Source: Acinetobacter qingfengensis
GTDB lineage: Bacteria > Pseudomonadota > Gammaproteobacteria > Pseudomonadales > Moraxellaceae
Assembly: GCF_008693185.1 (NCBI RefSeq)
Contig: NZ_VXKN01000003.1
Coordinates: 1 to 64,000 of the forward strand
DNA length: 64,000 nucleotides
Reading direction: 5' to 3'
Below the pieces are notes generated by a model. It did not search any database and was not told where the DNA came from. It saw nothing but the letters and a program-made list of their open reading frames with translations. This document shows positions 1 to 64,000 of this stretch, in pieces. The position numbers and the translations under genes were made by a program. The stretch's first letter is position 1. Each line of letters begins with the position of its first letter.

Positions 1-348
1 TGTTTGTGGCATTGGACCATCAGTCGCTGCACAGACAAGGATCGCACCGTCCATTTGCGCAGCACCAGTGATCATGTTTTTCACATAGTCAGCGTGTCCC
101 GGACAATCTACGTGTGCGTAGTGACGAGTTGGAGAGTCATATTCTACGTGAGAAGTATTAATCGTAATACCACGTGCTTTTTCTTCAGGCGCAGAGTCGA
201 TTGCTGCATAATCTTTCGCTTCACCACCATAAGTTTTTGCACAAATGGTTGCAATAGCAGCTGTTAAAGTTGTTTTACCATGGTCAACGTGACCGATTGT
301 GCCCACGTTAACGTGCGGCTTATTACGTTCAAACTTGGCTTTAGCCAT
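1..348 (-). CDS. tuf: Elongation factor Tu, N-terminal part (cut by window start)
   Basis: EF-Tu is the GTPase that carries aminoacyl-tRNA to the ribosome. The 116 codons present begin at the ATG whose complement ends at 348 and run off the window edge. The G1 loop GHVDHGKT is at residues 19-26, and the switch I sequence (RGITINTS) and the G3 motif (DCPGHADY) follow in normal order. A ribosome binding site, AGGAAG, lies just upstream. It is the last gene of the str operon, about 94 nt downstream of fusA and on the same strand. The roughly 280 C-terminal residues are outside the window. Confidence 0.98.
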
Positions 349-370
349 GATGATCTTCCTTTCTTAAACT

Positions 371-393
371 GCTCATGAGGATCGCTCATGAGC
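371..393 (-). other. fusA-tuf intercistronic hairpin
   Basis: An 8-bp perfect inverted repeat (GCTCATGA / TCATGAGC, 371-378 and 386-393) lies between fusA and tuf. It has no T-run on the operon strand, so it does not look like a full terminator. It may be an RNA-processing or stabilising element that lets tuf accumulate differently from fusA; this role is inference. Confidence 0.4.
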
Positions 394-441
394 GCTTGGT
401 TTTTTAACTAAAATTAGTTGGTTAATATAGTAATCCAAAGA

Positions 442-2580
442 TTACTCATCGTCACCTTTTTTGCCGCCAGTCTGGAATTTGGTGATAATGCCTTCTGCCA
501 CATTACGTGGAGTTTCAGCATATTTAGCGAATTCCATAGAGTACGTTGCACGACCTTGAGACATAGAACGCATTTGAGTTGCGTAACCGAACATCTCAGC
601 AAGTGGAACTTCTGCTTTAATTGCTTTTGTTCCGCCAGGAAGATCGTCCATACCTTGAACCATACCACGACGACGGTTTAAGTCACCCATGATATCGCCC
701 ATATAATCTTCTGGAGTTTCTACTTCCACTTTCATGATTGGCTCAAGAAGTACAGGATCTGCTTTCATGAAACCATCACGGAAGGCATAAGAACCCGCCA
801 TTTTGAAAGATAATTCATCAGAGTCGACATCATGGTAAGAACCATCATAAAGAACAGCTTTTACACCTACAACAGGATAGCCTGCAAGGACACCGTTCTT
901 CATACGTTCCTGAATACCCTTGTCTACCGCACCAAAGAATTCTTTAGGTACAACACCACCAACAACTTCTTCTGCAAACTCGTAATCCTTACCAGCAGCT
1001 TCGACATCAAGTGGTTCTAGACGAACATAAACGTGACCAAATTTACCTTTACCACCTGTTTGACGTACGAACTTACCTTCTTGTTCAACAGTCTTTTTGA
1101 TGGTTTCACGGTATGCAACCATTGGTTTACCGATATTTGCTTCAACACCGAATTCACGTTTCATACGGTCAACGATGATGTCTAGGTGAAGCTCACCCAT
1201 ACCAGCAATAATGGTTTGACCAGATTCTTCATCAGTACGTACACGGAATGATGGATCTTCTTTGGCCAAACGCCCCAAAGCAATTGACATTTTTTCTTGG
1301 TCAGCTTTAGTTTTTGGTTCAACTGCAAGTGCAATTACTGGTTCTGGGAATTCCATACGTTCAAGCGTAATGATATTTTTTTCATCACATAATGTATCAC
1401 CCGTAGTAACGTCTTTAAGACCTACACACGCTGCGATATCACCTGCACGAATTTCATCAAGATCCTGACGCTCGTTGGCATGCATCTGTACGATACGACC
1501 AATACGTTCACGTTTAGATTTAACTGGGTTATAAACCGCATCACCCTGTTTAAGTACACCAGAATAAACACGTACGAAAGTCAAGTTACCTACGAATTTG
1601 TCGTTCATGATTTTGAACGCAAGTGCAGAGAACGGTGCTTCGTCAGATGCTTCACGAGATGCTTTAGTTTCAGCTTTATCGTCAAGTACACCTTCGATTG
1701 CTTTTACTTCTGTTGGTGATGGCAAAAACTGAATCACTGCATCCAACATACGTTGAACACCTTTGTTTTTGAACGCAGAACCACAAAGCATGACTTGAAT
1801 TTCAGATGCCAAAGTACGGGCACGTAGACCTGCAATGATGTCTTCTTTAGAAAGATCACCTTCTTCCAGATACTTGTCCATTAACTCTTCTGAAGCTTCC
1901 GCAGCTGACTCAACCATATTGGTGCGCCATTCATTTGCAGTCTCAAGCAATTCAGCAGGAATATCACCATATTCAAACTGCATACCCTGAGATGCTTCAT
2001 CCCAGATAATGGCTTTCATTTCAATAAGGTCAACAACACCCTGGAAACTATCTTCAGCACCAATTGGTACAACGATTGGTACAGGATTTGCACCAAGACG
2101 TGTTTTCATTTGCTCTACAACACGGAAGAAGTTGGCGCCAGTACGGTCCATCTTATTCACAAATGCCAAACGTGGTACTTGATACTTGTTTGCTTGACGC
2201 CATACAGTTTCAGACTGAGGTTGTACGCCACCAACTGCACAGTAAACCATGCATGCACCATCTAGAACACGCATTGAACGCTCTACTTCAATGGTAAAGT
2301 CAACGTGCCCCGGAGTATCAATTACGTTAATACGGTGTTGTGGGAATTGGTTACCCATACCAGACCAGAAACAGGTTGTTGCCGCAGAAGTAATGGTAAT
2401 ACCACGTTCCTGTTCCTGTTCCATCCAATCCATTGTTGCTGCACCATCATGTACTTCACCAATTTTGTGAGATACACCTGTGTAGAACAAAATACGTTCT
2501 GTGGTAGTTGTTTTACCTGCGTCAATGTGCGCAGAGATACCGATATTACGGTAGCGGGAAATCGGAGTTTGGCGAGCCAT
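442..2580 (-). CDS. fusA: Elongation factor G
   Basis: EF-G is the cytosolic GTPase that drives translocation and, with RRF, ribosome recycling. The protein is 712 residues, close to the usual 690-710. The G1 loop AHIDAGKTT is at residues 17-25, DTPGHVDF at 88-95 and NKMD at 142-145. The C-terminal domains IV and V are complete, with the conserved [15 protein letters not shown] segment near the end. It is the third gene of the str operon, between rpsG and tuf. The 177-nt gap from rpsG is longer than many operon junctions and contains a hairpin. I see no defect in the reading frame. Confidence 0.99.
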
Positions 2581-2616
2581 AATGTCTTACATTCCTAAAT
2601 ATTTTGTTAAAACAGG

Positions 2617-2637
2617 ACGCATCAAGATTTGATGCGT
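2617..2637 (-). other. rpsG-fusA intercistronic hairpin
   Basis: A perfect 9-bp inverted repeat (ACGCATCAA / TTGATGCGT) with a 3-nt loop sits in the gap between rpsG and fusA. It lacks an adjacent T-run. In E. coli this gap holds the S7 translational control site; whether this hairpin plays such a role is inference. Confidence 0.35.
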
Positions 2638-2757
2638 ACGAATACTTAATATCGGGCAACTTAAATACCCGCAAATCCCCCACTTGGGTAAAGTGCGAGG
2701 TTAAATCGAGCTGCGGTACGCATAAGTATTCTCCTGATCAGGGACTGTTTTATCCGT

Positions 2758-3228
2758 TTAGAAACGGTAATGAGAGAAGGCTTTGTTAGCTTCAGCCATA
2801 CGGTGCACGTCTTCACGTTTTTTGATTGCTGCACCTTTGCCTTCAGCTGCATCAAGCAACTCACCAGCAAGACGTAAAGCCATAGTTTTTTCAGAACGCT
2901 TTGCAGCAGCATCTACTAACCAACGCATAGCCAAGGCAGTACGACGGGATGGGCGTACTTCCATAGGTACTTGATAAGTAGCACCACCAACACGGCGTGC
3001 TTTTACTTCGACCATTGGACGAACTTTTTCAAGAGTGGTTTCAAAAAATTCTACTGGATCGACTTTATTTTTTTCTTGAACACGGTCTAAAGCACCATAA
3101 ACGATACTTTCTGCAATAGATTTTTTACCATCTTGCATCACGTGGTTCATAAATTTAGCAATTGTTTGGCTACCGAACTTAGGATCCGGAAGGATTTCAC
3201 GGGCAGCGACTACGCGACGTCTTGGCAT
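2758..3228 (-). CDS. rpsG: 30S ribosomal protein S7
   Basis: S7 nucleates assembly of the 30S head by binding 16S rRNA and lines the E site. The protein is 156 residues, the standard bacterial length, starting [17 protein letters not shown]. An in-frame ATG 63 nt further upstream would add 21 residues unlike any S7, so the start at 3228 was chosen. The conserved basic N-terminus and the segment GGATYQVP are present. It lies between rpsL and fusA in the str operon. S7 represses its own operon by binding the mRNA in E. coli; conservation here is untested. Confidence 0.98.
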
Positions 3229-3392
3229 TTTAATACACCTAATATTATGACACTTCAGGATAATCCAGCAGTTTGTGCAAGTGTCATGCACGCTACGCTG
3301 GCCTTACTATACGTCGCTTGAATTTCAAATCTGTTACACACATTCAAACAAGCGAAACGCTAAAGGATTTTTGGTACTTTTTTTCCTAAAAA

Positions 3393-3767
3393 TTATTTCT
3401 TAGGACGTTTTGCACCATATTTAGAACGTGACTGGTTACGATCTTTCACACCAGCACAGTCTAAAGAACCACGAACAGTGTGATAACGTACACCCGGTAA
3501 GTCTTTAACACGACCACCACGGATTAATACAACACTGTGTTCTTGTAAATTGTGGCCTTCACCACCGATATAGCTAGAAACTTCAAAACCAGAAGTTAAG
3601 CGAACACGGCAAACTTTACGCATTGCTGAGTTAGGTTTTTTAGGTGTAGTTGTATATACACGAGTACACACACCACGGCGCTGAGGACAAGCCTTAAGCG
3701 CAGGAACTTTGGATTTCTCAACCAAAGTAGAACGACCCTTACGGATCAACTGATTTGTTGTTGCCAT
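3393..3767 (-). CDS. rpsL: 30S ribosomal protein S12
   Basis: S12 sits at the decoding centre and helps set translational accuracy. At 124 residues it has the typical length. The [10 protein letters not shown] loop is intact, with Lys43 and Lys88 present; changes at these positions cause streptomycin resistance in other bacteria, so this allele looks sensitive. It is the first gene of the str operon. A GGGAG ribosome binding site precedes the ATG, and a good promoter and leader hairpin lie further upstream. Confidence 0.99.
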
Positions 3768-3793
3768 ATGGCAATTCTCCCGTTATTAAACAA

Positions 3794-3825
3794 CCTTAAA
3801 AAGTAAAAAATGCCACTTTTTAAGG
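3794..3825 (-). other. Hairpin at the 5' end of the str operon leader
   Basis: CCTTAAAAAGT (3794-3804) and ACTTTTTAAGG (3815-3825) form a perfect 11-bp stem with a 10-nt loop. The predicted transcription start is near 3826, so the stem would form at the very 5' end of the mRNA. Such 5' stems can protect transcripts from RNase E. A terminator or attenuator role is less likely because no U-run follows the stem on the operon strand. Confidence 0.6.
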
Positions 3826-3832
3826 GCATGGA

Positions 3833-3861
3833 ATTGTAGTCTATATCAGAATGCCGGTCAA
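3833..3861 (-). promoter_or_regulatory. Promoter of the str operon
   Basis: On the minus strand there is a -35 box TTGACC, a 17-nt spacer and a -10 box TACAAT, placed 66 nt upstream of the rpsL ATG. This is a near-consensus sigma70 arrangement, as expected for a strong ribosomal promoter. Confidence 0.75.
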
Positions 3862-3941
3862 CAATTAGTAATCAAACATGAGGTTTAAAATACGGTATTG
3901 AATTATGGATTAATCACGATATTTATAAAACACTAAGGCCT

Positions 3942-3976
3942 GCTGAAATTTTATGTGTGACGAATAAAATTCCAGC
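3942..3976 (-). terminator. Possible terminator after the EcsC-family gene
   Basis: An imperfect inverted repeat (GCTGAAATTTTAT / ATAAAATTCCAGC, one mismatch) lies about 40 nt beyond the stop codon of the EcsC-family gene. It is AT-rich and lacks a clear T-run, so termination is uncertain. Confidence 0.3.
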
Positions 3977-4013
3977 AAACCATTTACGTACGACTATTTA
4001 CTAATTAATCAGA

Positions 4014-5369
4014 CTATTGGTCACTACCCTGCGCTTTTGTTACTTTTTTCTGACGAGGTGATCGTTTTGCTTTTGCCTGACCAGAAGGTGTTTTTTGGGT
4101 AGTTTGTGGCACTGTATTATGCGTCGTTTGCTGGTTTTCATACTCTGGATTTAGAGATTTTTCGGCTACAGGAGTTTCAACGTACTGCTCTGCCAGTGCT
4201 TCAATCCCTTTTTGTATGGCAATATCATCCGGCACTTCAACAACAGCCTGTTCGGTATTTTGCTGTTGGTCTTTGTCCTGAACTTGTACTTCTACAATGG
4301 CATCATTCTTTGGTTCTGTAGCACTACTTGATTTCTGATAGGAAGATGACTCATGTAATTCAGGTATAAATGCTTTTTTATTTTCATCTACTCTATTTTG
4401 CTGGTAAGCATCAAATACAGAGATCTGTTGATCATGATGAATTTGTAAATATTGACGCGCTGAGGCAAACATTTCATCGGCCTGTTTAGCCACAGCATCA
4501 ATCATTTTTACATTATAGTATGCTGCCACTGCACCACCAATGACCGGTGTCACAAACTTTAATACAGAAATTTTATGCAGCCATTGCAATTTAGACCATT
4601 TATACTGTCCTTGCTGATCTTTAAAATAATCTTGGAATTGTGCAATTGAGTAACCTGTACCCAAGAAATTTTGTAGTTGTTGATAATCACCAGATTTAAA
4701 AATACTCTGTAATGTACGCAATCCCAGAAGAATGGTTTGTTTTTCTGCAACCAAGCCAATGTCTGCTTTTGACAGTGCATGATATACCGCCCGTTGATCT
4801 TCATCATTATCCAGTTCAAAACCATACACATGACCAATTTCATAAATGGTTTTTAAGCTAATAATCACTGAAACAGGTAAATCAATCGCGGCACCAACCA
4901 CACCTGTTGCACCACAAATTGCCCCTTGTGTCACAGCCAGGATTTTATTGTTTTCTTTAAATGCACGACTTGCTCGTTGTGAGCGTTCAAGATTTTGCTG
5001 TAATTCCTCGATATTTTTTTGTCCTGTTTGATGAAGCACATGATCTGTTGTAGCAATTTGTCGAGAAAAATCACTCAATAATTTAAACACTTCATCAGCG
5101 GCCTGATCCAGACCATTTGGGACTACAAATCTCGCCAATTGATTTACAGTTGTATAATGCCGACCCAAAACCTGACGGGTAATGGATGGAAACTGATGAC
5201 GGAACATTTGCTGTACATCCGCATAATCTGTATCTAAGGGATCTCGGATTTTTGCTTCTCCTTCAATGACCTGATGATTCTGAACTTTTGAAGATGAGGA
5301 AGCAGCATTTTTTTTTGCAATTGTTTTCAGTTGTTTGACCATACCCAAAATAGCTGATGTTTTACTCAT
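4014..5369 (-). CDS. EcsC family protein
   Basis: The protein is 451 residues. The central part (about residues 75-300) resembles the EcsC domain, named for the third gene of the Bacillus ecs ABC-transporter operon, whose own biochemistry is unknown. Two hydrophobic glycine-rich helices, around GATGVVGAAIDLPVSVII and VTPVIGGAVAAYY, suggest membrane association. The last 150 residues are low-complexity, acidic and Gln-rich and end in a Lys/Arg-rich tail, so they are probably disordered. It is transcribed away from the MoxR/VWA locus, from which it is separated by 208 nt, so the two could share a control region. The function is not known. Confidence 0.75.
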   Translation of the reverse strand: MSKTSAILGMVKQLKTIAKKNAASSSSKVQNHQVIEGEAKIRDPLDTDYADVQQMFRHQFPSITRQVLGRHYTTVNQLARFVVPNGLDQAADEVFKLLSDFSRQIATTDHVLHQTGQKNIEELQQNLERSQRASRAFKENNKILAVTQGAICGATGVVGAAIDLPVSVIISLKTIYEIGHVYGFELDNDEDQRAVYHALSKADIGLVAEKQTILLGLRTLQSIFKSGDYQQLQNFLGTGYSIAQFQDYFKDQQGQYKWSKLQWLHKISVLKFVTPVIGGAVAAYYNVKMIDAVAKQADEMFASARQYLQIHHDQQISVFDAYQQNRVDENKKAFIPELHESSSYQKSSSATEPKNDAIVEVQVQDKDQQQNTEQAVVEVPDDIAIQKGIEALAEQYVETPVAEKSLNPEYENQQTTHNTVPQTTQKTPSGQAKAKRSPRQKKVTKAQGSDQ

Positions 5370-5519
5370 ATCTTTTCTCTAATAAATTGTGTGTATTTAT
5401 TCTCATTAAAAGCAGTTTTGTGTCGTGATGCAAGTTTGTTATGTTATTAAAGCGTTTAAAAATTATCTTTATTTTACCTTGAAAAGAATTTCACTTACCG
5501 ACTTATAACACGAAAACTT

Positions 5520-5547
5520 TTGACTTTAACACGCTAAACCATAATAT
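5520..5547 (+). promoter_or_regulatory. Promoter of the MoxR/VWA locus
   Basis: TTGACT (5520-5525), a 16-nt spacer and TAATAT (5542-5547) lie 30 nt upstream of the ATG of the AAA+ ATPase gene. The predicted leader is only about 24 nt and has no strong Shine-Dalgarno sequence. Confidence 0.55.
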
Positions 5548-5577
5548 AAAAATCATCACTTTTATGAATAGATTCAG

Positions 5578-6678
5578 ATGACTATCAACAATATTGCCAC
5601 TACAGAACAATTAAGACAAAGTGCAGAACACAAATATGCTGATGAATTAAATTTACTTCGGCAACAAGACAAAAAAGTCAGACCTTCCGGTTGGCAACTT
5701 TCTGCCCACGCTGTACGAGATTTTATTTTGGGTAATGAGCATCTGAGAATTAGTAAAAAATTTTATGGTGATGATGCACTGGTTGATCGTGCATTGGTTA
5801 CGCTAATGGGAAAGCAAGGATTAATGCTGGTTGGCGAACCCGGAACCGCAAAATCCATGCTTTCGGAATTATTGAGTGCAGCAATTGGAGGGAGTTCACA
5901 ATTTACTGTTCAGGGAACGGCAGGCACGACTGAAGACCATATTAAATATTCATGGAATTACGCTTTATTACTTTCACAAGGCCCTACTGAACAATCATTG
6001 ATTCCCTCTCCAGTTTTTTATGCTATGCAACAAGGTTGTATTGCGCGCTTTGAAGAAATTACTCGCTGCCCTGCGGAAATTCAGGACGTTTTGGTATCGT
6101 TATTGTCAGAAAAACAGATCATGATTCCAGAAATGGGACAAAATTTTAGCCTACATGCCAATAAAGGATTTAATCTGATTGCAACTGCCAATTTACGTGA
6201 TCGTGGCGTGCATGAAATGTCTTCAGCCCTCAAACGACGCTTTAACTTTGAAACGGTTAAACCCATTAAAGATCGTGCGTTTGAAGTTGAATTATTACAA
6301 TTACAACTTAAAAACGAACTTCAGGAGCTTAACAATGAAGTAAATATTCAGCCTGATATTATTGAGTTGCTGGTAACTGTTTTTCAGGAATTACGCTCAG
6401 GGCAAACGCAACAAGGAACGCAATTAAAAACACCAGATGCAGTGATGTCAACAGCCGAAGCAGTAAATATTGCGCATGCTGCCTGTTTACAAGCAATTTA
6501 TCTGGATGGTGGTGAATTAAGTGCAGCTCACCTTGCGCAACAACTTTTAGGTGTCGTTTTTAAAGATAATGCAGATGATGCTAGACGATTACGTTATTAC
6601 CTTGATACCGTCGTTAAAGAACGTAGTCGTCAGGATCGACACTGGAAAGCATTTTTTGAAGCCAGTCGGAATTTTTAA
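5578..6678 (+). CDS. MoxR-type AAA+ ATPase, YehL-like
   Basis: This is a 366-residue AAA+ ATPase of the MoxR group, which act as chaperones or remodellers together with VWA-domain partners. Walker A GEPGTAKS is at residues 86-93, Walker B IARFEE at 155-160, sensor 1 IATAN at 201-205, and the arginine-finger segment ALKRRF at 217-222. The extended N-terminus of about 60 residues, the partner genes downstream and the overall length match the YehL subfamily of MoxR proteins. It heads a plus-strand operon and its stop is followed after 3 nt by the DUF5682 gene, so translation is likely coupled. The client of the complex is unknown. Confidence 0.88.
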   Translation: MTINNIATTEQLRQSAEHKYADELNLLRQQDKKVRPSGWQLSAHAVRDFILGNEHLRISKKFYGDDALVDRALVTLMGKQGLMLVGEPGTAKSMLSELLSAAIGGSSQFTVQGTAGTTEDHIKYSWNYALLLSQGPTEQSLIPSPVFYAMQQGCIARFEEITRCPAEIQDVLVSLLSEKQIMIPEMGQNFSLHANKGFNLIATANLRDRGVHEMSSALKRRFNFETVKPIKDRAFEVELLQLQLKNELQELNNEVNIQPDIIELLVTVFQELRSGQTQQGTQLKTPDAVMSTAEAVNIAHAACLQAIYLDGGELSAAHLAQQLLGVVFKDNADDARRLRYYLDTVVKERSRQDRHWKAFFEASRNF

Positions 6679-6681
6679 ATC

Positions 6682-9222
6682 ATGGATGTTTTTTCCACAG
6701 TATGTTGGCCAGAACGTTTAACTGAGGCACTGCAAAAACAGCAACAATTGATGCAACAGAATATCTTCTTTGCACCGATTCGCCATCATAGTCCTGCCTG
6801 TGCGTATACACTAAAATATTACATTCAAGATTTACAGCCTACACATATTCTGATTGAAGCACCATATAGCTTTCAACCGTTACTTACCGATTTATTATCT
6901 GAACATACCGTACCTCCTATCGCAATTTTTGCTCAGGCACACATGCCAAATAATCGTAAAAGCGAAGATTGTGAAGATACGGCTAATTTATTACATTCTG
7001 CTTATTTTCCTTTTTGCGATTATTCACCCGAATGGATTGCTTTGCATGAAGGTCACAATCTTGAGGCAAAATTACAATTTATTGATCAAAGCTGGGCAGA
7101 ACAATGTCACCAGCAAATGTCCCTTAATCAGAACTCAACACAACAAAATAATTTAATGCAAGAACGTTATTTGGCACATAGCCAATTTATTCAGCAACTT
7201 GCACAACGTTTACATTGCCGCAACCATGATGAATTATGGGATCATTTATTTGAACTACAAACTCCTGAACAACTGCATCAGGCACAGGATTTCTTTAAGC
7301 ATGTGTTTGGCTGGTGTGCTTTAGCACGGCTAGACTATGAACAAGAAGTATTATTAAGGGAAGGCTCACTACATCGTGAATATTGTATGCTACAGCATAT
7401 TCAGCCGCTGATGGGACAAGACCATAAGATTTTGGTTGTGACAGGTGGATTTCACACATTGGCATTGATTGAGCAATTAACTGATCAAACACCACACAAA
7501 TATTTAATTGACTCCGGAGCAGTCAAATGGTCAGAACAAAACTGGTTAATCCGCTATAGTTTTGATCGGCTGGATGCATTAAATGGTTATGCATCTGGCA
7601 TGCCTTCACCTGCATATTATCAAAGTTTATGGCAAAATCTGAACCAGATGACTGGTAATCCTTTGTCGAAGCAAGAACATCCGTCAGAAAATACCACACA
7701 ACACTGTCTTGATTATCTTAGCCGACTATGCCGAGAGTTGGCAGATAAACAAGCTCTGGAAGTCACGCCATACATTGCCTTGAAGCATACATCAGAATTG
7801 GCGCTTGGTCTGGCACAGTTAAGAGGACATTATCGCCCGAGTCGTTATGATATCTTAGATGCACTACAAACAGCATTAATTAAAGGTGAAATGGATGATG
7901 GTCAACACTATTTACTAAAATGTATCCATGACTATGTAAGTGGACAGCAATTGGGACAAGTAGCAAAAACTCAGCGTAGCCCGGCTTTATTACAAAATAC
8001 TTATCAGCTTGCCCAAAATTTTCGCTTTAAACTGGATGACACTCTAAATAAACAACGAAAACTGGATATTTATCGAAAACCCCTACACCAAAAAATCAGC
8101 CAATTTTTACATTTACTGAGTTATATCAATGTGGGATTTGCTGAATGCTTGTCTGGCCCTGACTTTGTTCATGGTGTCAGCATGTCATTATTATTTGAAG
8201 AATGGCGTTATGCATGGACACCAAGTGTAGAAGCGCGATTAATTGAACTGGCAGAACAAGGTGATCAGCTTAAAATAATTGCTAGTCGGCAACTATTACA
8301 AACACAGCAACAATTACAAAAACAGGGGCTTGGGCAATCGGCAGATCATACCGCCAAATTATTTGCACAAGCGTGTCAATTGGGATTGAATCAGCAACTG
8401 GCTTTGTTTAGCCAGCAATTAAATCAATATTTGCATCAGGATCAAAATTTAGGTTCACTGATTAATGCCACAGAACAACTTTTTTATCTCTGGCATGGCA
8501 AAACACTATTACAATTACCTGAGCAATTATTAAAAGAAAATATTATTTTGGCACTGCAACAAGCGTGTTTTGCACTGGATCAAATTTATGATGAACATGA
8601 AGAAAAAATTGAAAAGAATCTTAAAAATTTAAAAACATTGCATACACTACTTCATAACAGCAGACAACAATTTAATATCGACAATCCTTTGGAATTATTT
8701 TATCAAAATATCGATGTTTCCAGACTGCAACATATTCAACTTGCTAAATTATTTGGCGCTTTGCAATGTTTACTTTACCTGGATGGCCATTTAAGTAGCT
8801 CTGCACTTCAACAATCCATCGTACAGGCGTTTGGCTCTGGGTCACATCCTGAGTCTGCCATACAATATCTTCAAGGTATATTATTTATCGCACCTGAGAT
8901 CTTTGTACAATCTGACATTGCCATCAAAACTTTACATCAATTGATCGGAAAATGGCAAGATGAGGAATTTTTAAGACTTTTGCCGGATTTACGCTATATC
9001 TTCAGTCAACTTAGCCCTCAACAGAGTCAATGTATTTCAGAAAAGATTTCCCAATATACAGGCTTACAAAATGATCTAGTCCTTGATCAGGTCTATGGTC
9101 ATATTTCTGAACAGGAAATGTTGCTAGGCGCAGCACTGAATCAGCAATTAAAAACCATGCTAGAAAAAAATCAGTTACAAGAGTGGATAAATACATCTAT
9201 TCAAACAGGAGAATCATCATGA
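6682..9222 (+). CDS. DUF5682 family protein, YehM-like
   Basis: The protein is 846 residues with no signal peptide or membrane segment. The N-terminal domain carries RHHSPAC (34-40), LIEAP (57-61) and TGGFH (254-258), the pattern of conserved His/Glu motifs seen in DUF5682. The spacing recalls the TraB/GumN and erythromycin-esterase-like proteins, which suggests a hydrolytic or metal-binding site; this is inference. The remaining 550 residues are helical and Gln/Leu-rich, probably a scaffold. The stop codon overlaps the start of the VWA gene (ATGA), so the products should be made in fixed ratio with the ATPase and VWA protein. No enzymatic activity is known to me for the family. Confidence 0.8.
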   Translation: MDVFSTVCWPERLTEALQKQQQLMQQNIFFAPIRHHSPACAYTLKYYIQDLQPTHILIEAPYSFQPLLTDLLSEHTVPPIAIFAQAHMPNNRKSEDCEDTANLLHSAYFPFCDYSPEWIALHEGHNLEAKLQFIDQSWAEQCHQQMSLNQNSTQQNNLMQERYLAHSQFIQQLAQRLHCRNHDELWDHLFELQTPEQLHQAQDFFKHVFGWCALARLDYEQEVLLREGSLHREYCMLQHIQPLMGQDHKILVVTGGFHTLALIEQLTDQTPHKYLIDSGAVKWSEQNWLIRYSFDRLDALNGYASGMPSPAYYQSLWQNLNQMTGNPLSKQEHPSENTTQHCLDYLSRLCRELADKQALEVTPYIALKHTSELALGLAQLRGHYRPSRYDILDALQTALIKGEMDDGQHYLLKCIHDYVSGQQLGQVAKTQRSPALLQNTYQLAQNFRFKLDDTLNKQRKLDIYRKPLHQKISQFLHLLSYINVGFAECLSGPDFVHGVSMSLLFEEWRYAWTPSVEARLIELAEQGDQLKIIASRQLLQTQQQLQKQGLGQSADHTAKLFAQACQLGLNQQLALFSQQLNQYLHQDQNLGSLINATEQLFYLWHGKTLLQLPEQLLKENIILALQQACFALDQIYDEHEEKIEKNLKNLKTLHTLLHNSRQQFNIDNPLELFYQNIDVSRLQHIQLAKLFGALQCLLYLDGHLSSSALQQSIVQAFGSGSHPESAIQYLQGILFIAPEIFVQSDIAIKTLHQLIGKWQDEEFLRLLPDLRYIFSQLSPQQSQCISEKISQYTGLQNDLVLDQVYGHISEQEMLLGAALNQQLKTMLEKNQLQEWINTSIQTGESS

Positions 9223-10382
9223 CAAAACCCGATTCTACTGTCGAACACCCACCTCACGATCCATTGGAACAAGCCAGACGTTGGCGGCTCATTCTGGGAC
9301 GATATGCAGATAAAAATTTACAACAAGCCAATCTTTCAGGTCAGCAATTGCAATTGGAACGCTCTCTGGATTTTTTATATCAACACGAATATAAACGCCG
9401 TGGTATCCATCAACACCAACACCGTCATGGTAGTCTGGATGCCTCACAACTGACGGCAATTAACTGGCTCAATCAAAGTCGTAAACTTTTTCCCAAATCT
9501 ACATTTGAGCGCATGCAGAAGCAAGCGATCGAACGCTACCAAATGAGTCATTTATTAAAAAGTCCTGAACATATTCAGCAATTAGATCCCAGTCCCGAAA
9601 TTGCTAAAGCCTTATTGAGTATGCGAGGACAATTAAATGCTGAAATGCGTACTGCAATTAAAAACTTAATTACTCAAGTCGTTGCAGATATGCTGGAAAA
9701 GATTCGTCCACGTTTTTTACAAACCATACAGGGTCGGCGTCATCGTTTTAAACGCTCACACATCAAACAATCACAAAACTTTGACTGGCGCCGTACAATT
9801 GCATTGAATTTAAAACATTATCAACCTTCTCTACAACAATTGATTATTCAACAGCCTGTGTTTAATGCTCGTGTACAGCAACATTTACCCTGGGAAATTG
9901 TATTGTGCGTTGACCAAAGCGGCTCCATGATGGATTCCGTGATGTACGCAGCAATTTGTGCCAGTATTTTGGCAGCTTTACCAGCAGTTACAACACATCT
10001 CGTATTGTTTGATACACAAGTGGTAGATCTAACACATCTGGCACATGATCCGGTTGAAATTTTACTGACGATTCAATTAGGTGGTGGAACGAATATTGCT
10101 CAAGCCATGCACTATTGTGCCCAAAAGATCACCCAGCCCCAGAGAAGTATATTTATTTTAATCAGTGATTTTGAAGAAGGTGGATCGATTCAAGATATGT
10201 TACGAGTAACCGCTCAATTAAATGAACAAGGTTGTCGTTTGCTTGGACTTGCCGCACTGGATCAAGCGGCACATCCTGTTTATGATAAAAATACCGCACA
10301 ACAGCTACAGCAACGTGGCATGCAGGTTGCTGCCATGACACCTGAACATCTGGCCGACTGGTTTGCCGAGGTCATGCAATGA
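9219..10382 (+). CDS. VWA domain protein, YehP-like
   Basis: The protein is 387 residues from the ATG at 9219, which has a good GGAGA ribosome binding site; an in-frame upstream ATG at 9183 lies inside the previous gene and lacks one. The C-terminal half is a von Willebrand A domain with a complete metal-ion (MIDAS) site: DQSGSM, the GGGTN threonine and ISDFEEGG. The N-terminal 200 residues are basic and helical. VWA proteins are the standard partners of MoxR ATPases, where ATP hydrolysis acts on clients bound by the MIDAS. Its start overlaps the DUF5682 stop, and its stop overlaps the SWIM gene start by 4 nt. Confidence 0.88.
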   Translation: MTKPDSTVEHPPHDPLEQARRWRLILGRYADKNLQQANLSGQQLQLERSLDFLYQHEYKRRGIHQHQHRHGSLDASQLTAINWLNQSRKLFPKSTFERMQKQAIERYQMSHLLKSPEHIQQLDPSPEIAKALLSMRGQLNAEMRTAIKNLITQVVADMLEKIRPRFLQTIQGRRHRFKRSHIKQSQNFDWRRTIALNLKHYQPSLQQLIIQQPVFNARVQQHLPWEIVLCVDQSGSMMDSVMYAAICASILAALPAVTTHLVLFDTQVVDLTHLAHDPVEILLTIQLGGGTNIAQAMHYCAQKITQPQRSIFILISDFEEGGSIQDMLRVTAQLNEQGCRLLGLAALDQAAHPVYDKNTAQQLQQRGMQVAAMTPEHLADWFAEVMQ

Positions 10383-12430
10383 GTCAGCATATTTACACTC
10401 AATATGATGAAGACAGTCTGATGACTTTTGCTAATGCTGGTTTACTTAGACGTGCCAAAAAATCACTGGATACGGTGCAACCACAACAGGATATCGCAAC
10501 TACAGTCTTACCTTTTAAATTTATGGTAGAGGGATATGAGGTAATTTTACCTGAGCAAGGTATTGTTGCAGCCAGTTGTAATTGTCCGGCACAGGAGTGC
10601 TGTAAACATATTCTGAGTAGTATTTTATGGCTACAAACACAGCAATTTATTGCAACTGATACCGCAACGATCACAATACCATCATCTGAGAATCAATGTT
10701 CTGCACTACAATCAGCAATGTCTTTGGACATAGAAAAACTGCAAAAACAGGTTGGTAAAGCACAACGTTTATTGGCTCAACAAATCGTACAGGACTGGTT
10801 GCAAACTCCAGATCATTGCCGCATTGACCTTCAACCAGAAAAAATCTTGTTTTACACTCAATACTCAAGTTCTGCGATTAATTATTTTGCCAATACAGGA
10901 TTTTCCGGTATGTTGTCGGACATCGCTAATTCACAAAAGTCAGCAGTTCATTTGGCCTGTATTGCCTATTTATTTCAGCAACAGCAACAATTTTGGCACT
11001 GGCAAGACCAAACACAATTTATAGACGTAGCATCTGAACAATTACAACCTGATCAACGCCAATTCATTGAAGATATTCTTGATTTTTGTCTAAATCTCAT
11101 TCAACACGGCTTATCACATATTACTCAGACATCTGTCATGGCACTACATTTATTGAACATGCAGGCGCGTACACAGGATTTACCCCGACTTGCTGCACAA
11201 TTACGTCAACTTTATAGTCAAATTGAACAATTACTGGCAGAAGATATACATTGTCATGAAAGCCATATTTTCCAAGAACTTGCTGGCTTATATGCTTATT
11301 TAAATGTTTTAAAACAAAGTCATGAACCAAAACAGCTTATGTTACTTAAAGGACAAGCACGGCGTGATTACCAAAACACCTCCTTCAACCACTTACTAGC
11401 TCTGGGCGCAGAATGGTGGCAAATACCTAGTGGCGCACGTGGCTTGACGTTATGCTTTTGGGATGATCAACAAAACACTTTGGTCGAGGTGACTCAAGCT
11501 CGTAGTAATGCACTGGATTTAAGTTTTGATCAAAGTAGTGTTGCCAACAATGGAATATGGGGGTGTTCATTATCCTTTTTGCTTAAAAACCAGATACAAC
11601 TTTCTCAGGCCAAAATGACTGAATCGATGCAGATCAGCCCATCAAAAGAGACCACTGTACACGTTTTAGCACCTTTAGCCGAACTATCGCCATCGGTTTT
11701 TCGGGATAAGCAGATTGGCATTCAGAATTGGCAACAATTACAAGATAAAATTCAGCAAAACAACCCATTATTTTCACAAACTACACAATATTTTTTCCTG
11801 AATATTGAAAGTATGAGTGAAATTGAACTTAATGAAATTAACCAGCGTTTTGAATTCTGGGTAGAGGATGTCAACGGACAACAATTACAGCTTTCCTTAG
11901 CTGTTCAATCCGGGCAACAATACAAAATTGAACAACTGGATTACTGGCGTAAACAGCAAAAAATTATCGGTATATTGGTACGCATACAACGCCAAGCGCA
12001 AGCATTATATTTTATCCCCGTCAGCTTAATGCTAAATCGTGAACATCCGGAAATTTTTAGTCTGGATTATGATCGTATTCCGGTAGTCAAAAAACAAAAA
12101 AGTCTATTGGAAAATCTGGCCGGACGAATCACTAAATTACTCGAAAAGCAACAACAGCAAGCTTTCGTGGCAAACTTTCCTCAAAATCAGATTGATCTGA
12201 GTTTAACACATACCCTGACCTTGCTGGAATTTTATGCCAATACAGGCAGACAACAATTTGATGAAGATGATCAACTACAAATTAATGCATTAATTGAACA
12301 ATTTCGGTCGCTTGGATTAAATATCATGGCAGAAGTATTACAACAACAACCGTTTACAACCATGCTTTTAAAGACTCGATTTTTGATAGAGATGTTACAT
12401 AACCTGCGTCAACAGTTACCTTTAAAGTGA
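10379..12430 (+). CDS. SWIM zinc-finger protein, YehQ-like
   Basis: The protein is 683 residues. Near the N-terminus it has a SWIM-type zinc-binding motif, CxCx5CxH, at Cys67, Cys69, Cys75 and His77. SWIM domains bind nucleic acid or protein in other families. The rest has no recognisable catalytic motif and is Gln/Leu-rich with beta-strand-like stretches around residues 330-560. The start overlaps the VWA gene by 4 nt (ATGA). The ATPase, DUF5682, VWA and SWIM genes therefore form one tightly coupled transcription unit, the same order as E. coli yehL-yehM-yehP-yehQ. Confidence 0.82.
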   Translation: MSQHIYTQYDEDSLMTFANAGLLRRAKKSLDTVQPQQDIATTVLPFKFMVEGYEVILPEQGIVAASCNCPAQECCKHILSSILWLQTQQFIATDTATITIPSSENQCSALQSAMSLDIEKLQKQVGKAQRLLAQQIVQDWLQTPDHCRIDLQPEKILFYTQYSSSAINYFANTGFSGMLSDIANSQKSAVHLACIAYLFQQQQQFWHWQDQTQFIDVASEQLQPDQRQFIEDILDFCLNLIQHGLSHITQTSVMALHLLNMQARTQDLPRLAAQLRQLYSQIEQLLAEDIHCHESHIFQELAGLYAYLNVLKQSHEPKQLMLLKGQARRDYQNTSFNHLLALGAEWWQIPSGARGLTLCFWDDQQNTLVEVTQARSNALDLSFDQSSVANNGIWGCSLSFLLKNQIQLSQAKMTESMQISPSKETTVHVLAPLAELSPSVFRDKQIGIQNWQQLQDKIQQNNPLFSQTTQYFFLNIESMSEIELNEINQRFEFWVEDVNGQQLQLSLAVQSGQQYKIEQLDYWRKQQKIIGILVRIQRQAQALYFIPVSLMLNREHPEIFSLDYDRIPVVKKQKSLLENLAGRITKLLEKQQQQAFVANFPQNQIDLSLTHTLTLLEFYANTGRQQFDEDDQLQINALIEQFRSLGLNIMAEVLQQQPFTTMLLKTRFLIEMLHNLRQQLPLK

Positions 12431-12535
12431 CAATTTGTGTCGTGCAACAACAATACTATACTTTTTTATCAATATCTTTTTTCCTAAAATTTTTTTAATG
12501 AAAAAAACCATCTGTAAGATAGACGGAACCGAATT

Positions 12536-15500
12536 ATGCTGAATCAATTATTTAATAAATTAGGTAATTTACTTGGGTTACAAGACCAAGCTTCATTGCA
12601 ACTCATTCAAACCATTGTGATGCCACTTGCAAAAATAGATGAGCAACTGGCTTTACAGGCCGTCAACTATATTGTTGAAGGGAATAATCCTGAAATTTTA
12701 CTAACATTATCTCAGTATCCTGATGATAGACTTTGTACCTTATTAGATCATCCGGGAACGTATGGCTGGTATCACCCACAATATCATCCCAATCATGAAG
12801 AAAAAAAACTGATCAAGGCATCTGTTAATGCCCGTACCAAACTCTATATTCATTTATTTGAAAAACTCAGTGCAGAACAAATTATTCGTTATAGCAAATT
12901 TTTAGAGGCTGCCACCCAACTTCGAAATTTCAAACAGATTACACCAGATGCACCCAAATGGTTTATCTATCTGGTTGTCGATGCATTTATCAAAACCGAT
13001 CATTCCCACCAGCACAACCTACCTGAAATTAAAAAATATCTGGAAAGTTGGCGTCTGGAAAAACTTTATCAACTTTTGGAGCAAAATCAGGAAGGAACGG
13101 GTATACAAGCTTTTTATGTGCTATTTGAACGCAATGAAGTAGACAGTTATCATCACGATCGCCTGCAAACCATGTTTCGCCTACAAGATTGTAGCAGCTT
13201 TTTACTCCAGCATATCGACACCGTTACCAAGATACTTCCGCAATTCAGTGCATCAGGACAATTACAATTTATTGAATTCTGCAAAAAGTTTCCTGAATTT
13301 CGCAAACAAGTTCCTGAACTGATAACAGCATTAAGTCTGAGTAATAGTAAAACTGTTCGTAACCAAGCAACACCGATGCTTTCGCAACTAAAAACAGAAG
13401 ACAGCCAATACTATCTCAAGCATTATTTACAACAAGGTTCCAGTAAACAAAGAGGCTATGCCGCAGATCAATTGGCAAGACTTGGAGAGCATAATCTAAC
13501 GATTTTGCAGCACGCCTTATCTGAGGAAAAACAGAAATCGGTGCAGGACAATATTCAGGCTGCAATTAACCGTATTAATAGTGTACAGGCAGTGACTCAA
13601 GCAGAACACAGCAATACACTTGTATTACCGGAATTAAAACCATTAACATTTCAGGACATTCCAGAACAATTTAAACAGGTTCTTCAGGAAAATTATCAAC
13701 AAGTTCTGGACAAAGCCAGACAATCGGCAGAGAGTGAAAAACAAGATAATAAAACCCGCCAGTATAAATATGACTGGGCGCAACGGCGTTATAAAGAACT
13801 ATCGGCATATACGCAACAGGATATCGATCAAATCTTTAATGCCATCAATGGCGCGAACAAACTCAAAAAAGCCGATAGTTATCCGATTATTTATCATCAA
13901 AATAAGTTACTAAATTATCCTGAATACAGCATATTACATGCAATTCGGATTATTTTTAATCGAGGTCGGGATCATTATATTCATTGGAGTAGTGTTTTTG
14001 AGAAACTCAAGCCGGAGCATTATCAACATCTTGAACTGCGTCAACTTGAGCAAATTTTACAACAAATCGGTGTGCATCAGCCTGAACGACAGATTGCCAG
14101 AACCATTTTGATCCATGATTATTGGGATTCCCTAAATCATTACTTTCAGGATAAAGATGCCATTTGGCCATTTTTTGCAGAGCATCTAGATCTGATTTCT
14201 GAGGCTTTAGGGTTATTGCCAAATCAGGAAAAAAATCAATATTACCAATACTCTCCAAGCAAAGCCATTATGATTCTCGGTACTTTCCCAACTTTGCCTG
14301 CGCAATATATTCCTCGTTTACTGGAACTGGCTTTGGGAGAAAACAAGAATCTAAGAGTAGAAGCTCAGCAACTGTTAAAAAATGTCCCAAACATCCAGCA
14401 ACGTGCCATTGAGGCCTTACAATCAGGCAAACAGGAAATTCGAATTACCGCCATTGAGTGGCTAGCACGACTTCAACATCCTGAAGCCATACAACCTTTG
14501 AATGAATTGCTGAAGAAAGAAAAAAAAGAAGTGGTACGTGCAGCTTTACTCACTGCAATTGAGCAATTAGGACAAGATATTTCGGCTTACCTTTCACCAG
14601 ATCTATTACAAAAAGAAGCTGAAAAAGGCTTACAAGCGAAAGTTTCCAGTAGTTTTCACTGGTTTAATCTTGCGCTATTGCCACAACTAAAATGGAAAGA
14701 TGGCACAGATATCAACCCACAAATCATTCAATGGTGGGTAATTTTAGCAGAAAAACTCAAGGATCCGATTCCCAATGCTTTGTTACAACGGTATCTGGAG
14801 TTACTGGAGCATAAAAGTCAGCAAATATTAGCGCTATTCCTGCTACAAAGTTTTATTCAACAAGACACCCTACACCCAAGTATTGAAGAAGCAATAGAGC
14901 AAGCCATTCATCATGCTCCTCAACGCCTGAATAACTATCAGGATATGTTTAAACGTTACGGACAAAAATATCCCGAATATTACGGCAAATATGAACACGT
15001 CACACTAGAACAAGTACAAGATGAAATCAAACGTGAACATCTGGGAATCTATCTGGGTTCTGCCATTAAAAGTAAAGGCATACTGGCATTGACCTATCCG
15101 ATAGCTGGCGCTCAAGCGGTCAAATTGTTACAGGATTATATGAAGCAGCATTATCAACGACGTGCGCAAATTGAATCCATGCTCAGTGCCTTATCAGTGA
15201 GTAATGATCCACTGATTATTCAGCTGCTACTCTCAATTTCAAGACGTTATCGCACAGCCTCAGTACAAAAACTTGCGAAACAATTTATTGAACAAATTGC
15301 TGATCGCAACCATTGGAGTAGTGACGAATTAGCAGATCGAACCATTCCAACCGCAGGTCTGGATGACACAGGGATCCTTACACTAGATTATGGTAGTCGT
15401 ACACTCACAGCTCATGTTGATGCAAATGACAAATTTATCCTGAACAATGAAGATGGAAAAATAATTAAAGCATTACCAGCAGCCCGTCAAGGCGATGATG

Positions 15501-16303
15501 AAAGTGCCATTAAAGAATCCAAAGCGTTATTCAACAACAGTAAAAAAGAATTTAAACAAATCATAAACTTACAAACTCAACGTTTATGTGAAGCTATGTG
15601 TAGTGAACGATTATGGACTGTTGCAGATTGGCAGGAATATATTTTTGCACATCCAGTTATGCAACGCTTGATCCAGCGCCTAGTATGGCTGGAAGTCGAT
15701 GATCAAGGACAAATTATACAAACTTTCCGTCCAAGTGATGATGGTAGCCTGCTTAATCTTGAAGATGATGAAATTCAACTGAATAGCCAAAATAAAATTA
15801 AAATTGCTCACACAGTGTTACTTAATCATGAGCAAACACAGGCATGGCAAACACATTTTAAAGATTACAAAGTTAAATTCCTATTTGAACAAATGCAGCA
15901 TGCCCTACCCGAAATTAAAGACGCAACCAGTACATTTATTGAAGATCGTAAAGGTTGGTTAACGGATACCTATACTCTACGTGGCGTAATTAGCAAATTA
16001 GGTTATCAGCGTGCCAGTATTGAAGATGGAGGCTCTTTTGACAGTTATTACAAATTTTTTAGTCAACTGGAAATTTCTGCAGTAATTCACTTTAGTGGCA
16101 GTTTTGTTCCTGAAGAAAATATTCCTGCCGTGTTATATGACCTTACTTTTGAAAAAAATCAGATTCGCACATGGTCGGCACAGGGAATACCACTTGATCA
16201 AATACCAAAAGTGTTACTGGCTGAATGTTATGCAGACTATCTTAAACTTGCCGCTGCATGTTCAGGTTATGATCCAGAATGGGAGAAAAAAACACCGTGG
16301 TAA
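12536..16303 (+). CDS. Large DUF4132 protein (YehI/MolR-like) with HEAT-like repeats
   Basis: The protein is 1255 residues, similar to the E. coli DUF4132 proteins YehI and MolR (about 1200-1260). The middle (roughly residues 600-680) has HEAT-like helical repeats that suggest a protein-binding scaffold. The C-terminal 250 residues hold the DUF4132 core, with sequences such as ERLWTVADWQEYIF and FRPSDDGSL. No Walker, protease or nuclease motif was found. It starts 105 nt after the SWIM gene, with a GGAA ribosome binding site, and is probably in the same transcript. MolR was once linked to molybdate regulation in E. coli, but this is weak evidence of function. Confidence 0.82.
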   Translation: MLNQLFNKLGNLLGLQDQASLQLIQTIVMPLAKIDEQLALQAVNYIVEGNNPEILLTLSQYPDDRLCTLLDHPGTYGWYHPQYHPNHEEKKLIKASVNARTKLYIHLFEKLSAEQIIRYSKFLEAATQLRNFKQITPDAPKWFIYLVVDAFIKTDHSHQHNLPEIKKYLESWRLEKLYQLLEQNQEGTGIQAFYVLFERNEVDSYHHDRLQTMFRLQDCSSFLLQHIDTVTKILPQFSASGQLQFIEFCKKFPEFRKQVPELITALSLSNSKTVRNQATPMLSQLKTEDSQYYLKHYLQQGSSKQRGYAADQLARLGEHNLTILQHALSEEKQKSVQDNIQAAINRINSVQAVTQAEHSNTLVLPELKPLTFQDIPEQFKQVLQENYQQVLDKARQSAESEKQDNKTRQYKYDWAQRRYKELSAYTQQDIDQIFNAINGANKLKKADSYPIIYHQNKLLNYPEYSILHAIRIIFNRGRDHYIHWSSVFEKLKPEHYQHLELRQLEQILQQIGVHQPERQIARTILIHDYWDSLNHYFQDKDAIWPFFAEHLDLISEALGLLPNQEKNQYYQYSPSKAIMILGTFPTLPAQYIPRLLELALGENKNLRVEAQQLLKNVPNIQQRAIEALQSGKQEIRITAIEWLARLQHPEAIQPLNELLKKEKKEVVRAALLTAIEQLGQDISAYLSPDLLQKEAEKGLQAKVSSSFHWFNLALLPQLKWKDGTDINPQIIQWWVILAEKLKDPIPNALLQRYLELLEHKSQQILALFLLQSFIQQDTLHPSIEEAIEQAIHHAPQRLNNYQDMFKRYGQKYPEYYGKYEHVTLEQVQDEIKREHLGIYLGSAIKSKGILALTYPIAGAQAVKLLQDYMKQHYQRRAQIESMLSALSVSNDPLIIQLLLSISRRYRTASVQKLAKQFIEQIADRNHWSSDELADRTIPTAGLDDTGILTLDYGSRTLTAHVDANDKFILNNEDGKIIKALPAARQGDDESAIKESKALFNNSKKEFKQIINLQTQRLCEAMCSERLWTVADWQEYIFAHPVMQRLIQRLVWLEVDDQGQIIQTFRPSDDGSLLNLEDDEIQLNSQNKIKIAHTVLLNHEQTQAWQTHFKDYKVKFLFEQMQHALPEIKDATSTFIEDRKGWLTDTYTLRGVISKLGYQRASIEDGGSFDSYYKFFSQLEISAVIHFSGSFVPEENIPAVLYDLTFEKNQIRTWSAQGIPLDQIPKVLLAECYADYLKLAAACSGYDPEWEKKTPW

Positions 16304-16352
16304 ACTCTTCCAATATTTCTTTTGGATAGATTCAATTATTTTTTGAGATACG

Positions 16353-16383
16353 GGATACAATGTTAAATTACAACATTGTATCC
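16353..16383. repeat. Perfect 12-bp inverted repeat upstream of fabB
   Basis: GGATACAATGTT (16353-16364) and AACATTGTATCC (16372-16383) are separated by 7 nt. No T-run follows on either strand, so an ordinary terminator is unlikely. It lies 50 nt after the DUF4132 gene and 154 nt before fabB, and could be an operator or an mRNA 3'-end stabiliser. Confidence 0.55.
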
Positions 16384-16536
16384 ACCGATCCAAATCAGAC
16401 GATCGCTAACAGTAAAACTTTTATTGAAAAATAATCCAGTTCACCAGTAAATCTAATATCTTTCGCCATTGCAGCCAGATAATAAACAAGCTTAAATGAC
16501 GTTAATCTTTTTAGTAACGAATATAAGGGATTTTAC

Positions 16537-17769
16537 ATGACTCGTCGTGTTGTGATCACAGGTATGGGTATTAACTCATGTATTGGAAATACACTTGAAG
16601 ATGTTACCCATGCATTAAAAAATGGTATTTCAGGCACCCGTTTTAATCAAACCTATGCCGACCTTAACTTTAAAAGTCATGTAAGTGCTGCCGCAGAACA
16701 AGATTTTGATGGAATTGATCGCAAATTAAAACGTTTTATGGGCGTTTGTGCCATGTATGCCTACAATGCAGCAGTTGATGCAATCAAACATGCTGGGTTA
16801 ACAACAGAAGACCTCACCAATAACCCTCGTTATGGAATTGCAGGAGGTAGTGGTGGTAACTCTACTGCATCTGTCGTTGAAATGACCAAATTATTAGAAG
16901 AAAAAGGCGCACGCAAAATTGGTCCATTTTTCGTCCCTCGCAATATGAGTAACACCATTACAGCCAATCTGGGTGTCGCATTCAAATTACAAGGTGTTGC
17001 ACATTCAATCACCAGTGCCTGTGCAACTTCTGCTGATGCCATTGGTTATGCATACAATCTGATTCAATTGGGTAAACAAGACTTGATGCTCGCTGGTGGT
17101 GGTGAGGAAGATCATTGGTCACAAAGTCTATTATTTGATGCTATGGGTGCACTTAGCTCAAAATATAATGACACACCGGAACAGGCTTCCCGTCCATATT
17201 CTGCTGATCGTGATGGCTTTGTCATTGCTGGTGGCGGTGGTTTTGTTATTCTTGAATCACTTGAACATGCACAGGCGCGTGGTGCAAACATTCTTGCTGA
17301 AGTTGTGGCTTATGCTGCCAATAGTGATGGTGCAGATATGGTTGCGCCAAGTGGTGAAGGTGCAACACGCTGTATCCTGATGGCATTAGATGAAGCCAAA
17401 CAACATGGAGTTGAACAGGTTGATTACGTCAATACACATGGCACATCTACCCCTGCTGGCGATGTAACTGAGCTTAAGGCTATGGAACGTGCTTTTGGTG
17501 AAGGTCAAGTTCCACCAATTAGCTCAACTAAATCCATGACAGGCCATAGTTTAGGCGCTGCTGGTGTACATGAAGCGATCTACTCTGTACTGATGATGCA
17601 AAATGACTTTATTGCGCCAAATATTAACGTTACCGACCTAGACGAAGGTGCAAAAGGCTTTGATATTGTACTTGAAAAACGTGATGCAAAACTGAATACT
17701 ATCATGAGTAATAGTTTTGGTTTTGGTGGTGTAAATGCTTGCCTGATTTTCAAAAAATGGGCTAATTAA
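16537..17769 (+). CDS. fabB: 3-oxoacyl-ACP synthase I (KAS I)
   Basis: This enzyme condenses malonyl-ACP with acyl-ACP in fatty-acid elongation and, as the FabB type, is needed for unsaturated fatty acids in gammaproteobacteria. It is 410 residues, the usual size. The catalytic Cys162 lies in SITSACATS, with His301 in NTHGTSTPAGD, Lys332 and His337 in KSMTGHSLGAAG. The C-terminal glycine-rich NSFGFGGVNA is present. A ribosome binding site, AAGGGA, precedes the ATG. hemJ follows 25 nt downstream. No fabA is adjacent, unlike the fabA-fabB pair in Pseudomonas. Confidence 0.95.
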   Translation: MTRRVVITGMGINSCIGNTLEDVTHALKNGISGTRFNQTYADLNFKSHVSAAAEQDFDGIDRKLKRFMGVCAMYAYNAAVDAIKHAGLTTEDLTNNPRYGIAGGSGGNSTASVVEMTKLLEEKGARKIGPFFVPRNMSNTITANLGVAFKLQGVAHSITSACATSADAIGYAYNLIQLGKQDLMLAGGGEEDHWSQSLLFDAMGALSSKYNDTPEQASRPYSADRDGFVIAGGGGFVILESLEHAQARGANILAEVVAYAANSDGADMVAPSGEGATRCILMALDEAKQHGVEQVDYVNTHGTSTPAGDVTELKAMERAFGEGQVPPISSTKSMTGHSLGAAGVHEAIYSVLMMQNDFIAPNINVTDLDEGAKGFDIVLEKRDAKLNTIMSNSFGFGGVNACLIFKKWAN

Positions 17770-17794
17770 CACTACTCACATTTAAGGGTTATTC

Positions 17795-18247
17795 ATGGAT
17801 GCGCCATCTGATGCTTTTCTTTGGGTAAAAGCATTACATATTATCGCAGTGATCTGTTGGTTCGCTGCGTTATTTTATCTTCCAAGATTATATGTTTACC
17901 ATGCCATGAGTGATGACAACATCAGTCATCAACGCTTTCAAATCATGGAGCGCAAACTTTACCGTGGCATCATGTGGCCTTCTATGATTGCAACCTTAAT
18001 TACAGCACATTTTTTGGTTGCCTGGGGTGACCCGATTTATCATTATCATGAAGCGATCTGGTTTTACCTTAAGGTAGCATTGGTTGCGATTTTGATTATC
18101 TATCATCTGGTATGTGGATATTACCGCAAGAAACTGATTGAAAATGCCCATTATAAATCACATAAATTCTGGCGTATGTTTAATGAACTACCCACGTTAA
18201 TTTTAGTTGCTGTCATTATTCTTGTTGTTGTCAAGCCTCAGTTTTAA
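17795..18247 (+). CDS. hemJ: Protoporphyrinogen IX oxidase HemJ
   Basis: HemJ is a small inner-membrane protein that oxidises protoporphyrinogen IX to protoporphyrin IX in haem synthesis; it is the form used by Acinetobacter instead of HemG or HemY. The protein is 150 residues with four predicted membrane helices. It shows the family motifs KALHIIAVICWFA near the N-terminus (His15), the FYLPRL segment, and MERKLYRGIMWPSM. It follows fabB on the same strand and is followed by a terminator, so the two may be cotranscribed. Confidence 0.92.
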   Translation: MDAPSDAFLWVKALHIIAVICWFAALFYLPRLYVYHAMSDDNISHQRFQIMERKLYRGIMWPSMIATLITAHFLVAWGDPIYHYHEAIWFYLKVALVAILIIYHLVCGYYRKKLIENAHYKSHKFWRMFNELPTLILVAVIILVVVKPQF

Positions 18248-18271
18248 TTTTTAAAACTATATTGTTTTTCC

Positions 18272-18301
18272 AAGCCTTATACTATATCTAAGGCTTTTTT
18301 T
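18272..18301 (+). terminator. Rho-independent terminator after hemJ
   Basis: AAGCCTTA / TAAGGCTT form an 8-bp stem with a 9-nt loop, followed by a T-run, 25 nt after the hemJ stop. Confidence 0.8.
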
Positions 18302-18748
18302 ATGGTTTAAATACAATATATCCGTCCTGATTTAATATAACGTCAGTTCAAGACAAAATTTTTTATTTTCTACAAATAAATTTAATGTTAATCAAAGAGT
18401 CACGACTGAGTTTTACTAAATGAAGCATATTTTAGGATCAACCTTCGATTTGACCTACTTTTCTTTTAGTATCAGGAACATTGTTTTGCAACATTAAAAC
18501 CATCTTGCGCATGAGAAATATATTTCGTAAAGCTGCTCACTGCAAATTCGGTCAAATACCGCTAAAAAATAAGTGAATTGACAAACATTATCTTACAAAT
18601 GATGAGTAGACCTCAAACAAGCAGCAGACATTGCTATAAAACAAATTTCTTTTACTCATCTTATCCCTAATTTATGTTTAGTATAGGCTGACCATTTCAA
18701 ACCAAGACACACACTTAAGGTATCAAAACTAAAATTTGGTATATATTT
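18302..18748. other. Non-coding gap before the IclR-family gene
   Basis: About 450 nt of AT-rich sequence holds no convincing gene, RNA or repeat. The last 100 nt should hold the promoter of the IclR-family gene; a GGTAT direct repeat (about 18719 and 18738) flanks AT-rich sequence there, but I cannot assign it. The rest could be decayed sequence. Confidence 0.4.
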
Positions 18749-19444
18749 ATGATTAATGAAAATCGTAGTATTCAGTCGGTAGAACGCAGTATGTTGCTTC
18801 TGGAACATATTGCACAACGACAAGGCTCTGCAAAACTTTCTGAACTTGCCAGTGCCCTAAACCTGCCCAAAAGTACTGTTTATGGTTTATTAAATACACT
18901 GGCTGCATTGGGTTATATTTCCAGACAAGGCACTGCCTATACTTTAGGACTGCGCTTAAATACCATTTCAAAACACGTTATCCATCTGGAAGATGAAATA
19001 AAACAATATTATCATACCTTTATACAACAGATTGCAAAACTTAGTGGGCAAACCTGTTATCTTGCTATCGCTTGTGGCAGTAAAGAATACTTATATTTAG
19101 CCGCTTATCATGGTACAACAGCACTAAATATCGAACAACATATTCGCAGTCCTCGTGAAAGCCTCACTGCTTCGGCAATTGGAAAAGTCATTCTGGCCAA
19201 TTCACCGGATTTGATCCGAAGTTTGGGACGTGCCGATTTACTTCCCTCCGAATTAGTGCATGAATTTAAGCAAATTCAAATACAGGGTTATGCACTTGAT
19301 CTGGAAAACACGCAACAAGGTCTCAACTGCATAGCGATCCCTTTGTTTAAGCAAGGTGTATTTACTGCTGCCCTGGGTATTTCCGGTAGCAAGTCAGATT
19401 TTACACAAGAAAATATGTTGGCATTATTGCCTAAAATTTTTTAA
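18749..19444 (+). CDS. IclR family transcriptional regulator
   Basis: The 231-residue protein has an N-terminal winged helix-turn-helix (residues 10-65, with the recognition part around LNLPKSTVYGLLNTL) and a C-terminal IclR effector domain ending in the conserved ALGISG segment. IclR proteins sense small metabolites and control adjacent catabolic or efflux genes. The two genes downstream, a HbpS-like protein and an MFS exporter, are the likely targets. It is slightly shorter than the usual 250-270 residues, mostly at the C-terminus. The ligand is unknown. Confidence 0.88.
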   Translation: MINENRSIQSVERSMLLLEHIAQRQGSAKLSELASALNLPKSTVYGLLNTLAALGYISRQGTAYTLGLRLNTISKHVIHLEDEIKQYYHTFIQQIAKLSGQTCYLAIACGSKEYLYLAAYHGTTALNIEQHIRSPRESLTASAIGKVILANSPDLIRSLGRADLLPSELVHEFKQIQIQGYALDLENTQQGLNCIAIPLFKQGVFTAALGISGSKSDFTQENMLALLPKIF

Positions 19445-19561
19445 CAAGTTTGTCATTATCAAACTTTTGGGTCTTTTGCTGTTCAACACTAGGTTCTGAA
19501 AAATCATTCTTCTAAACTCTTTTTCAGACATTTTTATGTATCAATTGAAAAGGGTTTGAAT

Positions 19562-19963
19562 ATGCGTGATCATTTATTGTTAGAAAACTTGTTTAAAGAA
19601 AAACTGGAAAAAGCTTATCAACTGGCAACAGAACAAGGGTTTTCGATTTCCATTAGTATTGTAGATTCATCGGGGTTATTAAGACAATTTATGCGTATGG
19701 ATGGTGCTGTTGCTGGAACCATTGATGTATCAATAAAAAAAGCCAGAACGGCTGCACTTTTTGGCATGAACAGCTTTAATTTTGGTCAATTTGCCAATCC
19801 CAATGGTGCAATTTATAGTATTGAACATACCAATGGTGGCTTAATTAGCTTTGGCGGTGGTGTTGTTTTATATAATGAATATCAGGAATTAGTGGGTGCA
19901 ATCGGTGTAGCCGGCGCCAGTGTCGAGGCAGATCAAAGTATTGCACTTGCTGCTGCGGAATAG
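19562..19963 (+). CDS. GlcG/HbpS family protein
   Basis: The 133-residue protein belongs to the GlcG/HbpS-like family (PF03928), small alpha/beta proteins, some of which bind haem or sense redox state. Typical features are the N-terminal long helix, the central SISIVDSSG segment, and a C-terminal glycine-rich GAIGVAGAS. The ATG at 19562 is chosen because AAAGGG lies 7 nt before it; an in-frame TTG at 19556 is too close to that site. It sits 7 nt before the MFS gene. The role in the module is unknown; other members are found in glycolate or 1,2-propanediol gene clusters. Confidence 0.82.
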   Translation: MRDHLLLENLFKEKLEKAYQLATEQGFSISISIVDSSGLLRQFMRMDGAVAGTIDVSIKKARTAALFGMNSFNFGQFANPNGAIYSIEHTNGGLISFGGGVVLYNEYQELVGAIGVAGASVEADQSIALAAAE

Positions 19964-19970
19964 CCTCATC

Positions 19971-21134
19971 ATGAAGCGTGAAAAAATACATTCTGGTGTT
20001 TGGGCACTTGCGATCACCTCTTTTGCCATCGGTCTGGCCGAATTTATTGTGGTTGGTATATTACCGACCATAGCACATACATTTGATATTTCGATTGTCC
20101 TAGCTGGTAAACTGGTGGGTATTTATGCCTTTGCCCTCGCCATTGGCACCCCTGTTCTGGTATTACTGCTCAGCCAATTTAATCGAAAACATGTCCTGAT
20201 TGGTCTGATCATCACCTTTATACTTGGCAATGGGATCTGTATTTTTGCGGTTAATTTCCCCATGTTATTGTTGGGTCGGATTGTCACTGCGATTGCCCAT
20301 GGAAGTTTTTTTGCATTTGGTGCCAGTATGGTCATGCAACTGGTGGTAAAACAACAGACTGGTCGTGCAATCGCCATTATGTTTTCAGGCTTGACGATCG
20401 CCATGGTCATTGGTGTACCTTTAGGCAGTTTAATCGGTTATCTCTGGCACTGGTCTATTCCATTTTTTGCAGTCATTCTGTTTGCAGTCATGGGATTGGT
20501 TGCTGTGTTTAAGTATATTCCTGCACTCACCACGACCAATCATTTTCATTTTAAAATGCAATTAGATGCTTTAACACACTACCCGATCTGGCTTATGCTG
20601 CTACTGACCATATTGAGTTTTGGTGCAAGCTTTAGTGCGTTTACTTTTATCACTCCCATTCTGGTCAATATCACAGGTTTTAGCTATACCATCGCCAGCA
20701 TGTTATTGATTATATTTGGTATCGCAACATTTATCGGTAACACACTCGGTGGCACGCTGACCGTCAAATTAGGCTGGCAAAAAACGTTATTTTATTTTTG
20801 TATAGCCCTACTGATCACTTTAACGTGTTTAAGCATGTTGATGTCATATCAAGTACTAATGGTACCGCTGTTATTCGTTTGGGGGATTGCTGCTTTTGGT
20901 GTTTCTCCAACATTACAGACCGGGGTTTTGACTATGGCAGAACGCTATAGTCCCAAATCTATCGACTTTAGTTCGGCATTAAATATTTCTGCATTTAATC
21001 TTGGTATTACCCTTGGAGAAACATCGGGAAGTTATTTTGTCGCAAAACAGCAACTCAGCCAGACACCTTTGGCGGGTATCGCCATGATCTGTGGCGCAAT
21101 GATGTGTTTAGCCATGATCAAAAAGTACAGCTAA
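19971..21134 (+). CDS. MFS transporter, DHA1 family
   Basis: The protein is 387 residues with 12 predicted membrane helices, of the DHA1 (drug/sugar efflux) group related to AraJ, NepI and SotB. The N-terminus has the helix SFAIGLAEFIVVGILPTIA, typical of this group. The ATG at 19971 is preferred over an in-frame ATG at 19920, which lies within the preceding gene and would add a non-hydrophobic tail. It is 7 nt downstream of the HbpS-like gene, so they form one unit under the IclR-family regulator. The substrate cannot be told. Confidence 0.87.
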   Translation: MKREKIHSGVWALAITSFAIGLAEFIVVGILPTIAHTFDISIVLAGKLVGIYAFALAIGTPVLVLLLSQFNRKHVLIGLIITFILGNGICIFAVNFPMLLLGRIVTAIAHGSFFAFGASMVMQLVVKQQTGRAIAIMFSGLTIAMVIGVPLGSLIGYLWHWSIPFFAVILFAVMGLVAVFKYIPALTTTNHFHFKMQLDALTHYPIWLMLLLTILSFGASFSAFTFITPILVNITGFSYTIASMLLIIFGIATFIGNTLGGTLTVKLGWQKTLFYFCIALLITLTCLSMLMSYQVLMVPLLFVWGIAAFGVSPTLQTGVLTMAERYSPKSIDFSSALNISAFNLGITLGETSGSYFVAKQQLSQTPLAGIAMICGAMMCLAMIKKYS

Positions 21135-21269
21135 AGTCATTTCAGGTTCAAGCAGTTTAATCTGCGAATTGATACATCATCGCTATACAAATAATATGAT
21201 ACTCAACTGTGTTATATCCGACAGCTGAGTATCGCGACCCCATTCATTGTGCTATAAAACTATTTTAAT

Positions 21270-22184
21270 TTAAACTTCCGGGAAACAGATACGCCACTCC
21301 TGAATTAAAAAATCAATAAAATATTTAATACGTGCAGGAATTGGTGCTCGGATGGTTCGGACAATATAAATGGGCGTATTGTCATCGTGCCAGTCAGGTA
21401 AAACATGAATCAATTTCCCTGCCCGAATTAATTCAGCCACTTCCCAGCTTTCACGTAATGCAATACCTAAACCCAATTCACTCCAACAGGTTAAAATATC
21501 TCCACTATCCGCAACCATTTGGCTCGATAAAGTAAGCTGCATTTGCTCATGAGTGTTGTTCAATTTCCAAATGATTTGAGACATACCTTGTGTCGAAAAT
21601 AATAAACATTGATGTTGATATAAATCAGCAGGATGTTTGGGTATGCCATATTTTTGTAAATATTCTGGTGCCGCAACCAAAATACGCTGATTATTGGCCA
21701 ATTTCCTTGCAACCAGATTAGAGTCTGTCAAATGTGCAACTCGAATAGCCAAATCAATATCACACTCATATAAATTCACCAGATGATCGCTTAAATGCAC
21801 CATAAAACCAATATCCGGATATAATTGCTGAAATTTTGCGGTCATGATCGCCAATTGCTGACGTCCTAAAGGCAATGGTGCTGTAATTTTAATGATACCT
21901 GTGAGTTTTTCATGACTGTCCTGAGCAAATTGTTCTGCTTCATCTAATAATATCAAGGCTTGCCGAAATTTACTTGCCAGTATTTTACCTTCCTGTGTTA
22001 AACGCATTGATCTGGTACTGCGCTCAAAAAGATGAATATTTAAGTTTTTTTCCAATCTTGTAATCTGTTTACTGACTGTTGTAGGCGATAAATTCAGTCG
22101 ATTGGCAGCAGCAGTAAAACTTCCACTTTCAATCACTTTAATAAAAATACGTATATCTTCCAGATTTTTTAAGGTTTGATTCAT
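21270..22184 (-). CDS. LysR family transcriptional regulator
   Basis: The 304-residue protein has an N-terminal winged helix-turn-helix (residues 6-65, with AANRLNLSPTTVSKQI) and a periplasmic-binding-like effector domain. It is most like the broad AaeR/DmlR group of LysR proteins. It is divergent from an MFS exporter gene, the usual arrangement of a LysR regulator and its target, and the 95-nt region between them should hold both promoters and the operator. The ligand is unknown. Confidence 0.9.
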   Translation of the reverse strand: MNQTLKNLEDIRIFIKVIESGSFTAAANRLNLSPTTVSKQITRLEKNLNIHLFERSTRSMRLTQEGKILASKFRQALILLDEAEQFAQDSHEKLTGIIKITAPLPLGRQQLAIMTAKFQQLYPDIGFMVHLSDHLVNLYECDIDLAIRVAHLTDSNLVARKLANNQRILVAAPEYLQKYGIPKHPADLYQHQCLLFSTQGMSQIIWKLNNTHEQMQLTLSSQMVADSGDILTCWSELGLGIALRESWEVAELIRAGKLIHVLPDWHDDNTPIYIVRTIRAPIPARIKYFIDFLIQEWRICFPEV

Positions 22185-22279
22185 GACAATTCATCATATA
22201 TTTTTTACTTTTATACAGATTTTTAGCATAAATTAAAACCCATATAGTGTTCCTTGAAATATTTTTCTTTGGATCATCT

Positions 22280-23449
22280 ATGCCCTTTATTATTTATATC
22301 TTTGCGCTATGTGCCTTTGCCATCGGGTTTACTGAATTTGTTACGATTGGTTTGGTTCCTGCCATTGCTCAGGATCTAGCCGTATCTATTCCTACCGTAG
22401 GTTTAGCAGTTACCATTTATGCTCTAGGCGTTGTGATTGGTGCTCCTTTTCTTACTGCACTTGCCAGCCACTGGCCTAGAAAAAGGTTATTAATTTTTGC
22501 TATGTTGATGTTTGTGCTTGCGAATGCTGTTGCCGGATTCTCTTCACAACTCATCATACTATTAAGCGCACGTCTAATTTCAGGATTTGCACACGGTATT
22601 TTTATTGCCGTTGCTGCTAGTGCAGCAACGCAATTGGTAAAAAAACAACAGGAAGGTCTGGCGATCTCTCTAGTATTTGGCGGCGCAACCGTCGCAATGG
22701 CTTTTGGTGTACCTGTGGGTACATGGTTAGGTAATTTATTTCATTGGCAATGGGTCTTTTTTATGCTTAGTCTGTGCGGTTTTTTCGCTGTACTGGGTTT
22801 AACTTATTTTATGCCATTTCAGCCCGCCAATGTAACGACATTAAGTTTATCCCAACATCTTGGCGTTATTTTTAATCCACAATTATTATTGACGACTTTA
22901 ATTCCTTTGATTTCTTATCTGGGTATTTTTACCTTCTATACATATATTTCCCCTACACTTTTGCAATTGACGCATTTAACACCTTTTTTTAACAGCTTGT
23001 TATTGCTTAGTTTTGGGATTGGTGCTGCTATTGGAAACTATCTTGGAGGTGTATTAACCGATAAATTGGGCTATGTTAAAACGGCCACTTTAATGTTAAC
23101 AGGCATTGTCGTTGTTCTGATGATGATTCAAACCAATCTTCCCCATGCTCTGACAATGTCGATATGTGTAACGCTTTTGGGGCTAGCAACTTTTGGTGCC
23201 ATTTCACCATTACAAACCAGAATTATTGCACTTGCCAAACACCAGCTCCCTTATGCAGTTGATATTGCTTCTGGTTTAAATATCGCCGCATTCAATGCAG
23301 GTGTAGTCGGCGGATCTTTACTTGGTGGTATGATCATTCAATATGCTGGTTTAACTTATCTTTCTGGAATTGGTGCCATATTTGCATTATTAGCTTTAGG
23401 TTTATTTATTTTTCAGTCCAGATCCAAACAAATGACTTTTATAGACTAA
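22280..23449 (+). CDS. MFS transporter, DHA1 family
   Basis: The protein is 389 residues with 12 predicted membrane helices. The N-terminus, CAFAIGFTEFVTIGLVPAIA, closely resembles that of the MFS protein at 19971-21134, so the two are probably distant paralogues. The ATG at 22280 is chosen because it starts right before the first helix and has GGA 6 nt upstream; an in-frame ATG at 22247 would add 11 residues without a ribosome binding site. It is likely controlled by the divergent LysR protein. The substrate is unknown; efflux is likely from the subgroup. Confidence 0.87.
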   Translation: MPFIIYIFALCAFAIGFTEFVTIGLVPAIAQDLAVSIPTVGLAVTIYALGVVIGAPFLTALASHWPRKRLLIFAMLMFVLANAVAGFSSQLIILLSARLISGFAHGIFIAVAASAATQLVKKQQEGLAISLVFGGATVAMAFGVPVGTWLGNLFHWQWVFFMLSLCGFFAVLGLTYFMPFQPANVTTLSLSQHLGVIFNPQLLLTTLIPLISYLGIFTFYTYISPTLLQLTHLTPFFNSLLLLSFGIGAAIGNYLGGVLTDKLGYVKTATLMLTGIVVVLMMIQTNLPHALTMSICVTLLGLATFGAISPLQTRIIALAKHQLPYAVDIASGLNIAAFNAGVVGGSLLGGMIIQYAGLTYLSGIGAIFALLALGLFIFQSRSKQMTFID

Positions 23450-23460
23450 AAACATGGCTG

Positions 23461-23501
23461 AAGGCTTAAACCAATCAATCCAATTGTTTTGTTTAAGCCT
23501 T
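23461..23501. terminator. Hairpin between convergent MFS and HAD genes
   Basis: AAGGCTTAAAC and GTTTAAGCCTT form an 11-bp stem with a 19-nt loop in the convergent gap. Short T-rich stretches on both sides allow a weak bidirectional terminator. Confidence 0.45.
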
Positions 23502-23550
23502 TAAACAACGACAGTGAACAGTCATTGATATATATTGTCTTCAAACTAGT

Positions 23551-24204
23551 CTAGTGTGAATGAAAATAATCTAATAACTCAGAAAAGCCATTCACTTGCG
23601 CAAAAGGTTGTGCTGCATCTATTTCTTGCTGTGTACCATATCCATAACGTACTGCAATGGTATTTATGCCATGACGTTTAGCCCCAAGAATATCATGCTC
23701 ACGATCACCAATCATGATACATTGCTCTACTAATAAATTTTGTTGCTGTAAAATATAAGCAATTAAATCCCCCTTATTGGTACGTTCACCTGTCAGCTCA
23801 CTACCGTAAATATGTTGAAAATATTTTGCCAAATCAAAATATTCCAGAATACGTTTGGCGTAAACAGTCGGTTTGGCTGTGGCAACAAATAAACGATAAC
23901 CACGTTGATGAAGTAACATCAAGGTATTTGCCACATCAGGATAAACTTCATTTTCAAACAAACCCGTCACACTAAATCGTTCCCTATACATTTGTAAGGC
24001 TTGCTCAGCTAAGGCATCATCATCAGTATTTAGAATTTTTGCCAATGCCTGCTTTAAAGGCGGACCAATACACCAGTCCAGCGAAACATCTTCTGCAACA
24101 GGATATCCTACTTTTTCCAGCCCATAACGAATAGAGGTGGTAATGCCAACTTTCGGATCGGTTAATGTACCATCCAGATCAATTAAAATATTTTGAATCG
24201 CCAT
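23551..24204 (-). CDS. HAD family hydrolase, phosphoglycolate phosphatase-like
   Basis: The 217-residue protein is a haloacid-dehalogenase-type phosphatase. Motif I is LIDLDGTLTD (nucleophile Asp9, acid Asp11), motif II VATAKP, and motif III/IV the lysine and GDREHDILGAK near residues 163-173. A helical cap lies between motifs I and II, as in Gph and 5'-nucleotidases of this group. The substrate is probably a small phosphorylated metabolite such as 2-phosphoglycolate or a nucleotide. It is divergent from thiD, 95 nt away, and could dephosphorylate something unrelated to thiamine. Confidence 0.85.
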   Translation of the reverse strand: MAIQNILIDLDGTLTDPKVGITTSIRYGLEKVGYPVAEDVSLDWCIGPPLKQALAKILNTDDDALAEQALQMYRERFSVTGLFENEVYPDVANTLMLLHQRGYRLFVATAKPTVYAKRILEYFDLAKYFQHIYGSELTGERTNKGDLIAYILQQQNLLVEQCIMIGDREHDILGAKRHGINTIAVRYGYGTQQEIDAAQPFAQVNGFSELLDYFHSH

Positions 24205-24272
24205 ATCTTCAAGAAAATCATTTATATCACTGTTAAGTGTGCCATAACCCTTGTTAAAATAGAAAACAATAA

Positions 24273-25073
<801 letters not shown>

Positions 25074-25114
25074 AAATAGCCAAGTTATTGTTAAGCATCG
25101 TCACATTCAAAACG

Positions 25115-25143
25115 AAAAGAGCAGCTTATCCTACTGCTCTTTT
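25115..25143 (+). terminator. Rho-independent terminator after thiD
   Basis: AAAAGAGCAG / CTGCTCTTTT form a 10-bp stem with a 9-nt loop ending in Ts. It may also act on the opposite strand for the Kbp-like gene. Confidence 0.75.
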
Positions 25144-25258
25144 AAAGTCTATTGAGATGCGTTCTCTGCCTGAGAAAAGTATAAATTAAAAGCTTGTTAT
25201 TTCTAGTCCAAATATAGAATATAACTTAGACTTAATATTTACCAAAACATCAAACTTA

Positions 25259-25750
25259 TTATGGGATACGCAGCACTTGCCCCGGAAAAATTTCATTCGG
25301 ATCCTTTAAAAGAGGCTTATTGGCTTCAAAAATTTGCTGATATTTATTGGCATCACCATAAACTTCTTTAGCAATCTTCGAGAGATTATCACCAGATTTT
25401 ACCGTATAAAATTTGCTTTCAGGTTCAGGAGTTGCAACCGTTAATTGATCATCAACACGTGCAACATGGTCCACATTTCCTACAGCCAATACTGCTTTTT
25501 CTTTAGCAGCCTGACTGGGTGCTTCACCTTTTAAGGTTGCCAGATCTGTGGTCGCATTATATTCAACCACAAGCTGCTTTATTCCTAAATCCAATCCTTG
25601 TAATAAACCCAGTAACTTATTTGCAACTTCTTGTGCAGAAGGTTCATTTTGTACAGCAGGTTCACTTGTAGATTGTACTGCTGGCTTTTGCTCAACTGGT
25701 GATGCTGTGTTCTTTTTACCAATACCTTTTACAAAATCAAAAAAGCCCAT
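25259..25750 (-). CDS. kbp: BON-LysM protein, Kbp-like
   Basis: The 163-residue protein matches E. coli Kbp (YgaU), a cytoplasmic potassium-binding protein of 149 residues. It starts [13 protein letters not shown] as in Kbp, has a short Pro/Gln-rich insert, a BON domain (about residues 45-100) and a LysM domain (about 112-163) with [19 protein letters not shown]. There is no signal peptide, which fits a cytoplasmic location. It stands alone, convergent with thiD. Potassium binding is known for the E. coli protein and inferred here. Confidence 0.85.
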
Positions 25751-25886
25751 GATATCGTTCTCCTGTTATGTTTATTTCATATCATTTATAACGCATTTAT
25801 TGTTTTAACTGTTCATATCAATAAAAACAAGAATTTGGTCACGTTTTCTTGTTAATTTCTGTTCATAATCAAATCATTTATATAGA

Positions 25887-25912
25887 AAAGACCGCATTAT
25901 TGCGGTCTTTTG
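25887..25912 (-). terminator. Rho-independent terminator after acpP
   Basis: AAAAGACCGCA / TGCGGTCTTTT form an 11-bp stem with a 4-nt loop, 26 nt after the acpP stop. It ends in Ts on either strand. Confidence 0.85.
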
Positions 25913-25937
25913 GGGATAATAAATACAGTATTTGTAA

Positions 25938-26177
25938 TTATTGTCCTAATTTTGCAGTGATATAATCAATTGCAGATTGAACTGTTGTAATTGAATTTGA
26001 ATCTTCGTCAGGGATAGTGACATCAAAATCATTTTCAAAAGACATAACAAGTTCTACTAAATCTAGTGAATCTGCACCCAAATCATCCATAAAAGATGCT
26101 TCGTTTTTAATATCTTCAGCACGTATACCTAGTTGCTCTGCGACTGCTTGCTTGACACGTTGTTCGATATCGCTCAC
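25938..26177 (-). CDS. acpP: Acyl carrier protein
   Basis: ACP carries the growing acyl chain on a phosphopantetheine arm. The protein is 79 residues, highly acidic, with the attachment site Ser37 in [11 protein letters not shown]. The start is a GTG at 26177, chosen because GAGGAG lies 7 nt before it and because the resulting [17 protein letters not shown] is the standard ACP N-terminus. An in-frame ATG at 26192 would overlap that ribosome binding site. It is the third gene after fabD and fabG, 88 nt downstream of fabG. No fabF follows it; a terminator does. Confidence 0.97.
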
Positions 26178-26265
26178 AGGAATTCTCCTCATTGCTTGTG
26201 GCGGTGTTTGAATCTCGCCATAGTTTAGATTAAAAATCAAAATTATTAAAGCTAATCCTATTCGG

Positions 26266-27003
26266 TTAGCTCATATACATACCACCATTCACATGCAGTA
26301 CAGTACCTGTAATGTAAGCTGCTCGCTCACTTGCCAGAAAACTCACTGCATCAGCAATATCTTGTGGTTGCCCCAAACGATTAAGTGGCACTTGTGCAAT
26401 CATCTTGTCTTTAAGACTATCATCAAGTGCATCTGTCATATCTGTTGCAATAAATCCAGGCGCCACTGCATTGACTGTAATTTGGCGGCTACCCATTTCT
26501 TTGGCTAAACTACGACCAAAAGCTTCAATTCCAGCTTTGGCAGCAGAATAGTTGGTTTGCCCCGGGTTAGCAAAATGTGCCACCACAGAACTAATATTAA
26601 TGATTCGTCCAAAGCGTGCTTTGGTCATTCCTTTTAAAACACGCTTAGATAGGCGAAAAACAGCTTTAAGATGAGTATTCATAACATCATCCCAATCATC
26701 TTCGCTCAAGCGCAATAAAAGATTGTCTTTGGTAATACCCGCATTATTGACAAGTACAAGTACAGCCCCATATTGTTGTTCAATCTGTGAGAGAACTGTA
26801 TCAATCGCATTTTGATCACGCACATCCAGAACCAAACCTGTACCATTTTCAGCTAATGTCTGTGCAATTTTTGCAGCACCAGACTCACTGGTTGCAGTTC
26901 CTACCACAAAAAATCCATCCTGTACCAGTTGCTGTGCAATGGCTGCACCAATTCCACGACTTGCACCAGTCACTAATGCAATACGTTTATTTTGTTCAGT
27001 CAT
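26266..27003 (-). CDS. fabG: 3-oxoacyl-ACP reductase
   Basis: FabG reduces 3-oxoacyl-ACP with NADPH in each elongation round. The 245-residue protein is a classical short-chain dehydrogenase with TGASRGIG (14-21), the NNAG motif, the catalytic Ser and YSAAK (Tyr and Lys), and the C-terminal [13 protein letters not shown] typical of FabG. Its ATG overlaps the fabD stop by 4 nt, indicating translational coupling; acpP follows. Confidence 0.97.
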
Positions 27004-27986
27004 GCAATTTTCCCTTCAGCAGTTAAAATAGTATGTAATGCGTCTTCAAAACGATTGACCGTATCAATTGGCAATGCTTTGCTTACAAATGGCAAGCGTT
27101 TTGCAAGATTACTCAATACATTTCCAGAACCACATTCCACAAGATATTGCACATCATATTGTTCCAAATATGCAAGTGTTTTAGTCCATTGTACAGGTTG
27201 ATACAGTTGATTAACCAAAGCTTGTTTTAGACTATCAAGGTCATTGGCAATTTGTGCATTCACATTATTAATCACAGCAATTTTTGGTAATTGCAAATCA
27301 ACTTTCGCCAATGCCTGTGCAAACTGTTCTGATGCAGATTTCATCAGACTACAGTGTGAAGGAACTGATACCGGTAGAACAATGGCTTTTCCGCTCAATT
27401 CCTTGGCTTTTTCAATTGCAATTTGTACAGCCTCAGTTGCGCCAGCAATCACCACCTGACCTTGCGCATTAAAGTTTGCTGCTTCAACTTGTCCTTTATT
27501 TTGCTGCGATGCATCCTGACAAAGTGTAATGACCTGCTCATCACTTAAGCCAAGAATCGCAGCCATGGCGCCTGTTCCCTGAGGTACAGCCTGTTGCATT
27601 AATTGACCACGTAGATTTACCAGCTTGACTGCATCCACCAAATTCAAAGCTTCTGCTGCAACCAATGCACTGTATTCACCTAATGAATGTCCAGCCAAAT
27701 ACTTTGGTGCAGGTCCCCCCCCCTCAAGCCATATACGCCACAAGGCAATGCTAGCCGTTAATAAAACAGGTTGTGTATATTGTGTTTGATCCAGTTTGTC
27801 ACCAGTCTGGGCAATTTCCCATAAATCAGAACCCAAAGCGTCGGAGGCTTCTTTGAATGTTGTCAGAATACTTGGAAAACGTTCTGCAAGCTCTGCGAGC
27901 ATGCCAACTTTTTGTGAACCTTGCCCAGGAAAAACAAATGCTGTTTTTACAGCTTGTGATGCCAAAGCAGATTGTAATGTGGACAT
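27000..27986 (-). CDS. fabD: Malonyl-CoA:ACP transacylase
   Basis: FabD loads malonate from CoA onto ACP. The protein is 328 residues from the ATG at 27986, which has GGGAAG just upstream; an in-frame ATG 12 nt earlier would use that site as coding sequence. The N-terminal VFPGQGSQ and the nucleophile elbow GHSLGEYSALVAA (catalytic Ser, about residue 107) are present, as is the later VPSHCSLM histidine region. It heads the fabD-fabG-acpP unit. plsX and fabH, adjacent in many gammaproteobacteria, are not here. Confidence 0.96.
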   Translation of the reverse strand: MSTLQSALASQAVKTAFVFPGQGSQKVGMLAELAERFPSILTTFKEASDALGSDLWEIAQTGDKLDQTQYTQPVLLTASIALWRIWLEGGGPAPKYLAGHSLGEYSALVAAEALNLVDAVKLVNLRGQLMQQAVPQGTGAMAAILGLSDEQVITLCQDASQQNKGQVEAANFNAQGQVVIAGATEAVQIAIEKAKELSGKAIVLPVSVPSHCSLMKSASEQFAQALAKVDLQLPKIAVINNVNAQIANDLDSLKQALVNQLYQPVQWTKTLAYLEQYDVQYLVECGSGNVLSNLAKRLPFVSKALPIDTVNRFEDALHTILTAEGKIA

Positions 27987-28237
27987 AAAACTTCCCATTG
28001 ACTCTGTATTAACTTTAAATTTCGCTTAGCTTAACAAGCTTAAATACAGTGCGCTATCGCAAAAAATACCGTTTTTACATTTATTTAACTTTATAAAATA
28101 TTGACGGAATTATCTTGAATCACTTAAAAATACGACAATATCGCTGCAAAATTTTTCTTCTCAATCCTTTGATTACTAAATTTATAGTGTTTGATTGTAT
28201 AACGATCAACTTAAGGCAATCATAATACCCAAGCCAT
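27987..28237. other. Non-coding gap upstream of fabD
   Basis: About 250 nt of AT-rich sequence lies between the rpmF terminator and fabD. Because a terminator precedes it, the fabD-fabG-acpP promoter must lie here. I could not single out a convincing -35/-10 pair or a palindromic operator. Confidence 0.4.
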
Positions 28238-28265
28238 AAAAAAGGGAGCAAACGCTCCCTTTTTT
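28238..28265 (-). terminator. Rho-independent terminator after rpmF
   Basis: AAAAAAGGGAGC / GCTCCCTTTTTT form a 12-bp stem with a 4-nt loop, 25 nt beyond the rpmF stop. It is strong and T-rich on both strands. Confidence 0.9.
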
Positions 28266-28290
28266 GTCTTTTACGCTTTATGCGTGACAA

Positions 28291-28476
28291 TTATTCCGCA
28301 TCAGTTGCTTGAGCGAATAATTGACGACCACGATATAAACCATCTTTGGTTACGTGGTGACGACGATGAGTTTCACCAGTAGTCTGGTCTACAGTCAAAG
28401 TGCTCGCAGTCAAAGCGTCATGAGAACGGCGCATGTCACGGCGTGAGCGACTTTTACGGTTTTGCTGAACAGCCAT
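28291..28476 (-). CDS. rpmF: 50S ribosomal protein L32
   Basis: L32 is a small protein near the peptide exit region of the large subunit. The 61-residue protein begins [20 protein letters not shown], the standard L32 start. An in-frame ATG 36 nt upstream adds an unrelated hydrophobic tail and was rejected; AGGAGCC precedes the chosen start. It lacks the zinc-binding cysteines seen in some L32 proteins. It lies 66 nt downstream of yceD, a widespread pairing. Confidence 0.97.
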
Positions 28477-28542
28477 GATAGGCTCCTTACAAAGATCGAA
28501 AAAATGGATCAAACAATCAATATCTTGGTCTAGTATAACACA

Positions 28543-29103
28543 TTATGAACCAAGTTTGCCTTTCAAACCTGCTAAAATTTCAAACGGATTGTCACGTTTT
28601 TCCTCAGCGATGGCTTGAACTACAGGTCGATGCTTTAATTCACAAGCCTGATGCTTGGGTGAATTTGGCACCGACAACAGCAATTCATCCTCAAGAATAT
28701 AGATCAGATCAACAATAGCGGGCGTCTTATAGTCGCCTTTTTGCGTCCCCGGATCTTCACCCAAGATGATGAAATCAGCATCCTCATCCAAATGATCTAT
28801 TTCAGATTCATCATCTAGAATGGCAATATGTACATCTGACTGAACAGGTAACGTTACACCTTCCAGACAACGCTGGCACTGTAAAGTCACTTGTGTTGTT
28901 AAATGTGCATCTAACCATACTATTCGATGATAAGCATCTATAGATAACTTACAGTCGACCTGAACCCATTGATTATCAATCGATCCAACAGCTTCATGAG
29001 CAATTCGAGTAAAGCGAGATAATGGCAGTTGTCCTGACCATGTAAAGCCTTGCTCGGCCCATTTAAACGGCTCAATCTGTGCCGGAAAGGTATTTGCTGA
29101 CAT
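28543..29103 (-). CDS. yceD: YceD/DUF177 family protein
   Basis: The 186-residue protein belongs to the DUF177 (YceD) family, linked genetically to 23S rRNA accumulation in other bacteria. The conserved pair of cysteines is present in VTLQCQRCLEGV, followed by the acidic stretch DESEIDHLDEDADF. It is upstream of rpmF on the same strand, as in E. coli and plants' plastid homologue pairs. No signal peptide or membrane segment. The molecular role is not firmly known. Confidence 0.9.
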   Translation of the reverse strand: MSANTFPAQIEPFKWAEQGFTWSGQLPLSRFTRIAHEAVGSIDNQWVQVDCKLSIDAYHRIVWLDAHLTTQVTLQCQRCLEGVTLPVQSDVHIAILDDESEIDHLDEDADFIILGEDPGTQKGDYKTPAIVDLIYILEDELLLSVPNSPKHQACELKHRPVVQAIAEEKRDNPFEILAGLKGKLGS

Positions 29104-29202
29104 AATTAAGGCGGCAATTCTACAAATTCATCAAACTAATGTCAAAGATTAAGATACAATTTCGTCGCTAAATTTTGCATCGTTTGAGAGAAATCACTGG
29201 TT

Positions 29203-29832
29203 ATGAGTCTGTTGCAAGCACAAAATAATGCAATTACAACATCATCTACGATAAACACTACTGTACCGAGTACATGGTCATTATGCAACAATGAAATTCA
29301 GCAGGTAGATTGGTTAATTTTACACTTTAACCAATGGTTTTCCCACCATAATGTTGTTTTAATCCGTGGTGAACATGAACCTGAATATTTTCCGGCAGAT
29401 AGCAGGCAACCGGCTAGGATTCAATTTGCACATGGTTTTTTTAATAGTGCCTTACATGAAATCAGTCATTGGTGTATTGCAGGTCATAAACGCCGCACTT
29501 TGCCAGATTTAGGTTACTGGTACGCACCCGATGGTCGAACGGCTGAACAACAAGCATTATTTGAACAAGTAGAAGTAAAACCGCAAGCACTTGAATGGTT
29601 ATTTGCCCAAGCCTGTTTGCGTCCTTTTCGAGTATCTCTGGATAATTTAACCGGCGTAAGCGGAGATGGAACAACATTTAAAGACAATGTTTACCATCAA
29701 GTACAAGATTATCTAAAAAATCCGCATCGTATTCCTAAAGATGGCCTGTGTTTTATCCAACATTTATGTTGGCATATCCGAAAAGGTCAAACATTACGTC
29801 AGGAAGAATTCCTAAGGCAAGCTCTTGATTAA
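29203..29832 (+). CDS. epmC: Elongation factor P hydroxylase
   Basis: EpmC (YfcM) hydroxylates the lysylated lysine of EF-P, the last step in its modification. The 209-residue protein has the family core: HGFFNSALHEISHWCIAGHKRR, with the HExxH-like metal site around residues 86-90, followed by LPDLGYWYAPDGR. The N-terminal 30 residues are Ser/Thr-rich and not conserved. It diverges from yceD. The modifying enzymes EpmA and EpmB are not in the window. Confidence 0.9.
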   Translation: MSLLQAQNNAITTSSTINTTVPSTWSLCNNEIQQVDWLILHFNQWFSHHNVVLIRGEHEPEYFPADSRQPARIQFAHGFFNSALHEISHWCIAGHKRRTLPDLGYWYAPDGRTAEQQALFEQVEVKPQALEWLFAQACLRPFRVSLDNLTGVSGDGTTFKDNVYHQVQDYLKNPHRIPKDGLCFIQHLCWHIRKGQTLRQEEFLRQALD

Positions 29833-29889
29833 ACAATACTTGCAAAAAGTGCTATAATTTCCGTCAGCAAAACTTTTAGGATAGCCACA

Positions 29890-30507
29890 ATGTTACATTT
29901 ACGCATTCACCCAGAGAATCCGCAAGCACGATTGATTCAACAGGCTGTAGAGCGTATTCGTGCCGGAGATGTTGTGGTCTACCCTACAGATGCCGCCTAC
30001 GCAATTGGTTGCCAGATTGGTAATAAATCGGCAATGGAACGCATTGCGCAAATTAGACAACTTGATGCTAAACACCAATATGCCATTTTATGTCAGGATC
30101 TATCAGACATAGCAACGTATGCCAAAGTCGATAATGCCATGTATCGTTTGCTTAAAGCCAATACTCCGGCCTTAACTACATATATTCTACCAGCAACAAG
30201 CGAAGTCCCTCGCCGTTTGATGCATCCTAAAAAGAAAACTATTGGTATTCGTATTCCTATTAATCCGATTTGTCAGATGTTATTAAAAGAACTCGGTGAG
30301 CCACTAATTACCAGTACATTGGTTTTACCAGGACAACAAGACCCTCTGGATGATCCATTTGATATCGAAATGCAATTAGGTAAACGAATTGATGTATTTA
30401 TTGATGGTGGTTTAGGGATGTTGGCGACCACCAGTATCATCGATTTATCTCAGGATCACCCAATCATCATCCGCCGAGGATTAGGCGATGTAAGTGCCTT
30501 TGAATAA
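29890..30507 (+). CDS. yciO: YciO/Sua5/YrdC-family protein
   Basis: The 205-residue protein has the YrdC-type nucleotide and RNA-binding fold, with VVYPTDAAYAIGC at residues 30-42 and the later IGIRIPINP and PLITSTLVLPG. It is closer to YciO than to TsaC because of its length and the C-terminal GRRGLGDVSAFE-type end. TsaC makes threonylcarbamoyl-AMP for tRNA t6A; YciO has weak or uncertain activity of this kind. AGGAT lies before the ATG. It follows epmC by 57 nt and may share its transcript. Confidence 0.85.
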   Translation: MLHLRIHPENPQARLIQQAVERIRAGDVVVYPTDAAYAIGCQIGNKSAMERIAQIRQLDAKHQYAILCQDLSDIATYAKVDNAMYRLLKANTPALTTYILPATSEVPRRLMHPKKKTIGIRIPINPICQMLLKELGEPLITSTLVLPGQQDPLDDPFDIEMQLGKRIDVFIDGGLGMLATTSIIDLSQDHPIIIRRGLGDVSAFE

Positions 30508-30702
30508 TATAAAATTTATCAAGCCTCATAAAAACTTTACAGTTTGAAATAAAAGTATTGCAGTAGCTTGAAGTTTATACAGTCTAATTATTTCTTTCAC
30601 TGTGTAAATCAGCTAAAATCCAACTTGGATTTGATGTGCAATTTTTTTTTGTGATCTGCACAATTTCATGCTTTTGAAAATTCGCGTGGCCTAATAACTG
30701 TA

Positions 30703-31500
30703 ATGAATAACTCAGATTGTATTAAACAAGAAGATACGCATGCTATACGTGTCATAGATGAATATTATCCTGATCTTCCTGACGATTTATATATTCCTCC
30801 TGAAGCATTTGCCATTTTACTTGAACAATTTGAAGGCCCATTGGATTTTTTACTTTATTTGGTTAAAAAAAATGGCTTTGATCTAAAAACTCTGGATATT
30901 GCACCAATCGCACGTCAATATTTATCTTATATGGAGAAAATGAAATCTCTAAATATCGAATTGACGGCTGATTATATGGTGATGGCAGCTTTATTGGCGG
31001 ATCTAAAATCCCGTTTATTATTGCCTAAACCCGAAAACAACTCTTCTCTTGAACATGACCCAAAAAAACTTTTGGTTGATCGCCTTGAACAATACTTGAC
31101 AATTAAACAGGCAGCAGAACGTTTAGGGCAATTCAATATTCTGGAACGTGATGTATTTGATGCACAAGTCAGCTTGGGAGAACGAGGCATTATCTACGAA
31201 GGATATAATGCACAAAGCCTACAGGATGCATTAACCTGTATCTTTACTCGCCCTGATCCAATGATCCATCAAGTTGAGCATGAACCCGTCTTGCTTGAAG
31301 AACGCATGCATTATATTTGTGAAAAAGTTGCATCTGGCGGTATCCTTGGTTTTACCGAACTACTCAATCCTTTGCAAGGACGTATGGGAATGGTGGTCAC
31401 TTTTATGGCAATTCTTGAATTAGTAAAGCAACAACAAATCAGTATTGTTCATGATGGCAATCAACATGCCTTAAGTATTCAGGGAAAATACTATGCCTAA
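30703..31500 (+). CDS. scpA: Condensin subunit ScpA
   Basis: ScpA is the kleisin that bridges the heads of SMC. The 265-residue protein carries the hallmark N-terminal segment FEGPLDFLLYLVKKNGFDL and the following IAPIARQYLSYM, and a C-terminal winged-helix part with GILGFTELL. It overlaps scpB by 8 nt. smc itself lies 7 kb away on the opposite strand. The first 25 residues are acidic and variable. Confidence 0.95.
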   Translation: MNNSDCIKQEDTHAIRVIDEYYPDLPDDLYIPPEAFAILLEQFEGPLDFLLYLVKKNGFDLKTLDIAPIARQYLSYMEKMKSLNIELTADYMVMAALLADLKSRLLLPKPENNSSLEHDPKKLLVDRLEQYLTIKQAAERLGQFNILERDVFDAQVSLGERGIIYEGYNAQSLQDALTCIFTRPDPMIHQVEHEPVLLEERMHYICEKVASGGILGFTELLNPLQGRMGMVVTFMAILELVKQQQISIVHDGNQHALSIQGKYYA

Positions 31501-32089
31501 TCCAAATTATTCTGACAAAAGTACATCTCTGGACGAATTACATCATGAAGCCTTGATGCAAATTGAAGCAATTATTTTTGCTAGTGATGCACCCGTCTCG
31601 ATCGCTCGTTTGAAACAAGCGTTAGCTGGAAAATTCAGTAGCCAACAAATTCGCCAACTTTTACAACAACTATCCATTTTACAGCATGGCCGTTCAGTTG
31701 AACTGATAGAAACTGTACAGGGCTTTAAATTTCAGGTTCGTGCTCGTTATCGTCAGGCCATTCATCAGGCTTGGCCGGAACGCCCAATCAAACTATCTCC
31801 AAGTTTATTAGAGGTTCTGGCAGTTATTGCCTACCATCAACCTGTAACACGTGCTGATATCGAACAAATTCGAGGTGTCAGCAATAATAGTCAAATTCTG
31901 AGAACGTTATTTGAATGGAATTGGATTAAAGAGTCAGGTTTTCGGGATATTCCCGGACGCCCAGCTTTATTAGTAACAACTTCGCACTTTCTCAATGCCT
32001 TTGGTTTGGCATCTCTAGGCGATCTCCCGGTTATTCAGAATCACAAGGATGCTTTAACGCAGCTTGAAAATACTATGCTACGTTCTTAA
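31493..32089 (+). CDS. scpB: Condensin subunit ScpB
   Basis: ScpB dimerises and binds ScpA in the SMC complex. The 198-residue protein contains two winged-helix domains, with the family motif LEVLAVIAYHQPVTRADIE and RGVSNNSQILRTL, and the later GRPALLVTT. It starts within the end of scpA (8-nt overlap), so translation is coupled. rluB follows 42 nt downstream, the same order seen in other gammaproteobacteria. Confidence 0.95.
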   Translation: MPNPNYSDKSTSLDELHHEALMQIEAIIFASDAPVSIARLKQALAGKFSSQQIRQLLQQLSILQHGRSVELIETVQGFKFQVRARYRQAIHQAWPERPIKLSPSLLEVLAVIAYHQPVTRADIEQIRGVSNNSQILRTLFEWNWIKESGFRDIPGRPALLVTTSHFLNAFGLASLGDLPVIQNHKDALTQLENTMLRS

Positions 32090-32131
32090 GCAAGTGTACT
32101 GATTAAATTTTAATTTTTAAGGTTTGCAATT

Positions 32132-33079
32132 ATGAGTGAAAAATTACAGAAAGTACTTGCCCGGGTTGGACTCGGATCACGCCGTTACATGGAAGAAGTC
32201 ATTGCTGCCGGACGTGTTAGCGTCAATGGTCATATCGCTCAGGTCGGTGAACGCATCGAACAAGGAGATGAATTACGTATTGATGGTCGTAAAATCAACT
32301 ATCAAGTGGAAGATGAAATTCGTCGTCGTGTATTGATTTACTACAAACCTGAAGGTGAAATCTGCTCACGCAATGATCCGGAAAACCGTCCAACTGTATT
32401 TGATCATTTACCACAAATTGCCAATGATCGCTGGGTAATGGTGGGTCGTCTGGATATTAATAGTACAGGCTTACTCATATTTACCAATGATGGTGAACTG
32501 GCAAATCGACTGATGCACCCATCTAATGAGATCGAACGTGAATACGCTGTACGTGTCATGGGTGAAGTCACGCCACAGGTTCGTACCACACTATTAAAAG
32601 GCGTAGAGCTGGATGATGGTCCAGCTAAATTTGAATCTTTTAGTGAACTGGGTGGTGAAGGAATTAACCGTTGGTATCAAGTCGTAGTAAAGGAAGGCCG
32701 TAATCGTGAAGTACGCCGTTTATTTGAATCACAAGGCCTTAAAGTCAGTCGCTTATTACGTACCCGCTATGGTTCAGTCATTTTACCTCGTGAATTACGT
32801 ACTGGTCGCTGGTTAGAACTAGACAAGCAAGACATTGATAATCTGACAAAACTGGTAGAACTCAAACCTCGTCAAGGTACAGGTTTATATGGTATGGCAA
32901 AACGCCGTGCCGAAAAAATGATTGATAAACCAATGCCTGCGCGTCGCGGTGGTTTTTTACGTCAACAACGCCGCGATCATGAAGCTGAAGCTGCTGAACA
33001 GGCAAACGCAACGGCGCCGACAACACGCAAACCTATTGAATATGCCAACAAAGGCTTCAAAAAATTTAATGCAAAATAA
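32132..33079 (+). CDS. rluB: 23S rRNA pseudouridine(2605) synthase
   Basis: RluB makes pseudouridine 2605 in 23S rRNA. The 315-residue protein has an N-terminal S4 RNA-binding domain (residues 1-60), then the RsuA-type catalytic domain with the motif VGRLDINSTGLLIFTNDG holding the catalytic Asp, and NREVRRLFESQGL. The last 60 residues are Lys/Arg-rich and probably bind rRNA. It follows scpB on the same strand and ends at a strong terminator. RluF/RsuA types are shorter or have different tails, so RluB is the best call. Confidence 0.92.
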   Translation: MSEKLQKVLARVGLGSRRYMEEVIAAGRVSVNGHIAQVGERIEQGDELRIDGRKINYQVEDEIRRRVLIYYKPEGEICSRNDPENRPTVFDHLPQIANDRWVMVGRLDINSTGLLIFTNDGELANRLMHPSNEIEREYAVRVMGEVTPQVRTTLLKGVELDDGPAKFESFSELGGEGINRWYQVVVKEGRNREVRRLFESQGLKVSRLLRTRYGSVILPRELRTGRWLELDKQDIDNLTKLVELKPRQGTGLYGMAKRRAEKMIDKPMPARRGGFLRQQRRDHEAEAAEQANATAPTTRKPIEYANKGFKKFNAK

Positions 33080-33134
33080 ATTTTATGTTGTTATGCAATC
33101 AAGTGTCCATCTGTAATTGATGCCTGATGGTTAT

Positions 33135-33175
33135 AAAAAAGCCCATAATCAAAATTTTCAATTATGGGCTTTTTT
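33135..33175. terminator. Bidirectional terminator between rluB and metI
   Basis: AAAAAAGCCCATAAT / ATTATGGGCTTTTTT form a long perfect stem with an 11-nt loop and T-runs on both strands. It serves rluB on the plus strand and metI on the minus strand. Confidence 0.9.
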
Positions 33176-33188
33176 AACCTCAAGCCAT

Positions 33189-33884
33189 TTAACGCAAACG
33201 TGATAACCACTCACCTAACATTTGAACCAATTGAACAATCAGCAATAAAACAATCACTGTCAGAATCACGACACTGGTATCAAAACGCTGATAGCCATAC
33301 GAAACAGCCAAATCTCCTACACCACCCGCACCCACTACACCAGCCATTGCTGTTGCGCCAATCAAACTAATAGTCGCTGTAGTTAAATTCAGAATCAGGG
33401 AACTTCGTGCCTCAGGCAGAATAAATTGAAAAATAATTTGCCAAGGTGTTGCACCCATTGCCTGAGCAGACTCAATGATGCCATCATTCACTTCAAGCAA
33501 TGATGTTTCAATTAAACGTCCCATATATGGACCAATATAAATAGTCAAGGGTACAATTGCCGCCCATGTCCCAATTGTGGTCCCTACGAGTAATTTGGTT
33601 AATGGAATCACAGCGATCAATAAAATAATAAATGGTAACGAACGTAAAGCATTGATAATCGGATTCATCACATGATAAATAAGGCGATTTTGTAAAATAC
33701 CATTTGGTCGGGTCACTAGCATGAGAATCCCTTGTGCGAACCCCCATAATCCCCCAAAGATCAATGCAAAGAATACCATCTGGAAGGTTTCTTGTAACGC
33801 AGTCACAAACTGATCCATCGTCAGACTACTATGCCAATAAGGTGCAGTAATCTCTGTCAACCATTGTACAAATAATTCTCTCAT
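33189..33884 (-). CDS. metI: D-methionine ABC transporter, permease
   Basis: MetI is the membrane subunit of the MetNIQ importer for L- and D-methionine. The 231-residue protein has five predicted membrane helices and the EAA loop around ESAQAMGATPWQIIFQFILPEA, which contacts MetN. Its ATG overlaps the metN stop by 4 nt. It is the last gene of metQ-metN-metI. Note that the order differs from E. coli metN-metI-metQ, because the binding protein comes first here. Confidence 0.95.
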   Translation of the reverse strand: MRELFVQWLTEITAPYWHSSLTMDQFVTALQETFQMVFFALIFGGLWGFAQGILMLVTRPNGILQNRLIYHVMNPIINALRSLPFIILLIAVIPLTKLLVGTTIGTWAAIVPLTIYIGPYMGRLIETSLLEVNDGIIESAQAMGATPWQIIFQFILPEARSSLILNLTTATISLIGATAMAGVVGAGGVGDLAVSYGYQRFDTSVVILTVIVLLLIVQLVQMLGEWLSRLR

Positions 33885-34906
33885 ACTGATGCTCCAGATT
33901 GAATTACACGTACACCCTGTTGTCTTAAAAATGTAATTGCATCGTTAAGGATCGTTTCTTCGCCCAAAAGTTGTACAAACATTTGACCAATCACCGTGCC
34001 ATTAATTTCAGTCATATTGGCAAATAGAATATTTAAGCTCAGATCAAATTGTCTGATTAATGACTGAATCACCGGTTGCTGTGCAGTTTTTCCAAGAAAT
34101 TGGAAACAATAAATACTGTGATGATGCTGATTTTCTAATCTTGCCAAAATATTTTCGGGAAGTTGTTGCTGCAAAACAGTTTGAATAAAATTTTTGGTGG
34201 TTGAATGTTGTGGCCGACTAAACAAATCTACAGTATTTCCAGTTTCAATAACTTTACCTGCCTCCATAACAGCAATTTTGTCACAAATACGTTCAATGAC
34301 ATCCATTTCATGGGTCACCATGACAATAGTAATATTTTGTTCACGGTTAATTTTTTTTAATAGATCTAGTACAGATTGCGTAGTTTGAGGATCAAGTGCT
34401 GATGTGGCTTCATCACATAATAAAATTTTAGGATGATTGGCCAAGGCACGCGCAATACCAACACGTTGTTTTTGTCCACCTGACAATTCATCTGGAAAGG
34501 CATTACGTTTTTGTTTTAGATCAATAAATTCCAGTAATTCTTCTAAACGTTTCTCGCGCTCAGCTTTCGCATAACCGAGAAGTTTTAATGGCATTTCAAT
34601 ATTTGCAGCGACTGTTTTGCTTTCCAGTAAATTAAAATGCTGAAAAATCATCCCAATATTTGCTCGGGCCTGACGTAAGGCTTTGGCATTTAATTGTGTT
34701 AAATTCTGCCCATCGACAATAATTTGCCCATGATTAGGCCGTTCCAGCAAATTCATCAAACGAATCAGTGTACTTTTTCCAGCACCGCTATAGCCGATAA
34801 TGCCAAATATGCAACCTTCCGGAATTTCCAGGTTAATGTCATCCAGTGCATTTAAGGTTTGCCCTTTTAACTGATACTGTTTAGAAATATGTTTAAATTG
34901 AATCAT
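33881..34906 (-). CDS. metN: D-methionine ABC transporter, ATPase
   Basis: MetN drives methionine import. The 341-residue protein has Walker A GYSGAGKST (residues 38-46), the signature LSGGQKQR, and Walker B ILLCDEAT. The C-terminal 90 residues form the NIL domain that binds methionine and inhibits transport in E. coli MetN, so feedback control is likely kept. It follows metQ after a hairpin with a T-rich tail, which should reduce its expression relative to metQ. Confidence 0.95.
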   Translation of the reverse strand: MIQFKHISKQYQLKGQTLNALDDINLEIPEGCIFGIIGYSGAGKSTLIRLMNLLERPNHGQIIVDGQNLTQLNAKALRQARANIGMIFQHFNLLESKTVAANIEMPLKLLGYAKAEREKRLEELLEFIDLKQKRNAFPDELSGGQKQRVGIARALANHPKILLCDEATSALDPQTTQSVLDLLKKINREQNITIVMVTHEMDVIERICDKIAVMEAGKVIETGNTVDLFSRPQHSTTKNFIQTVLQQQLPENILARLENQHHHSIYCFQFLGKTAQQPVIQSLIRQFDLSLNILFANMTEINGTVIGQMFVQLLGEETILNDAITFLRQQGVRVIQSGASV

Positions 34907-34923
34907 TTTGCCAGAAAAAACCG

Positions 34924-34961
34924 TCTAAAAATAAGAAACAGGCGGTTACCCTGCCTGTTTC
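34924..34961 (-). terminator. Intercistronic terminator-like hairpin between metQ and metN
   Basis: On the minus strand GAAACAGGC / GCCTGTTTC form a 9-bp stem (34935-34943 and 34953-34961), followed by a T-rich tail. Placed between metQ and metN, it is likely to terminate part of the transcripts so that the binding protein is made in excess over the transporter. Confidence 0.65.
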
Positions 34962-34983
34962 AGATGGATTGGATATTATAATA

Positions 34984-35856
34984 CTAGTTTGAACCAGTGA
35001 GATAGCTGATTGGTTTATTCACATCAACTTTTGTACCACCAAAATGGTCTTGTACATACTTTTTCACAGCTTCTGTATGATATAGAGCCCCCAATTTTTG
35101 TAAGATTGGATCATTTTCACGCCCAGCAGCAGTAGCCAAAATATTGACATTTAATTTTGTACTTTGATCGACTGGCTCATAAAAAATTGCATCTTTCAAT
35201 ACATTCAGACCGCCTTCCATTGCCAGAGTATTTCCAAGCACAATTGCATCAACATCATCTTTTACACGAACTGCTGAGGCCATTTGAACTGGTTTTACCG
35301 CCAAGTTTTTACTATTTTCAATAATATCTGAAGGTGTACCTTTAGCAGGGTTAAAATCAGCTTTTAATTTAATTAAACCAGCACTTTGTAGTAACAATAA
35401 CGCACGTGCTTCATTTGCGGCATCATTTGGAATAGCAATGGTTGCACCTTGAGCTAATTCTTCCACTTTCTTGTATTTATTAGTATAAATTCCCATTGGC
35501 TCAAGATAGGTTGTCGACACTGGTGCTATTTTATCTTTATTTTCAGCATTAAATGCCAATAGGTAAGCATAGGATTGGAAGGCATTAATATCTACTTCTT
35601 TATTTGCTGCTGCAGTATTCATGGCAACATAGTCAGTAAAATTCTGTACTTTTAATTCAATACCTGCTGCTTTTGTTTCAGGTAAGGCGGCAATATAACG
35701 CCAGACATCAGCATCCGAACCTGTTGAAGCCAAAAGTACGGTATGTGTTTTTGCCGTATCGTTGCTGGTGGCTGTTGTGGAAGCACTCTCTTGTTTGCCA
35801 CATGCAGCAAGTAACAATACAGATATGCTCAGGAAAAGACCAATAAGCTTTTTCAT
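34984..35856 (-). CDS. metQ: D-methionine-binding lipoprotein
   Basis: MetQ is the substrate-binding protein of the methionine importer. The 290-residue protein has a lipoprotein signal peptide with lipobox LLAAC (lipidated Cys19) and the NlpA-type fold, with QNFTDYVAMNTA and IAIPNDAANEARALLLL. It is the first gene of the operon, 77 nt upstream of metN. It probably sits on the periplasmic face of the inner membrane. The SxBP order metQ-metN-metI and the hairpin after it fit high-level expression of this subunit. Confidence 0.94.
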   Translation of the reverse strand: MKKLIGLFLSISVLLLAACGKQESASTTATSNDTAKTHTVLLASTGSDADVWRYIAALPETKAAGIELKVQNFTDYVAMNTAAANKEVDINAFQSYAYLLAFNAENKDKIAPVSTTYLEPMGIYTNKYKKVEELAQGATIAIPNDAANEARALLLLQSAGLIKLKADFNPAKGTPSDIIENSKNLAVKPVQMASAVRVKDDVDAIVLGNTLAMEGGLNVLKDAIFYEPVDQSTKLNVNILATAAGRENDPILQKLGALYHTEAVKKYVQDHFGGTKVDVNKPISYLTGSN

Positions 35857-36380
35857 AGATTTATCCTAATCAGCTAAAGCACTTTATCTCTCAAATATGC
35901 TTTATCATTTCAATCAAAGTAGATTATTATGGCATGAAAATTAATAATATATTAATTGCCATATTCCAAAGCAGTAAAGTTGCAAAAAGTGGACAACTTA
36001 TCCAGTATTTTTTAAAGATTCATACAAATTAAACATTAATATGAAATTTATATGCGGCTTTAAAAATATTGGCAATCATAACAATAAACAAATCATGATC
36101 ATATAAATTATGCTGCTGTACTTTACAGATTTTTTTATTAAATCGCATATCTGCATCAATTTATATTTAATAAATTTGATCGGAATTCTTGGAATTAGAA
36201 TATTAGCTTTCTTGTCAAAATATCTATATTTCTTGTCCAAGAGATTTTATACCATTTCTTAGAAACTCAATCAGCTTAAATCGAATGTTAATTTTTTATC
36301 TCAATCGGATTGGTATTCAAGCTCATGACTTAAGCCTATAATATTTATATTAAAAAATAACTTATTGCATCTAACTTCAT
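35857..36380. other. AT-rich non-coding gap upstream of metQ
   Basis: About 520 nt of very AT-rich sequence with no convincing gene. It must hold the metQNI promoter. An interrupted inverted repeat lies at 35929-35962 (ATGGCA...TGCCAT around ATTAATA/TATTAAT) and could be an operator. No SAM or methionine riboswitch was recognised. Confidence 0.4.
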
Positions 36381-36411
36381 AAAAATAAGGTTAAATTGTT
36401 ATTTAACCTTA
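36381..36411 (-). terminator. Rho-independent terminator after nfuA
   Basis: TAAGGTTAAAT / ATTTAACCTTA form an 11-bp stem with a TGTT loop and a T-run on the minus strand, about 40 nt after the nfuA stop. Confidence 0.8.
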
Positions 36412-36449
36412 CGATATCTTAATTACTCAAATTTTCCATGAATAATCGC

Positions 36450-37091
36450 TTATTTCATGTATGCACCAGCATTTTGCGTATGGTCAGTCTTATCAATGAC
36501 TCGACCCAATTCTGGAATATGTGATTGCAATGTGGTTTCTACGCCTTGTTTCAAAGTGATATCAATTGCGGAACACCCCTGACATCCACCACCGAATTGT
36601 AATACCGCAGTTAAGCCATGTTCCGGATCTTCAAAAATTTCAACCAGACTACAATTGCCGCCATGACCAGCAAGTCCCGGATTAATCTCTGCCTGTAAAA
36701 CATATGCAATTCGTTCTTCAATGGATGCATCCGGTCCTACACGCGGTACTTTGGAATTAGGTGCTTTAAAGGTAAGCTGACCACCAAATCGATCCTTGTT
36801 ATAGTCAATCACAGCATCTTTAAGATAAGGAATAGATGGTGTATCAATAAACGCAGGAAAATCAGGGTAATCTTGCTGATAGTCGGTCGGATTAACTTCA
36901 TCTGGTGCACTATAGGCCATACAACATTCTGCACGTGCGGTTCCCGGGCTTTCAACAAAAATACGTACACCAATTCCGGGAGTATTTTGTTTCGCCAATA
37001 AGTCTCTCAAATACTCCTGTGCTGATGGGGTGATGATCATATTTGGGATGGTTTCTTCAGCTACAGTTGAATTTGTCACGTCTTCTGACAT
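36450..37091 (-). CDS. nfuA: Fe-S biogenesis protein NfuA
   Basis: NfuA carries 4Fe-4S clusters to target enzymes such as lipoyl synthase and aconitase. The 213-residue protein has a degenerate A-type domain at the N-terminus (residues 20-110) and a C-terminal Nfu domain with the cluster-binding CxxC in GGGCQGCSAIDITLKQG. Compared with E. coli NfuA (191 residues) it has about 15 extra N-terminal residues. It is 165 nt downstream of the zipA stop, with a terminator between them, so it has its own promoter. Confidence 0.95.
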   Translation of the reverse strand: MSEDVTNSTVAEETIPNMIITPSAQEYLRDLLAKQNTPGIGVRIFVESPGTARAECCMAYSAPDEVNPTDYQQDYPDFPAFIDTPSIPYLKDAVIDYNKDRFGGQLTFKAPNSKVPRVGPDASIEERIAYVLQAEINPGLAGHGGNCSLVEIFEDPEHGLTAVLQFGGGCQGCSAIDITLKQGVETTLQSHIPELGRVIDKTDHTQNAGAYMK

Positions 37092-37181
37092 AAATATTAC
37101 TCCTCTGGTATCTGCCTATATGATACATCAAGTTGTATGGTTTTTTGACTAAAACACTCGGAATAAAATAATGGCTTGCTC

Positions 37182-37213
37182 AAAAAACAAAAGAATGACT
37201 ATTGCCATTCTTT
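37182..37213 (-). terminator. Terminator after zipA
   Basis: AAAGAATG / CATTCTTT form an 8-bp stem with an 8-nt loop, and a T-rich tail on the minus strand. It ends the smc-zipA unit before nfuA. Confidence 0.6.
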
Positions 37214-37256
37214 CATATCAATGAATTGCTTCGATAAAAACCAGCAAAGCAGTATA

Positions 37257-38279
37257 TTATTGCGGTTTATATTCAATCACAAAATGACGCCAATGATCAC
37301 GAAGTTGTGGTGTAAGCTCTAAAGATTGTTCATCATAAATTGTACCTTCCATATCTCTTGCCATTAAGCCAGAAAGGCTAATCATCATATCAAAACCTTC
37401 AACTGCATTTGCATTTGGCAAAGCTAAAAAGAATGCCAATCCTTTCACTTCCTCACTTAGCAATGTTTCCAGATCAAAACCTGTAGGTGCACCTTCTTCA
37501 TTAATTCTTAATACGCTAAACATTAAGGGACTACTATGTTCAGGATCCTGATAACGATGGAAGCAAGACATTTCGCCATAACGCAAGCCATATTTTAATA
37601 ACATTCTTAATGCGCGTTCACCGGATAAAGCACGTGCTGGATTTGGATATAAATACAATGCGACAAACTGCTGTGCTGTTGCCAAGGCGCTTTCTTCATC
37701 CTGACGATTTTGTTCACTGATATGTGCATCCAATACATCACTTTCTCCCTGCCATTCAGAAAGTTCTACAGCATCAAGTAAACTTTTATCTTCAATTTCT
37801 TCCACAACTTCATTTACTTGTTCAGCCTGCTGCTGAATGGGTTCTGAGATTGTGTGCTGTGTTTGTTGCTGTTGATTTTTTTGTTTGCTGTCAGCCGGTA
37901 ATTCTGGTTCGACATCCAATTGCTTTAATACTTGATCCAGTTCATCCGATGTCGTGTCAGTTTCGGTTTCAGCAGGTGAATCAGTATGTTTTTGCTCAAC
38001 CACGGAAGTTGATATCGCTGAGGCTTTTTCATCGATAGTACTAACAGGTACGACTGTTTTCTCGGCACTGTCTATGACATTGTTGGTAGGCTGAATAGTT
38101 GTTTCTGGCATCTGGCGTAAGTGACGTGGCACGATGGGTTGCAGACTTTGCGGCTCTACGATCAGCTCTGTTTGCTCAATCGGTGCTGTAGGTTTGGGTT
38201 TACGAAAAATAAGTACTAATCCAATGAGTACCATAACTACCGCAATAACAATTCCTGCGATTTGCCAAGCTTGATCCAT
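37257..38279 (-). CDS. zipA: Cell division protein ZipA
   Basis: ZipA tethers FtsZ to the inner membrane at the division site. The 340-residue protein has one N-terminal membrane helix (about residues 6-25) followed by Lys/Arg residues, a long acidic, Gln/Thr-rich linker, and a C-terminal FtsZ-binding domain (about residues 195-335). It follows smc with only 4 nt between them. In Pseudomonas and E. coli zipA is followed by ligA; here nfuA comes next and no ligA is in the window. Confidence 0.9.
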   Translation of the reverse strand: MDQAWQIAGIVIAVVMVLIGLVLIFRKPKPTAPIEQTELIVEPQSLQPIVPRHLRQMPETTIQPTNNVIDSAEKTVVPVSTIDEKASAISTSVVEQKHTDSPAETETDTTSDELDQVLKQLDVEPELPADSKQKNQQQQTQHTISEPIQQQAEQVNEVVEEIEDKSLLDAVELSEWQGESDVLDAHISEQNRQDEESALATAQQFVALYLYPNPARALSGERALRMLLKYGLRYGEMSCFHRYQDPEHSSPLMFSVLRINEEGAPTGFDLETLLSEEVKGLAFFLALPNANAVEGFDMMISLSGLMARDMEGTIYDEQSLELTPQLRDHWRHFVIEYKPQ

Positions 38280-38283
38280 TTTT

Positions 38284-41200
38284 TTACTCCGTTGTCATTA
38301 CGTAAGATTCAGCCTGTGCCAAACTTACTGCCACCAGCTTTGAGCTACCTGCATCCGGCATCGTAACCCCCAGTAAATCTGTTGCCATTGTCATGGCAAG
38401 TTTATTATGTGTAATGTAAATGAATTGTACTTGTTGCGATAGCTCTTTTACCAAATTACAAAAACGATTCACATTTGCATCATCTAAAGGTGCATCTACT
38501 TCATCCAGCACACAAAAAGGCGCCGGATTAAGTCTAAATATTGCAAATACCAATGATAGAGCGGTTAATGCTTTTTCACCACCAGATAATAGCGCTAAAG
38601 TGCTGTTTCTTTTACCGGGTGGGCGAGCCATTAGTTTTACACCAGATTGCCAGCCATCTTCCAAACTTAAACTTGCTTCACCGCCAGTAAATACTTTAGG
38701 AAATAACACTTGCAATTCCTGATTAATTTTCTCAAAGGTATGCATAAATATTTGACGAGTTTCCTGATCAATATCCTGAATTGCCGCATGTAATTGCTCA
38801 ACTGTCTGGGTAAGATCTTGAATTTGATGATCAAGTTCGTCATATCGGTGTTGCAATTGTTGTAATTCTTCGTAGGCTGCCAAATTAATTGCACCAATTT
38901 TTTGGCATTGTTGCTCGGTTTTTTCCAATTGCTGTTTAATTTGTTGCGTATTGATTTCTTCACGAATTGGCTGTGGCTGTCCAATCTCCTGCAATTGCGC
39001 CATGACATGATGTTGTTCAGCCTTGTGCTTTTGCCAATCTAAACGTACATTTTCCAGTTGATCACGTAACTGGTTTTCAATCTGTTGTTTATCGACACGT
39101 TGTTGATTTAAATGTTGATGGGTTTGTTGAAGCTGCTCTAGTTGCTGCTGCCATTCCTGCCATGCCTGATGTGCAATCTCAGCCTGATTACCAGCCTGCT
39201 GCTCTTGCGATGTTGCTGACTGTAATCTTGCACTTAGCCCCTGTAATTGTTGTCGTTGTTGCAATATTTGTTCACTTAAATCTTCAATACGTTGCTGTTT
39301 GAATGCAATATCCTGTGTAAGTAATGCTTGTTTGTTTTGTTGCTGCACACATTGCTGATCAAATTGCTGTAATGTCTGTTGATCCTGCTGTACCTGCTGC
39401 TGTATGCACTGTAATTTCTTTTGATATTGTTGGAAGCTATCTTGCATTGCAGTCGCTTCTGGTTGAACAGTTTCCAGCTTAAGTTTTAAACTCACCAGAT
39501 CCAGATTGATTTGTACCTGATCTTGCTGGTCATCATACATTTGTTGCTGAAGATGTTGAATTTGCTGTTCCAGTTGTCGTGTTTTTTCTTGATTACTGGT
39601 CAAAATTGTTTGCAGACGAATTTCTTCCTGTTGATATTTCTGCTGTTGTTGCTGCGCCTGTTTTAATGTAGATAACGTTTGTTTCAGTTGCTGTTGCTGA
39701 AAATTAAACTGTTGCTCAATTTGTTCCAGTTGCTGTTGCAAAGGTACAACCTGTTCGGCAACCTGTGAAAATTGTTGCTCCAGTTGCTGTAAATGTATTC
39801 GATACTGTAACTGTCCGTATGCAGAATCTTGTTGATCAATATTTAAATTAATCTGCCAATAATGGCTACACCAATAACCATCTTTGCTTAAAATACTGTC
39901 CAGATTAGAACATTGTGCCAATTTCTGCTGTGCCTGATTTAGATCCTCTGCAATCCAAATGGTTTGCCACAATGAGGTTAAAGGCTGCGCAATCCAGTTT
40001 GAAATATGTGGCAAATCGAGCCTGTGGGATGGTTGATCAAACAAAATTTTTATTTGTCTGGCAATTTCTGTACAACTTTCAAAATTTTCGACAACATCAG
40101 CGCTTAACCAAGGTGCCAATAATTTTTCCAGTAATGCACCGTAATGTTGCCCTTCCTGAGTTAGCTGTAATTGATCCAGTAGTGTATATGAGCTTTTCGG
40201 CTGGTCTGATTTAGACAAATTATTCAGTAATTTTTGTGTCTGCCGAATTTCTCTTTGTAAATTTTGGTGCAACATGCGTGCGGACTGCAATTGCTGCTTT
40301 AGCGTTTCTTGTTGCTGCTGCGTTTGTTCCACATGATCTTGTTGATGTTGCTGCTCTTTCGTTAATTCATTCACTTGCCCATTTATCTGTATAAGCAATT
40401 GCTGCACATCTTCCAACTGTTGCCGATGATCTGTCATTTCAATTTGTTGTTTTTGCAATTGTAACTGCTGTAACAGTTGCACTGATCGCTGAACGGTTTT
40501 TTCGGCCTGTTGTAATTGAAACTGTAACTGCTTTTGCTGTTGCAACAATTGCGTGAGCTGCTGCTGGTGATTTTGATTTCTATGTTGATAATACTGAAAT
40601 TTTTCCTCAATCTGTATTAATTCAATTTGATTGTCTTCAGTCGTTTGCTGCAACACTTTATACTGTTGTTGATAACTGCCTTGTAAATGCTGAAGTTGTT
40701 CAATCTCAGTATTTAATTGCTGATGTTCATCCTGTAATTGCTGATGTTGCTGTTCTAACCCCATCAAAGAATGTTGTAATTGCTGTTGCTGCTGCTGATC
40801 TTGCTCAAGTTGCCATAACACATGTTGATGTTGCTGCTGTGCCTGCTGCCAGCTTTGTTGTAATTGTTCAGCTTGCGGTAATTGTTGTTGGATATTTTGC
40901 TGTAATAAATGACTTTCAATTTCTATCTGTTCAAGTTGTTGATGGTGCTGTTGAAATTGGTCAGTCAAATTTTTCAGGCTTTGGGTCAACTGTTCAACCT
41001 GATCAAATTCTTGATGATATTGCGCCGATAACAATTGAATTTTGTATTGGACAATTTGTTTTTGCAAGCTTTGATATTTTTCTGCCTGTTCGGCTTGTCG
41101 TTTTAACGTTTTAATCTGGCTATGCAATTCAAGTGCAATATCATTTAAACGAAATAAATTATTTTGAGTATGTTCAAGATGTTGTAAGGTTTCACGACGG

Positions 41201-41727
41201 CGAGCCTGATAACGTGAAATTCCCGCAGCTTCTTCAATAAAGACACGCATTTCGTCTGGCTTTGCATCAACCAGACGATTGATCATACCTTGCTCAATGA
41301 CAGCATAAGAACGTGGTCCCAATCCCGTTCCAAGAAAAATATCGGTAATATCACGGCGCCGACATTTCGTACCATTTAAAAAATAATCAGATTTACCTTC
41401 TCTCGTCACCTGACGCTTAACACTTAACTCAGTATAGGCATTGTATTCACCGCCTAATTTGCCATAAGTATTATCAAAATGAAGTTCTACACTGGCCAGA
41501 CCTATAGGTTTACGGTGGGATGTACCTGCAAAAATAACGTCCTGCATATTACCGCCACGTAATTGTTTGGCACTGGACTCTCCCATAACCCAGCGTATAG
41601 CATCAATGACATTGGATTTTCCACAGCCATTGGGACCAACAATCGCAGTACGATTATCTTTAAAATTCAGGGTTGCAGTATCAGCAAATGACTTAAAGCC
41701 TGCCAGTTTTAAACGACTTAAACGCAT
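38284..41727 (-). CDS. smc: Chromosome segregation ATPase SMC
   Basis: SMC is the ATPase core of the condensin-like complex with ScpA and ScpB. The 1147-residue protein has the N-terminal Walker A GPNGCGKS (31-38), two long coiled-coil arms around a hinge (near residues 500-640), and the C-terminal signature LSGGEKALTALSLVFAI with Walker B FCVLDEVDAPLDD. The coiled coils are extremely rich in glutamine, with many runs of Q. zipA follows 4 nt downstream and a GntR regulator lies 10 nt upstream. scpAB are elsewhere in the window. The presence of SMC-ScpAB rather than MukBEF fits Moraxellaceae. Confidence 0.97.
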   Translation of the reverse strand: MRLSRLKLAGFKSFADTATLNFKDNRTAIVGPNGCGKSNVIDAIRWVMGESSAKQLRGGNMQDVIFAGTSHRKPIGLASVELHFDNTYGKLGGEYNAYTELSVKRQVTREGKSDYFLNGTKCRRRDITDIFLGTGLGPRSYAVIEQGMINRLVDAKPDEMRVFIEEAAGISRYQARRRETLQHLEHTQNNLFRLNDIALELHSQIKTLKRQAEQAEKYQSLQKQIVQYKIQLLSAQYHQEFDQVEQLTQSLKNLTDQFQQHHQQLEQIEIESHLLQQNIQQQLPQAEQLQQSWQQAQQQHQHVLWQLEQDQQQQQQLQHSLMGLEQQHQQLQDEHQQLNTEIEQLQHLQGSYQQQYKVLQQTTEDNQIELIQIEEKFQYYQHRNQNHQQQLTQLLQQQKQLQFQLQQAEKTVQRSVQLLQQLQLQKQQIEMTDHRQQLEDVQQLLIQINGQVNELTKEQQHQQDHVEQTQQQQETLKQQLQSARMLHQNLQREIRQTQKLLNNLSKSDQPKSSYTLLDQLQLTQEGQHYGALLEKLLAPWLSADVVENFESCTEIARQIKILFDQPSHRLDLPHISNWIAQPLTSLWQTIWIAEDLNQAQQKLAQCSNLDSILSKDGYWCSHYWQINLNIDQQDSAYGQLQYRIHLQQLEQQFSQVAEQVVPLQQQLEQIEQQFNFQQQQLKQTLSTLKQAQQQQQKYQQEEIRLQTILTSNQEKTRQLEQQIQHLQQQMYDDQQDQVQINLDLVSLKLKLETVQPEATAMQDSFQQYQKKLQCIQQQVQQDQQTLQQFDQQCVQQQNKQALLTQDIAFKQQRIEDLSEQILQQRQQLQGLSARLQSATSQEQQAGNQAEIAHQAWQEWQQQLEQLQQTHQHLNQQRVDKQQIENQLRDQLENVRLDWQKHKAEQHHVMAQLQEIGQPQPIREEINTQQIKQQLEKTEQQCQKIGAINLAAYEELQQLQHRYDELDHQIQDLTQTVEQLHAAIQDIDQETRQIFMHTFEKINQELQVLFPKVFTGGEASLSLEDGWQSGVKLMARPPGKRNSTLALLSGGEKALTALSLVFAIFRLNPAPFCVLDEVDAPLDDANVNRFCNLVKELSQQVQFIYITHNKLAMTMATDLLGVTMPDAGSSKLVAVSLAQAESYVMTTE

Positions 41728-41737
41728 AACTTCTCAA

Positions 41738-42445
41738 TTAATGGGGTGAGCATTGCGCCCATGCCAATTCCGCCTGTTTAATATGAATCAGCGATGCCTG
41801 CACGAGCTTGCATAAGTTTCGGCAAAAATCCTGCATAAATAAAGCGGCTTGATGTGTATTTTTGCTTGTTATTGCATCAATCACTTTAGAAATCAGGAAA
41901 AATTCTTCCTGTAGCGCATAATTTGACACATGAATCGCATAAAAATAACCACGGCGTATTGCCGGCAATAAATCTGTAAACATGCAATGTAAATATAAAT
42001 GTTCACAGCTTGCAGAGAATTGCGATAGATAAGCAAAAATTTCATCATAAAACTGTTGTGGCTGAAATGCCTGTACCTGCTGAAATAAACGCTGTTGTAA
42101 TGTCTGTAACAACCCATCAAATTGATGATGATCCACCTTATCATGCTGCATTATGATCTCAGTAATCAGTAAGTCAGCCATCCGAAATAATGATTCTATA
42201 TGTTGTTGATCCAACTCACTGACTAATGCTCCACGTCTGGGATAAACGTTGATTAATCCTGTACGTTTTAAAATTTGTAGAGCTTCCCGTACCGATGCAC
42301 GACTCACCTGCATGGCATTGGCAATACGCACCTCCTGTATACGCTCTCCAGCAATCAATTGTCCTGTAATAATTTGTTCTGCAATCTCCGCTGCAATTTG
42401 TTCAGATAGTCCTTCAAATTTAAAAAAGCATATTGATGATCCCAC
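41738..42445 (-). CDS. GntR family transcriptional regulator
   Basis: The 235-residue protein has a GntR winged helix at residues 10-75 (AGERIQEVRIANAMQVSRASVREAL) and an all-helical C-terminal ligand domain of the FadR/FCD type. The start is a GTG at 42445, with AGGAT upstream; no ATG lies before the helix-turn-helix. It is 10 nt upstream of smc on the same strand and may share its transcript. Its targets are unknown. Confidence 0.85.
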   Translation of the reverse strand: MGSSICFFKFEGLSEQIAAEIAEQIITGQLIAGERIQEVRIANAMQVSRASVREALQILKRTGLINVYPRRGALVSELDQQHIESLFRMADLLITEIIMQHDKVDHHQFDGLLQTLQQRLFQQVQAFQPQQFYDEIFAYLSQFSASCEHLYLHCMFTDLLPAIRRGYFYAIHVSNYALQEEFFLISKVIDAITSKNTHQAALFMQDFCRNLCKLVQASLIHIKQAELAWAQCSPH

Positions 42446-42576
42446 AACCGATTTATCCTAACTTGGAGTGATCATTGATCTAATTCGTAAATATTAACGT
42501 TTTACACTTTCTGGCGGCTACCTACCATTTTCATATTTTTAGTTAAAACTTTAATCGAGATACTGTATATATTTTT

Positions 42577-43392
42577 TTAAACGACCAGATACCACATCAT
42601 GGCCTTATAAATAAAAAATGTTCCTACACAGGTTAGCAACAATGCAAAACACTTTTTCAACATTGCTGGTGAAAGTTGATGTGCAACTTTGGCACCGATT
42701 TTGGCTGTAAAAAAGCTCATAAAACTAATGCCAAAAAAAGCATAAAGATGGATATAACCAATTGCTCCAGGAATATGTTGCATTTCATGTGAACCAAACC
42801 ACATAAATCCAATCGCCCCGGCAATTGCTATAGGGAAACCACAAGCAGCAGATGTTGCCACCGCTTTTTGCATCACAATACCATGACGATTCAAATACGG
42901 TACAGTTAAACTCCCACCACCAATCCCAAAGATTGCAGATGCAATGCCAATAACCCCACCTGCCAAATTCTGTCTAAATGTTGAAGGCAGTTGTTTCGTC
43001 GTATCTACAATAGCACTTACACCTTTTAGCATTCGATATGCTACCCATACAGCGAAACAACCAATAATCAATTGTAAAACATGGCTAGGCAGTAAATCTG
43101 CAATACCCGCACCCAATAATGAACCAATGATTAATCCCGGGGTTAAATTCTTTACAACTTGCCAAATGACAGCACCTTTTTTATGATGCGCAGAGACTGA
43201 ACTTAATGATGTAATAATAATTGTCGCTAATGATGTCCCCAGCGCCATATGCATCACATACTGAGGATCATATCCCTGCTGTAGAAATACCCAGTACAGA
43301 ATTGGCACAATGATCAACCCACCACCCACGCCAAATAGCCCTGCGGTAAATCCAGCACATGCACCAACCAATAAATAAACGAGTATGACCAT
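42577..43392 (-). CDS. TauE/SafE family membrane permease
   Basis: The 271-residue protein has about eight predicted membrane helices and belongs to the TauE/SafE family (PF01925), which exports or imports sulfonates, sulfite or sulfoacetate. Both repeats of the family motif are visible: GVGGGLIIVP in the first helices and GIGGGSLTVP near residue 155. Its ATG overlaps the start of birA on the other strand, so its promoter must lie inside birA. The substrate is not clear. Confidence 0.87.
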   Translation of the reverse strand: MVILVYLLVGACAGFTAGLFGVGGGLIIVPILYWVFLQQGYDPQYVMHMALGTSLATIIITSLSSVSAHHKKGAVIWQVVKNLTPGLIIGSLLGAGIADLLPSHVLQLIIGCFAVWVAYRMLKGVSAIVDTTKQLPSTFRQNLAGGVIGIASAIFGIGGGSLTVPYLNRHGIVMQKAVATSAACGFPIAIAGAIGFMWFGSHEMQHIPGAIGYIHLYAFFGISFMSFFTAKIGAKVAHQLSPAMLKKCFALLLTCVGTFFIYKAMMWYLVV

Positions 43393-44212
43393 GAATTTTG
43401 CCCTGCATCTTCAAACACCTGAGCAAGAGCAACAGGAAATCTCTGCCTGCCTTGCTGCTGCACATGCTACGCCAGAAATAGTGATTTGCAAACAAAATAC
43501 ACAATCAACCAATGATGATGCATTACAACTTTTTCAACAAGGTTATCAGACTGCACTGGTGACTAGTCAGCAACAAAGTCAGGGACGTGGACAACATCAA
43601 CGACAGTGGGTTTCACAATCAGGTAATATTTTTTTTAGCGCCTTATTACCATTGCAACGTCCTATTGATGGTCGTCTGGCATTAGAATGTGGCTTAAGTC
43701 TAATTCACTGTCCAATGTTCGCTGAATTAGAACAATTGCAACTAAAATGGGCCAATGACCTTTATAGCCCGCAAGGAAAATGGGGTGGAATTCTGGTTGA
43801 ACCAGTACAACAAAAACAAGTTATCATCGGTATCGGGATTAATGTGCTTCCTATTGTACAACAACAAGGATTACCCCCAAATACCAATTTACTTACGCTT
43901 GGTTTAAAAGACTATCAGCGTAGTGAATTGATTGCTCAGATGTATGTCGCCATGCAACAGGCGATACAATGGTTTAATTTTGGTAGCCAAAATCTGGCAC
44001 AGCGATTCAATGCAGTTGCTGCATTCAGGCAACAAAACATGCATATCACGCGTCACAATAATCCGGACTTATCCGGTATTTATCAAGGCATACAAGACGA
44101 TGGTGCATTACTGATTCAGGTTACTGATCAACCCAATCCAATCGCTTGTTATGATGGCCGATTAGTCATTCCTACACATCCAACTGCGGACGACCATCAC
44201 AATGCATCATAA
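43391..44212 (+). CDS. birA: Biotin-[acetyl-CoA-carboxylase] ligase
   Basis: BirA activates biotin and attaches it to AccB. The protein is 273 residues from the ATG at 43391 (GAG 7 nt upstream), or 275 from an in-frame ATG at 43385. The catalytic domain shows [22 protein letters not shown] and KWGGILVE. It has no N-terminal helix-turn-helix, so it cannot repress bio genes as E. coli BirA does. It overlaps coaX by 11 nt and the start of the TauE-like gene on the other strand. Confidence 0.92.
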
Positions 44213-44939
44213 TTTATGGCTGGATTTAGGCAACAGCCGTCTAAAGTACTGGATCTGTAATAGCGAACAACACATTATTGAGCATGGTGCAGAATTACAT
44301 CTACAATCCCCTGTCGATTTACTTCTTGGTTTAATTCCTTATCTTAAAAAGCAACACATCCAATCTATTGGAATTTCTTCTGTTCTTGATCAAACCACCA
44401 ATCTACGTATTCAGCAAATTCTGTCTAATCTAAAAGCTCCTGTTTATTTTGCGCAGGTTCATGCTGAATATGCAGGATTGATCACAGGCTATGATCAGCC
44501 TAAACAACTGGGGATTGATCGATGGTTACAAGTATTGGCAATGACACGCCAACCTGCAAAATACTGCATTATCGGATGTGGCACAGCACTGACCATCGAC
44601 TTACTTGAATATCATCAACACTTAGGTGGATACATTTTACCTAATCTCTATTTACAACGTGATTCACTGTTACAAGGCACCAAAGGTATTAAAATCCCTG
44701 AAAAAAACTTTGATTCTCTCAGTGCTGGACGTAATACCAGTGATGCTGTACATCATGGCATTTTACTGGGTTTATTGGGTGCCATTCGCTATACCATGCA
44801 CTCTCATCCGGATTATCAACTCATTTTTACTGGCGGCGATGCTGCAATTTTTTCAAGTTATTTAACAGAATTTAAACCAAAGATCGTATCTGATTTATTA
44901 TTAAACGGTTTACAACATTATGTTTTAATGCAATCTTAA
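44202..44939 (+). CDS. coaX: Type III pantothenate kinase
   Basis: CoaX phosphorylates pantothenate, the first step of CoA synthesis, and unlike CoaA is not inhibited by CoA. The 245-residue protein has the actin-like ATPase motifs: [10 protein letters not shown] near residue 8, GIDRW (104-108), the phosphate loop GCGTALTID (125-133), and GGYILPN (142-148). It follows birA with an 11-nt overlap, a common pairing in Acinetobacter and Pseudomonas. Confidence 0.95.
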
Positions 44940-45016
44940 ACATTGAGGGTATCAAAACACTCAACTTATTTTAGAAATGTTTTATCAGGATATAATCACA
45001 TTCAGGGTATTTTAAT

Positions 45017-45664
45017 ATGTTAAAAAAAACATTAATTCTCACTGCATTATTGAGCACCACAGTACTGACATACGCTGCACCCACACCTATAGCTGCCAAC
45101 CAAACAATTGCCGGCAGTCAGGTGAGTACAACACAGGCCATTGTCGCTTATTTCAAAAATTCAAAAGATGACTACAAATATAGTTCAACACCTGCATCCA
45201 ATGGTTTTTATCGTGTTTATTTGGCACGTGATGCAAACGGTCGTTTTCTAGTTCAGGATTTTTTTCAACAAACTAACAAAAAGCAAAGTGATCCTTACTG
45301 GGTCAATGACATTCAAGGTCTTGCCAGTTTTGAAATTGATTATATTGACGGCCCAATCACCGGTTACTACAGCAATGGTAATGTGTCTTTCAAAGGAACA
45401 TTTAAGAATGGAGAATTTTCGGGACAATATGATAATTTTTATCCAAATGGTCGACTGGCCAGTCGTTATCAACCTAAAGGCAATAATGAATATAGCGATG
45501 AATATTTTTACGAAAATGGTAAAAAAGCAGCCATTTTAGAATACCGTAATGATGAACTCATCAATGAAACTGGCTGGAATAACACTGGTAGCAAAATCAC
45601 GGATAAAAATCAGATCCAAGATATTCTAGATACGATTTATACCAAAATTGAGCTTGATCAATAA
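45017..45664 (+). CDS. Secreted MORN-repeat protein (YwqK-like), copy 1
   Basis: The 215-residue protein has a signal peptide (cleavage around TYA-AP near residue 21) and no lipobox. The centre and C-terminus contain MORN-like repeats (YYSNGNVSFKGTFKNGE, FYPNGRLASRYQ, FYENGKKAAILEY), as in YwqK-family proteins. It is paralogous to the next gene. The two are co-oriented, 63 nt apart, and likely exported to the periplasm or envelope. YwqK proteins are sometimes called antitoxins by annotation, but no toxin partner is seen here. The function is unknown. Confidence 0.75.
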   Translation: MLKKTLILTALLSTTVLTYAAPTPIAANQTIAGSQVSTTQAIVAYFKNSKDDYKYSSTPASNGFYRVYLARDANGRFLVQDFFQQTNKKQSDPYWVNDIQGLASFEIDYIDGPITGYYSNGNVSFKGTFKNGEFSGQYDNFYPNGRLASRYQPKGNNEYSDEYFYENGKKAAILEYRNDELINETGWNNTGSKITDKNQIQDILDTIYTKIELDQ

Positions 45665-45727
45665 AGGTCAAATTTAATTTCATAGATTGATATGCAAAAT
45701 TATATTTCAAAATAACAGAGTATCATT

Positions 45728-46390
45728 ATGTTAAAAAAGACATTATTTACCGGAATGTTTATAAGCAGTGTGTTGATGGTTACGGGATGTAGTAGCACAC
45801 CGCCAACATCATCCACAGTTGCGCCAGCTCAACCTCAGCCATCTGAAAATCAGACACAAATTACCACAACACAACCAATTATTGCCTATTACGATCTAGA
45901 AAGTAATTATTCGGCAACGCCTGTCAAAGGTGGCTTTTATCGAATCCTGCTAGGGCGTGATCATCAAGGACGTTTTTTGGCGCAGGATTTTTTCACTGAC
46001 AGCAAACAAAAACAAACTGATCCTTTCTGGTTGGATACTATTACTGGCTTTTATGACTTTGGTACTGACCATATAGACAGTTTTATTCAAAGCTACTACA
46101 AAAATGGAAAACTCCATTTTAAAGGTACTTATAAAAATGGTGAAATTGTTGGCTTATATCAAATGTTCTATCCATCAGGTCAGAAAGCCTTAGACTGGAC
46201 AGAAACCGATCAGAAGATACATGCGATTTACTATTATCCATCTGGTAAGAAAGCTGCTGAAACTTTATATCTCAACGATAAAATGCTCACAAATCAATAT
46301 TGGGATCACAATGGTAAAATTATTAAAGATGACACATTAGGAGAACAGATTATTGAGCAAATTAACACACAAACGAAAATTGGCCAATAA
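45728..46390 (+). CDS. MORN-repeat lipoprotein (YwqK-like), copy 2
   Basis: The 220-residue protein has a lipoprotein signal peptide with lipobox VTGC (lipidated Cys21). After a Pro/Ser/Gln-rich linker it shares the plan of the upstream gene: an N-terminal domain with FYRILLGRDHQGRFLAQDFF and the MORN-like repeats YYKNGKLHFKGTYKNGE and YYPSGKKAAETLY. Both genes start MLKKTL and the domains align along their lengths, so they arose by tandem duplication, and only this copy keeps a lipobox. Its target membrane face and role are unknown. Confidence 0.78.
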   Translation: MLKKTLFTGMFISSVLMVTGCSSTPPTSSTVAPAQPQPSENQTQITTTQPIIAYYDLESNYSATPVKGGFYRILLGRDHQGRFLAQDFFTDSKQKQTDPFWLDTITGFYDFGTDHIDSFIQSYYKNGKLHFKGTYKNGEIVGLYQMFYPSGQKALDWTETDQKIHAIYYYPSGKKAAETLYLNDKMLTNQYWDHNGKIIKDDTLGEQIIEQINTQTKIGQ

Positions 46391-46862
46391 ACTAATCAAC
46401 TCCCTTACCTTATTGTAAAATAGTCATTTGCAGCAAATGCTTCATAAATTTCATGAGGCATTTGTATTTTAACAACACCATTATATGACCTCATAAATCT
46501 CAATATATATCTGTATGTTTTTATTTAAATAAATAGATATATTATCCTCTAAATATCATTTATTTTCTCCTCAGGTATTTTAATAATATCGTTATATCAT
46601 GGAACAAATATATTTTATTTAAATTAATAAAATATTATAAAAAAATTTATTAATTTAATTTTTCTATGATGAACTTTAATTTTTAAACTGATCAATAATT
46701 GATAACTTGAAAATCAAGCCATGACTTTGCGATGTACGCTAAAATATTGTTCTTATTATATTCTCCAACTTTTAGTTTAAAAATCATCCAAATTCCCAAA
46801 TACGCTTATTCGACTTTTTTGTTATTTGATTAAAATCTCCACAATATTCACATAATTATAAC
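46391..46862. other. AT-rich non-coding gap before the TonB receptor
   Basis: About 470 nt of very AT-rich sequence with many homopolymer-like A/T stretches and no convincing gene or RNA. The receptor promoter is expected in its last 100 nt. Confidence 0.4.
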
Positions 46863-46884
46863 GATAATGTAAATAATTATTATT
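46863..46884 (+). promoter_or_regulatory. Candidate Fur box upstream of the TonB receptor
   Basis: GATAAT (46863-46868) precedes a 6-1-6 palindrome AATAAT-T-ATTATT (46872-46884), which differs from GATAAT-N-ATTATC at one position in each half. It lies 14 nt before the receptor ATG, as expected for iron-dependent repression by Fur. Confidence 0.55.
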
Positions 46885-46898
46885 CATGGATCTTGAAA

Positions 46899-49028
46899 AT
46901 GAATTTTCGTCAGTCTTATCGTTACCATGCACTCTACACAGCCATGATCTCCTGTATCATCTGCTCCCATGCTTATTCAGAAGATCATAATATTCAGCAG
47001 CTCCCTACGCTAGAAGTTCAAGCTAACGATTCATCTCAAAGCTCTGAACAAAGTCAGGCTTATACTGTCAAAAAAACATCAAGTGCGACAAAACTCGATA
47101 TTGAAACCAAAGAAACTCCACAGACAATTAACATCATCACACAACAACAATTACAGGATTTCAGTATAAATAGTATCCGTGATGCGCTGAGCTTAACACC
47201 CGGTGTAACGGTATCTAATGAAGAAACTGATCGAAGTTCATATTTGGCTCGTGGTTTTGAAATTTCAAATATTCTAATAGATGGTGTCGGTTTTCCACTT
47301 GGTAGTTATAACTATAATGATCTAAATCAAGATACTTTCATTTATGACCGCATTGAAGTCGTTAAAGGTGCTGATGCCTTAACAAATGCTTTTGGTGATC
47401 CAAGTGCTACAGTCAATATGATTCGTAAAAGACCAACCAAAGATTTTAATGCATCTGCAAATATCAGTTATGGTTCATGGGACACAAAACGTTATGAAGC
47501 AGATATTTCAGGATCATTGACAAAAAGTGGTAATGTCCGTGGTCGTATCATGGGATATGAACAAACTGGCAACTCCTATCTGAATAATTATTCTAAAGAA
47601 AAAAATGGCCTTGCGGCAATTATAGAAGCAGATTTAACAGATTCCACATTATTAACTACAGGAATTTCCCAAACAAGGAGTTATGCGAACGCCCCAAACT
47701 GGGGAGCCAACCCAATATACAATACCGCTGGTGAACAATTAAGCTATTCTAGTAGTTATAACTATAGTCCAGACTGGAGCTATAAAGATCATAAAGTTAC
47801 CAATTATTTTGTTAATTTAGAACAGAAGCTTGGTGACAACTGGAAATTAAAACTTGGCTATGATGAAACCAAAGAAAAAAATAAATCCTCACTACTTTAC
47901 CTATACGGCACACCATCAAGTACAGACAATACGAGTGGAATATTATTATGGCCTGGAAACTATGCCGGTGAAATTAAAACTCGCCAAGCCAATATTAATT
48001 TAGATGGATCATATACATTGTTTGGACGTCAACATGAAGCTATGCTTGGTTATACATGGAGCCAGTACAGTTATATACAATCTGAAGCAGCTGCAACAAA
48101 TTATCTTTATACGACCGATCTGGCCAGTTGGACACCATCAAGTCTTTCTGAATTTAGTATGGGAGATTTTTATGAAGCAGCAAATTACAAACAAACTATT
48201 CACTCTATTTTTGCAGCCACGCGTTTTCATCTGAATGACGATCTAAAACTTATTCTAGGTGGAAATTTTGTAAACGCAAAAAGTGAAGGAACCAGTTATG
48301 GGACAAGTGTATATTATGATGTAAATAAATTTTCACCATATGCAGGTTTAACCTATAACTTTACACCTGAATACACTGGTTACCTAAGTTATACTTCAAT
48401 TTTCCGCCCGCAAACCAGTACAAATTCACAGGGTAAAGTCAATGATCCAATTGATGGTGACAGCTATGAAATCGGTATAAAAAGCGCATGGTTAAATGAT
48501 CGCTTAACAGGAACATTTGCCATCTTTAGAACAACAGAAAGCAATTACCCTCTGCGCACAAGCGACAACCCATTTAACCGTATCATCGATACAACAGATA
48601 TGCGTTCACAAGGTGTAGAAGTCGGATTAACTGGGAAATTAAATGACAACCTGAATCTATCTTTTGGTTTTACTCAATTTAGTCTAAAAGATCTAAAAAA
48701 TGGCGGTGCTGCACGAACATATAATCCTACGCAAACCATTAATCTCGCTGCAACTTATACTTTAGATTCTCTACCACAATTAAAAGTTGGTATAGCAGCA
48801 CGTTATCAGAATGACATAGAACAGTATTTTGATGGATACGGTACAGTACGCCAAGATGCCTATGCACTGCTAGATTTAATGGCCAGTTATGATATTAACA
48901 AGCACATTACAATTCAAGCGAATGGTTACAATGTTACCAACACAAAATATTTAAATAGCATTGCATACGGACAAAGCTATTATGGTGCACCAGCCAACTA
49001 TACTGTGGCATTAAAATTTAAATATTAA
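46899..49028 (+). CDS. TonB-dependent siderophore receptor, FhuE/FpvA-like
   Basis: The 709-residue protein is an outer-membrane TonB-dependent receptor. It has a signal peptide (end near residue 28, HAYSEDH), a plug domain (about 55-185) with ETPQTINIITQQQLQD and LTPGVTV, the TonB-linked region VVKGADALTNAFGDPSATVNMIRKRPT, and a 22-strand barrel ending in aromatic KFKY. The ATG at 46899 (GGA 8 nt upstream) is preferred to an in-frame TTG at 46893. The sequence pattern suits hydroxamate or mixed siderophores of the FhuE/FpvA group. No siderophore synthesis genes are near. Confidence 0.88.
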   Translation: MNFRQSYRYHALYTAMISCIICSHAYSEDHNIQQLPTLEVQANDSSQSSEQSQAYTVKKTSSATKLDIETKETPQTINIITQQQLQDFSINSIRDALSLTPGVTVSNEETDRSSYLARGFEISNILIDGVGFPLGSYNYNDLNQDTFIYDRIEVVKGADALTNAFGDPSATVNMIRKRPTKDFNASANISYGSWDTKRYEADISGSLTKSGNVRGRIMGYEQTGNSYLNNYSKEKNGLAAIIEADLTDSTLLTTGISQTRSYANAPNWGANPIYNTAGEQLSYSSSYNYSPDWSYKDHKVTNYFVNLEQKLGDNWKLKLGYDETKEKNKSSLLYLYGTPSSTDNTSGILLWPGNYAGEIKTRQANINLDGSYTLFGRQHEAMLGYTWSQYSYIQSEAAATNYLYTTDLASWTPSSLSEFSMGDFYEAANYKQTIHSIFAATRFHLNDDLKLILGGNFVNAKSEGTSYGTSVYYDVNKFSPYAGLTYNFTPEYTGYLSYTSIFRPQTSTNSQGKVNDPIDGDSYEIGIKSAWLNDRLTGTFAIFRTTESNYPLRTSDNPFNRIIDTTDMRSQGVEVGLTGKLNDNLNLSFGFTQFSLKDLKNGGAARTYNPTQTINLAATYTLDSLPQLKVGIAARYQNDIEQYFDGYGTVRQDAYALLDLMASYDINKHITIQANGYNVTNTKYLNSIAYGQSYYGAPANYTVALKFKY

Positions 49029-49037
49029 TTTCAGCAA

Positions 49038-49065
49038 GCTCCACTTTATCAATTTAAAGTGGAGC
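49038..49065 (+). terminator. Hairpin after the TonB receptor
   Basis: GCTCCACTTTA / TAAAGTGGAGC form an 11-bp stem with a 6-nt loop, 10 nt after the stop. No T-run follows, so it may be a 3'-end stabiliser or a Rho-aided terminator rather than a classical one. Confidence 0.5.
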
Positions 49066-49158
49066 CAAGAATAAAAACACAAAAGCCTACAATTACCTAG
49101 ACTTACAAAAAGATAAATATGCGATACTTATTGCAAAGCAAAATATAGGATTAACAAC

Positions 49159-49584
49159 ATGAAAAAGGTCCACTTCCTTTTAATTGGTATCAGCACAATA
49201 CTATTTACAGCCTGTCAAACTGCACCCCAAGGTTATAATGGTGTTTCCGGTTATCAGATTGAACAACAAAATCAGAATACAGCATTACTCAGCTATACAC
49301 TTGCTGCAAGAACCAGTGAACAGAAGACCGCTCAACGCTTACAGGCAGCATGTCAAAAAGTTCTAGGACAAAGACAAAACTATCAGATTAAAATTCTCAG
49401 TCAAAATGAAATTATTAATCCTCAACAAGACAATTCATCACAGGGAATACAAATTGGACATTCTCGTGCATCGTTTGGTTTGAGTAATACACCTGATTTA
49501 AAAAATGCAGATAATTATGCCGCCAATCAAGCTTTGGACGCCCGCCCTGATACGCTAAAAGTTATTCGTTATATTTGTGAATAA
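49159..49584 (+). CDS. Small lipoprotein of unknown function
   Basis: The 141-residue protein has a lipoprotein signal peptide with the lipobox LFTAC (lipidated Cys19). I do not recognise the rest; it is Gln/Ala-rich and has a second Cys near the end (YICE), which could pair with Cys61. Its last 16 nt overlap the 3' end of the convergent methyltransferase gene. It has no paralogue in the window. Confidence 0.65.
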   Translation: MKKVHFLLIGISTILFTACQTAPQGYNGVSGYQIEQQNQNTALLSYTLAARTSEQKTAQRLQAACQKVLGQRQNYQIKILSQNEIINPQQDNSSQGIQIGHSRASFGLSNTPDLKNADNYAANQALDARPDTLKVIRYICE

Positions 49585-50246
49585 GCAAGTGTCCGATAAA
49601 AACTTACAGAATTAAATTCTTTTGCCTCATCTAAATCAGGCCATGTGGTTGCATATCGTTGGTCAAGTTTTTGATACCTCGGGTGAGTAAAATTCTTCAC
49701 CCGACTATCTGCAACCCATACTTCTGTTGCAAATTTCAAAAAATCATCCAAAAAGAAGCGATTACATTGATCATATAACACATCTGCCGCAAGCAGAATA
49801 TCGACATGCTCTGTCTGATATAAATCATCCAGATAATCAAGTGAAACATCATTTAACTGTGCATTCGCATAACAGGCTTTTAAACTAACCGGATCAATAT
49901 CACAACAAATGACTTTCTTGGCACCAGCAAGTTTGGCTGCAATTCCAACCACACCTGAACCAGCACCAAAATCAAGCACTGTTTTACCTTTAACATGCCA
50001 AGGTTCCGCCAGCAACCACTGTGCCATCGCCAAACCCGATGCCCAACAAAAAATCCAGTATGGTGTATCATTCCATATTCGCCGAATCACCTCATCATCT
50101 AAACGATCATGATCGAATAACGGTGGAATAAGCCATAATGAAATAGACGTTTCAGGCAATTGTTGCGCCTGAAGTTTAACATTGGGAATAATGTGCTGTA
50201 GTGCTTCAAGTAAATCTTGAGGCACGACAGGATCTTTTATCATCAT
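49569..50246 (-). CDS. Class I SAM-dependent methyltransferase, ETFB lysine methyltransferase-like
   Basis: The 225-residue protein has the SAM-binding motif [14 protein letters not shown] (about residues 91-104), an acidic loop [11 protein letters not shown], and the post-I motif [11 protein letters not shown]. The pattern near [12 protein letters not shown] and the overall plan resemble methyltransferases acting on electron-transfer flavoprotein beta or on ribosomal L11-like lysines. It follows folD on the same strand with a 4-nt overlap. The target is inferred from the family only. Confidence 0.72.
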
Positions 50247-51094
50247 TTAGATAATGCTTGTTCTGCTGCTTCAACTGTCTGACGAATTAACGTAGTAATG
50301 GTCATTGGTCCAACGCCACCCGGTACTGGTGTATATGCAGAGGCAATGTCTTCAATATCCTGTAACTGAATATCACCTACACCACCATTTTCCCGTGGAT
50401 GAAAACCTGCATCAACCACAACAGCACCCTGTTTAATCCAGTCTTTTTGAATCAACTCAGCTTTACCCACAGCACCGACAATAATATCAGCTTGTTTCAC
50501 AAATTCTGGCAGATTTTGTGTACGTGAATGACAAATTGTAACCGTTGCATTCGCTTCCAACAACATTGCAGCCATTGGTTTACCTAAAATAGCAGAACGT
50601 CCGACGACTACAGCATGCTTTCCTGCGATTTCAATACCATATTCCTTAAGAATAGTCATAATACCTTGCGGAGTGGCAGAACCATAGGCAGCTTCACCCA
50701 TTGCCATACGACCAAATCCCAGACAAGTCACACCATCTACATCTTTATTTAGACGAATTGCATCAAAACAAGCACGCTCATCAATCTGAGCAGGCACAGG
50801 ATGCTGTAACAAAATACCATGCACATCAGGATTGGCATTTAACTTTTCAATTTCAGCCAATAACTGCTCAGTTGTGGTTTGTTGTGGTAATTCAATTTTT
50901 AAGGAATCCATACCAACACGACGGCAAGCATTACCTTTCATTCGTACATAAGTTGCTGAAGCACCGTCATCCCCTACTAAAATAGTTGCCAGAATCGGGG
51001 TACGTCCTGATTTTTGTTTTAATACTTCTACTCTAGCTAATAAATCTGCTTCAATTTTTTTTGCTAATGCACGACCATCTAAAACCAACGTCAT
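50243..51094 (-). CDS. folD: Methylenetetrahydrofolate dehydrogenase/cyclohydrolase
   Basis: FolD interconverts 5,10-methylene- and 10-formyl-tetrahydrofolate. The 283-residue protein has [14 protein letters not shown] near residue 52 (active-site Tyr and Lys), [11 protein letters not shown], the KDVDG motif, and [11 protein letters not shown] in the NADP-binding domain. The ATG at 51094 was chosen because GGAG precedes it and the product then starts MTLVLDG; an upstream in-frame ATG adds a 33-residue hydrophobic tail unlike FolD. The stop overlaps the methyltransferase start. Confidence 0.96.
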
Positions 51095-51204
51095 GACACA
51101 TCTCCAAATAAGGATAAAGAAATCAATTTCTTCAATGATACATGATAATTTTGAATTTTTTATTTTATATGCTGTTTTTATGTGCATATTCATTGGCTAT
51201 GCTA

Positions 51205-51232
51205 TTGTTTTTTTCTCAAAGATTGCTAATAT
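51205..51232 (+). promoter_or_regulatory. Promoter of the tRNA-Cys/tRNA-Leu unit
   Basis: TTGTTT, a 16-nt spacer and TAATAT end 16 nt before the tRNA-Cys 5' end. Confidence 0.6.
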
Positions 51233-51248
51233 GTGCTTCACCAAATAT

Positions 51249-51322
51249 GGCGGGGTGGCAGAGTGGTCATGCAGCGGACTGCAACTCCGTGTACGCCGGT
51301 TCGATTCCGACCTCCGCCTCCA
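51249..51322 (+). tRNA. tRNA-Cys (GCA)
   Basis: The 74-nt gene includes an encoded CCA. The acceptor stem GGCGGGG pairs with CTCCGCC (one G-U pair), with discriminator T. The anticodon loop CTGCAAC holds GCA at 51281-51283. The T-loop GTTCGATTC is present. tRNA-Leu follows after 11 nt, so the two are probably one transcript. Confidence 0.97.
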
Positions 51323-51333
51323 ATTTGGTAAAA

Positions 51334-51419
51334 GCCCGGGTGGTGAAATAGGTAGACACAGGGGATTTAAAATCCCCCGCCCACAAAGCGTGCCGGTTCG
51401 AGTCCGGCCCCGGGCACCA
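51334..51419 (+). tRNA. tRNA-Leu (UAA), copy 1
   Basis: The 86-nt gene with encoded CCA has the acceptor stem GCCCGGG / CCCGGGC and a long variable arm typical of tRNA-Leu. The anticodon loop TTTAAAA holds TAA at 51368-51370. Its sequence and the 53 nt after it are repeated exactly at 52769-52907. Confidence 0.97.
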
Positions 51420-51448
51420 TTTTTATTATATAAAATGGTGTAAAATAT

Positions 51449-51469
51449 CCAGCGTAAGCTGGTTTTTTT
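51449..51469 (+). terminator. Terminator of tRNA-Leu copy 1
   Basis: CCAGC / GCTGG form a 5-bp stem with a GTAA loop, followed by seven Ts. Confidence 0.75.
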
Positions 51470-51609
51470 ATGTAAGTAATTTTATAACTTATGACTTAGA
51501 AATCTAAATAATTCAAAATTCTGTCATAATTTTTTGCTGTAATCCTATTAAAAAATTGCAATAATTTGAGAATATTTTGACAATTACTTACACACTAGAA
51601 CAAATAAAA

Positions 51610-52638
51610 ATGCTTGTACCTAGCTTCCTTAGAATTTTAACGATCCTATTTCTTACAATCATTATGTTTTCAGCGCCATCATACGCGGAAGTTAAAACTA
51701 AATTAGCGTCGCAATTGACTGAAAAAATTGTACAGATCGGACAACAACATGGTGCTCCACTTGAAGCAGCCATTGTCTGGCCAAATCAACCTGCAAAAGC
51801 TCTCGTGGTACTTATTGCAGGAAGTGGTAAGATGGATAAAAATGAACACGTCGGCCCATTTTATCCTTTTCTGGATATTGCCAATGGCTTGGCTGATCAG
51901 GGTATTGCCTCAATTCGTTTTGATAAACGCACTTTTTCCCATCCAGAAGAGTTCAAAAATAAATCTTTTACACCTGATCAAGAATTTGTATTTGATGCAA
52001 TTGATGCTACTGAAACGCTAATGAAAGATTCTCGAAATCACGATTTACCCGTAATTTTATTGGGACATAGTCAAGGAGGAACGATCATTGCAAGAGTTGC
52101 CAAACAACTGAATCCACATGTAAAAGGTCTGATTTTGTTTGCATCACCTAGTGATTCCGATCTACCAAGAGCAGCTTTACGGCAAATGGTTTATCTCCAA
52201 TCTATTTCTCCCCAGAAAAATCAGGCATTGTTTCAACAACAAATTAATCAATTAGAAACTGAAATTAACCATTGGGAAAATTATGAAAAAACTAGTGTTC
52301 AATCTGGTAATTTTCCATTTGGAGTATCTGCAAATTATTTACAATATCTAAAAAATTTGCATCCAACAGAAGAAATAAAAGCCTTAGCTTTACCAACACT
52401 GGTCCTACAAGGTGGTAAAGATTATAACGTTCTTGCGACAAAAGACTTTTTAGAATGGCAACAGGTATTACAGCCACTTGGAAAAAATGTAAGTTTTAAA
52501 TTGTATCCAAATCTTCATCACTTATTTATTGATCCCGATCAATATACTTCTGCCTCTATTCAACATGTGGATCAAACAGTTTTACAAGATTTGGGGCAAT
52601 GGATTTTACAACAAACTACTTTGATGCCGAATCCTTAA
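51610..52638 (+). CDS. Secreted alpha/beta hydrolase
   Basis: The 342-residue protein has a signal peptide (hydrophobic segment to about residue 27, ending SYA-E) and the alpha/beta hydrolase fold. The nucleophile elbow is GHSQGG, with the acid likely Asp in GGKDYNV and the His in NLHHLF. An oxyanion-type GSG lies in LIAGSGKMDKNE. The ATG at 51610 is preferred since it starts just before the signal peptide; a TTG at 51577 would add 11 residues. The gene is alone between the two tRNA-Leu repeats. The substrate, perhaps an ester or peptide, is unknown. Confidence 0.8.
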   Translation: MLVPSFLRILTILFLTIIMFSAPSYAEVKTKLASQLTEKIVQIGQQHGAPLEAAIVWPNQPAKALVVLIAGSGKMDKNEHVGPFYPFLDIANGLADQGIASIRFDKRTFSHPEEFKNKSFTPDQEFVFDAIDATETLMKDSRNHDLPVILLGHSQGGTIIARVAKQLNPHVKGLILFASPSDSDLPRAALRQMVYLQSISPQKNQALFQQQINQLETEINHWENYEKTSVQSGNFPFGVSANYLQYLKNLHPTEEIKALALPTLVLQGGKDYNVLATKDFLEWQQVLQPLGKNVSFKLYPNLHHLFIDPDQYTSASIQHVDQTVLQDLGQWILQQTTLMPNP

Positions 52639-52730
52639 TGCTGTTTTAATCAATTACAGCAAATCATTGATTAAAATTAATCTATTCCTTATATTTGCAT
52701 AAAACTTCCACAATCAGATCAACTGTAGTC

Positions 52731-52759
52731 TTGCTAATGATCCGCTCATCCTCTATGAT
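52731..52759 (+). promoter_or_regulatory. Promoter of tRNA-Leu copy 2
   Basis: TTGCTA, a 17-nt spacer and TATGAT end 10 nt before the tRNA. This sequence is outside the repeat, so the second copy has its own promoter. Confidence 0.6.
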
Positions 52760-52768
52760 TGCGCACAT

Positions 52769-52854
52769 GCCCGGGTGGTGAAATAGGTAGACACAGGGGA
52801 TTTAAAATCCCCCGCCCACAAAGCGTGCCGGTTCGAGTCCGGCCCCGGGCACCA
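52769..52854 (+). tRNA. tRNA-Leu (UAA), copy 2
   Basis: This copy is identical in all 86 nt to the gene at 51334-51419, including the encoded CCA and the UAA anticodon. It is followed by the same terminator. Confidence 0.97.
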
Positions 52855-52883
52855 TTTTTATTATATAAAATGGTGTAAAATAT

Positions 52884-52904
52884 CCAGCGTAAGCTGGTTT
52901 TTTT
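52884..52904 (+). terminator. Terminator of tRNA-Leu copy 2
   Basis: The same CCAGC-GTAA-GCTGG stem-loop with T-run as after copy 1. Confidence 0.75.
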
Positions 52905-52931
52905 ATGCCTTCTCATTTAAATTCAATAATT

Positions 52932-52961
52932 AAAAAAGTCAGCTTAACTGAGCTGACTTTT
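52932..52961 (-). terminator. Terminator of the pga operon
   Basis: AAAAGTCAGCT / AGCTGACTTTT form an 11-bp stem with a 6-nt loop and T-runs on both strands, 16 nt after the pgaD stop. Confidence 0.85.
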
Positions 52962-52977
52962 GCTTTGCGATTACTGG

Positions 52978-53466
52978 CTATTTATTTTTAATTTTATAAT
53001 AATCGATTGTTGCATGATCAGTATATGCCAAGATAATATTTTTACTCTCTTGTAGTTCTATAAGTTGTTGTGTATTTAAGTTAAAATTTTCCGCAAAAAT
53101 ATCTGGTCTAGTATTTGCAAATTTAGAACGTCTTTCTGTTTTCCTAAATCTTAACCAGTTATAATTTGCCCAAAGCAATAATAAACCACCACAAACTAGA
53201 ATAGCCCAACCAATGTGCTTTAAATTATTATATCGCGCCACATCATAATCAATAAAAATATAACTTGAAATAGTTTTTGCTTCATACCACCAAAAAAATA
53301 ATGTAAATAATGGCATGCAAATCAACATCCATAATGCCCAACCAATAATTTGTAAGGTATAACCAGATAATTTATTGGTCACATATTTAGGATTATCGAT
53401 ATATTCTGGTAAATCCAGTTTTGATGGATCAGTGACAATATGGAATTCCTGTAGTATATTTTTCAT
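52978..53466 (-). CDS. pgaD: PgaD, PNAG synthesis accessory protein
   Basis: PgaD works with PgaC in the inner membrane to make poly-beta-1,6-N-acetylglucosamine, and in E. coli the pair is activated by c-di-GMP. The 162-residue protein has two membrane helices (about residues 38-60 and 84-106), matching the family. The ATG at 53466 was chosen because the extra 13 upstream residues come from within pgaC. It is the last gene of the operon, 2 nt after pgaC. Sequence conservation in this family is low, so the call rests on position and topology. Confidence 0.82.
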   Translation of the reverse strand: MKNILQEFHIVTDPSKLDLPEYIDNPKYVTNKLSGYTLQIIGWALWMLICMPLFTLFFWWYEAKTISSYIFIDYDVARYNNLKHIGWAILVCGGLLLLWANYNWLRFRKTERRSKFANTRPDIFAENFNLNTQQLIELQESKNIILAYTDHATIDYYKIKNK

Positions 53467-53468
53467 AA

Positions 53469-54710
53469 TTATTTTCCTGTGAAACCACGATCCGGGCTGA
53501 CCCATCGGGCACGTTTTCTTTTTTGAAATAATGCTTTAGGTACAGAAACAACAGTAGTTAATGTTGTAAGTAACCAAAAAAATATGGGATACCAGATAAT
53601 CCAGAAATAATTTCGAAAAAACCGATAATCTCCATCATATCTTTTATCAATCCAAAGGCTGACTGAAAATTGAATCAGACAAGTTAATCCCAACATGGCG
53701 CCATACCATTCTGGCAATAAGGTTTTTACATATAATGCTTCAGGCATTGGAATAATTAATCCAATCAAAAATAAGACAATAATCAAAGTCATAGAATATG
53801 CCCAAGTCACACTAATAAATGTTTCCAGAATGACAAGCCACATTCGCCGTAACCGCCATTTAAACATTTTTGGTAAATAATCACGTAAAACTTCTATACC
53901 GCCTTGTGCCCAGCGTAATCGTTGCTTCCATAATCCCTGAAATGTTTCTGGCATATAAATGTAACATAAGGCCTGTGGTATATAATGAATATCCCAGTGG
54001 TCAAACTGAAGCTTCCAAGAAATATCAATATCTTCAGTGATTTTATCGTCTGACCAGAAGCCTACCCGTTCCAAGGCTGTTTTTCTAAAACCTGCAATGA
54101 CACCAGATACTGTAAAAATTCGTCCATAAGTCCGTTGGGCACGTTTAATTAATCCAATAATGGAAGAAAATTCACCTACCTGTAATTTACCTAATATACT
54201 TGAGCGGTTTAAAATTCTAGGATTTCCTGTCACTGCGCCAACCCTTGGTAAATGAACCAATTGTTGCATCATCCAAAGTACCGCATGTGGATGCAGTAAA
54301 GCATCTCCATCAATACAAATTAAATATTCATATTGACTTACCAATGCACCTGAACGTAAGGCAATCGCTTTTCCCTGATTTGTTGCAAGGTGTACAACTC
54401 TTAAATTATCGTATTGTTGCTGTAATTCATCCAGAATTTGTGCAGTTTGGTCTGAACTTCCATCATTGACTGCAATCACTTCAAAAGTTTGATATTGCGT
54501 CTGTATGGCATAGCGTATCGTATCCCTGACATGGTCTTCTTCATTAAAACATGGAATAATAATGCTGCACCCATCACTTGTAGGTATTGGAATTTCAGGT
54601 GTAGGAAATTCTCTTTTGAAAAAAAACCATAATCCACCAATAATCCAGATCCATGCCATTAGTAATGGGTAATAAAATGCAAAGTCAAACAATATACTTA
54701 ACCAATTCAT
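53469..54710 (-). CDS. pgaC: Poly-N-acetylglucosamine synthase
   Basis: PgaC is the inner-membrane glycosyltransferase (family GT2) that polymerises UDP-GlcNAc into PNAG. The 413-residue protein has N-terminal membrane helices, the catalytic DGSS (83-86), the DGD metal site (134-136), TED (225-227), the QRLRW motif (263-267), and three C-terminal membrane helices. Its ATG overlaps the pgaB stop by 1 nt. It is the third gene of pgaABCD. Confidence 0.94.
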   Translation of the reverse strand: MNWLSILFDFAFYYPLLMAWIWIIGGLWFFFKREFPTPEIPIPTSDGCSIIIPCFNEEDHVRDTIRYAIQTQYQTFEVIAVNDGSSDQTAQILDELQQQYDNLRVVHLATNQGKAIALRSGALVSQYEYLICIDGDALLHPHAVLWMMQQLVHLPRVGAVTGNPRILNRSSILGKLQVGEFSSIIGLIKRAQRTYGRIFTVSGVIAGFRKTALERVGFWSDDKITEDIDISWKLQFDHWDIHYIPQALCYIYMPETFQGLWKQRLRWAQGGIEVLRDYLPKMFKWRLRRMWLVILETFISVTWAYSMTLIIVLFLIGLIIPMPEALYVKTLLPEWYGAMLGLTCLIQFSVSLWIDKRYDGDYRFFRNYFWIIWYPIFFWLLTTLTTVVSVPKALFQKRKRARWVSPDRGFTGK

Positions 54711-56533
54711 TATCGTACTCCCTGATTTTTATATTGCATAAACGGATCACGATAATTTAATGGGCTGATATTTTTACTCATTGGAGAATATAAATATTGA
54801 TGAACATATTTTGCATTATTTTCTTGATATCCACTTAAACTAATATTTTGTATACCTGCCCTTTGTATGGTATATAAAAATTCCTGTGTATTTTTCCAGT
54901 CTTTTGATGTTTTTAGTGAAGTAACATTTATGTTTATTAAAATACGTTCTTTGATCATTGGCGTTAATGCATCAAGTTTTTTCTGCCAGTCTTTTAAATT
55001 ATGTTTATCTTGAGGCTGATTAATTTCAAAACTCACCATACTGACATGATCCAATATTTTAAGTAATAGTTGTTGAAAATTGGTTATTTTTTTAATATCA
55101 ACTTCACCATTTAAAATAATTTTAATTGGTAACATAGTTTCGCTAATATTGGTATAAATACTGGCTTGCTGCTGAGCTTGTTCTATTAATTTTAAACGTT
55201 GCTGCATTAAATTAGTCTTTTCTCCCCCAAATATCATCTGTTGTAAATCATTTTTAATATCAAGTTGGATACCGGAAATACTATGATTACTTTTCATTAA
55301 ATCAGTTATAAATGGTACCAATTGATCCGGATGCGTATGAAATTTATTAAATGGAATATTTGCATAAACTCTGGTAAATAATCGAGTTTTTGATTGCCAA
55401 AGAAAGCGATTTAATAAATCTTCCTGCATTGGAAAAATTTGATTAGGAAAATAAGTTTTTGGGTGCTGTTGATCGGAATTAAATACATTGACAATTAATC
55501 GATCCACACCTAATGCCTGAACTTTATCCAGAACTTTACCCAATTGTTGATCTGATTGTACTACTGATGAACTAACTAACCCATCCAGATTGAGATTAAG
55601 ACTATGTCGTGGTTCTATTTTTAATTCATCATGATAATGCGTTAAACTTAATAGTTCCTCCTGAATACTTTCCTCGGTTGGGTTATCAACCATCAGCATG
55701 CGCTTTAATGTTCCATCTGTTACAGTATTAACGCCAGAATTTCCCAGACTAAAAGAAAATGTCAAACCTGCCTGATGTGCAATTTTTTCAACTTCTGTGG
55801 TCACTGCACCATAAGGCCAAATCATGGTATCAATATGAATACCCAACTTTTCATCCAGAATTCGCTTGGATGTCGTTAAATCCTGATAAATTCTTTGTTG
55901 AAACTCCTGATCGGTTTCATAACGTTTTTTATCTGCAAAATATTGTCTAGTAATCGCTGCAGGTTGCTGATTACCTTGAGGATTAGCCAAAATACCCTGA
56001 TGTAAATTATGGCTATGGCTAGCAAATTCTACTAGTCCGGATCGTTGCATTTCCTGCATCTGAGGCCAAGTCATTAAATTTCCTGCACCATACGCTTCAA
56101 TACCCCCTTGATTAGTGCCTTCTGTCCAACCAGTTACAATGGCAAACACCGCCGGAATTTTATACGTTTTTAATAGTGGAAAAACTTTGGAATAACTACT
56201 GAGCATGCCATCATCAAAGGTTAATAAAATGGCATTTGCAGGAAGTGGCTGAATACCTTCCCGTGCAGCTTTGATTTGTTTTAAAGTGACAGGTTGCCAT
56301 TTTGATGTACTTAACCAGTCAAAGAACTGCGCAAGATTTTTACTATGAATTGCATACACGTCACGGTCACCACGCTTGGCAACATCATCACGTACATCAT
56401 GAAAATTTAGAGCAATAGACTGATTGTATTGTAAATCTTCATTAAAATTTTCTGCCATACAGGAAACAGTCATAAAGTAGCCTGTAATCCCTAAAATACA
56501 ACTCATGGCTTTTTTTAGAATATTGTTATACAT
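54710..56533 (-). CDS. pgaB: Poly-N-acetylglucosamine deacetylase
   Basis: PgaB removes some acetyl groups from PNAG in the periplasm, which is needed for its export and biofilm role. The 607-residue protein has a signal peptide with a possible lipobox at Cys25 (TVSC, not the best match), then the polysaccharide deacetylase domain with TFDDG (105-109; catalytic Asp107 and Asp108) and HSHNLHQG (173-180). The C-terminal half (about 320-607) matches the PgaB glycosyl hydrolase domain. It overlaps pgaA and pgaC by 1 nt each. Confidence 0.92.
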   Translation of the reverse strand: MYNNILKKAMSCILGITGYFMTVSCMAENFNEDLQYNQSIALNFHDVRDDVAKRGDRDVYAIHSKNLAQFFDWLSTSKWQPVTLKQIKAAREGIQPLPANAILLTFDDGMLSSYSKVFPLLKTYKIPAVFAIVTGWTEGTNQGGIEAYGAGNLMTWPQMQEMQRSGLVEFASHSHNLHQGILANPQGNQQPAAITRQYFADKKRYETDQEFQQRIYQDLTTSKRILDEKLGIHIDTMIWPYGAVTTEVEKIAHQAGLTFSFSLGNSGVNTVTDGTLKRMLMVDNPTEESIQEELLSLTHYHDELKIEPRHSLNLNLDGLVSSSVVQSDQQLGKVLDKVQALGVDRLIVNVFNSDQQHPKTYFPNQIFPMQEDLLNRFLWQSKTRLFTRVYANIPFNKFHTHPDQLVPFITDLMKSNHSISGIQLDIKNDLQQMIFGGEKTNLMQQRLKLIEQAQQQASIYTNISETMLPIKIILNGEVDIKKITNFQQLLLKILDHVSMVSFEINQPQDKHNLKDWQKKLDALTPMIKERILININVTSLKTSKDWKNTQEFLYTIQRAGIQNISLSGYQENNAKYVHQYLYSPMSKNISPLNYRDPFMQYKNQGVR

Positions 56534-59019
56534 TAAAAAATCCCCTGAAAACCAAATAGACCGTAGCTATAACGTTCTTGTTTTCCATCGTATGGATGCT
56601 GTGATAATCCTATGCCATAGCTTAATTTCCATGTACGGGATAATGACCATAAATGCAGATATTGCACATTCCATGTTAGCTTGGCACCATAATCCTGTTG
56701 ATGATAAAAACCAGCCCCTACATCAAATTGCTGAGTAAACGAACGTTCATACCAACGCCAAGTCAACCAGTCATGACTGAAATTCAGTGATGCTGCATAA
56801 TAATTTTCCGGACTAAAATAATTAACATTTTGTGAACGATTACTTCCGATTCCAGCAGCAATCGTCATGTCGGTGATATGGTGTGGCAATGCAAATAATC
56901 TTTGAGTGAATGACGCAGATAAATCCTGCTGAAAATTACCATCTAACACATCAGTTGCAAGATAATTGATATTGGCAGACCGCGATTCATTCTGCTGCCA
57001 CGTGATGCCGGCTGTATAGGATTGTCCATCATATCGGTCACGTATGGCTTGCAAGGCAATTGCTGCCTGACTGTTATAAGCCAGAGAATATTGCCAATGA
57101 TCATTTAACCATTGCGACCAGTTCAACATAATTCCGGTGTTATGCTGGTCCGTATCCTGTGTCAAAGCAACCGACAAATTTTTACGTTTTGATGCCCACT
57201 CCAATCCGAAGCCATAGCGCTGATCACGGACACTGCCGGATTCATACTCAGCGCTACGATCCTGATGAGTCGCAAAAATACGATAATTTCCAAATATCCA
57301 AGGCGCATTCAATCGGGTATTAGATGTCCTGTCATGATTACCTTTTAGAGACTCAGTAATTTGATCATGTTGACGACTTCTGCCCCAATTTGTTTCATGT
57401 TGAATGCTAAATCTGGAACGATCATTGAATTCTTTTGTACTTAAAATCACACTGCCATCATTAGGATAATATTGATTTAATTCATGTAATTGTCTTTTCC
57501 ATGCTTGAATATCTCCGGCAGCCTGCGTATTTTGTATCTGATTAATTCTGGTTGATTTATCAACAGGTGTCATACCATTTAATCGCTCAAGTGTCTTTTG
57601 CGCAGTTAAGGGTTGCTCACGCCAACGTTGAATTTGTACTAAATTATTTAAATATCCAGCATTATTGGGCGCTTTATTCGTTACGGATTGATAATAACGT
57701 TCAGCCAAATCAAGTTGATTGCGATACGCCAGATCTAATCCAGTGAGTCCAATATAATCATAACGATCCGGCGCAGTTGTTCGATCCACACCTTTTGCTG
57801 CACTGTATTGATATACTGGAATTAATCGATCTACTTTCTGAATAAATTGCTGTGCCTGTTGATATTTTTCCTGTTCGATATAGCTGTAATACAAACCACT
57901 ATAAACTGTCATATCGGGATAATTTTTTTCATTTAATAAGCCAAGATATAATTTTTCAGCTATTTTGGGTTGTTTTAACGCCAGATAACTATCTGCAAGT
58001 GCATGTCTGACATAAGCCGGCATCGTGTCTATGGGTTTATTTAATTTTTGTGCTTCAAAAATAGCTTGTTTAGACGATCTACGTACACTCAAGGCATAAA
58101 TATAATTATAATAAAAATTAAAGTATTCTGGACTACCAACTATAACTTGTTGTTTTAACTGCGCGGCAGTATTAAGAACATGATCAAAATCAGCATAACT
58201 TAAAACATCAGGTTCGCCTTTTGCAGATAAAAACCGATACCTTGAAATTGCAAAATTAATATCCTGACTAAACTGCAAAAGTTTTGCAGTTAAATATAAT
58301 TGCTGCTGCTGAGGTTTTTTCTTGATTTCCTTAATCACATGAAAAGCCTTAGTAACTCCCCCCATAGATAATAGCGCTCGAACATACTCTTCCTGCACAG
58401 CCCATTGATCAGGGGCTTTTTGGTATGCTCTGGTCGCTGCATCAAGGCTTTGTACTGGTTTTTCAGAAATTCTATAAGCATAGGATACCTGTATCAATTG
58501 ATCTACTTTTAACTGTGATAAAGGTAAAGTCACCAATAATTGTACAGCATGCTGCGTATCCTTTAATTCTGCATATAACACCGCCTGTATCAGGATTAAA
58601 TCTTTATAGTATCGTTGCTGATTAAACTTTTTTGCCCAGAATAATGCCTGATCAAATTGTTGGGTATTTCTTAAACCTTGCACTACAGGCAAATAAGCAT
58701 ATTCCGGAAATTGTTGTAACTGAACAAAATTTAATAATCCAAGCTCTTTAGAACTAAATCTGTCTTGTTGTGATGCCAATGTCAAATAATCTGCCAGTAA
58801 TAATTGGTCATAGGGATATTGTTGAAGTAGGCGTTTTAATTGTTGTAATCCCTGATCAACATTTCCTTGTCTAACCAATAATACTGCCTGCTCTCGTTCA
58901 GCAGTCAAATGATCTTGTTGCAGACTTTGAGCGATTACATTTTGTGCAGATAATACAGCAATACTTGTAATCGAGAGTGAACGAAATCTTTTTATTAAAA
59001 TCTTTCTAATGTGCAGCAT
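56533..59019 (-). CDS. pgaA: PNAG export porin
   Basis: PgaA exports PNAG through the outer membrane. The 828-residue protein has a signal peptide (to about residue 30), a long TPR-like helical part (about 35-510), and a C-terminal beta-barrel (about 525-828) ending in an aromatic residue, FGFQGIF. Starts at 59055 (ATG) or 59019 (ATG) are both possible; 59019 gives a typical signal peptide. It is the first gene of the operon, and the region upstream to 59131 should hold the promoter. Confidence 0.9.
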   Translation of the reverse strand: MLHIRKILIKRFRSLSITSIAVLSAQNVIAQSLQQDHLTAEREQAVLLVRQGNVDQGLQQLKRLLQQYPYDQLLLADYLTLASQQDRFSSKELGLLNFVQLQQFPEYAYLPVVQGLRNTQQFDQALFWAKKFNQQRYYKDLILIQAVLYAELKDTQHAVQLLVTLPLSQLKVDQLIQVSYAYRISEKPVQSLDAATRAYQKAPDQWAVQEEYVRALLSMGGVTKAFHVIKEIKKKPQQQQLYLTAKLLQFSQDINFAISRYRFLSAKGEPDVLSYADFDHVLNTAAQLKQQVIVGSPEYFNFYYNYIYALSVRRSSKQAIFEAQKLNKPIDTMPAYVRHALADSYLALKQPKIAEKLYLGLLNEKNYPDMTVYSGLYYSYIEQEKYQQAQQFIQKVDRLIPVYQYSAAKGVDRTTAPDRYDYIGLTGLDLAYRNQLDLAERYYQSVTNKAPNNAGYLNNLVQIQRWREQPLTAQKTLERLNGMTPVDKSTRINQIQNTQAAGDIQAWKRQLHELNQYYPNDGSVILSTKEFNDRSRFSIQHETNWGRSRQHDQITESLKGNHDRTSNTRLNAPWIFGNYRIFATHQDRSAEYESGSVRDQRYGFGLEWASKRKNLSVALTQDTDQHNTGIMLNWSQWLNDHWQYSLAYNSQAAIALQAIRDRYDGQSYTAGITWQQNESRSANINYLATDVLDGNFQQDLSASFTQRLFALPHHITDMTIAAGIGSNRSQNVNYFSPENYYAASLNFSHDWLTWRWYERSFTQQFDVGAGFYHQQDYGAKLTWNVQYLHLWSLSRTWKLSYGIGLSQHPYDGKQERYSYGLFGFQGIF

Positions 59020-59130
59020 CTTAACAACCGACAAAATAAATAATGTTAAATGCATCACACTATATACAATAATAGTAAATTATGTCAAATAAATACCTTT
59101 TTTACTTAACCTATCGTTTAAAATGATATA

Positions 59131-59165
59131 AAAAAAACCAGATATTGTTTAAATATCTGGTTTTT
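59131..59165 (-). terminator. Terminator after tmk
   Basis: ACCAGATATT / AATATCTGGT form a 10-bp stem with a 5-nt loop, flanked by an A-run and a T-run, 10 nt after the tmk stop. It separates the pabC-mltG-tmk unit from pgaA. Confidence 0.85.
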
Positions 59166-59175
59166 AAGTAAAAAA

Positions 59176-59781
59176 CTAAATTTTCTGTCGAATATATTGT
59201 AATGCAATCTCTGCAATCTGTTTTGGTGTTTGTGTCGCATCTAGACAAACAACTCGTTGTGGTGACTGCGTGGCAATAGCTTGATATGTTTGTCGGACTC
59301 GATTAAAAAATTCGGTTTTTTCCTGTTCAAAGCGATCCAATGCGGCTCGTTTTTGCGCACGTTGCATACCCACTTCAACCGGAGCATCTAACCAAAATGT
59401 AATATCAGGTAATCTTGAAACAAAATTTTCAGTTAATAGGTCAATATGCTGCCGATCCAATCCTCGTCCACCACATTGATAAGCAATACTTGCATCAACA
59501 AAACGATCACATAGAACAATTTTATTGGCATTAAGCGCAGGCAAAATCACCTGATCCAGATGTTGTGCCCGTGCAGCATATATCAGCAATAATTCTGTTG
59601 AGGCACACATTTTTTCTTGATCAGGTTGTAATAATAATTGACGAATTTTTTCTGCCAAAGGCGTTCCACCTGGTTCTCGAGTCAGAATCACATCATATTG
59701 TTGTGCAACCAAAGTCGCTTGCAAGGTCGCAATTAACGTACTTTTACCTACGCCTTCTGTCCCCTCAAAACTAATAAACAT
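59176..59781 (-). CDS. tmk: Thymidylate kinase
   Basis: Tmk phosphorylates dTMP to dTDP. The 201-residue protein has the P-loop GTEGVGKST (residues 7-15), the TREPGGTPLAEKIR segment typical of type I/II enzymes, and LCDRFVDASIAYQ with the catalytic Arg. A lid region with QKRAALDRFE lies near residue 145. It is 1 nt downstream of mltG on the same strand, the common pabC-mltG-tmk order; holB would follow in E. coli but does not here. Confidence 0.95.
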   Translation of the reverse strand: MFISFEGTEGVGKSTLIATLQATLVAQQYDVILTREPGGTPLAEKIRQLLLQPDQEKMCASTELLLIYAARAQHLDQVILPALNANKIVLCDRFVDASIAYQCGGRGLDRQHIDLLTENFVSRLPDITFWLDAPVEVGMQRAQKRAALDRFEQEKTEFFNRVRQTYQAIATQSPQRVVCLDATQTPKQIAEIALQYIRQKI

Positions 59782-59782
59782 A

Positions 59783-60841
59783 TTAATTACCCTGACGCTT
59801 TTCTTTTAAAACCTTAAGATATTGTTGAACTGCCTGATTATGCTGCTCTAGTGTTGCACTAAATTGATGACCACCATTCCCAGTTGCTACAAAATATAGA
59901 TTATTAGACTGATCAGGATGTAATGCTGCTTCAATAGAGCGCTGACTTGGTAAGGCAATGGGTGTTGGTGGTAATCCATTAATGGTATAGGTATTATATG
60001 CCGTAGGTGTGCGTAAATTTTCTCGGCTAATATTCCCCCGATACTTATCCCCCATGCCATAAATTACTGTTGGATCAGTTTGTAGACGCATACCTGTTTG
60101 TAAACGGCGGACAAAAACTCCGGCAACCTTTTTTCGTTCGGCTTCAACGGCGGTTTCTTTCTCAATAATTGATGCCATAATTAATGCCTGATATTTATTC
60201 TCATAAGGCAAGTTTGCAGCTTTTTTCTGCCAGGCTTGATCCAAAATATCTGTTTGACGTTCGTATAAACGTTTTAAAATATTTAAATCTGTTTCACCTT
60301 TAGCAAAAAAATAAGTATTGGGAGCAAATAACCCTTCAGGATGTGTATTATTAGCACCCAGTTGTTGCATAATTTGCTGATCAGATAAATTCAAAATAGT
60401 ATTTTTAACATTTGCATCATTTTTTAAACGCTGTTTAAGTTGTTTAAATGTTGTACCTTCAATTACCTGAATACGATTCATGTGTGCATTATCGGCATCA
60501 CTCACCATAATCAGCACTTGCCTGACACTCATTCCCTGATGAATCTCATAAACACCAGCTTTCATACTGTCATGAATAAATAATTTTTGATAAAGCTTTA
60601 AAATAACAGGGAATTTGATGCCTTGCTTTTCCAGTTTACCAATGAATGCACTGTAATTCTGTCCTTTTTCAACAGATAACCACTGTGATTTGCCTTTAAT
60701 CGGAAAGGTTTGTAATAAACTTTGTGAAAGAATCCAGCTCACAATTAACACAAATACAATGACGATCAGTAAGGGCCATTTCCACCAGAGCTTTATGCTA
60801 GAGGTTACTTTCTTTTTTACAGGTTTGCGTTTTTGCGCCAT
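59783..60841 (-). CDS. mltG: Endolytic murein transglycosylase MltG
   Basis: MltG (YceG) cleaves nascent glycan strands at the inner membrane and helps terminate glycan synthesis. The 352-residue protein has an N-terminal membrane helix (about 23-45) after a Lys-rich stretch, a LysM-like domain, and the YceG catalytic domain with the active-site Glu in ASIIEKETAVEAE and the later VIYGMGDKYRGNI. pabC lies 5 nt upstream and tmk 1 nt downstream, the conserved arrangement. Confidence 0.95.
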   Translation of the reverse strand: MAQKRKPVKKKVTSSIKLWWKWPLLIVIVFVLIVSWILSQSLLQTFPIKGKSQWLSVEKGQNYSAFIGKLEKQGIKFPVILKLYQKLFIHDSMKAGVYEIHQGMSVRQVLIMVSDADNAHMNRIQVIEGTTFKQLKQRLKNDANVKNTILNLSDQQIMQQLGANNTHPEGLFAPNTYFFAKGETDLNILKRLYERQTDILDQAWQKKAANLPYENKYQALIMASIIEKETAVEAERKKVAGVFVRRLQTGMRLQTDPTVIYGMGDKYRGNISRENLRTPTAYNTYTINGLPPTPIALPSQRSIEAALHPDQSNNLYFVATGNGGHQFSATLEQHNQAVQQYLKVLKEKRQGN

Positions 60842-60846
60842 AAATA

Positions 60847-61680
60847 TTAAACCAGTTCTGCCAGTTGCAAGGTTGTAAACAGATTATGGCATGGATGTTG
60901 TGCCAGTAATCTCTGCTCAAGCTGAGCAATGATTTGCATGGGATGTAAAGCATTACATAAAAATGCAGCGTCTATCTGTTGCAAGTCTACAAGGCTAATC
61001 ATACGGATTTGACAAGGAATTTGGTAGTCGTGCATTCGTGTCAGAATTTCTTGCCGCATTGTGCCATCAATTCCTGCATTTTCAAGGGTTGGCGTACACC
61101 ATTGTCCATCAATAAAAATGAAGCAATTGCTGGAAATTGCTTCAATGAGTTGTTGTTGTTGATTTAAACATAAACCTTCATCCCAACAATATTGCATGGC
61201 TTGCCGCTTGAGTACAATTTGTTCTAACCGATTCAGACTTTTAATACCCACTAATTGTGGCATCACTGTGCCAAGTGTATCCTTTAAAATTCCCACTCTG
61301 GACAACACTTTAGGAGATTCCATCGCGACATTATGATCAGGATAAAAATAAAAATAAACATCAACCGGTTGCTCTGGTAATGCATAACCTCTAGGCCCCA
61401 CACCCCGGCTTAGTAGAATTTTGATCACGCCATCGGTATATTTCTGCTGATTCAAATGCCCCAGAAATATATCTTTTTCCTGTATTAATCTAGACAAATC
61501 CAAATTTAGATCTAGTTGTTGCCGACTTTGTTCAAACCGCTGTAAGTGCCTATTCCACAATAATATTTCCCCATGTCTAAAACGAATTGTAGTAAAACAG
61601 CCATCACCGTATTGAAATGCCCGATCCTCTACAGAAACAACTTGTGTAGTAATTAAATTTGCATTTTTTTGATACAACAT
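60847..61680 (-). CDS. pabC: Aminodeoxychorismate lyase
   Basis: PabC converts aminodeoxychorismate to p-aminobenzoate for folate synthesis. The 277-residue protein is a class IV PLP enzyme, with EDRAFQYGDGCFTTIR near the start and the PLP-binding Lys in GIKSLNRLEQIVLKR (Lys148 region). The ATG at 61680 is chosen with AGGA 7 nt upstream; the GTG just before it is less likely. It heads the pabC-mltG-tmk unit. Confidence 0.92.
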   Translation of the reverse strand: MLYQKNANLITTQVVSVEDRAFQYGDGCFTTIRFRHGEILLWNRHLQRFEQSRQQLDLNLDLSRLIQEKDIFLGHLNQQKYTDGVIKILLSRGVGPRGYALPEQPVDVYFYFYPDHNVAMESPKVLSRVGILKDTLGTVMPQLVGIKSLNRLEQIVLKRQAMQYCWDEGLCLNQQQQLIEAISSNCFIFIDGQWCTPTLENAGIDGTMRQEILTRMHDYQIPCQIRMISLVDLQQIDAAFLCNALHPMQIIAQLEQRLLAQHPCHNLFTTLQLAELV

Positions 61681-61868
61681 CACTCTATCCTAATGACCTT
61701 TTTGCATAAGCTAAGCATTAAAAACAATTATCTTATTTCTGTTTTTTTCATATAGAATGACACCTATATCTCTTATAAGGATAAAACATTGTGTATTTAT
61801 GCTAATTCACATTATTTTATCCTCAACAATGAGCAAAGACTCATCATGATTTAACAGGAAGGTATACT

Positions 61869-62792
61869 TTGAACTTTCAGCAACTTCGTATCATACGTGA
61901 AACAGTACGTCAGAATTTCAATCTGACCGAAGCCTCGACAGCATTATACACGTCCCAATCCGGTGTAAGTAAGCATATTAAAGATTTGGAAGATGAATTA
62001 GGCGTACAGTTGTTTATTCGTAAAGGTAAACGCATTCTAGGTTTAACTGAACCTGGACAGGCATTATTAAGTATCGTTGAGCGTATGTTAGTCGATGCAG
62101 ATAATATCAAACGTTTATCGGATGATTTTAATCGTGTGGATGAGGGAACACTGACCATTGCCACCACACATACACAAGCACGTTATGTATTACCACCAAT
62201 TGTGAGTCGCTTTAAAAAACAATTTCCTAAAGTACATTTGATATTACAGCAAGCCAGTCCAATCGAAATTTCAGAAATGCTTTTACAGGGTGAAGCAGAT
62301 GTCGGCATTGCAACAGAATCTCTGACTACAGAAGAGCAACTGGCCAGTATTCCTTATTACCAATGGCAGCACTGCATTATTACACCTGTCAATCACCCAT
62401 TGGCAAATCAAACCCATATTACTTTGGAACATATTGCCCAATACCCATTGATTACTTATCATGGTGGATTTACTGGACGTTCAAAAATAGACCAGGCTTT
62501 TAAGGATGCTCATATTGACCCGAATGTTGTGATGGCTGCACTTGATGCCGATGTCATTAAAACCTATGTTGAACTCGGCATGGGAATTGGTATCGTTAAC
62601 CATTTGGCTTACGATCCCGAGCGGGATTTTCGCTTAAAACAAATCAAAACTGATTTATTTGGATTAAATACCACATGGATTGCTGTACGCAAAGGACATT
62701 TACTTCGCGGGTATGGATATGATTTTATTTCTCTCTGCTCCCCTGAAACTGATATTAAAGCGTTAAAAAAAGCAGCTTATCCTGAAGAATAG
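61869..62792 (+). CDS. cysB: LysR family regulator CysB
   Basis: CysB activates sulfate assimilation genes and responds to N-acetylserine or related ligands. The 307-residue protein has an N-terminal helix-turn-helix (residues 16-40, with ALYTSQSGVSKHIKDLE) and the CysB-type effector domain with THTQARYVLPP, PLITYHGGFTGRS and GMGIGIV. The start is TTG at 61869, supported by AGGAAGG 6 nt upstream and by the product beginning MNFQQLRII, the CysB pattern. It diverges from pabC. Confidence 0.93.
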   Translation: MNFQQLRIIRETVRQNFNLTEASTALYTSQSGVSKHIKDLEDELGVQLFIRKGKRILGLTEPGQALLSIVERMLVDADNIKRLSDDFNRVDEGTLTIATTHTQARYVLPPIVSRFKKQFPKVHLILQQASPIEISEMLLQGEADVGIATESLTTEEQLASIPYYQWQHCIITPVNHPLANQTHITLEHIAQYPLITYHGGFTGRSKIDQAFKDAHIDPNVVMAALDADVIKTYVELGMGIGIVNHLAYDPERDFRLKQIKTDLFGLNTTWIAVRKGHLLRGYGYDFISLCSPETDIKALKKAAYPEE

Positions 62793-62795
62793 ACA

Positions 62796-62829
62796 TAAAA
62801 AAAACCTCTCATGCTATTGAGTGAGAGGT
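62796..62829 (-). terminator. Terminator of the phosphate transporter gene
   Basis: ACCTCTCA / TGAGAGGT form an 8-bp stem with a 10-nt loop, followed by eight Ts on the minus strand. It lies 20 nt after the transporter stop. Confidence 0.8.
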
Positions 62830-62848
62830 CGTTTAAAATCTGTAGAAA

Positions 62849-64000
62849 TTAAAAAATCTGTAGAAATAACCAATATAAAGTACCTGACAACACAATAGTT
62901 GCCGGTAAAGTCAGTACCCATGCCGATAGGATACTTTTAACCGTTGACCACTGTAGCCCCGATTTATTTGCAACCATCGTTCCGGCTACTGCACTATTTA
63001 ACACGTGCGTTGTAGAAACAGGCAATCCAAAACCATCCGCTGCAGCAATTGTTGTCATCGCAACCAGCTCAGCCGACATTCCCTGACCATAAGTCATGTG
63101 ATGTTTACCAATACGTTCACCAACAGTTACCACAATACGTTTCCAACCCACCATAGTGCCCAGACCTAAAGCCAACGCTACAGCAACTTTTACCCAAGTT
63201 GGAATATATTGTAGAAATGAATCCAGACTTTTACGGTAGTCCTTAACTGCCACTGTATTCTCAGCAGTCATTTCAGGTAATTGTTTTGCTTTATCCAGAC
63301 TCTTAAAGGCTGTAGTGCTGAGATACATATCATTACGGATGCTATTCACCTGATCTTCAGGAATATTTTTAAGATCTCCATGTACAGCAACTCGCTGTCC
63401 TAAATGATCAGTTAAACTTGCCAATGCAGGCACAACCTCAGGTGTAACCTGTTTATTCTGAATATACTGGGTGATTACTTGTCGTGCTTGCGCATCCGGA
63501 ACTTGTTGATGATTTGGAGCAATCGCAACAGCGGCTTGTTGAGACAGTTTTTTAAAAGACTGTATATGTGTCTGATCAAGATTTTTGTTCAAGGAATATG
63601 CCATAGGTACTAGACCAATTAAAATCAGCATAATTAACCCCATACCTTTTTGACCATCATTTGATCCGTGTGCAAAGCTCACCCCAGTACAGGTAAAAAT
63701 AAGTACCGCACGGATGATTGGTGGAGGTGGACGGTTACCTACAGGAGGTTTGAATAATTCCAATTGCTTACGAAAAATCTTTTTCACCAATAAAAATACA
63801 ATAATCGCAAAAGCGAAACCAATTAATGGCGAAAACAGTAAAGCCTTACCTACTTTCAGCACCTGGGCTGTATCAATACCACTACTTGCAATACCAGCCT
63901 GAACATTCAAAATATGATTCATTATGCCCACACCAAGAATTGAACCAATCATTGTATGAGAACTAGATGCAGGAATACCCAAAAACCATGTTCCGAGATT
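62849..64000 (-). CDS. pitA: Inorganic phosphate transporter, PiT family (cut by window end)
   Basis: PiT proteins import phosphate, often as a metal-phosphate complex, with protons. The visible 383 residues run off the window edge; the frame stays open to 64000, so the start is outside. The visible part has the PiT signature GIPASSSHTMIGS near its N-terminal end and the second copy GLPVSTTHVLNSAVAG near the C-terminus, with a hydrophilic central loop (about residues 150-250) that is rich in Gln/Asn. Membrane helices flank both motifs. PitA is chosen over PitB on general grounds only. Confidence 0.9.
   Translation of the reverse strand, partial: NLGTWFLGIPASSSHTMIGSILGVGIMNHILNVQAGIASSGIDTAQVLKVGKALLFSPLIGFAFAIIVFLLVKKIFRKQLELFKPPVGNRPPPPIIRAVLIFTCTGVSFAHGSNDGQKGMGLIMLILIGLVPMAYSLNKNLDQTHIQSFKKLSQQAAVAIAPNHQQVPDAQARQVITQYIQNKQVTPEVVPALASLTDHLGQRVAVHGDLKNIPEDQVNSIRNDMYLSTTAFKSLDKAKQLPEMTAENTVAVKDYRKSLDSFLQYIPTWVKVAVALALGLGTMVGWKRIVVTVGERIGKHHMTYGQGMSAELVAMTTIAAADGFGLPVSTTHVLNSAVAGTMVANKSGLQWSTVKSILSAWVLTLPATIVLSGTLYWLFLQIF

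Follow-up and report, generated by a model that had tools for sequence, protein, structure and literature searches.

The window analysed here is a 64,000-nt stretch of Acinetobacter qingfengensis DNA, in which five adjoining genes encode a MoxR-type ATPase, a DUF5682 protein, a VWA protein, a SWIM zinc-finger protein and a DUF4132 protein (Table 1). According to the ORF list and translations of the window, all five ORFs are intact, lie on the plus strand and contain no internal stop codons, and they are found where the original prediction had placed them. The close packing that it described for the first four genes (3-nt spacing or 4-nt overlaps) was also recovered, with intergenic spacings of 3, −4, −4 and 105 nt when ATG 9219 is taken as the VWA start. 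The VWA ORF is open from GTG 9183, and the 4-nt overlap results from the choice of ATG 9219. Rfam gave no match within positions 3000–18500 and base composition did not mark the unit as foreign.

Table 1. The five-gene unit and its flanks in the window.
Feature	Position	Strand	Basis or remark
EcsC-family gene; flank outside the unit, left insertion border	4014..5369	-	Pfam EcsC, E 4.6e-22
Leader separating MoxR from the divergent EcsC gene	5370..5577	+	No known damage box recognised
MoxR-type AAA+ ATPase, YehL kind, 366 aa	5578..6678	+	Pfam AAA_5, YehL identity, motifs
DUF5682 protein, 846 aa; E. coli YehM	6682..9222	+	Pfam, predicted structure, invariant residues
DUF5682 domains: N-terminal TraB/ChaN-like (about residues 1-330), then helical repeats			Predicted from model and fold matches
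VWA (CoxE-like) protein; E. coli YehP	9219..10382	+	Pfam VWA_CoxE, full MIDAS
SWIM zinc-finger protein, 683 aa; E. coli YehQ	10379..12430	+	CxCx5CxH ligands
DUF4132 protein, 1255 aa; E. coli YehI	12536..16303	+	Pfam DUF4132, HEAT_2, C-terminal model
DUF4132 protein parts: HEAT repeats, DUF4132 domain, C-terminal YugN-like domain			
Beta-ketoacyl synthase gene; flank outside the unit, right insertion border	16537..17769	+	Pfam

The MoxR protein matched Pfam AAA_5 (E 3e-36) and is 48% identical to E. coli YehL; the Pfam bpMoxR model scored just under its cut-off (26.3 bits against 27), and a VWA_CoxE gene lies two genes downstream. All 30 MoxR sequences in the alignment keep Walker A K92, E159/E160, N205 and R220/R221. 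Asp is the usual residue at the Walker B position held by E159. The prediction that every motif is present was borne out for Walker A, sensor 1 and the arginines, but Walker B carries one conservative change, reading F-E-E rather than containing an Asp-Glu pair. The VWA protein (Pfam VWA_CoxE, E 2.1e-53) has the full MIDAS that had been predicted: of the 30 VWA proteins that were aligned, 29 carry D244, S246, S248, T303 and D329, and the remaining one is truncated and shows gaps. For the SWIM protein, the Pfam PF04434 score of the window copy (16.3 bits) fell below the cut-off of 19.6. Despite this score, the earlier zinc-finger assignment stands, because the CxC-x5-CxH ligands C67, C69, C75 and H77 are invariant in 32 aligned sequences (31 of 48 rows plus the window copy).

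The original prediction held that the DUF5682 protein (Pfam E 9.5e-87) could be catalytic. Members of the TraB/ChaN (Tiki-like) superfamily are defined by R-x3-M and G-x2-H motifs with an early His and Glu. In an alignment of 56 DUF5682 sequences (55 of 64 fetched rows plus the window copy), residues R34, H35, H36, E59, D135, R232, E233, M236, G255 and H258 were invariant; both motifs (R232 and M236; G255 and H258) and the early His and Glu (H36 and E59) are thus present. The predicted structure (pLDDT 88.9) agreed over residues 1-271 with the Tetrahymena complex IV chain 8bqs_DQ (VIA Z 11.2) and with the haem-binding ChaN 2g5g (VIA Z 8.5), and Foldseek returned no match to the model at E ≤ 0.001. 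By sequence the assignment is weak: hhalign scored 26.8 for TraB and 24.0 for ChaN, and none of 28 control comparisons exceeded 22.6, but the probabilities were just 3.3% and 1.6%, and the full-length protein reached 0.9%. The ChaN and TraB profiles were built from 17 and 22 of 30 loci each, and a sequence search of the DUF5682 protein against the PDB gave nothing meaningful. The assignment rests on the VIA Z-scores and the motifs. A TraB-family protein is among the complex IV subunits described in PMC10060162, and we infer from its legend that 8bqs_DQ is this subunit. We keep that identity at this strength because PDB searches with the two family alignments gave no such match: the ChaN alignment matched PDZ tails of members rather than ChaN, and the TraB alignment matched designed proteins only. 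Together, the model suggests that the DUF5682 N-terminus resembles the TraB/ChaN fold; its invariant residues include His, Glu and Arg, and H36, E59, R232 and H258 form a candidate active site. A catalytic role thus gained fold and motif support, short of proof.

The fifth protein of the window matched Pfam DUF4132 (E 3.7e-32) and HEAT_2 (E 7.5e-13), and its family was aligned from 59 of 70 rows plus the window copy. In the C-terminal predicted structure (pLDDT 92.9), residues from about 1132 to 1243 resemble YugN 2r5x (Z 9.5, 2.9 Å over 101 residues). The middle of this model had no match in a second look at 1000 chains, a result that does not in itself prove a new fold, and a sequence search of the C-terminus against the PDB gave nothing meaningful.

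To ask how often these genes travel together, we used 80 named loci fetched by MoxR alone. All five families were present in 60 of the 80, and in 48 of the 54 loci with more than 9 kb on both sides. The genes co-occur in at least 7 phyla. Gene order was shuffled, and 58 of the 60 five-family loci had the genes on the same strand; one Myxococcota locus (L143) had no detected DUF4132. Among 99 Acinetobacter genomes, 23 carry DUF5682 and 76 do not. DUF4132 was found in 19 of the 23 and in none of the 76 (0/76), and the remaining four have the sister type only. Outside Acinetobacter, DUF4132 or DUF5691 was present in 16 of 16 DUF5682-positive genomes tested and within 10 kb of 16 of 17 DUF5682 loci. 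A DUF4132 gene without DUF5682 occurred in one of the four DUF4132-bearing genomes of the class sample. The co-occurrence of the five families exceeds chance, and we show that the five genes are one evolutionary unit that is inherited together. This supports the prediction of a single linked locus built on a MoxR-VWA pair; neither of the two outcomes named beforehand as counting against it occurred, namely co-occurrence confined to its own group and a DUF4132 gene always independent of the other four.

Within Acinetobacter, the unit has a conserved chromosomal site. The EcsC gene is core in the genus (97 of 99 genomes), and the unit lies between it and the ketoacyl synthase gene in 12 of the 99. 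In 20 of 20 sampled genomes without the unit there, the two border genes adjoin each other with no module gene between them; these genomes were hand-picked, mostly for long contigs, from 85 that have EcsC but no unit beside it. One of these empty sites (L162) has a 117-aa ORF between the border genes.

Comparison of the loci revealed, as a finding new to this study, that the core consists of four genes (MoxR, DUF5682, VWA and SWIM) and that the large fifth protein is exchangeable. It is DUF4132 in type A, DUF5691 in type B and an unnamed protein of 1,381-1,744 residues in type C. The window unit (MoxR-DUF5682-VWA-SWIM with DUF4132) and E. coli yehI-yehLMPQ are type A. In the MoxR tree, types A and B fall on two sides of one 100/100 branch; this tree was built from rows of 340-420 residues, leaving aside L066 and 8 near-duplicates. 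With DUF4132 as its fifth gene and its MoxR in the type-A set, the window unit is not type B. The type C protein lies immediately upstream of MoxR in L134, L135 and L144, and DUF5682-VWA fusions occur in L121, L135 and L144. Tandem DUF4132 genes (at least two non-overlapping copies of at least 700 aa) were present in 16 of the 80 loci. The high-scoring DUF5682 type is type B, and type-B SWIM proteins exceed the Pfam cut-off (29.9-30.4 bits). In Acinetobacter, the type-B fifth-gene assignment rests on operon place and one copy, because Pfam DUF5691 was found in just one of seven type-B genomes (27.9 bits); these fifth genes also served as seeds of our DUF5691 profile. No paper in the open-access library that we searched names DUF5682 or DUF5691.

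Type B connects the unit to a published radiation regulon. In Deinococcus taeanensis the gene order is SWIM-DUF5691-AAA-(small ORF)-DUF5682-VWA, and an RDRM-like site lies 20 bp before the SWIM start; the number of such sites is not unusual (0.31 expected in the stretch), only this placement is. The published D. deserti operon ddrTUVWX (Deide_18730-18690) has five genes, with SWIM first and a CoxE-like VWA last. It belongs to the IrrE/DdrO radiation regulon, is radiation-induced in an IrrE-dependent manner and carries an RDRM in all four species in which it occurs, and has no assigned function (PMC5552922). Through the D. taeanensis locus and this description, type B matches ddrTUVWX. A stress or repair role, as originally proposed, therefore has a sister operon in its favour, but the promoter of the window copy lends it no support: at up to 3 mismatches, no UmuDAb-type box was present in the whole window. 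General SOS control of type A was considered and not supported. SOS-like boxes lay upstream of one of 33 loci from Bacillota, one of 17 from Actinomycetota and two of 8 from enterobacteria, rates no better than background would suggest. Both enterobacterial loci with LexA-like patterns are from Proteus. The E. coli stretch had 8 LexA-like matches against a shuffle mean of 5.8, and 25 of 100 shuffles reached 8. One of these matches, 9 bp ahead of yehF, is also present in another E. coli strain.

We propose that the unit encodes an ATP-powered protein remodeller whose client-binding subunit can be swapped, and that it serves, at least in part, in the aftermath of DNA damage or stress; we give this reading a probability of about 50%. 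MoxR would form a hexameric ring, and the VWA protein, by analogy with NorQ-NorD, would plug this ring and transmit force via its MIDAS face. The force may then pass to DUF5682, whose TraB/ChaN-like domain would be the catalytic or ligand-binding part, while the SWIM protein may bind nucleic acid or protein. The HEAT-rich fifth protein (here DUF4132) would pick the client or sense the trigger, which would explain both its swapping between types and its tandem repeats. A role in helping the cell recover after DNA damage or a related stress is suggested by analogy, because the type-B sister operon sits in the Deinococcus radiation regulon. More tentatively, these loci may represent a widespread, un-unified class of DNA-damage or stress machines, in which a MoxR-VWA motor would drive a TraB/ChaN-fold DUF5682 enzyme and a SWIM protein, and a giant plug-in subunit, swapped between types and copied in tandem, would supply the target.

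The same domains could serve metal or cofactor insertion, with ring and VWA protein opening a metalloenzyme in the manner of NorQ-NorD or CoxD-CoxE, the ChaN-like domain carrying metal or haem, and DUF4132 or DUF5691 recognising the apo-enzyme. In agreement, the VWA protein belongs to the CoxE family, MoxR-VWA pairs insert metals (PMC13036017), haem-binding ChaN is among the DUF5682 fold matches, and molR, which is related to the DUF4132 gene, owes its name to molybdate use (as cited in PMC8533742). However, no metalloenzyme gene was recurrent in the flanks, where just three groups among 837 ORFs, none annotated, recurred in at least 4 of the 80 named loci, and the D. radiodurans molybdate genes are described in PMC8533742 as unresponsive to DdrO depletion. 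We consider this explanation unlikely. We judge similarly improbable a system against phages or plasmids, in which a large sensor and the ATPase trigger a DUF5682 effector with a logic like that of MoxR-vWA ternary systems. Such a role would fit the patchy distribution (23 of 99 genomes in the genus and 14 of 398 across the phylum), the occurrence of several loci in one genome and of large proteins in tandem, the decayed copies, and one copy on a mobilizable Iodobacter plasmid beside a type I restriction system. Against it, nearly all E. coli genomes carry the operon (5301 of 5426), the chromosomal site is conserved in Acinetobacter and there is no variable effector slot. PADLOC gave weak matches only (SspB, E 0.0024; AbiEi, E 0.017; HEAT-ARM_XIII, E 1.7e-8 over 80 repeat residues), leaving the conflict role raised originally without positive evidence.

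A further alternative is a general factor that chaperones or assembles a housekeeping complex and has nothing to do with damage or conflict. In its favour, the operon is near-core in E. coli, and RavA-ViaA, the other MoxR-VWA pair of that species, acts on respiratory complexes (PMC3893208). Yet 76 of the 99 Acinetobacter genomes do without the unit, so that its client must be dispensable or itself patchy, and the type-B relative is radiation-induced; this explanation is very unlikely.

The remodeller that we favour can be set beside several known systems. MoxR-vWA ternary conflict systems likewise combine MoxR and VWA with large partners (PMC7159879), and that paper makes no mention of SWIM, TraB, EreA or YehL. 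A scan of the five proteins with Pfam models (E ≤ 0.05) found no VMAP, iSTAND, FtsH or beta-propeller, the third components by which these systems are defined. NorQ-NorD, CbbQ-CbbO and RavA-ViaA share a MoxR ring and a VWA partner with a MIDAS (PMC9976466, PMC13036017). Unlike the window unit, these three have known clients. They are not known to include DUF5682, SWIM or a giant HEAT protein. Deinococcus ddrTUVWX resembles the window unit in being a five-gene set with SWIM and CoxE-like VWA genes, between which the D. taeanensis locus has MoxR and DUF5682; in this type, DUF5691 replaces DUF4132, the gene order differs and MoxR lies across the 100/100 branch. In E. coli, yehI-yehL-yehM-yehP-yehQ includes all five families, encoded on a single strand, as predicted, although DUF4132 (yehI) is first rather than last and yehK lies between yehI and yehL; the genes upstream include yehF (WGR) and yehH, a pseudogene of the DUF4132 family. 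If our reading is correct, the orphan sets yehI/yehLMPQ and ddrTUVWX would be variants of one machine and two experimentally reachable members of its class, and the link offers a testable role, recovery from damage or stress, for the E. coli operon.

In the window, the MoxR (YehL), DUF5682 (YehM), VWA (YehP), SWIM (YehQ) and DUF4132 (YehI) genes form five successive open reading frames, spaced by 3, -4, -4 and 105 nt with the VWA start codon given in the table. Pfam matched AAA_5, DUF5682, VWA_CoxE and DUF4132 with HEAT repeats; the SWIM score fell under the cut-off, and all four SWIM zinc ligands are invariant among 32 relatives. The MoxR Walker B motif is F-E-E in 30/30 relatives, and the Acinetobacter rongchengensis MoxR is 75% identical to that of the window.

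Coordinates of features in the window and, where a locus (L) is named, in loci compared
Feature	Position	Remark
Five-gene unit	5578-16303	one strand; no internal stops
VWA start codon	9219	ATG
tRNA-Leu	51334-51419	anticodon taa
tRNA-Leu	52769-52854	anticodon taa; 1.4 kb from the other
UvrD-family helicase gene	L123:11202-14768	between MoxR and DUF5682; Lachnospiraceae, one locus
LexA-like site, E. coli	L002:450-465	
LexA-like site, second E. coli strain	L064:2732-2747	
Leader GTCAYAATTTGTCG	L052:4664	example

The original prediction had treated these genes as one locus, and this held outside the group. In a MoxR-only scan, of which the best 80 of 525 relatives were kept and which is hence biased toward close relatives, all five families were present at 60 of the 80 loci (48/54 where more than 9 kb was available on each side), spanning seven phyla (Pseudomonadota, Actinomycetota, Bacillota, Bacteroidota, Spirochaetota, Verrucomicrobiota and Planctomycetota). 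DUF4132 lay before, after or inside the core. Its inclusion in the unit also stood: DUF5682 was found in 23/99 Acinetobacter genomes and DUF4132 in 19/99, every one among the 23, and the remaining four carried only type B units, which have DUF5691 as the fifth gene. Across a class sample of 185 genomes, DUF5682 exceeded the cut-off in four and DUF4132 in four, three being common to both; the exceptions were a type B genome (G166) and a lone DUF4132 (G237).

The insertion site points to inheritance as a unit. An EcsC gene, the left border, is present in 97/99 Acinetobacter genomes, and 12/99 carry the five-gene cassette between it and a beta-ketoacyl synthase gene; in one of these (G094), other genes part DUF4132 from the rest. 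In 20/20 sampled genomes without the cassette there, the gap was free of module genes: 19 had no ORF of at least 90 codons between the borders, and one had a 117-codon ORF.

Acinetobacter type A units (core plus DUF4132, as in the window and E. coli) fall into two MoxR groups, L043-L048 and L053 versus L049-L052, L054-L060 and the window. Because the groups differ in chromosomal place and have opposite DUF4132 order, separate acquisitions are suggested. Two Acinetobacter genomes have an interrupted DUF5682 (L047 and L059), G015 through an in-frame stop and G051 through a split gene, and some copies are therefore decaying. The unit on the mobilizable Iodobacter fluviatilis plasmid pl1 (L065) has IS elements and type I restriction genes as neighbours, and its SWIM gene is split into two ORFs. 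An unverified phage record (MT835988.1, L066) carries MoxR-DUF5682-VWA and is possibly bacterial DNA in a virome. The leader sequence GTCAYAATTTGTCG occurs ∼80-110 bp 5′ of MoxR at L050-L052, L054, L055, L058 and L059, and is conserved in 7/12 cassette-bearing leaders (a shorter core in 9/12) within otherwise unconserved sequence; it was found neither in the 20 empty-site loci nor in the window, and is a possible regulator site.

The fifth subunit is exchangeable. Seven Acinetobacter loci and L061 have the type B order SWIM-DUF5691-MoxR-DUF5682-VWA, whole or partial, without DUF4132. Of 16 non-Acinetobacter genomes positive for DUF5682, nine had DUF4132 only, six DUF5691 only and one both, at two separate DUF5682 loci; the fifth gene lay within 10 kb of DUF5682 at 16/17 loci, and on another contig in G440. 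A single branch of the MoxR tree (support 100/100) split type A (89 rows) from type B (9 rows, on a long branch). In type C (actinobacterial L134, L135 and L144), mutually related large proteins of 1744, 1381 and 1520 residues, respectively, are encoded directly 5′ of MoxR; these gave no DUF4132 or DUF5691 profile match and, for L135 and L144, no Pfam match. At 16/80 loci, DUF4132 was present in two or more non-overlapping ORFs, each at least 700 residues long. Each family singly, and MoxR-VWA machines as a kind, were already known, and the E. coli and Deinococcus operons were on record as of unknown function; the single class uniting them, with exchangeable fifth subunits, is new relative to the open-access literature searched. 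DUF5682 and DUF5691 had no mention in those papers, and the yeh gene names returned no functional study among the open-access matches listed.

The DUF5682 AlphaFold model (pLDDT 88.9) has an N-terminal alpha/beta domain followed by long helical repeats. In whole-model structure comparison, residues 3-271 matched Tetrahymena complex IV chain 8bqs_DQ (Z 11.2, 4.6 Å, 213 residues) and residues 1-271 matched ChaN 2g5g (Z 8.5, 5.1 Å, 164 residues); helical chains reached Z 10.4 against the other half. Passages of the paper on that supercomplex list a TraB-family protein among the complex IV subunits (PMC10060162), which 8bqs_DQ presumably is. Profile comparison gave weak similarity, with top scores of 26.8 (probability 3.3%) and 24.0 (probability 1.6%) and no score above 22.6 among 28 controls; its alignment pairs the invariant DUF5682 R-E-x2-M...G-x2-H with the equivalent stretch in the TraB and ChaN families. 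The predicted N-terminus is thus probably a TraB/ChaN-like domain. A confident model of the C-terminal 416 residues of DUF4132 (pLDDT 92.9) shows HEAT-like helices, the DUF4132 domain and a domain resembling YugN (Z 9.5); comparison of this model gave no match for the DUF4132 domain, which Pfam recognised in 60/60 aligned relatives.

In NorQ-NorD, a finger of the VWA protein inserts into the pore of the hexamer, with the MIDAS turned toward the client (PMC9976466 and PMC13036017). By analogy, MoxR would be the motor and VWA the adaptor. At L135, L144 and L121 a single ORF encodes DUF5682 fused to VWA; this is an argument for the two working in contact, and would place DUF5682 at the adaptor. 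The giant fifth subunit, swapped and repeated, may best be read as a selector of client or trigger.

Links to the damage response come from E. coli and Deinococcus. In E. coli, yehF (WGR) and a DUF4132 pseudogene immediately precede yehI, and we take yehF-yehH to be molR. LexA-like sites stand directly 5′ of yehF in two strains; upstream of loci in other phyla, such boxes were at background level, which speaks against a general SOS link. The DUF4132-related molR is listed as LexA-regulated (passage of PMC11039860), and DdrO depletion raises DUF4132-type genes of D. radiodurans (passage of PMC8533742). The Deinococcus operon matched to type B, ddrTUVWX, is described in passages of PMC5552922 as a radiation-induced, IrrE-dependent five-gene operon of unknown function, running from a SWIM gene (over 10-fold) to a VWA CoxE-like gene (over 5-fold); it is found, together with the regulon motif RDRM, in 4/7 tabulated species, and the table passage has no entry for Deide_18700. 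In Deinococcus taeanensis the order is SWIM, DUF5691, AAA, small ORF, DUF5682, VWA. The 21-kb stretch of this species contains a single RDRM-like site with three or fewer mismatches (0.31 expected), and this site ends 20 bp 5′ of the SWIM start. As far as those passages describe ddrTUVWX, the two operons are alike in having SWIM first and VWA last.
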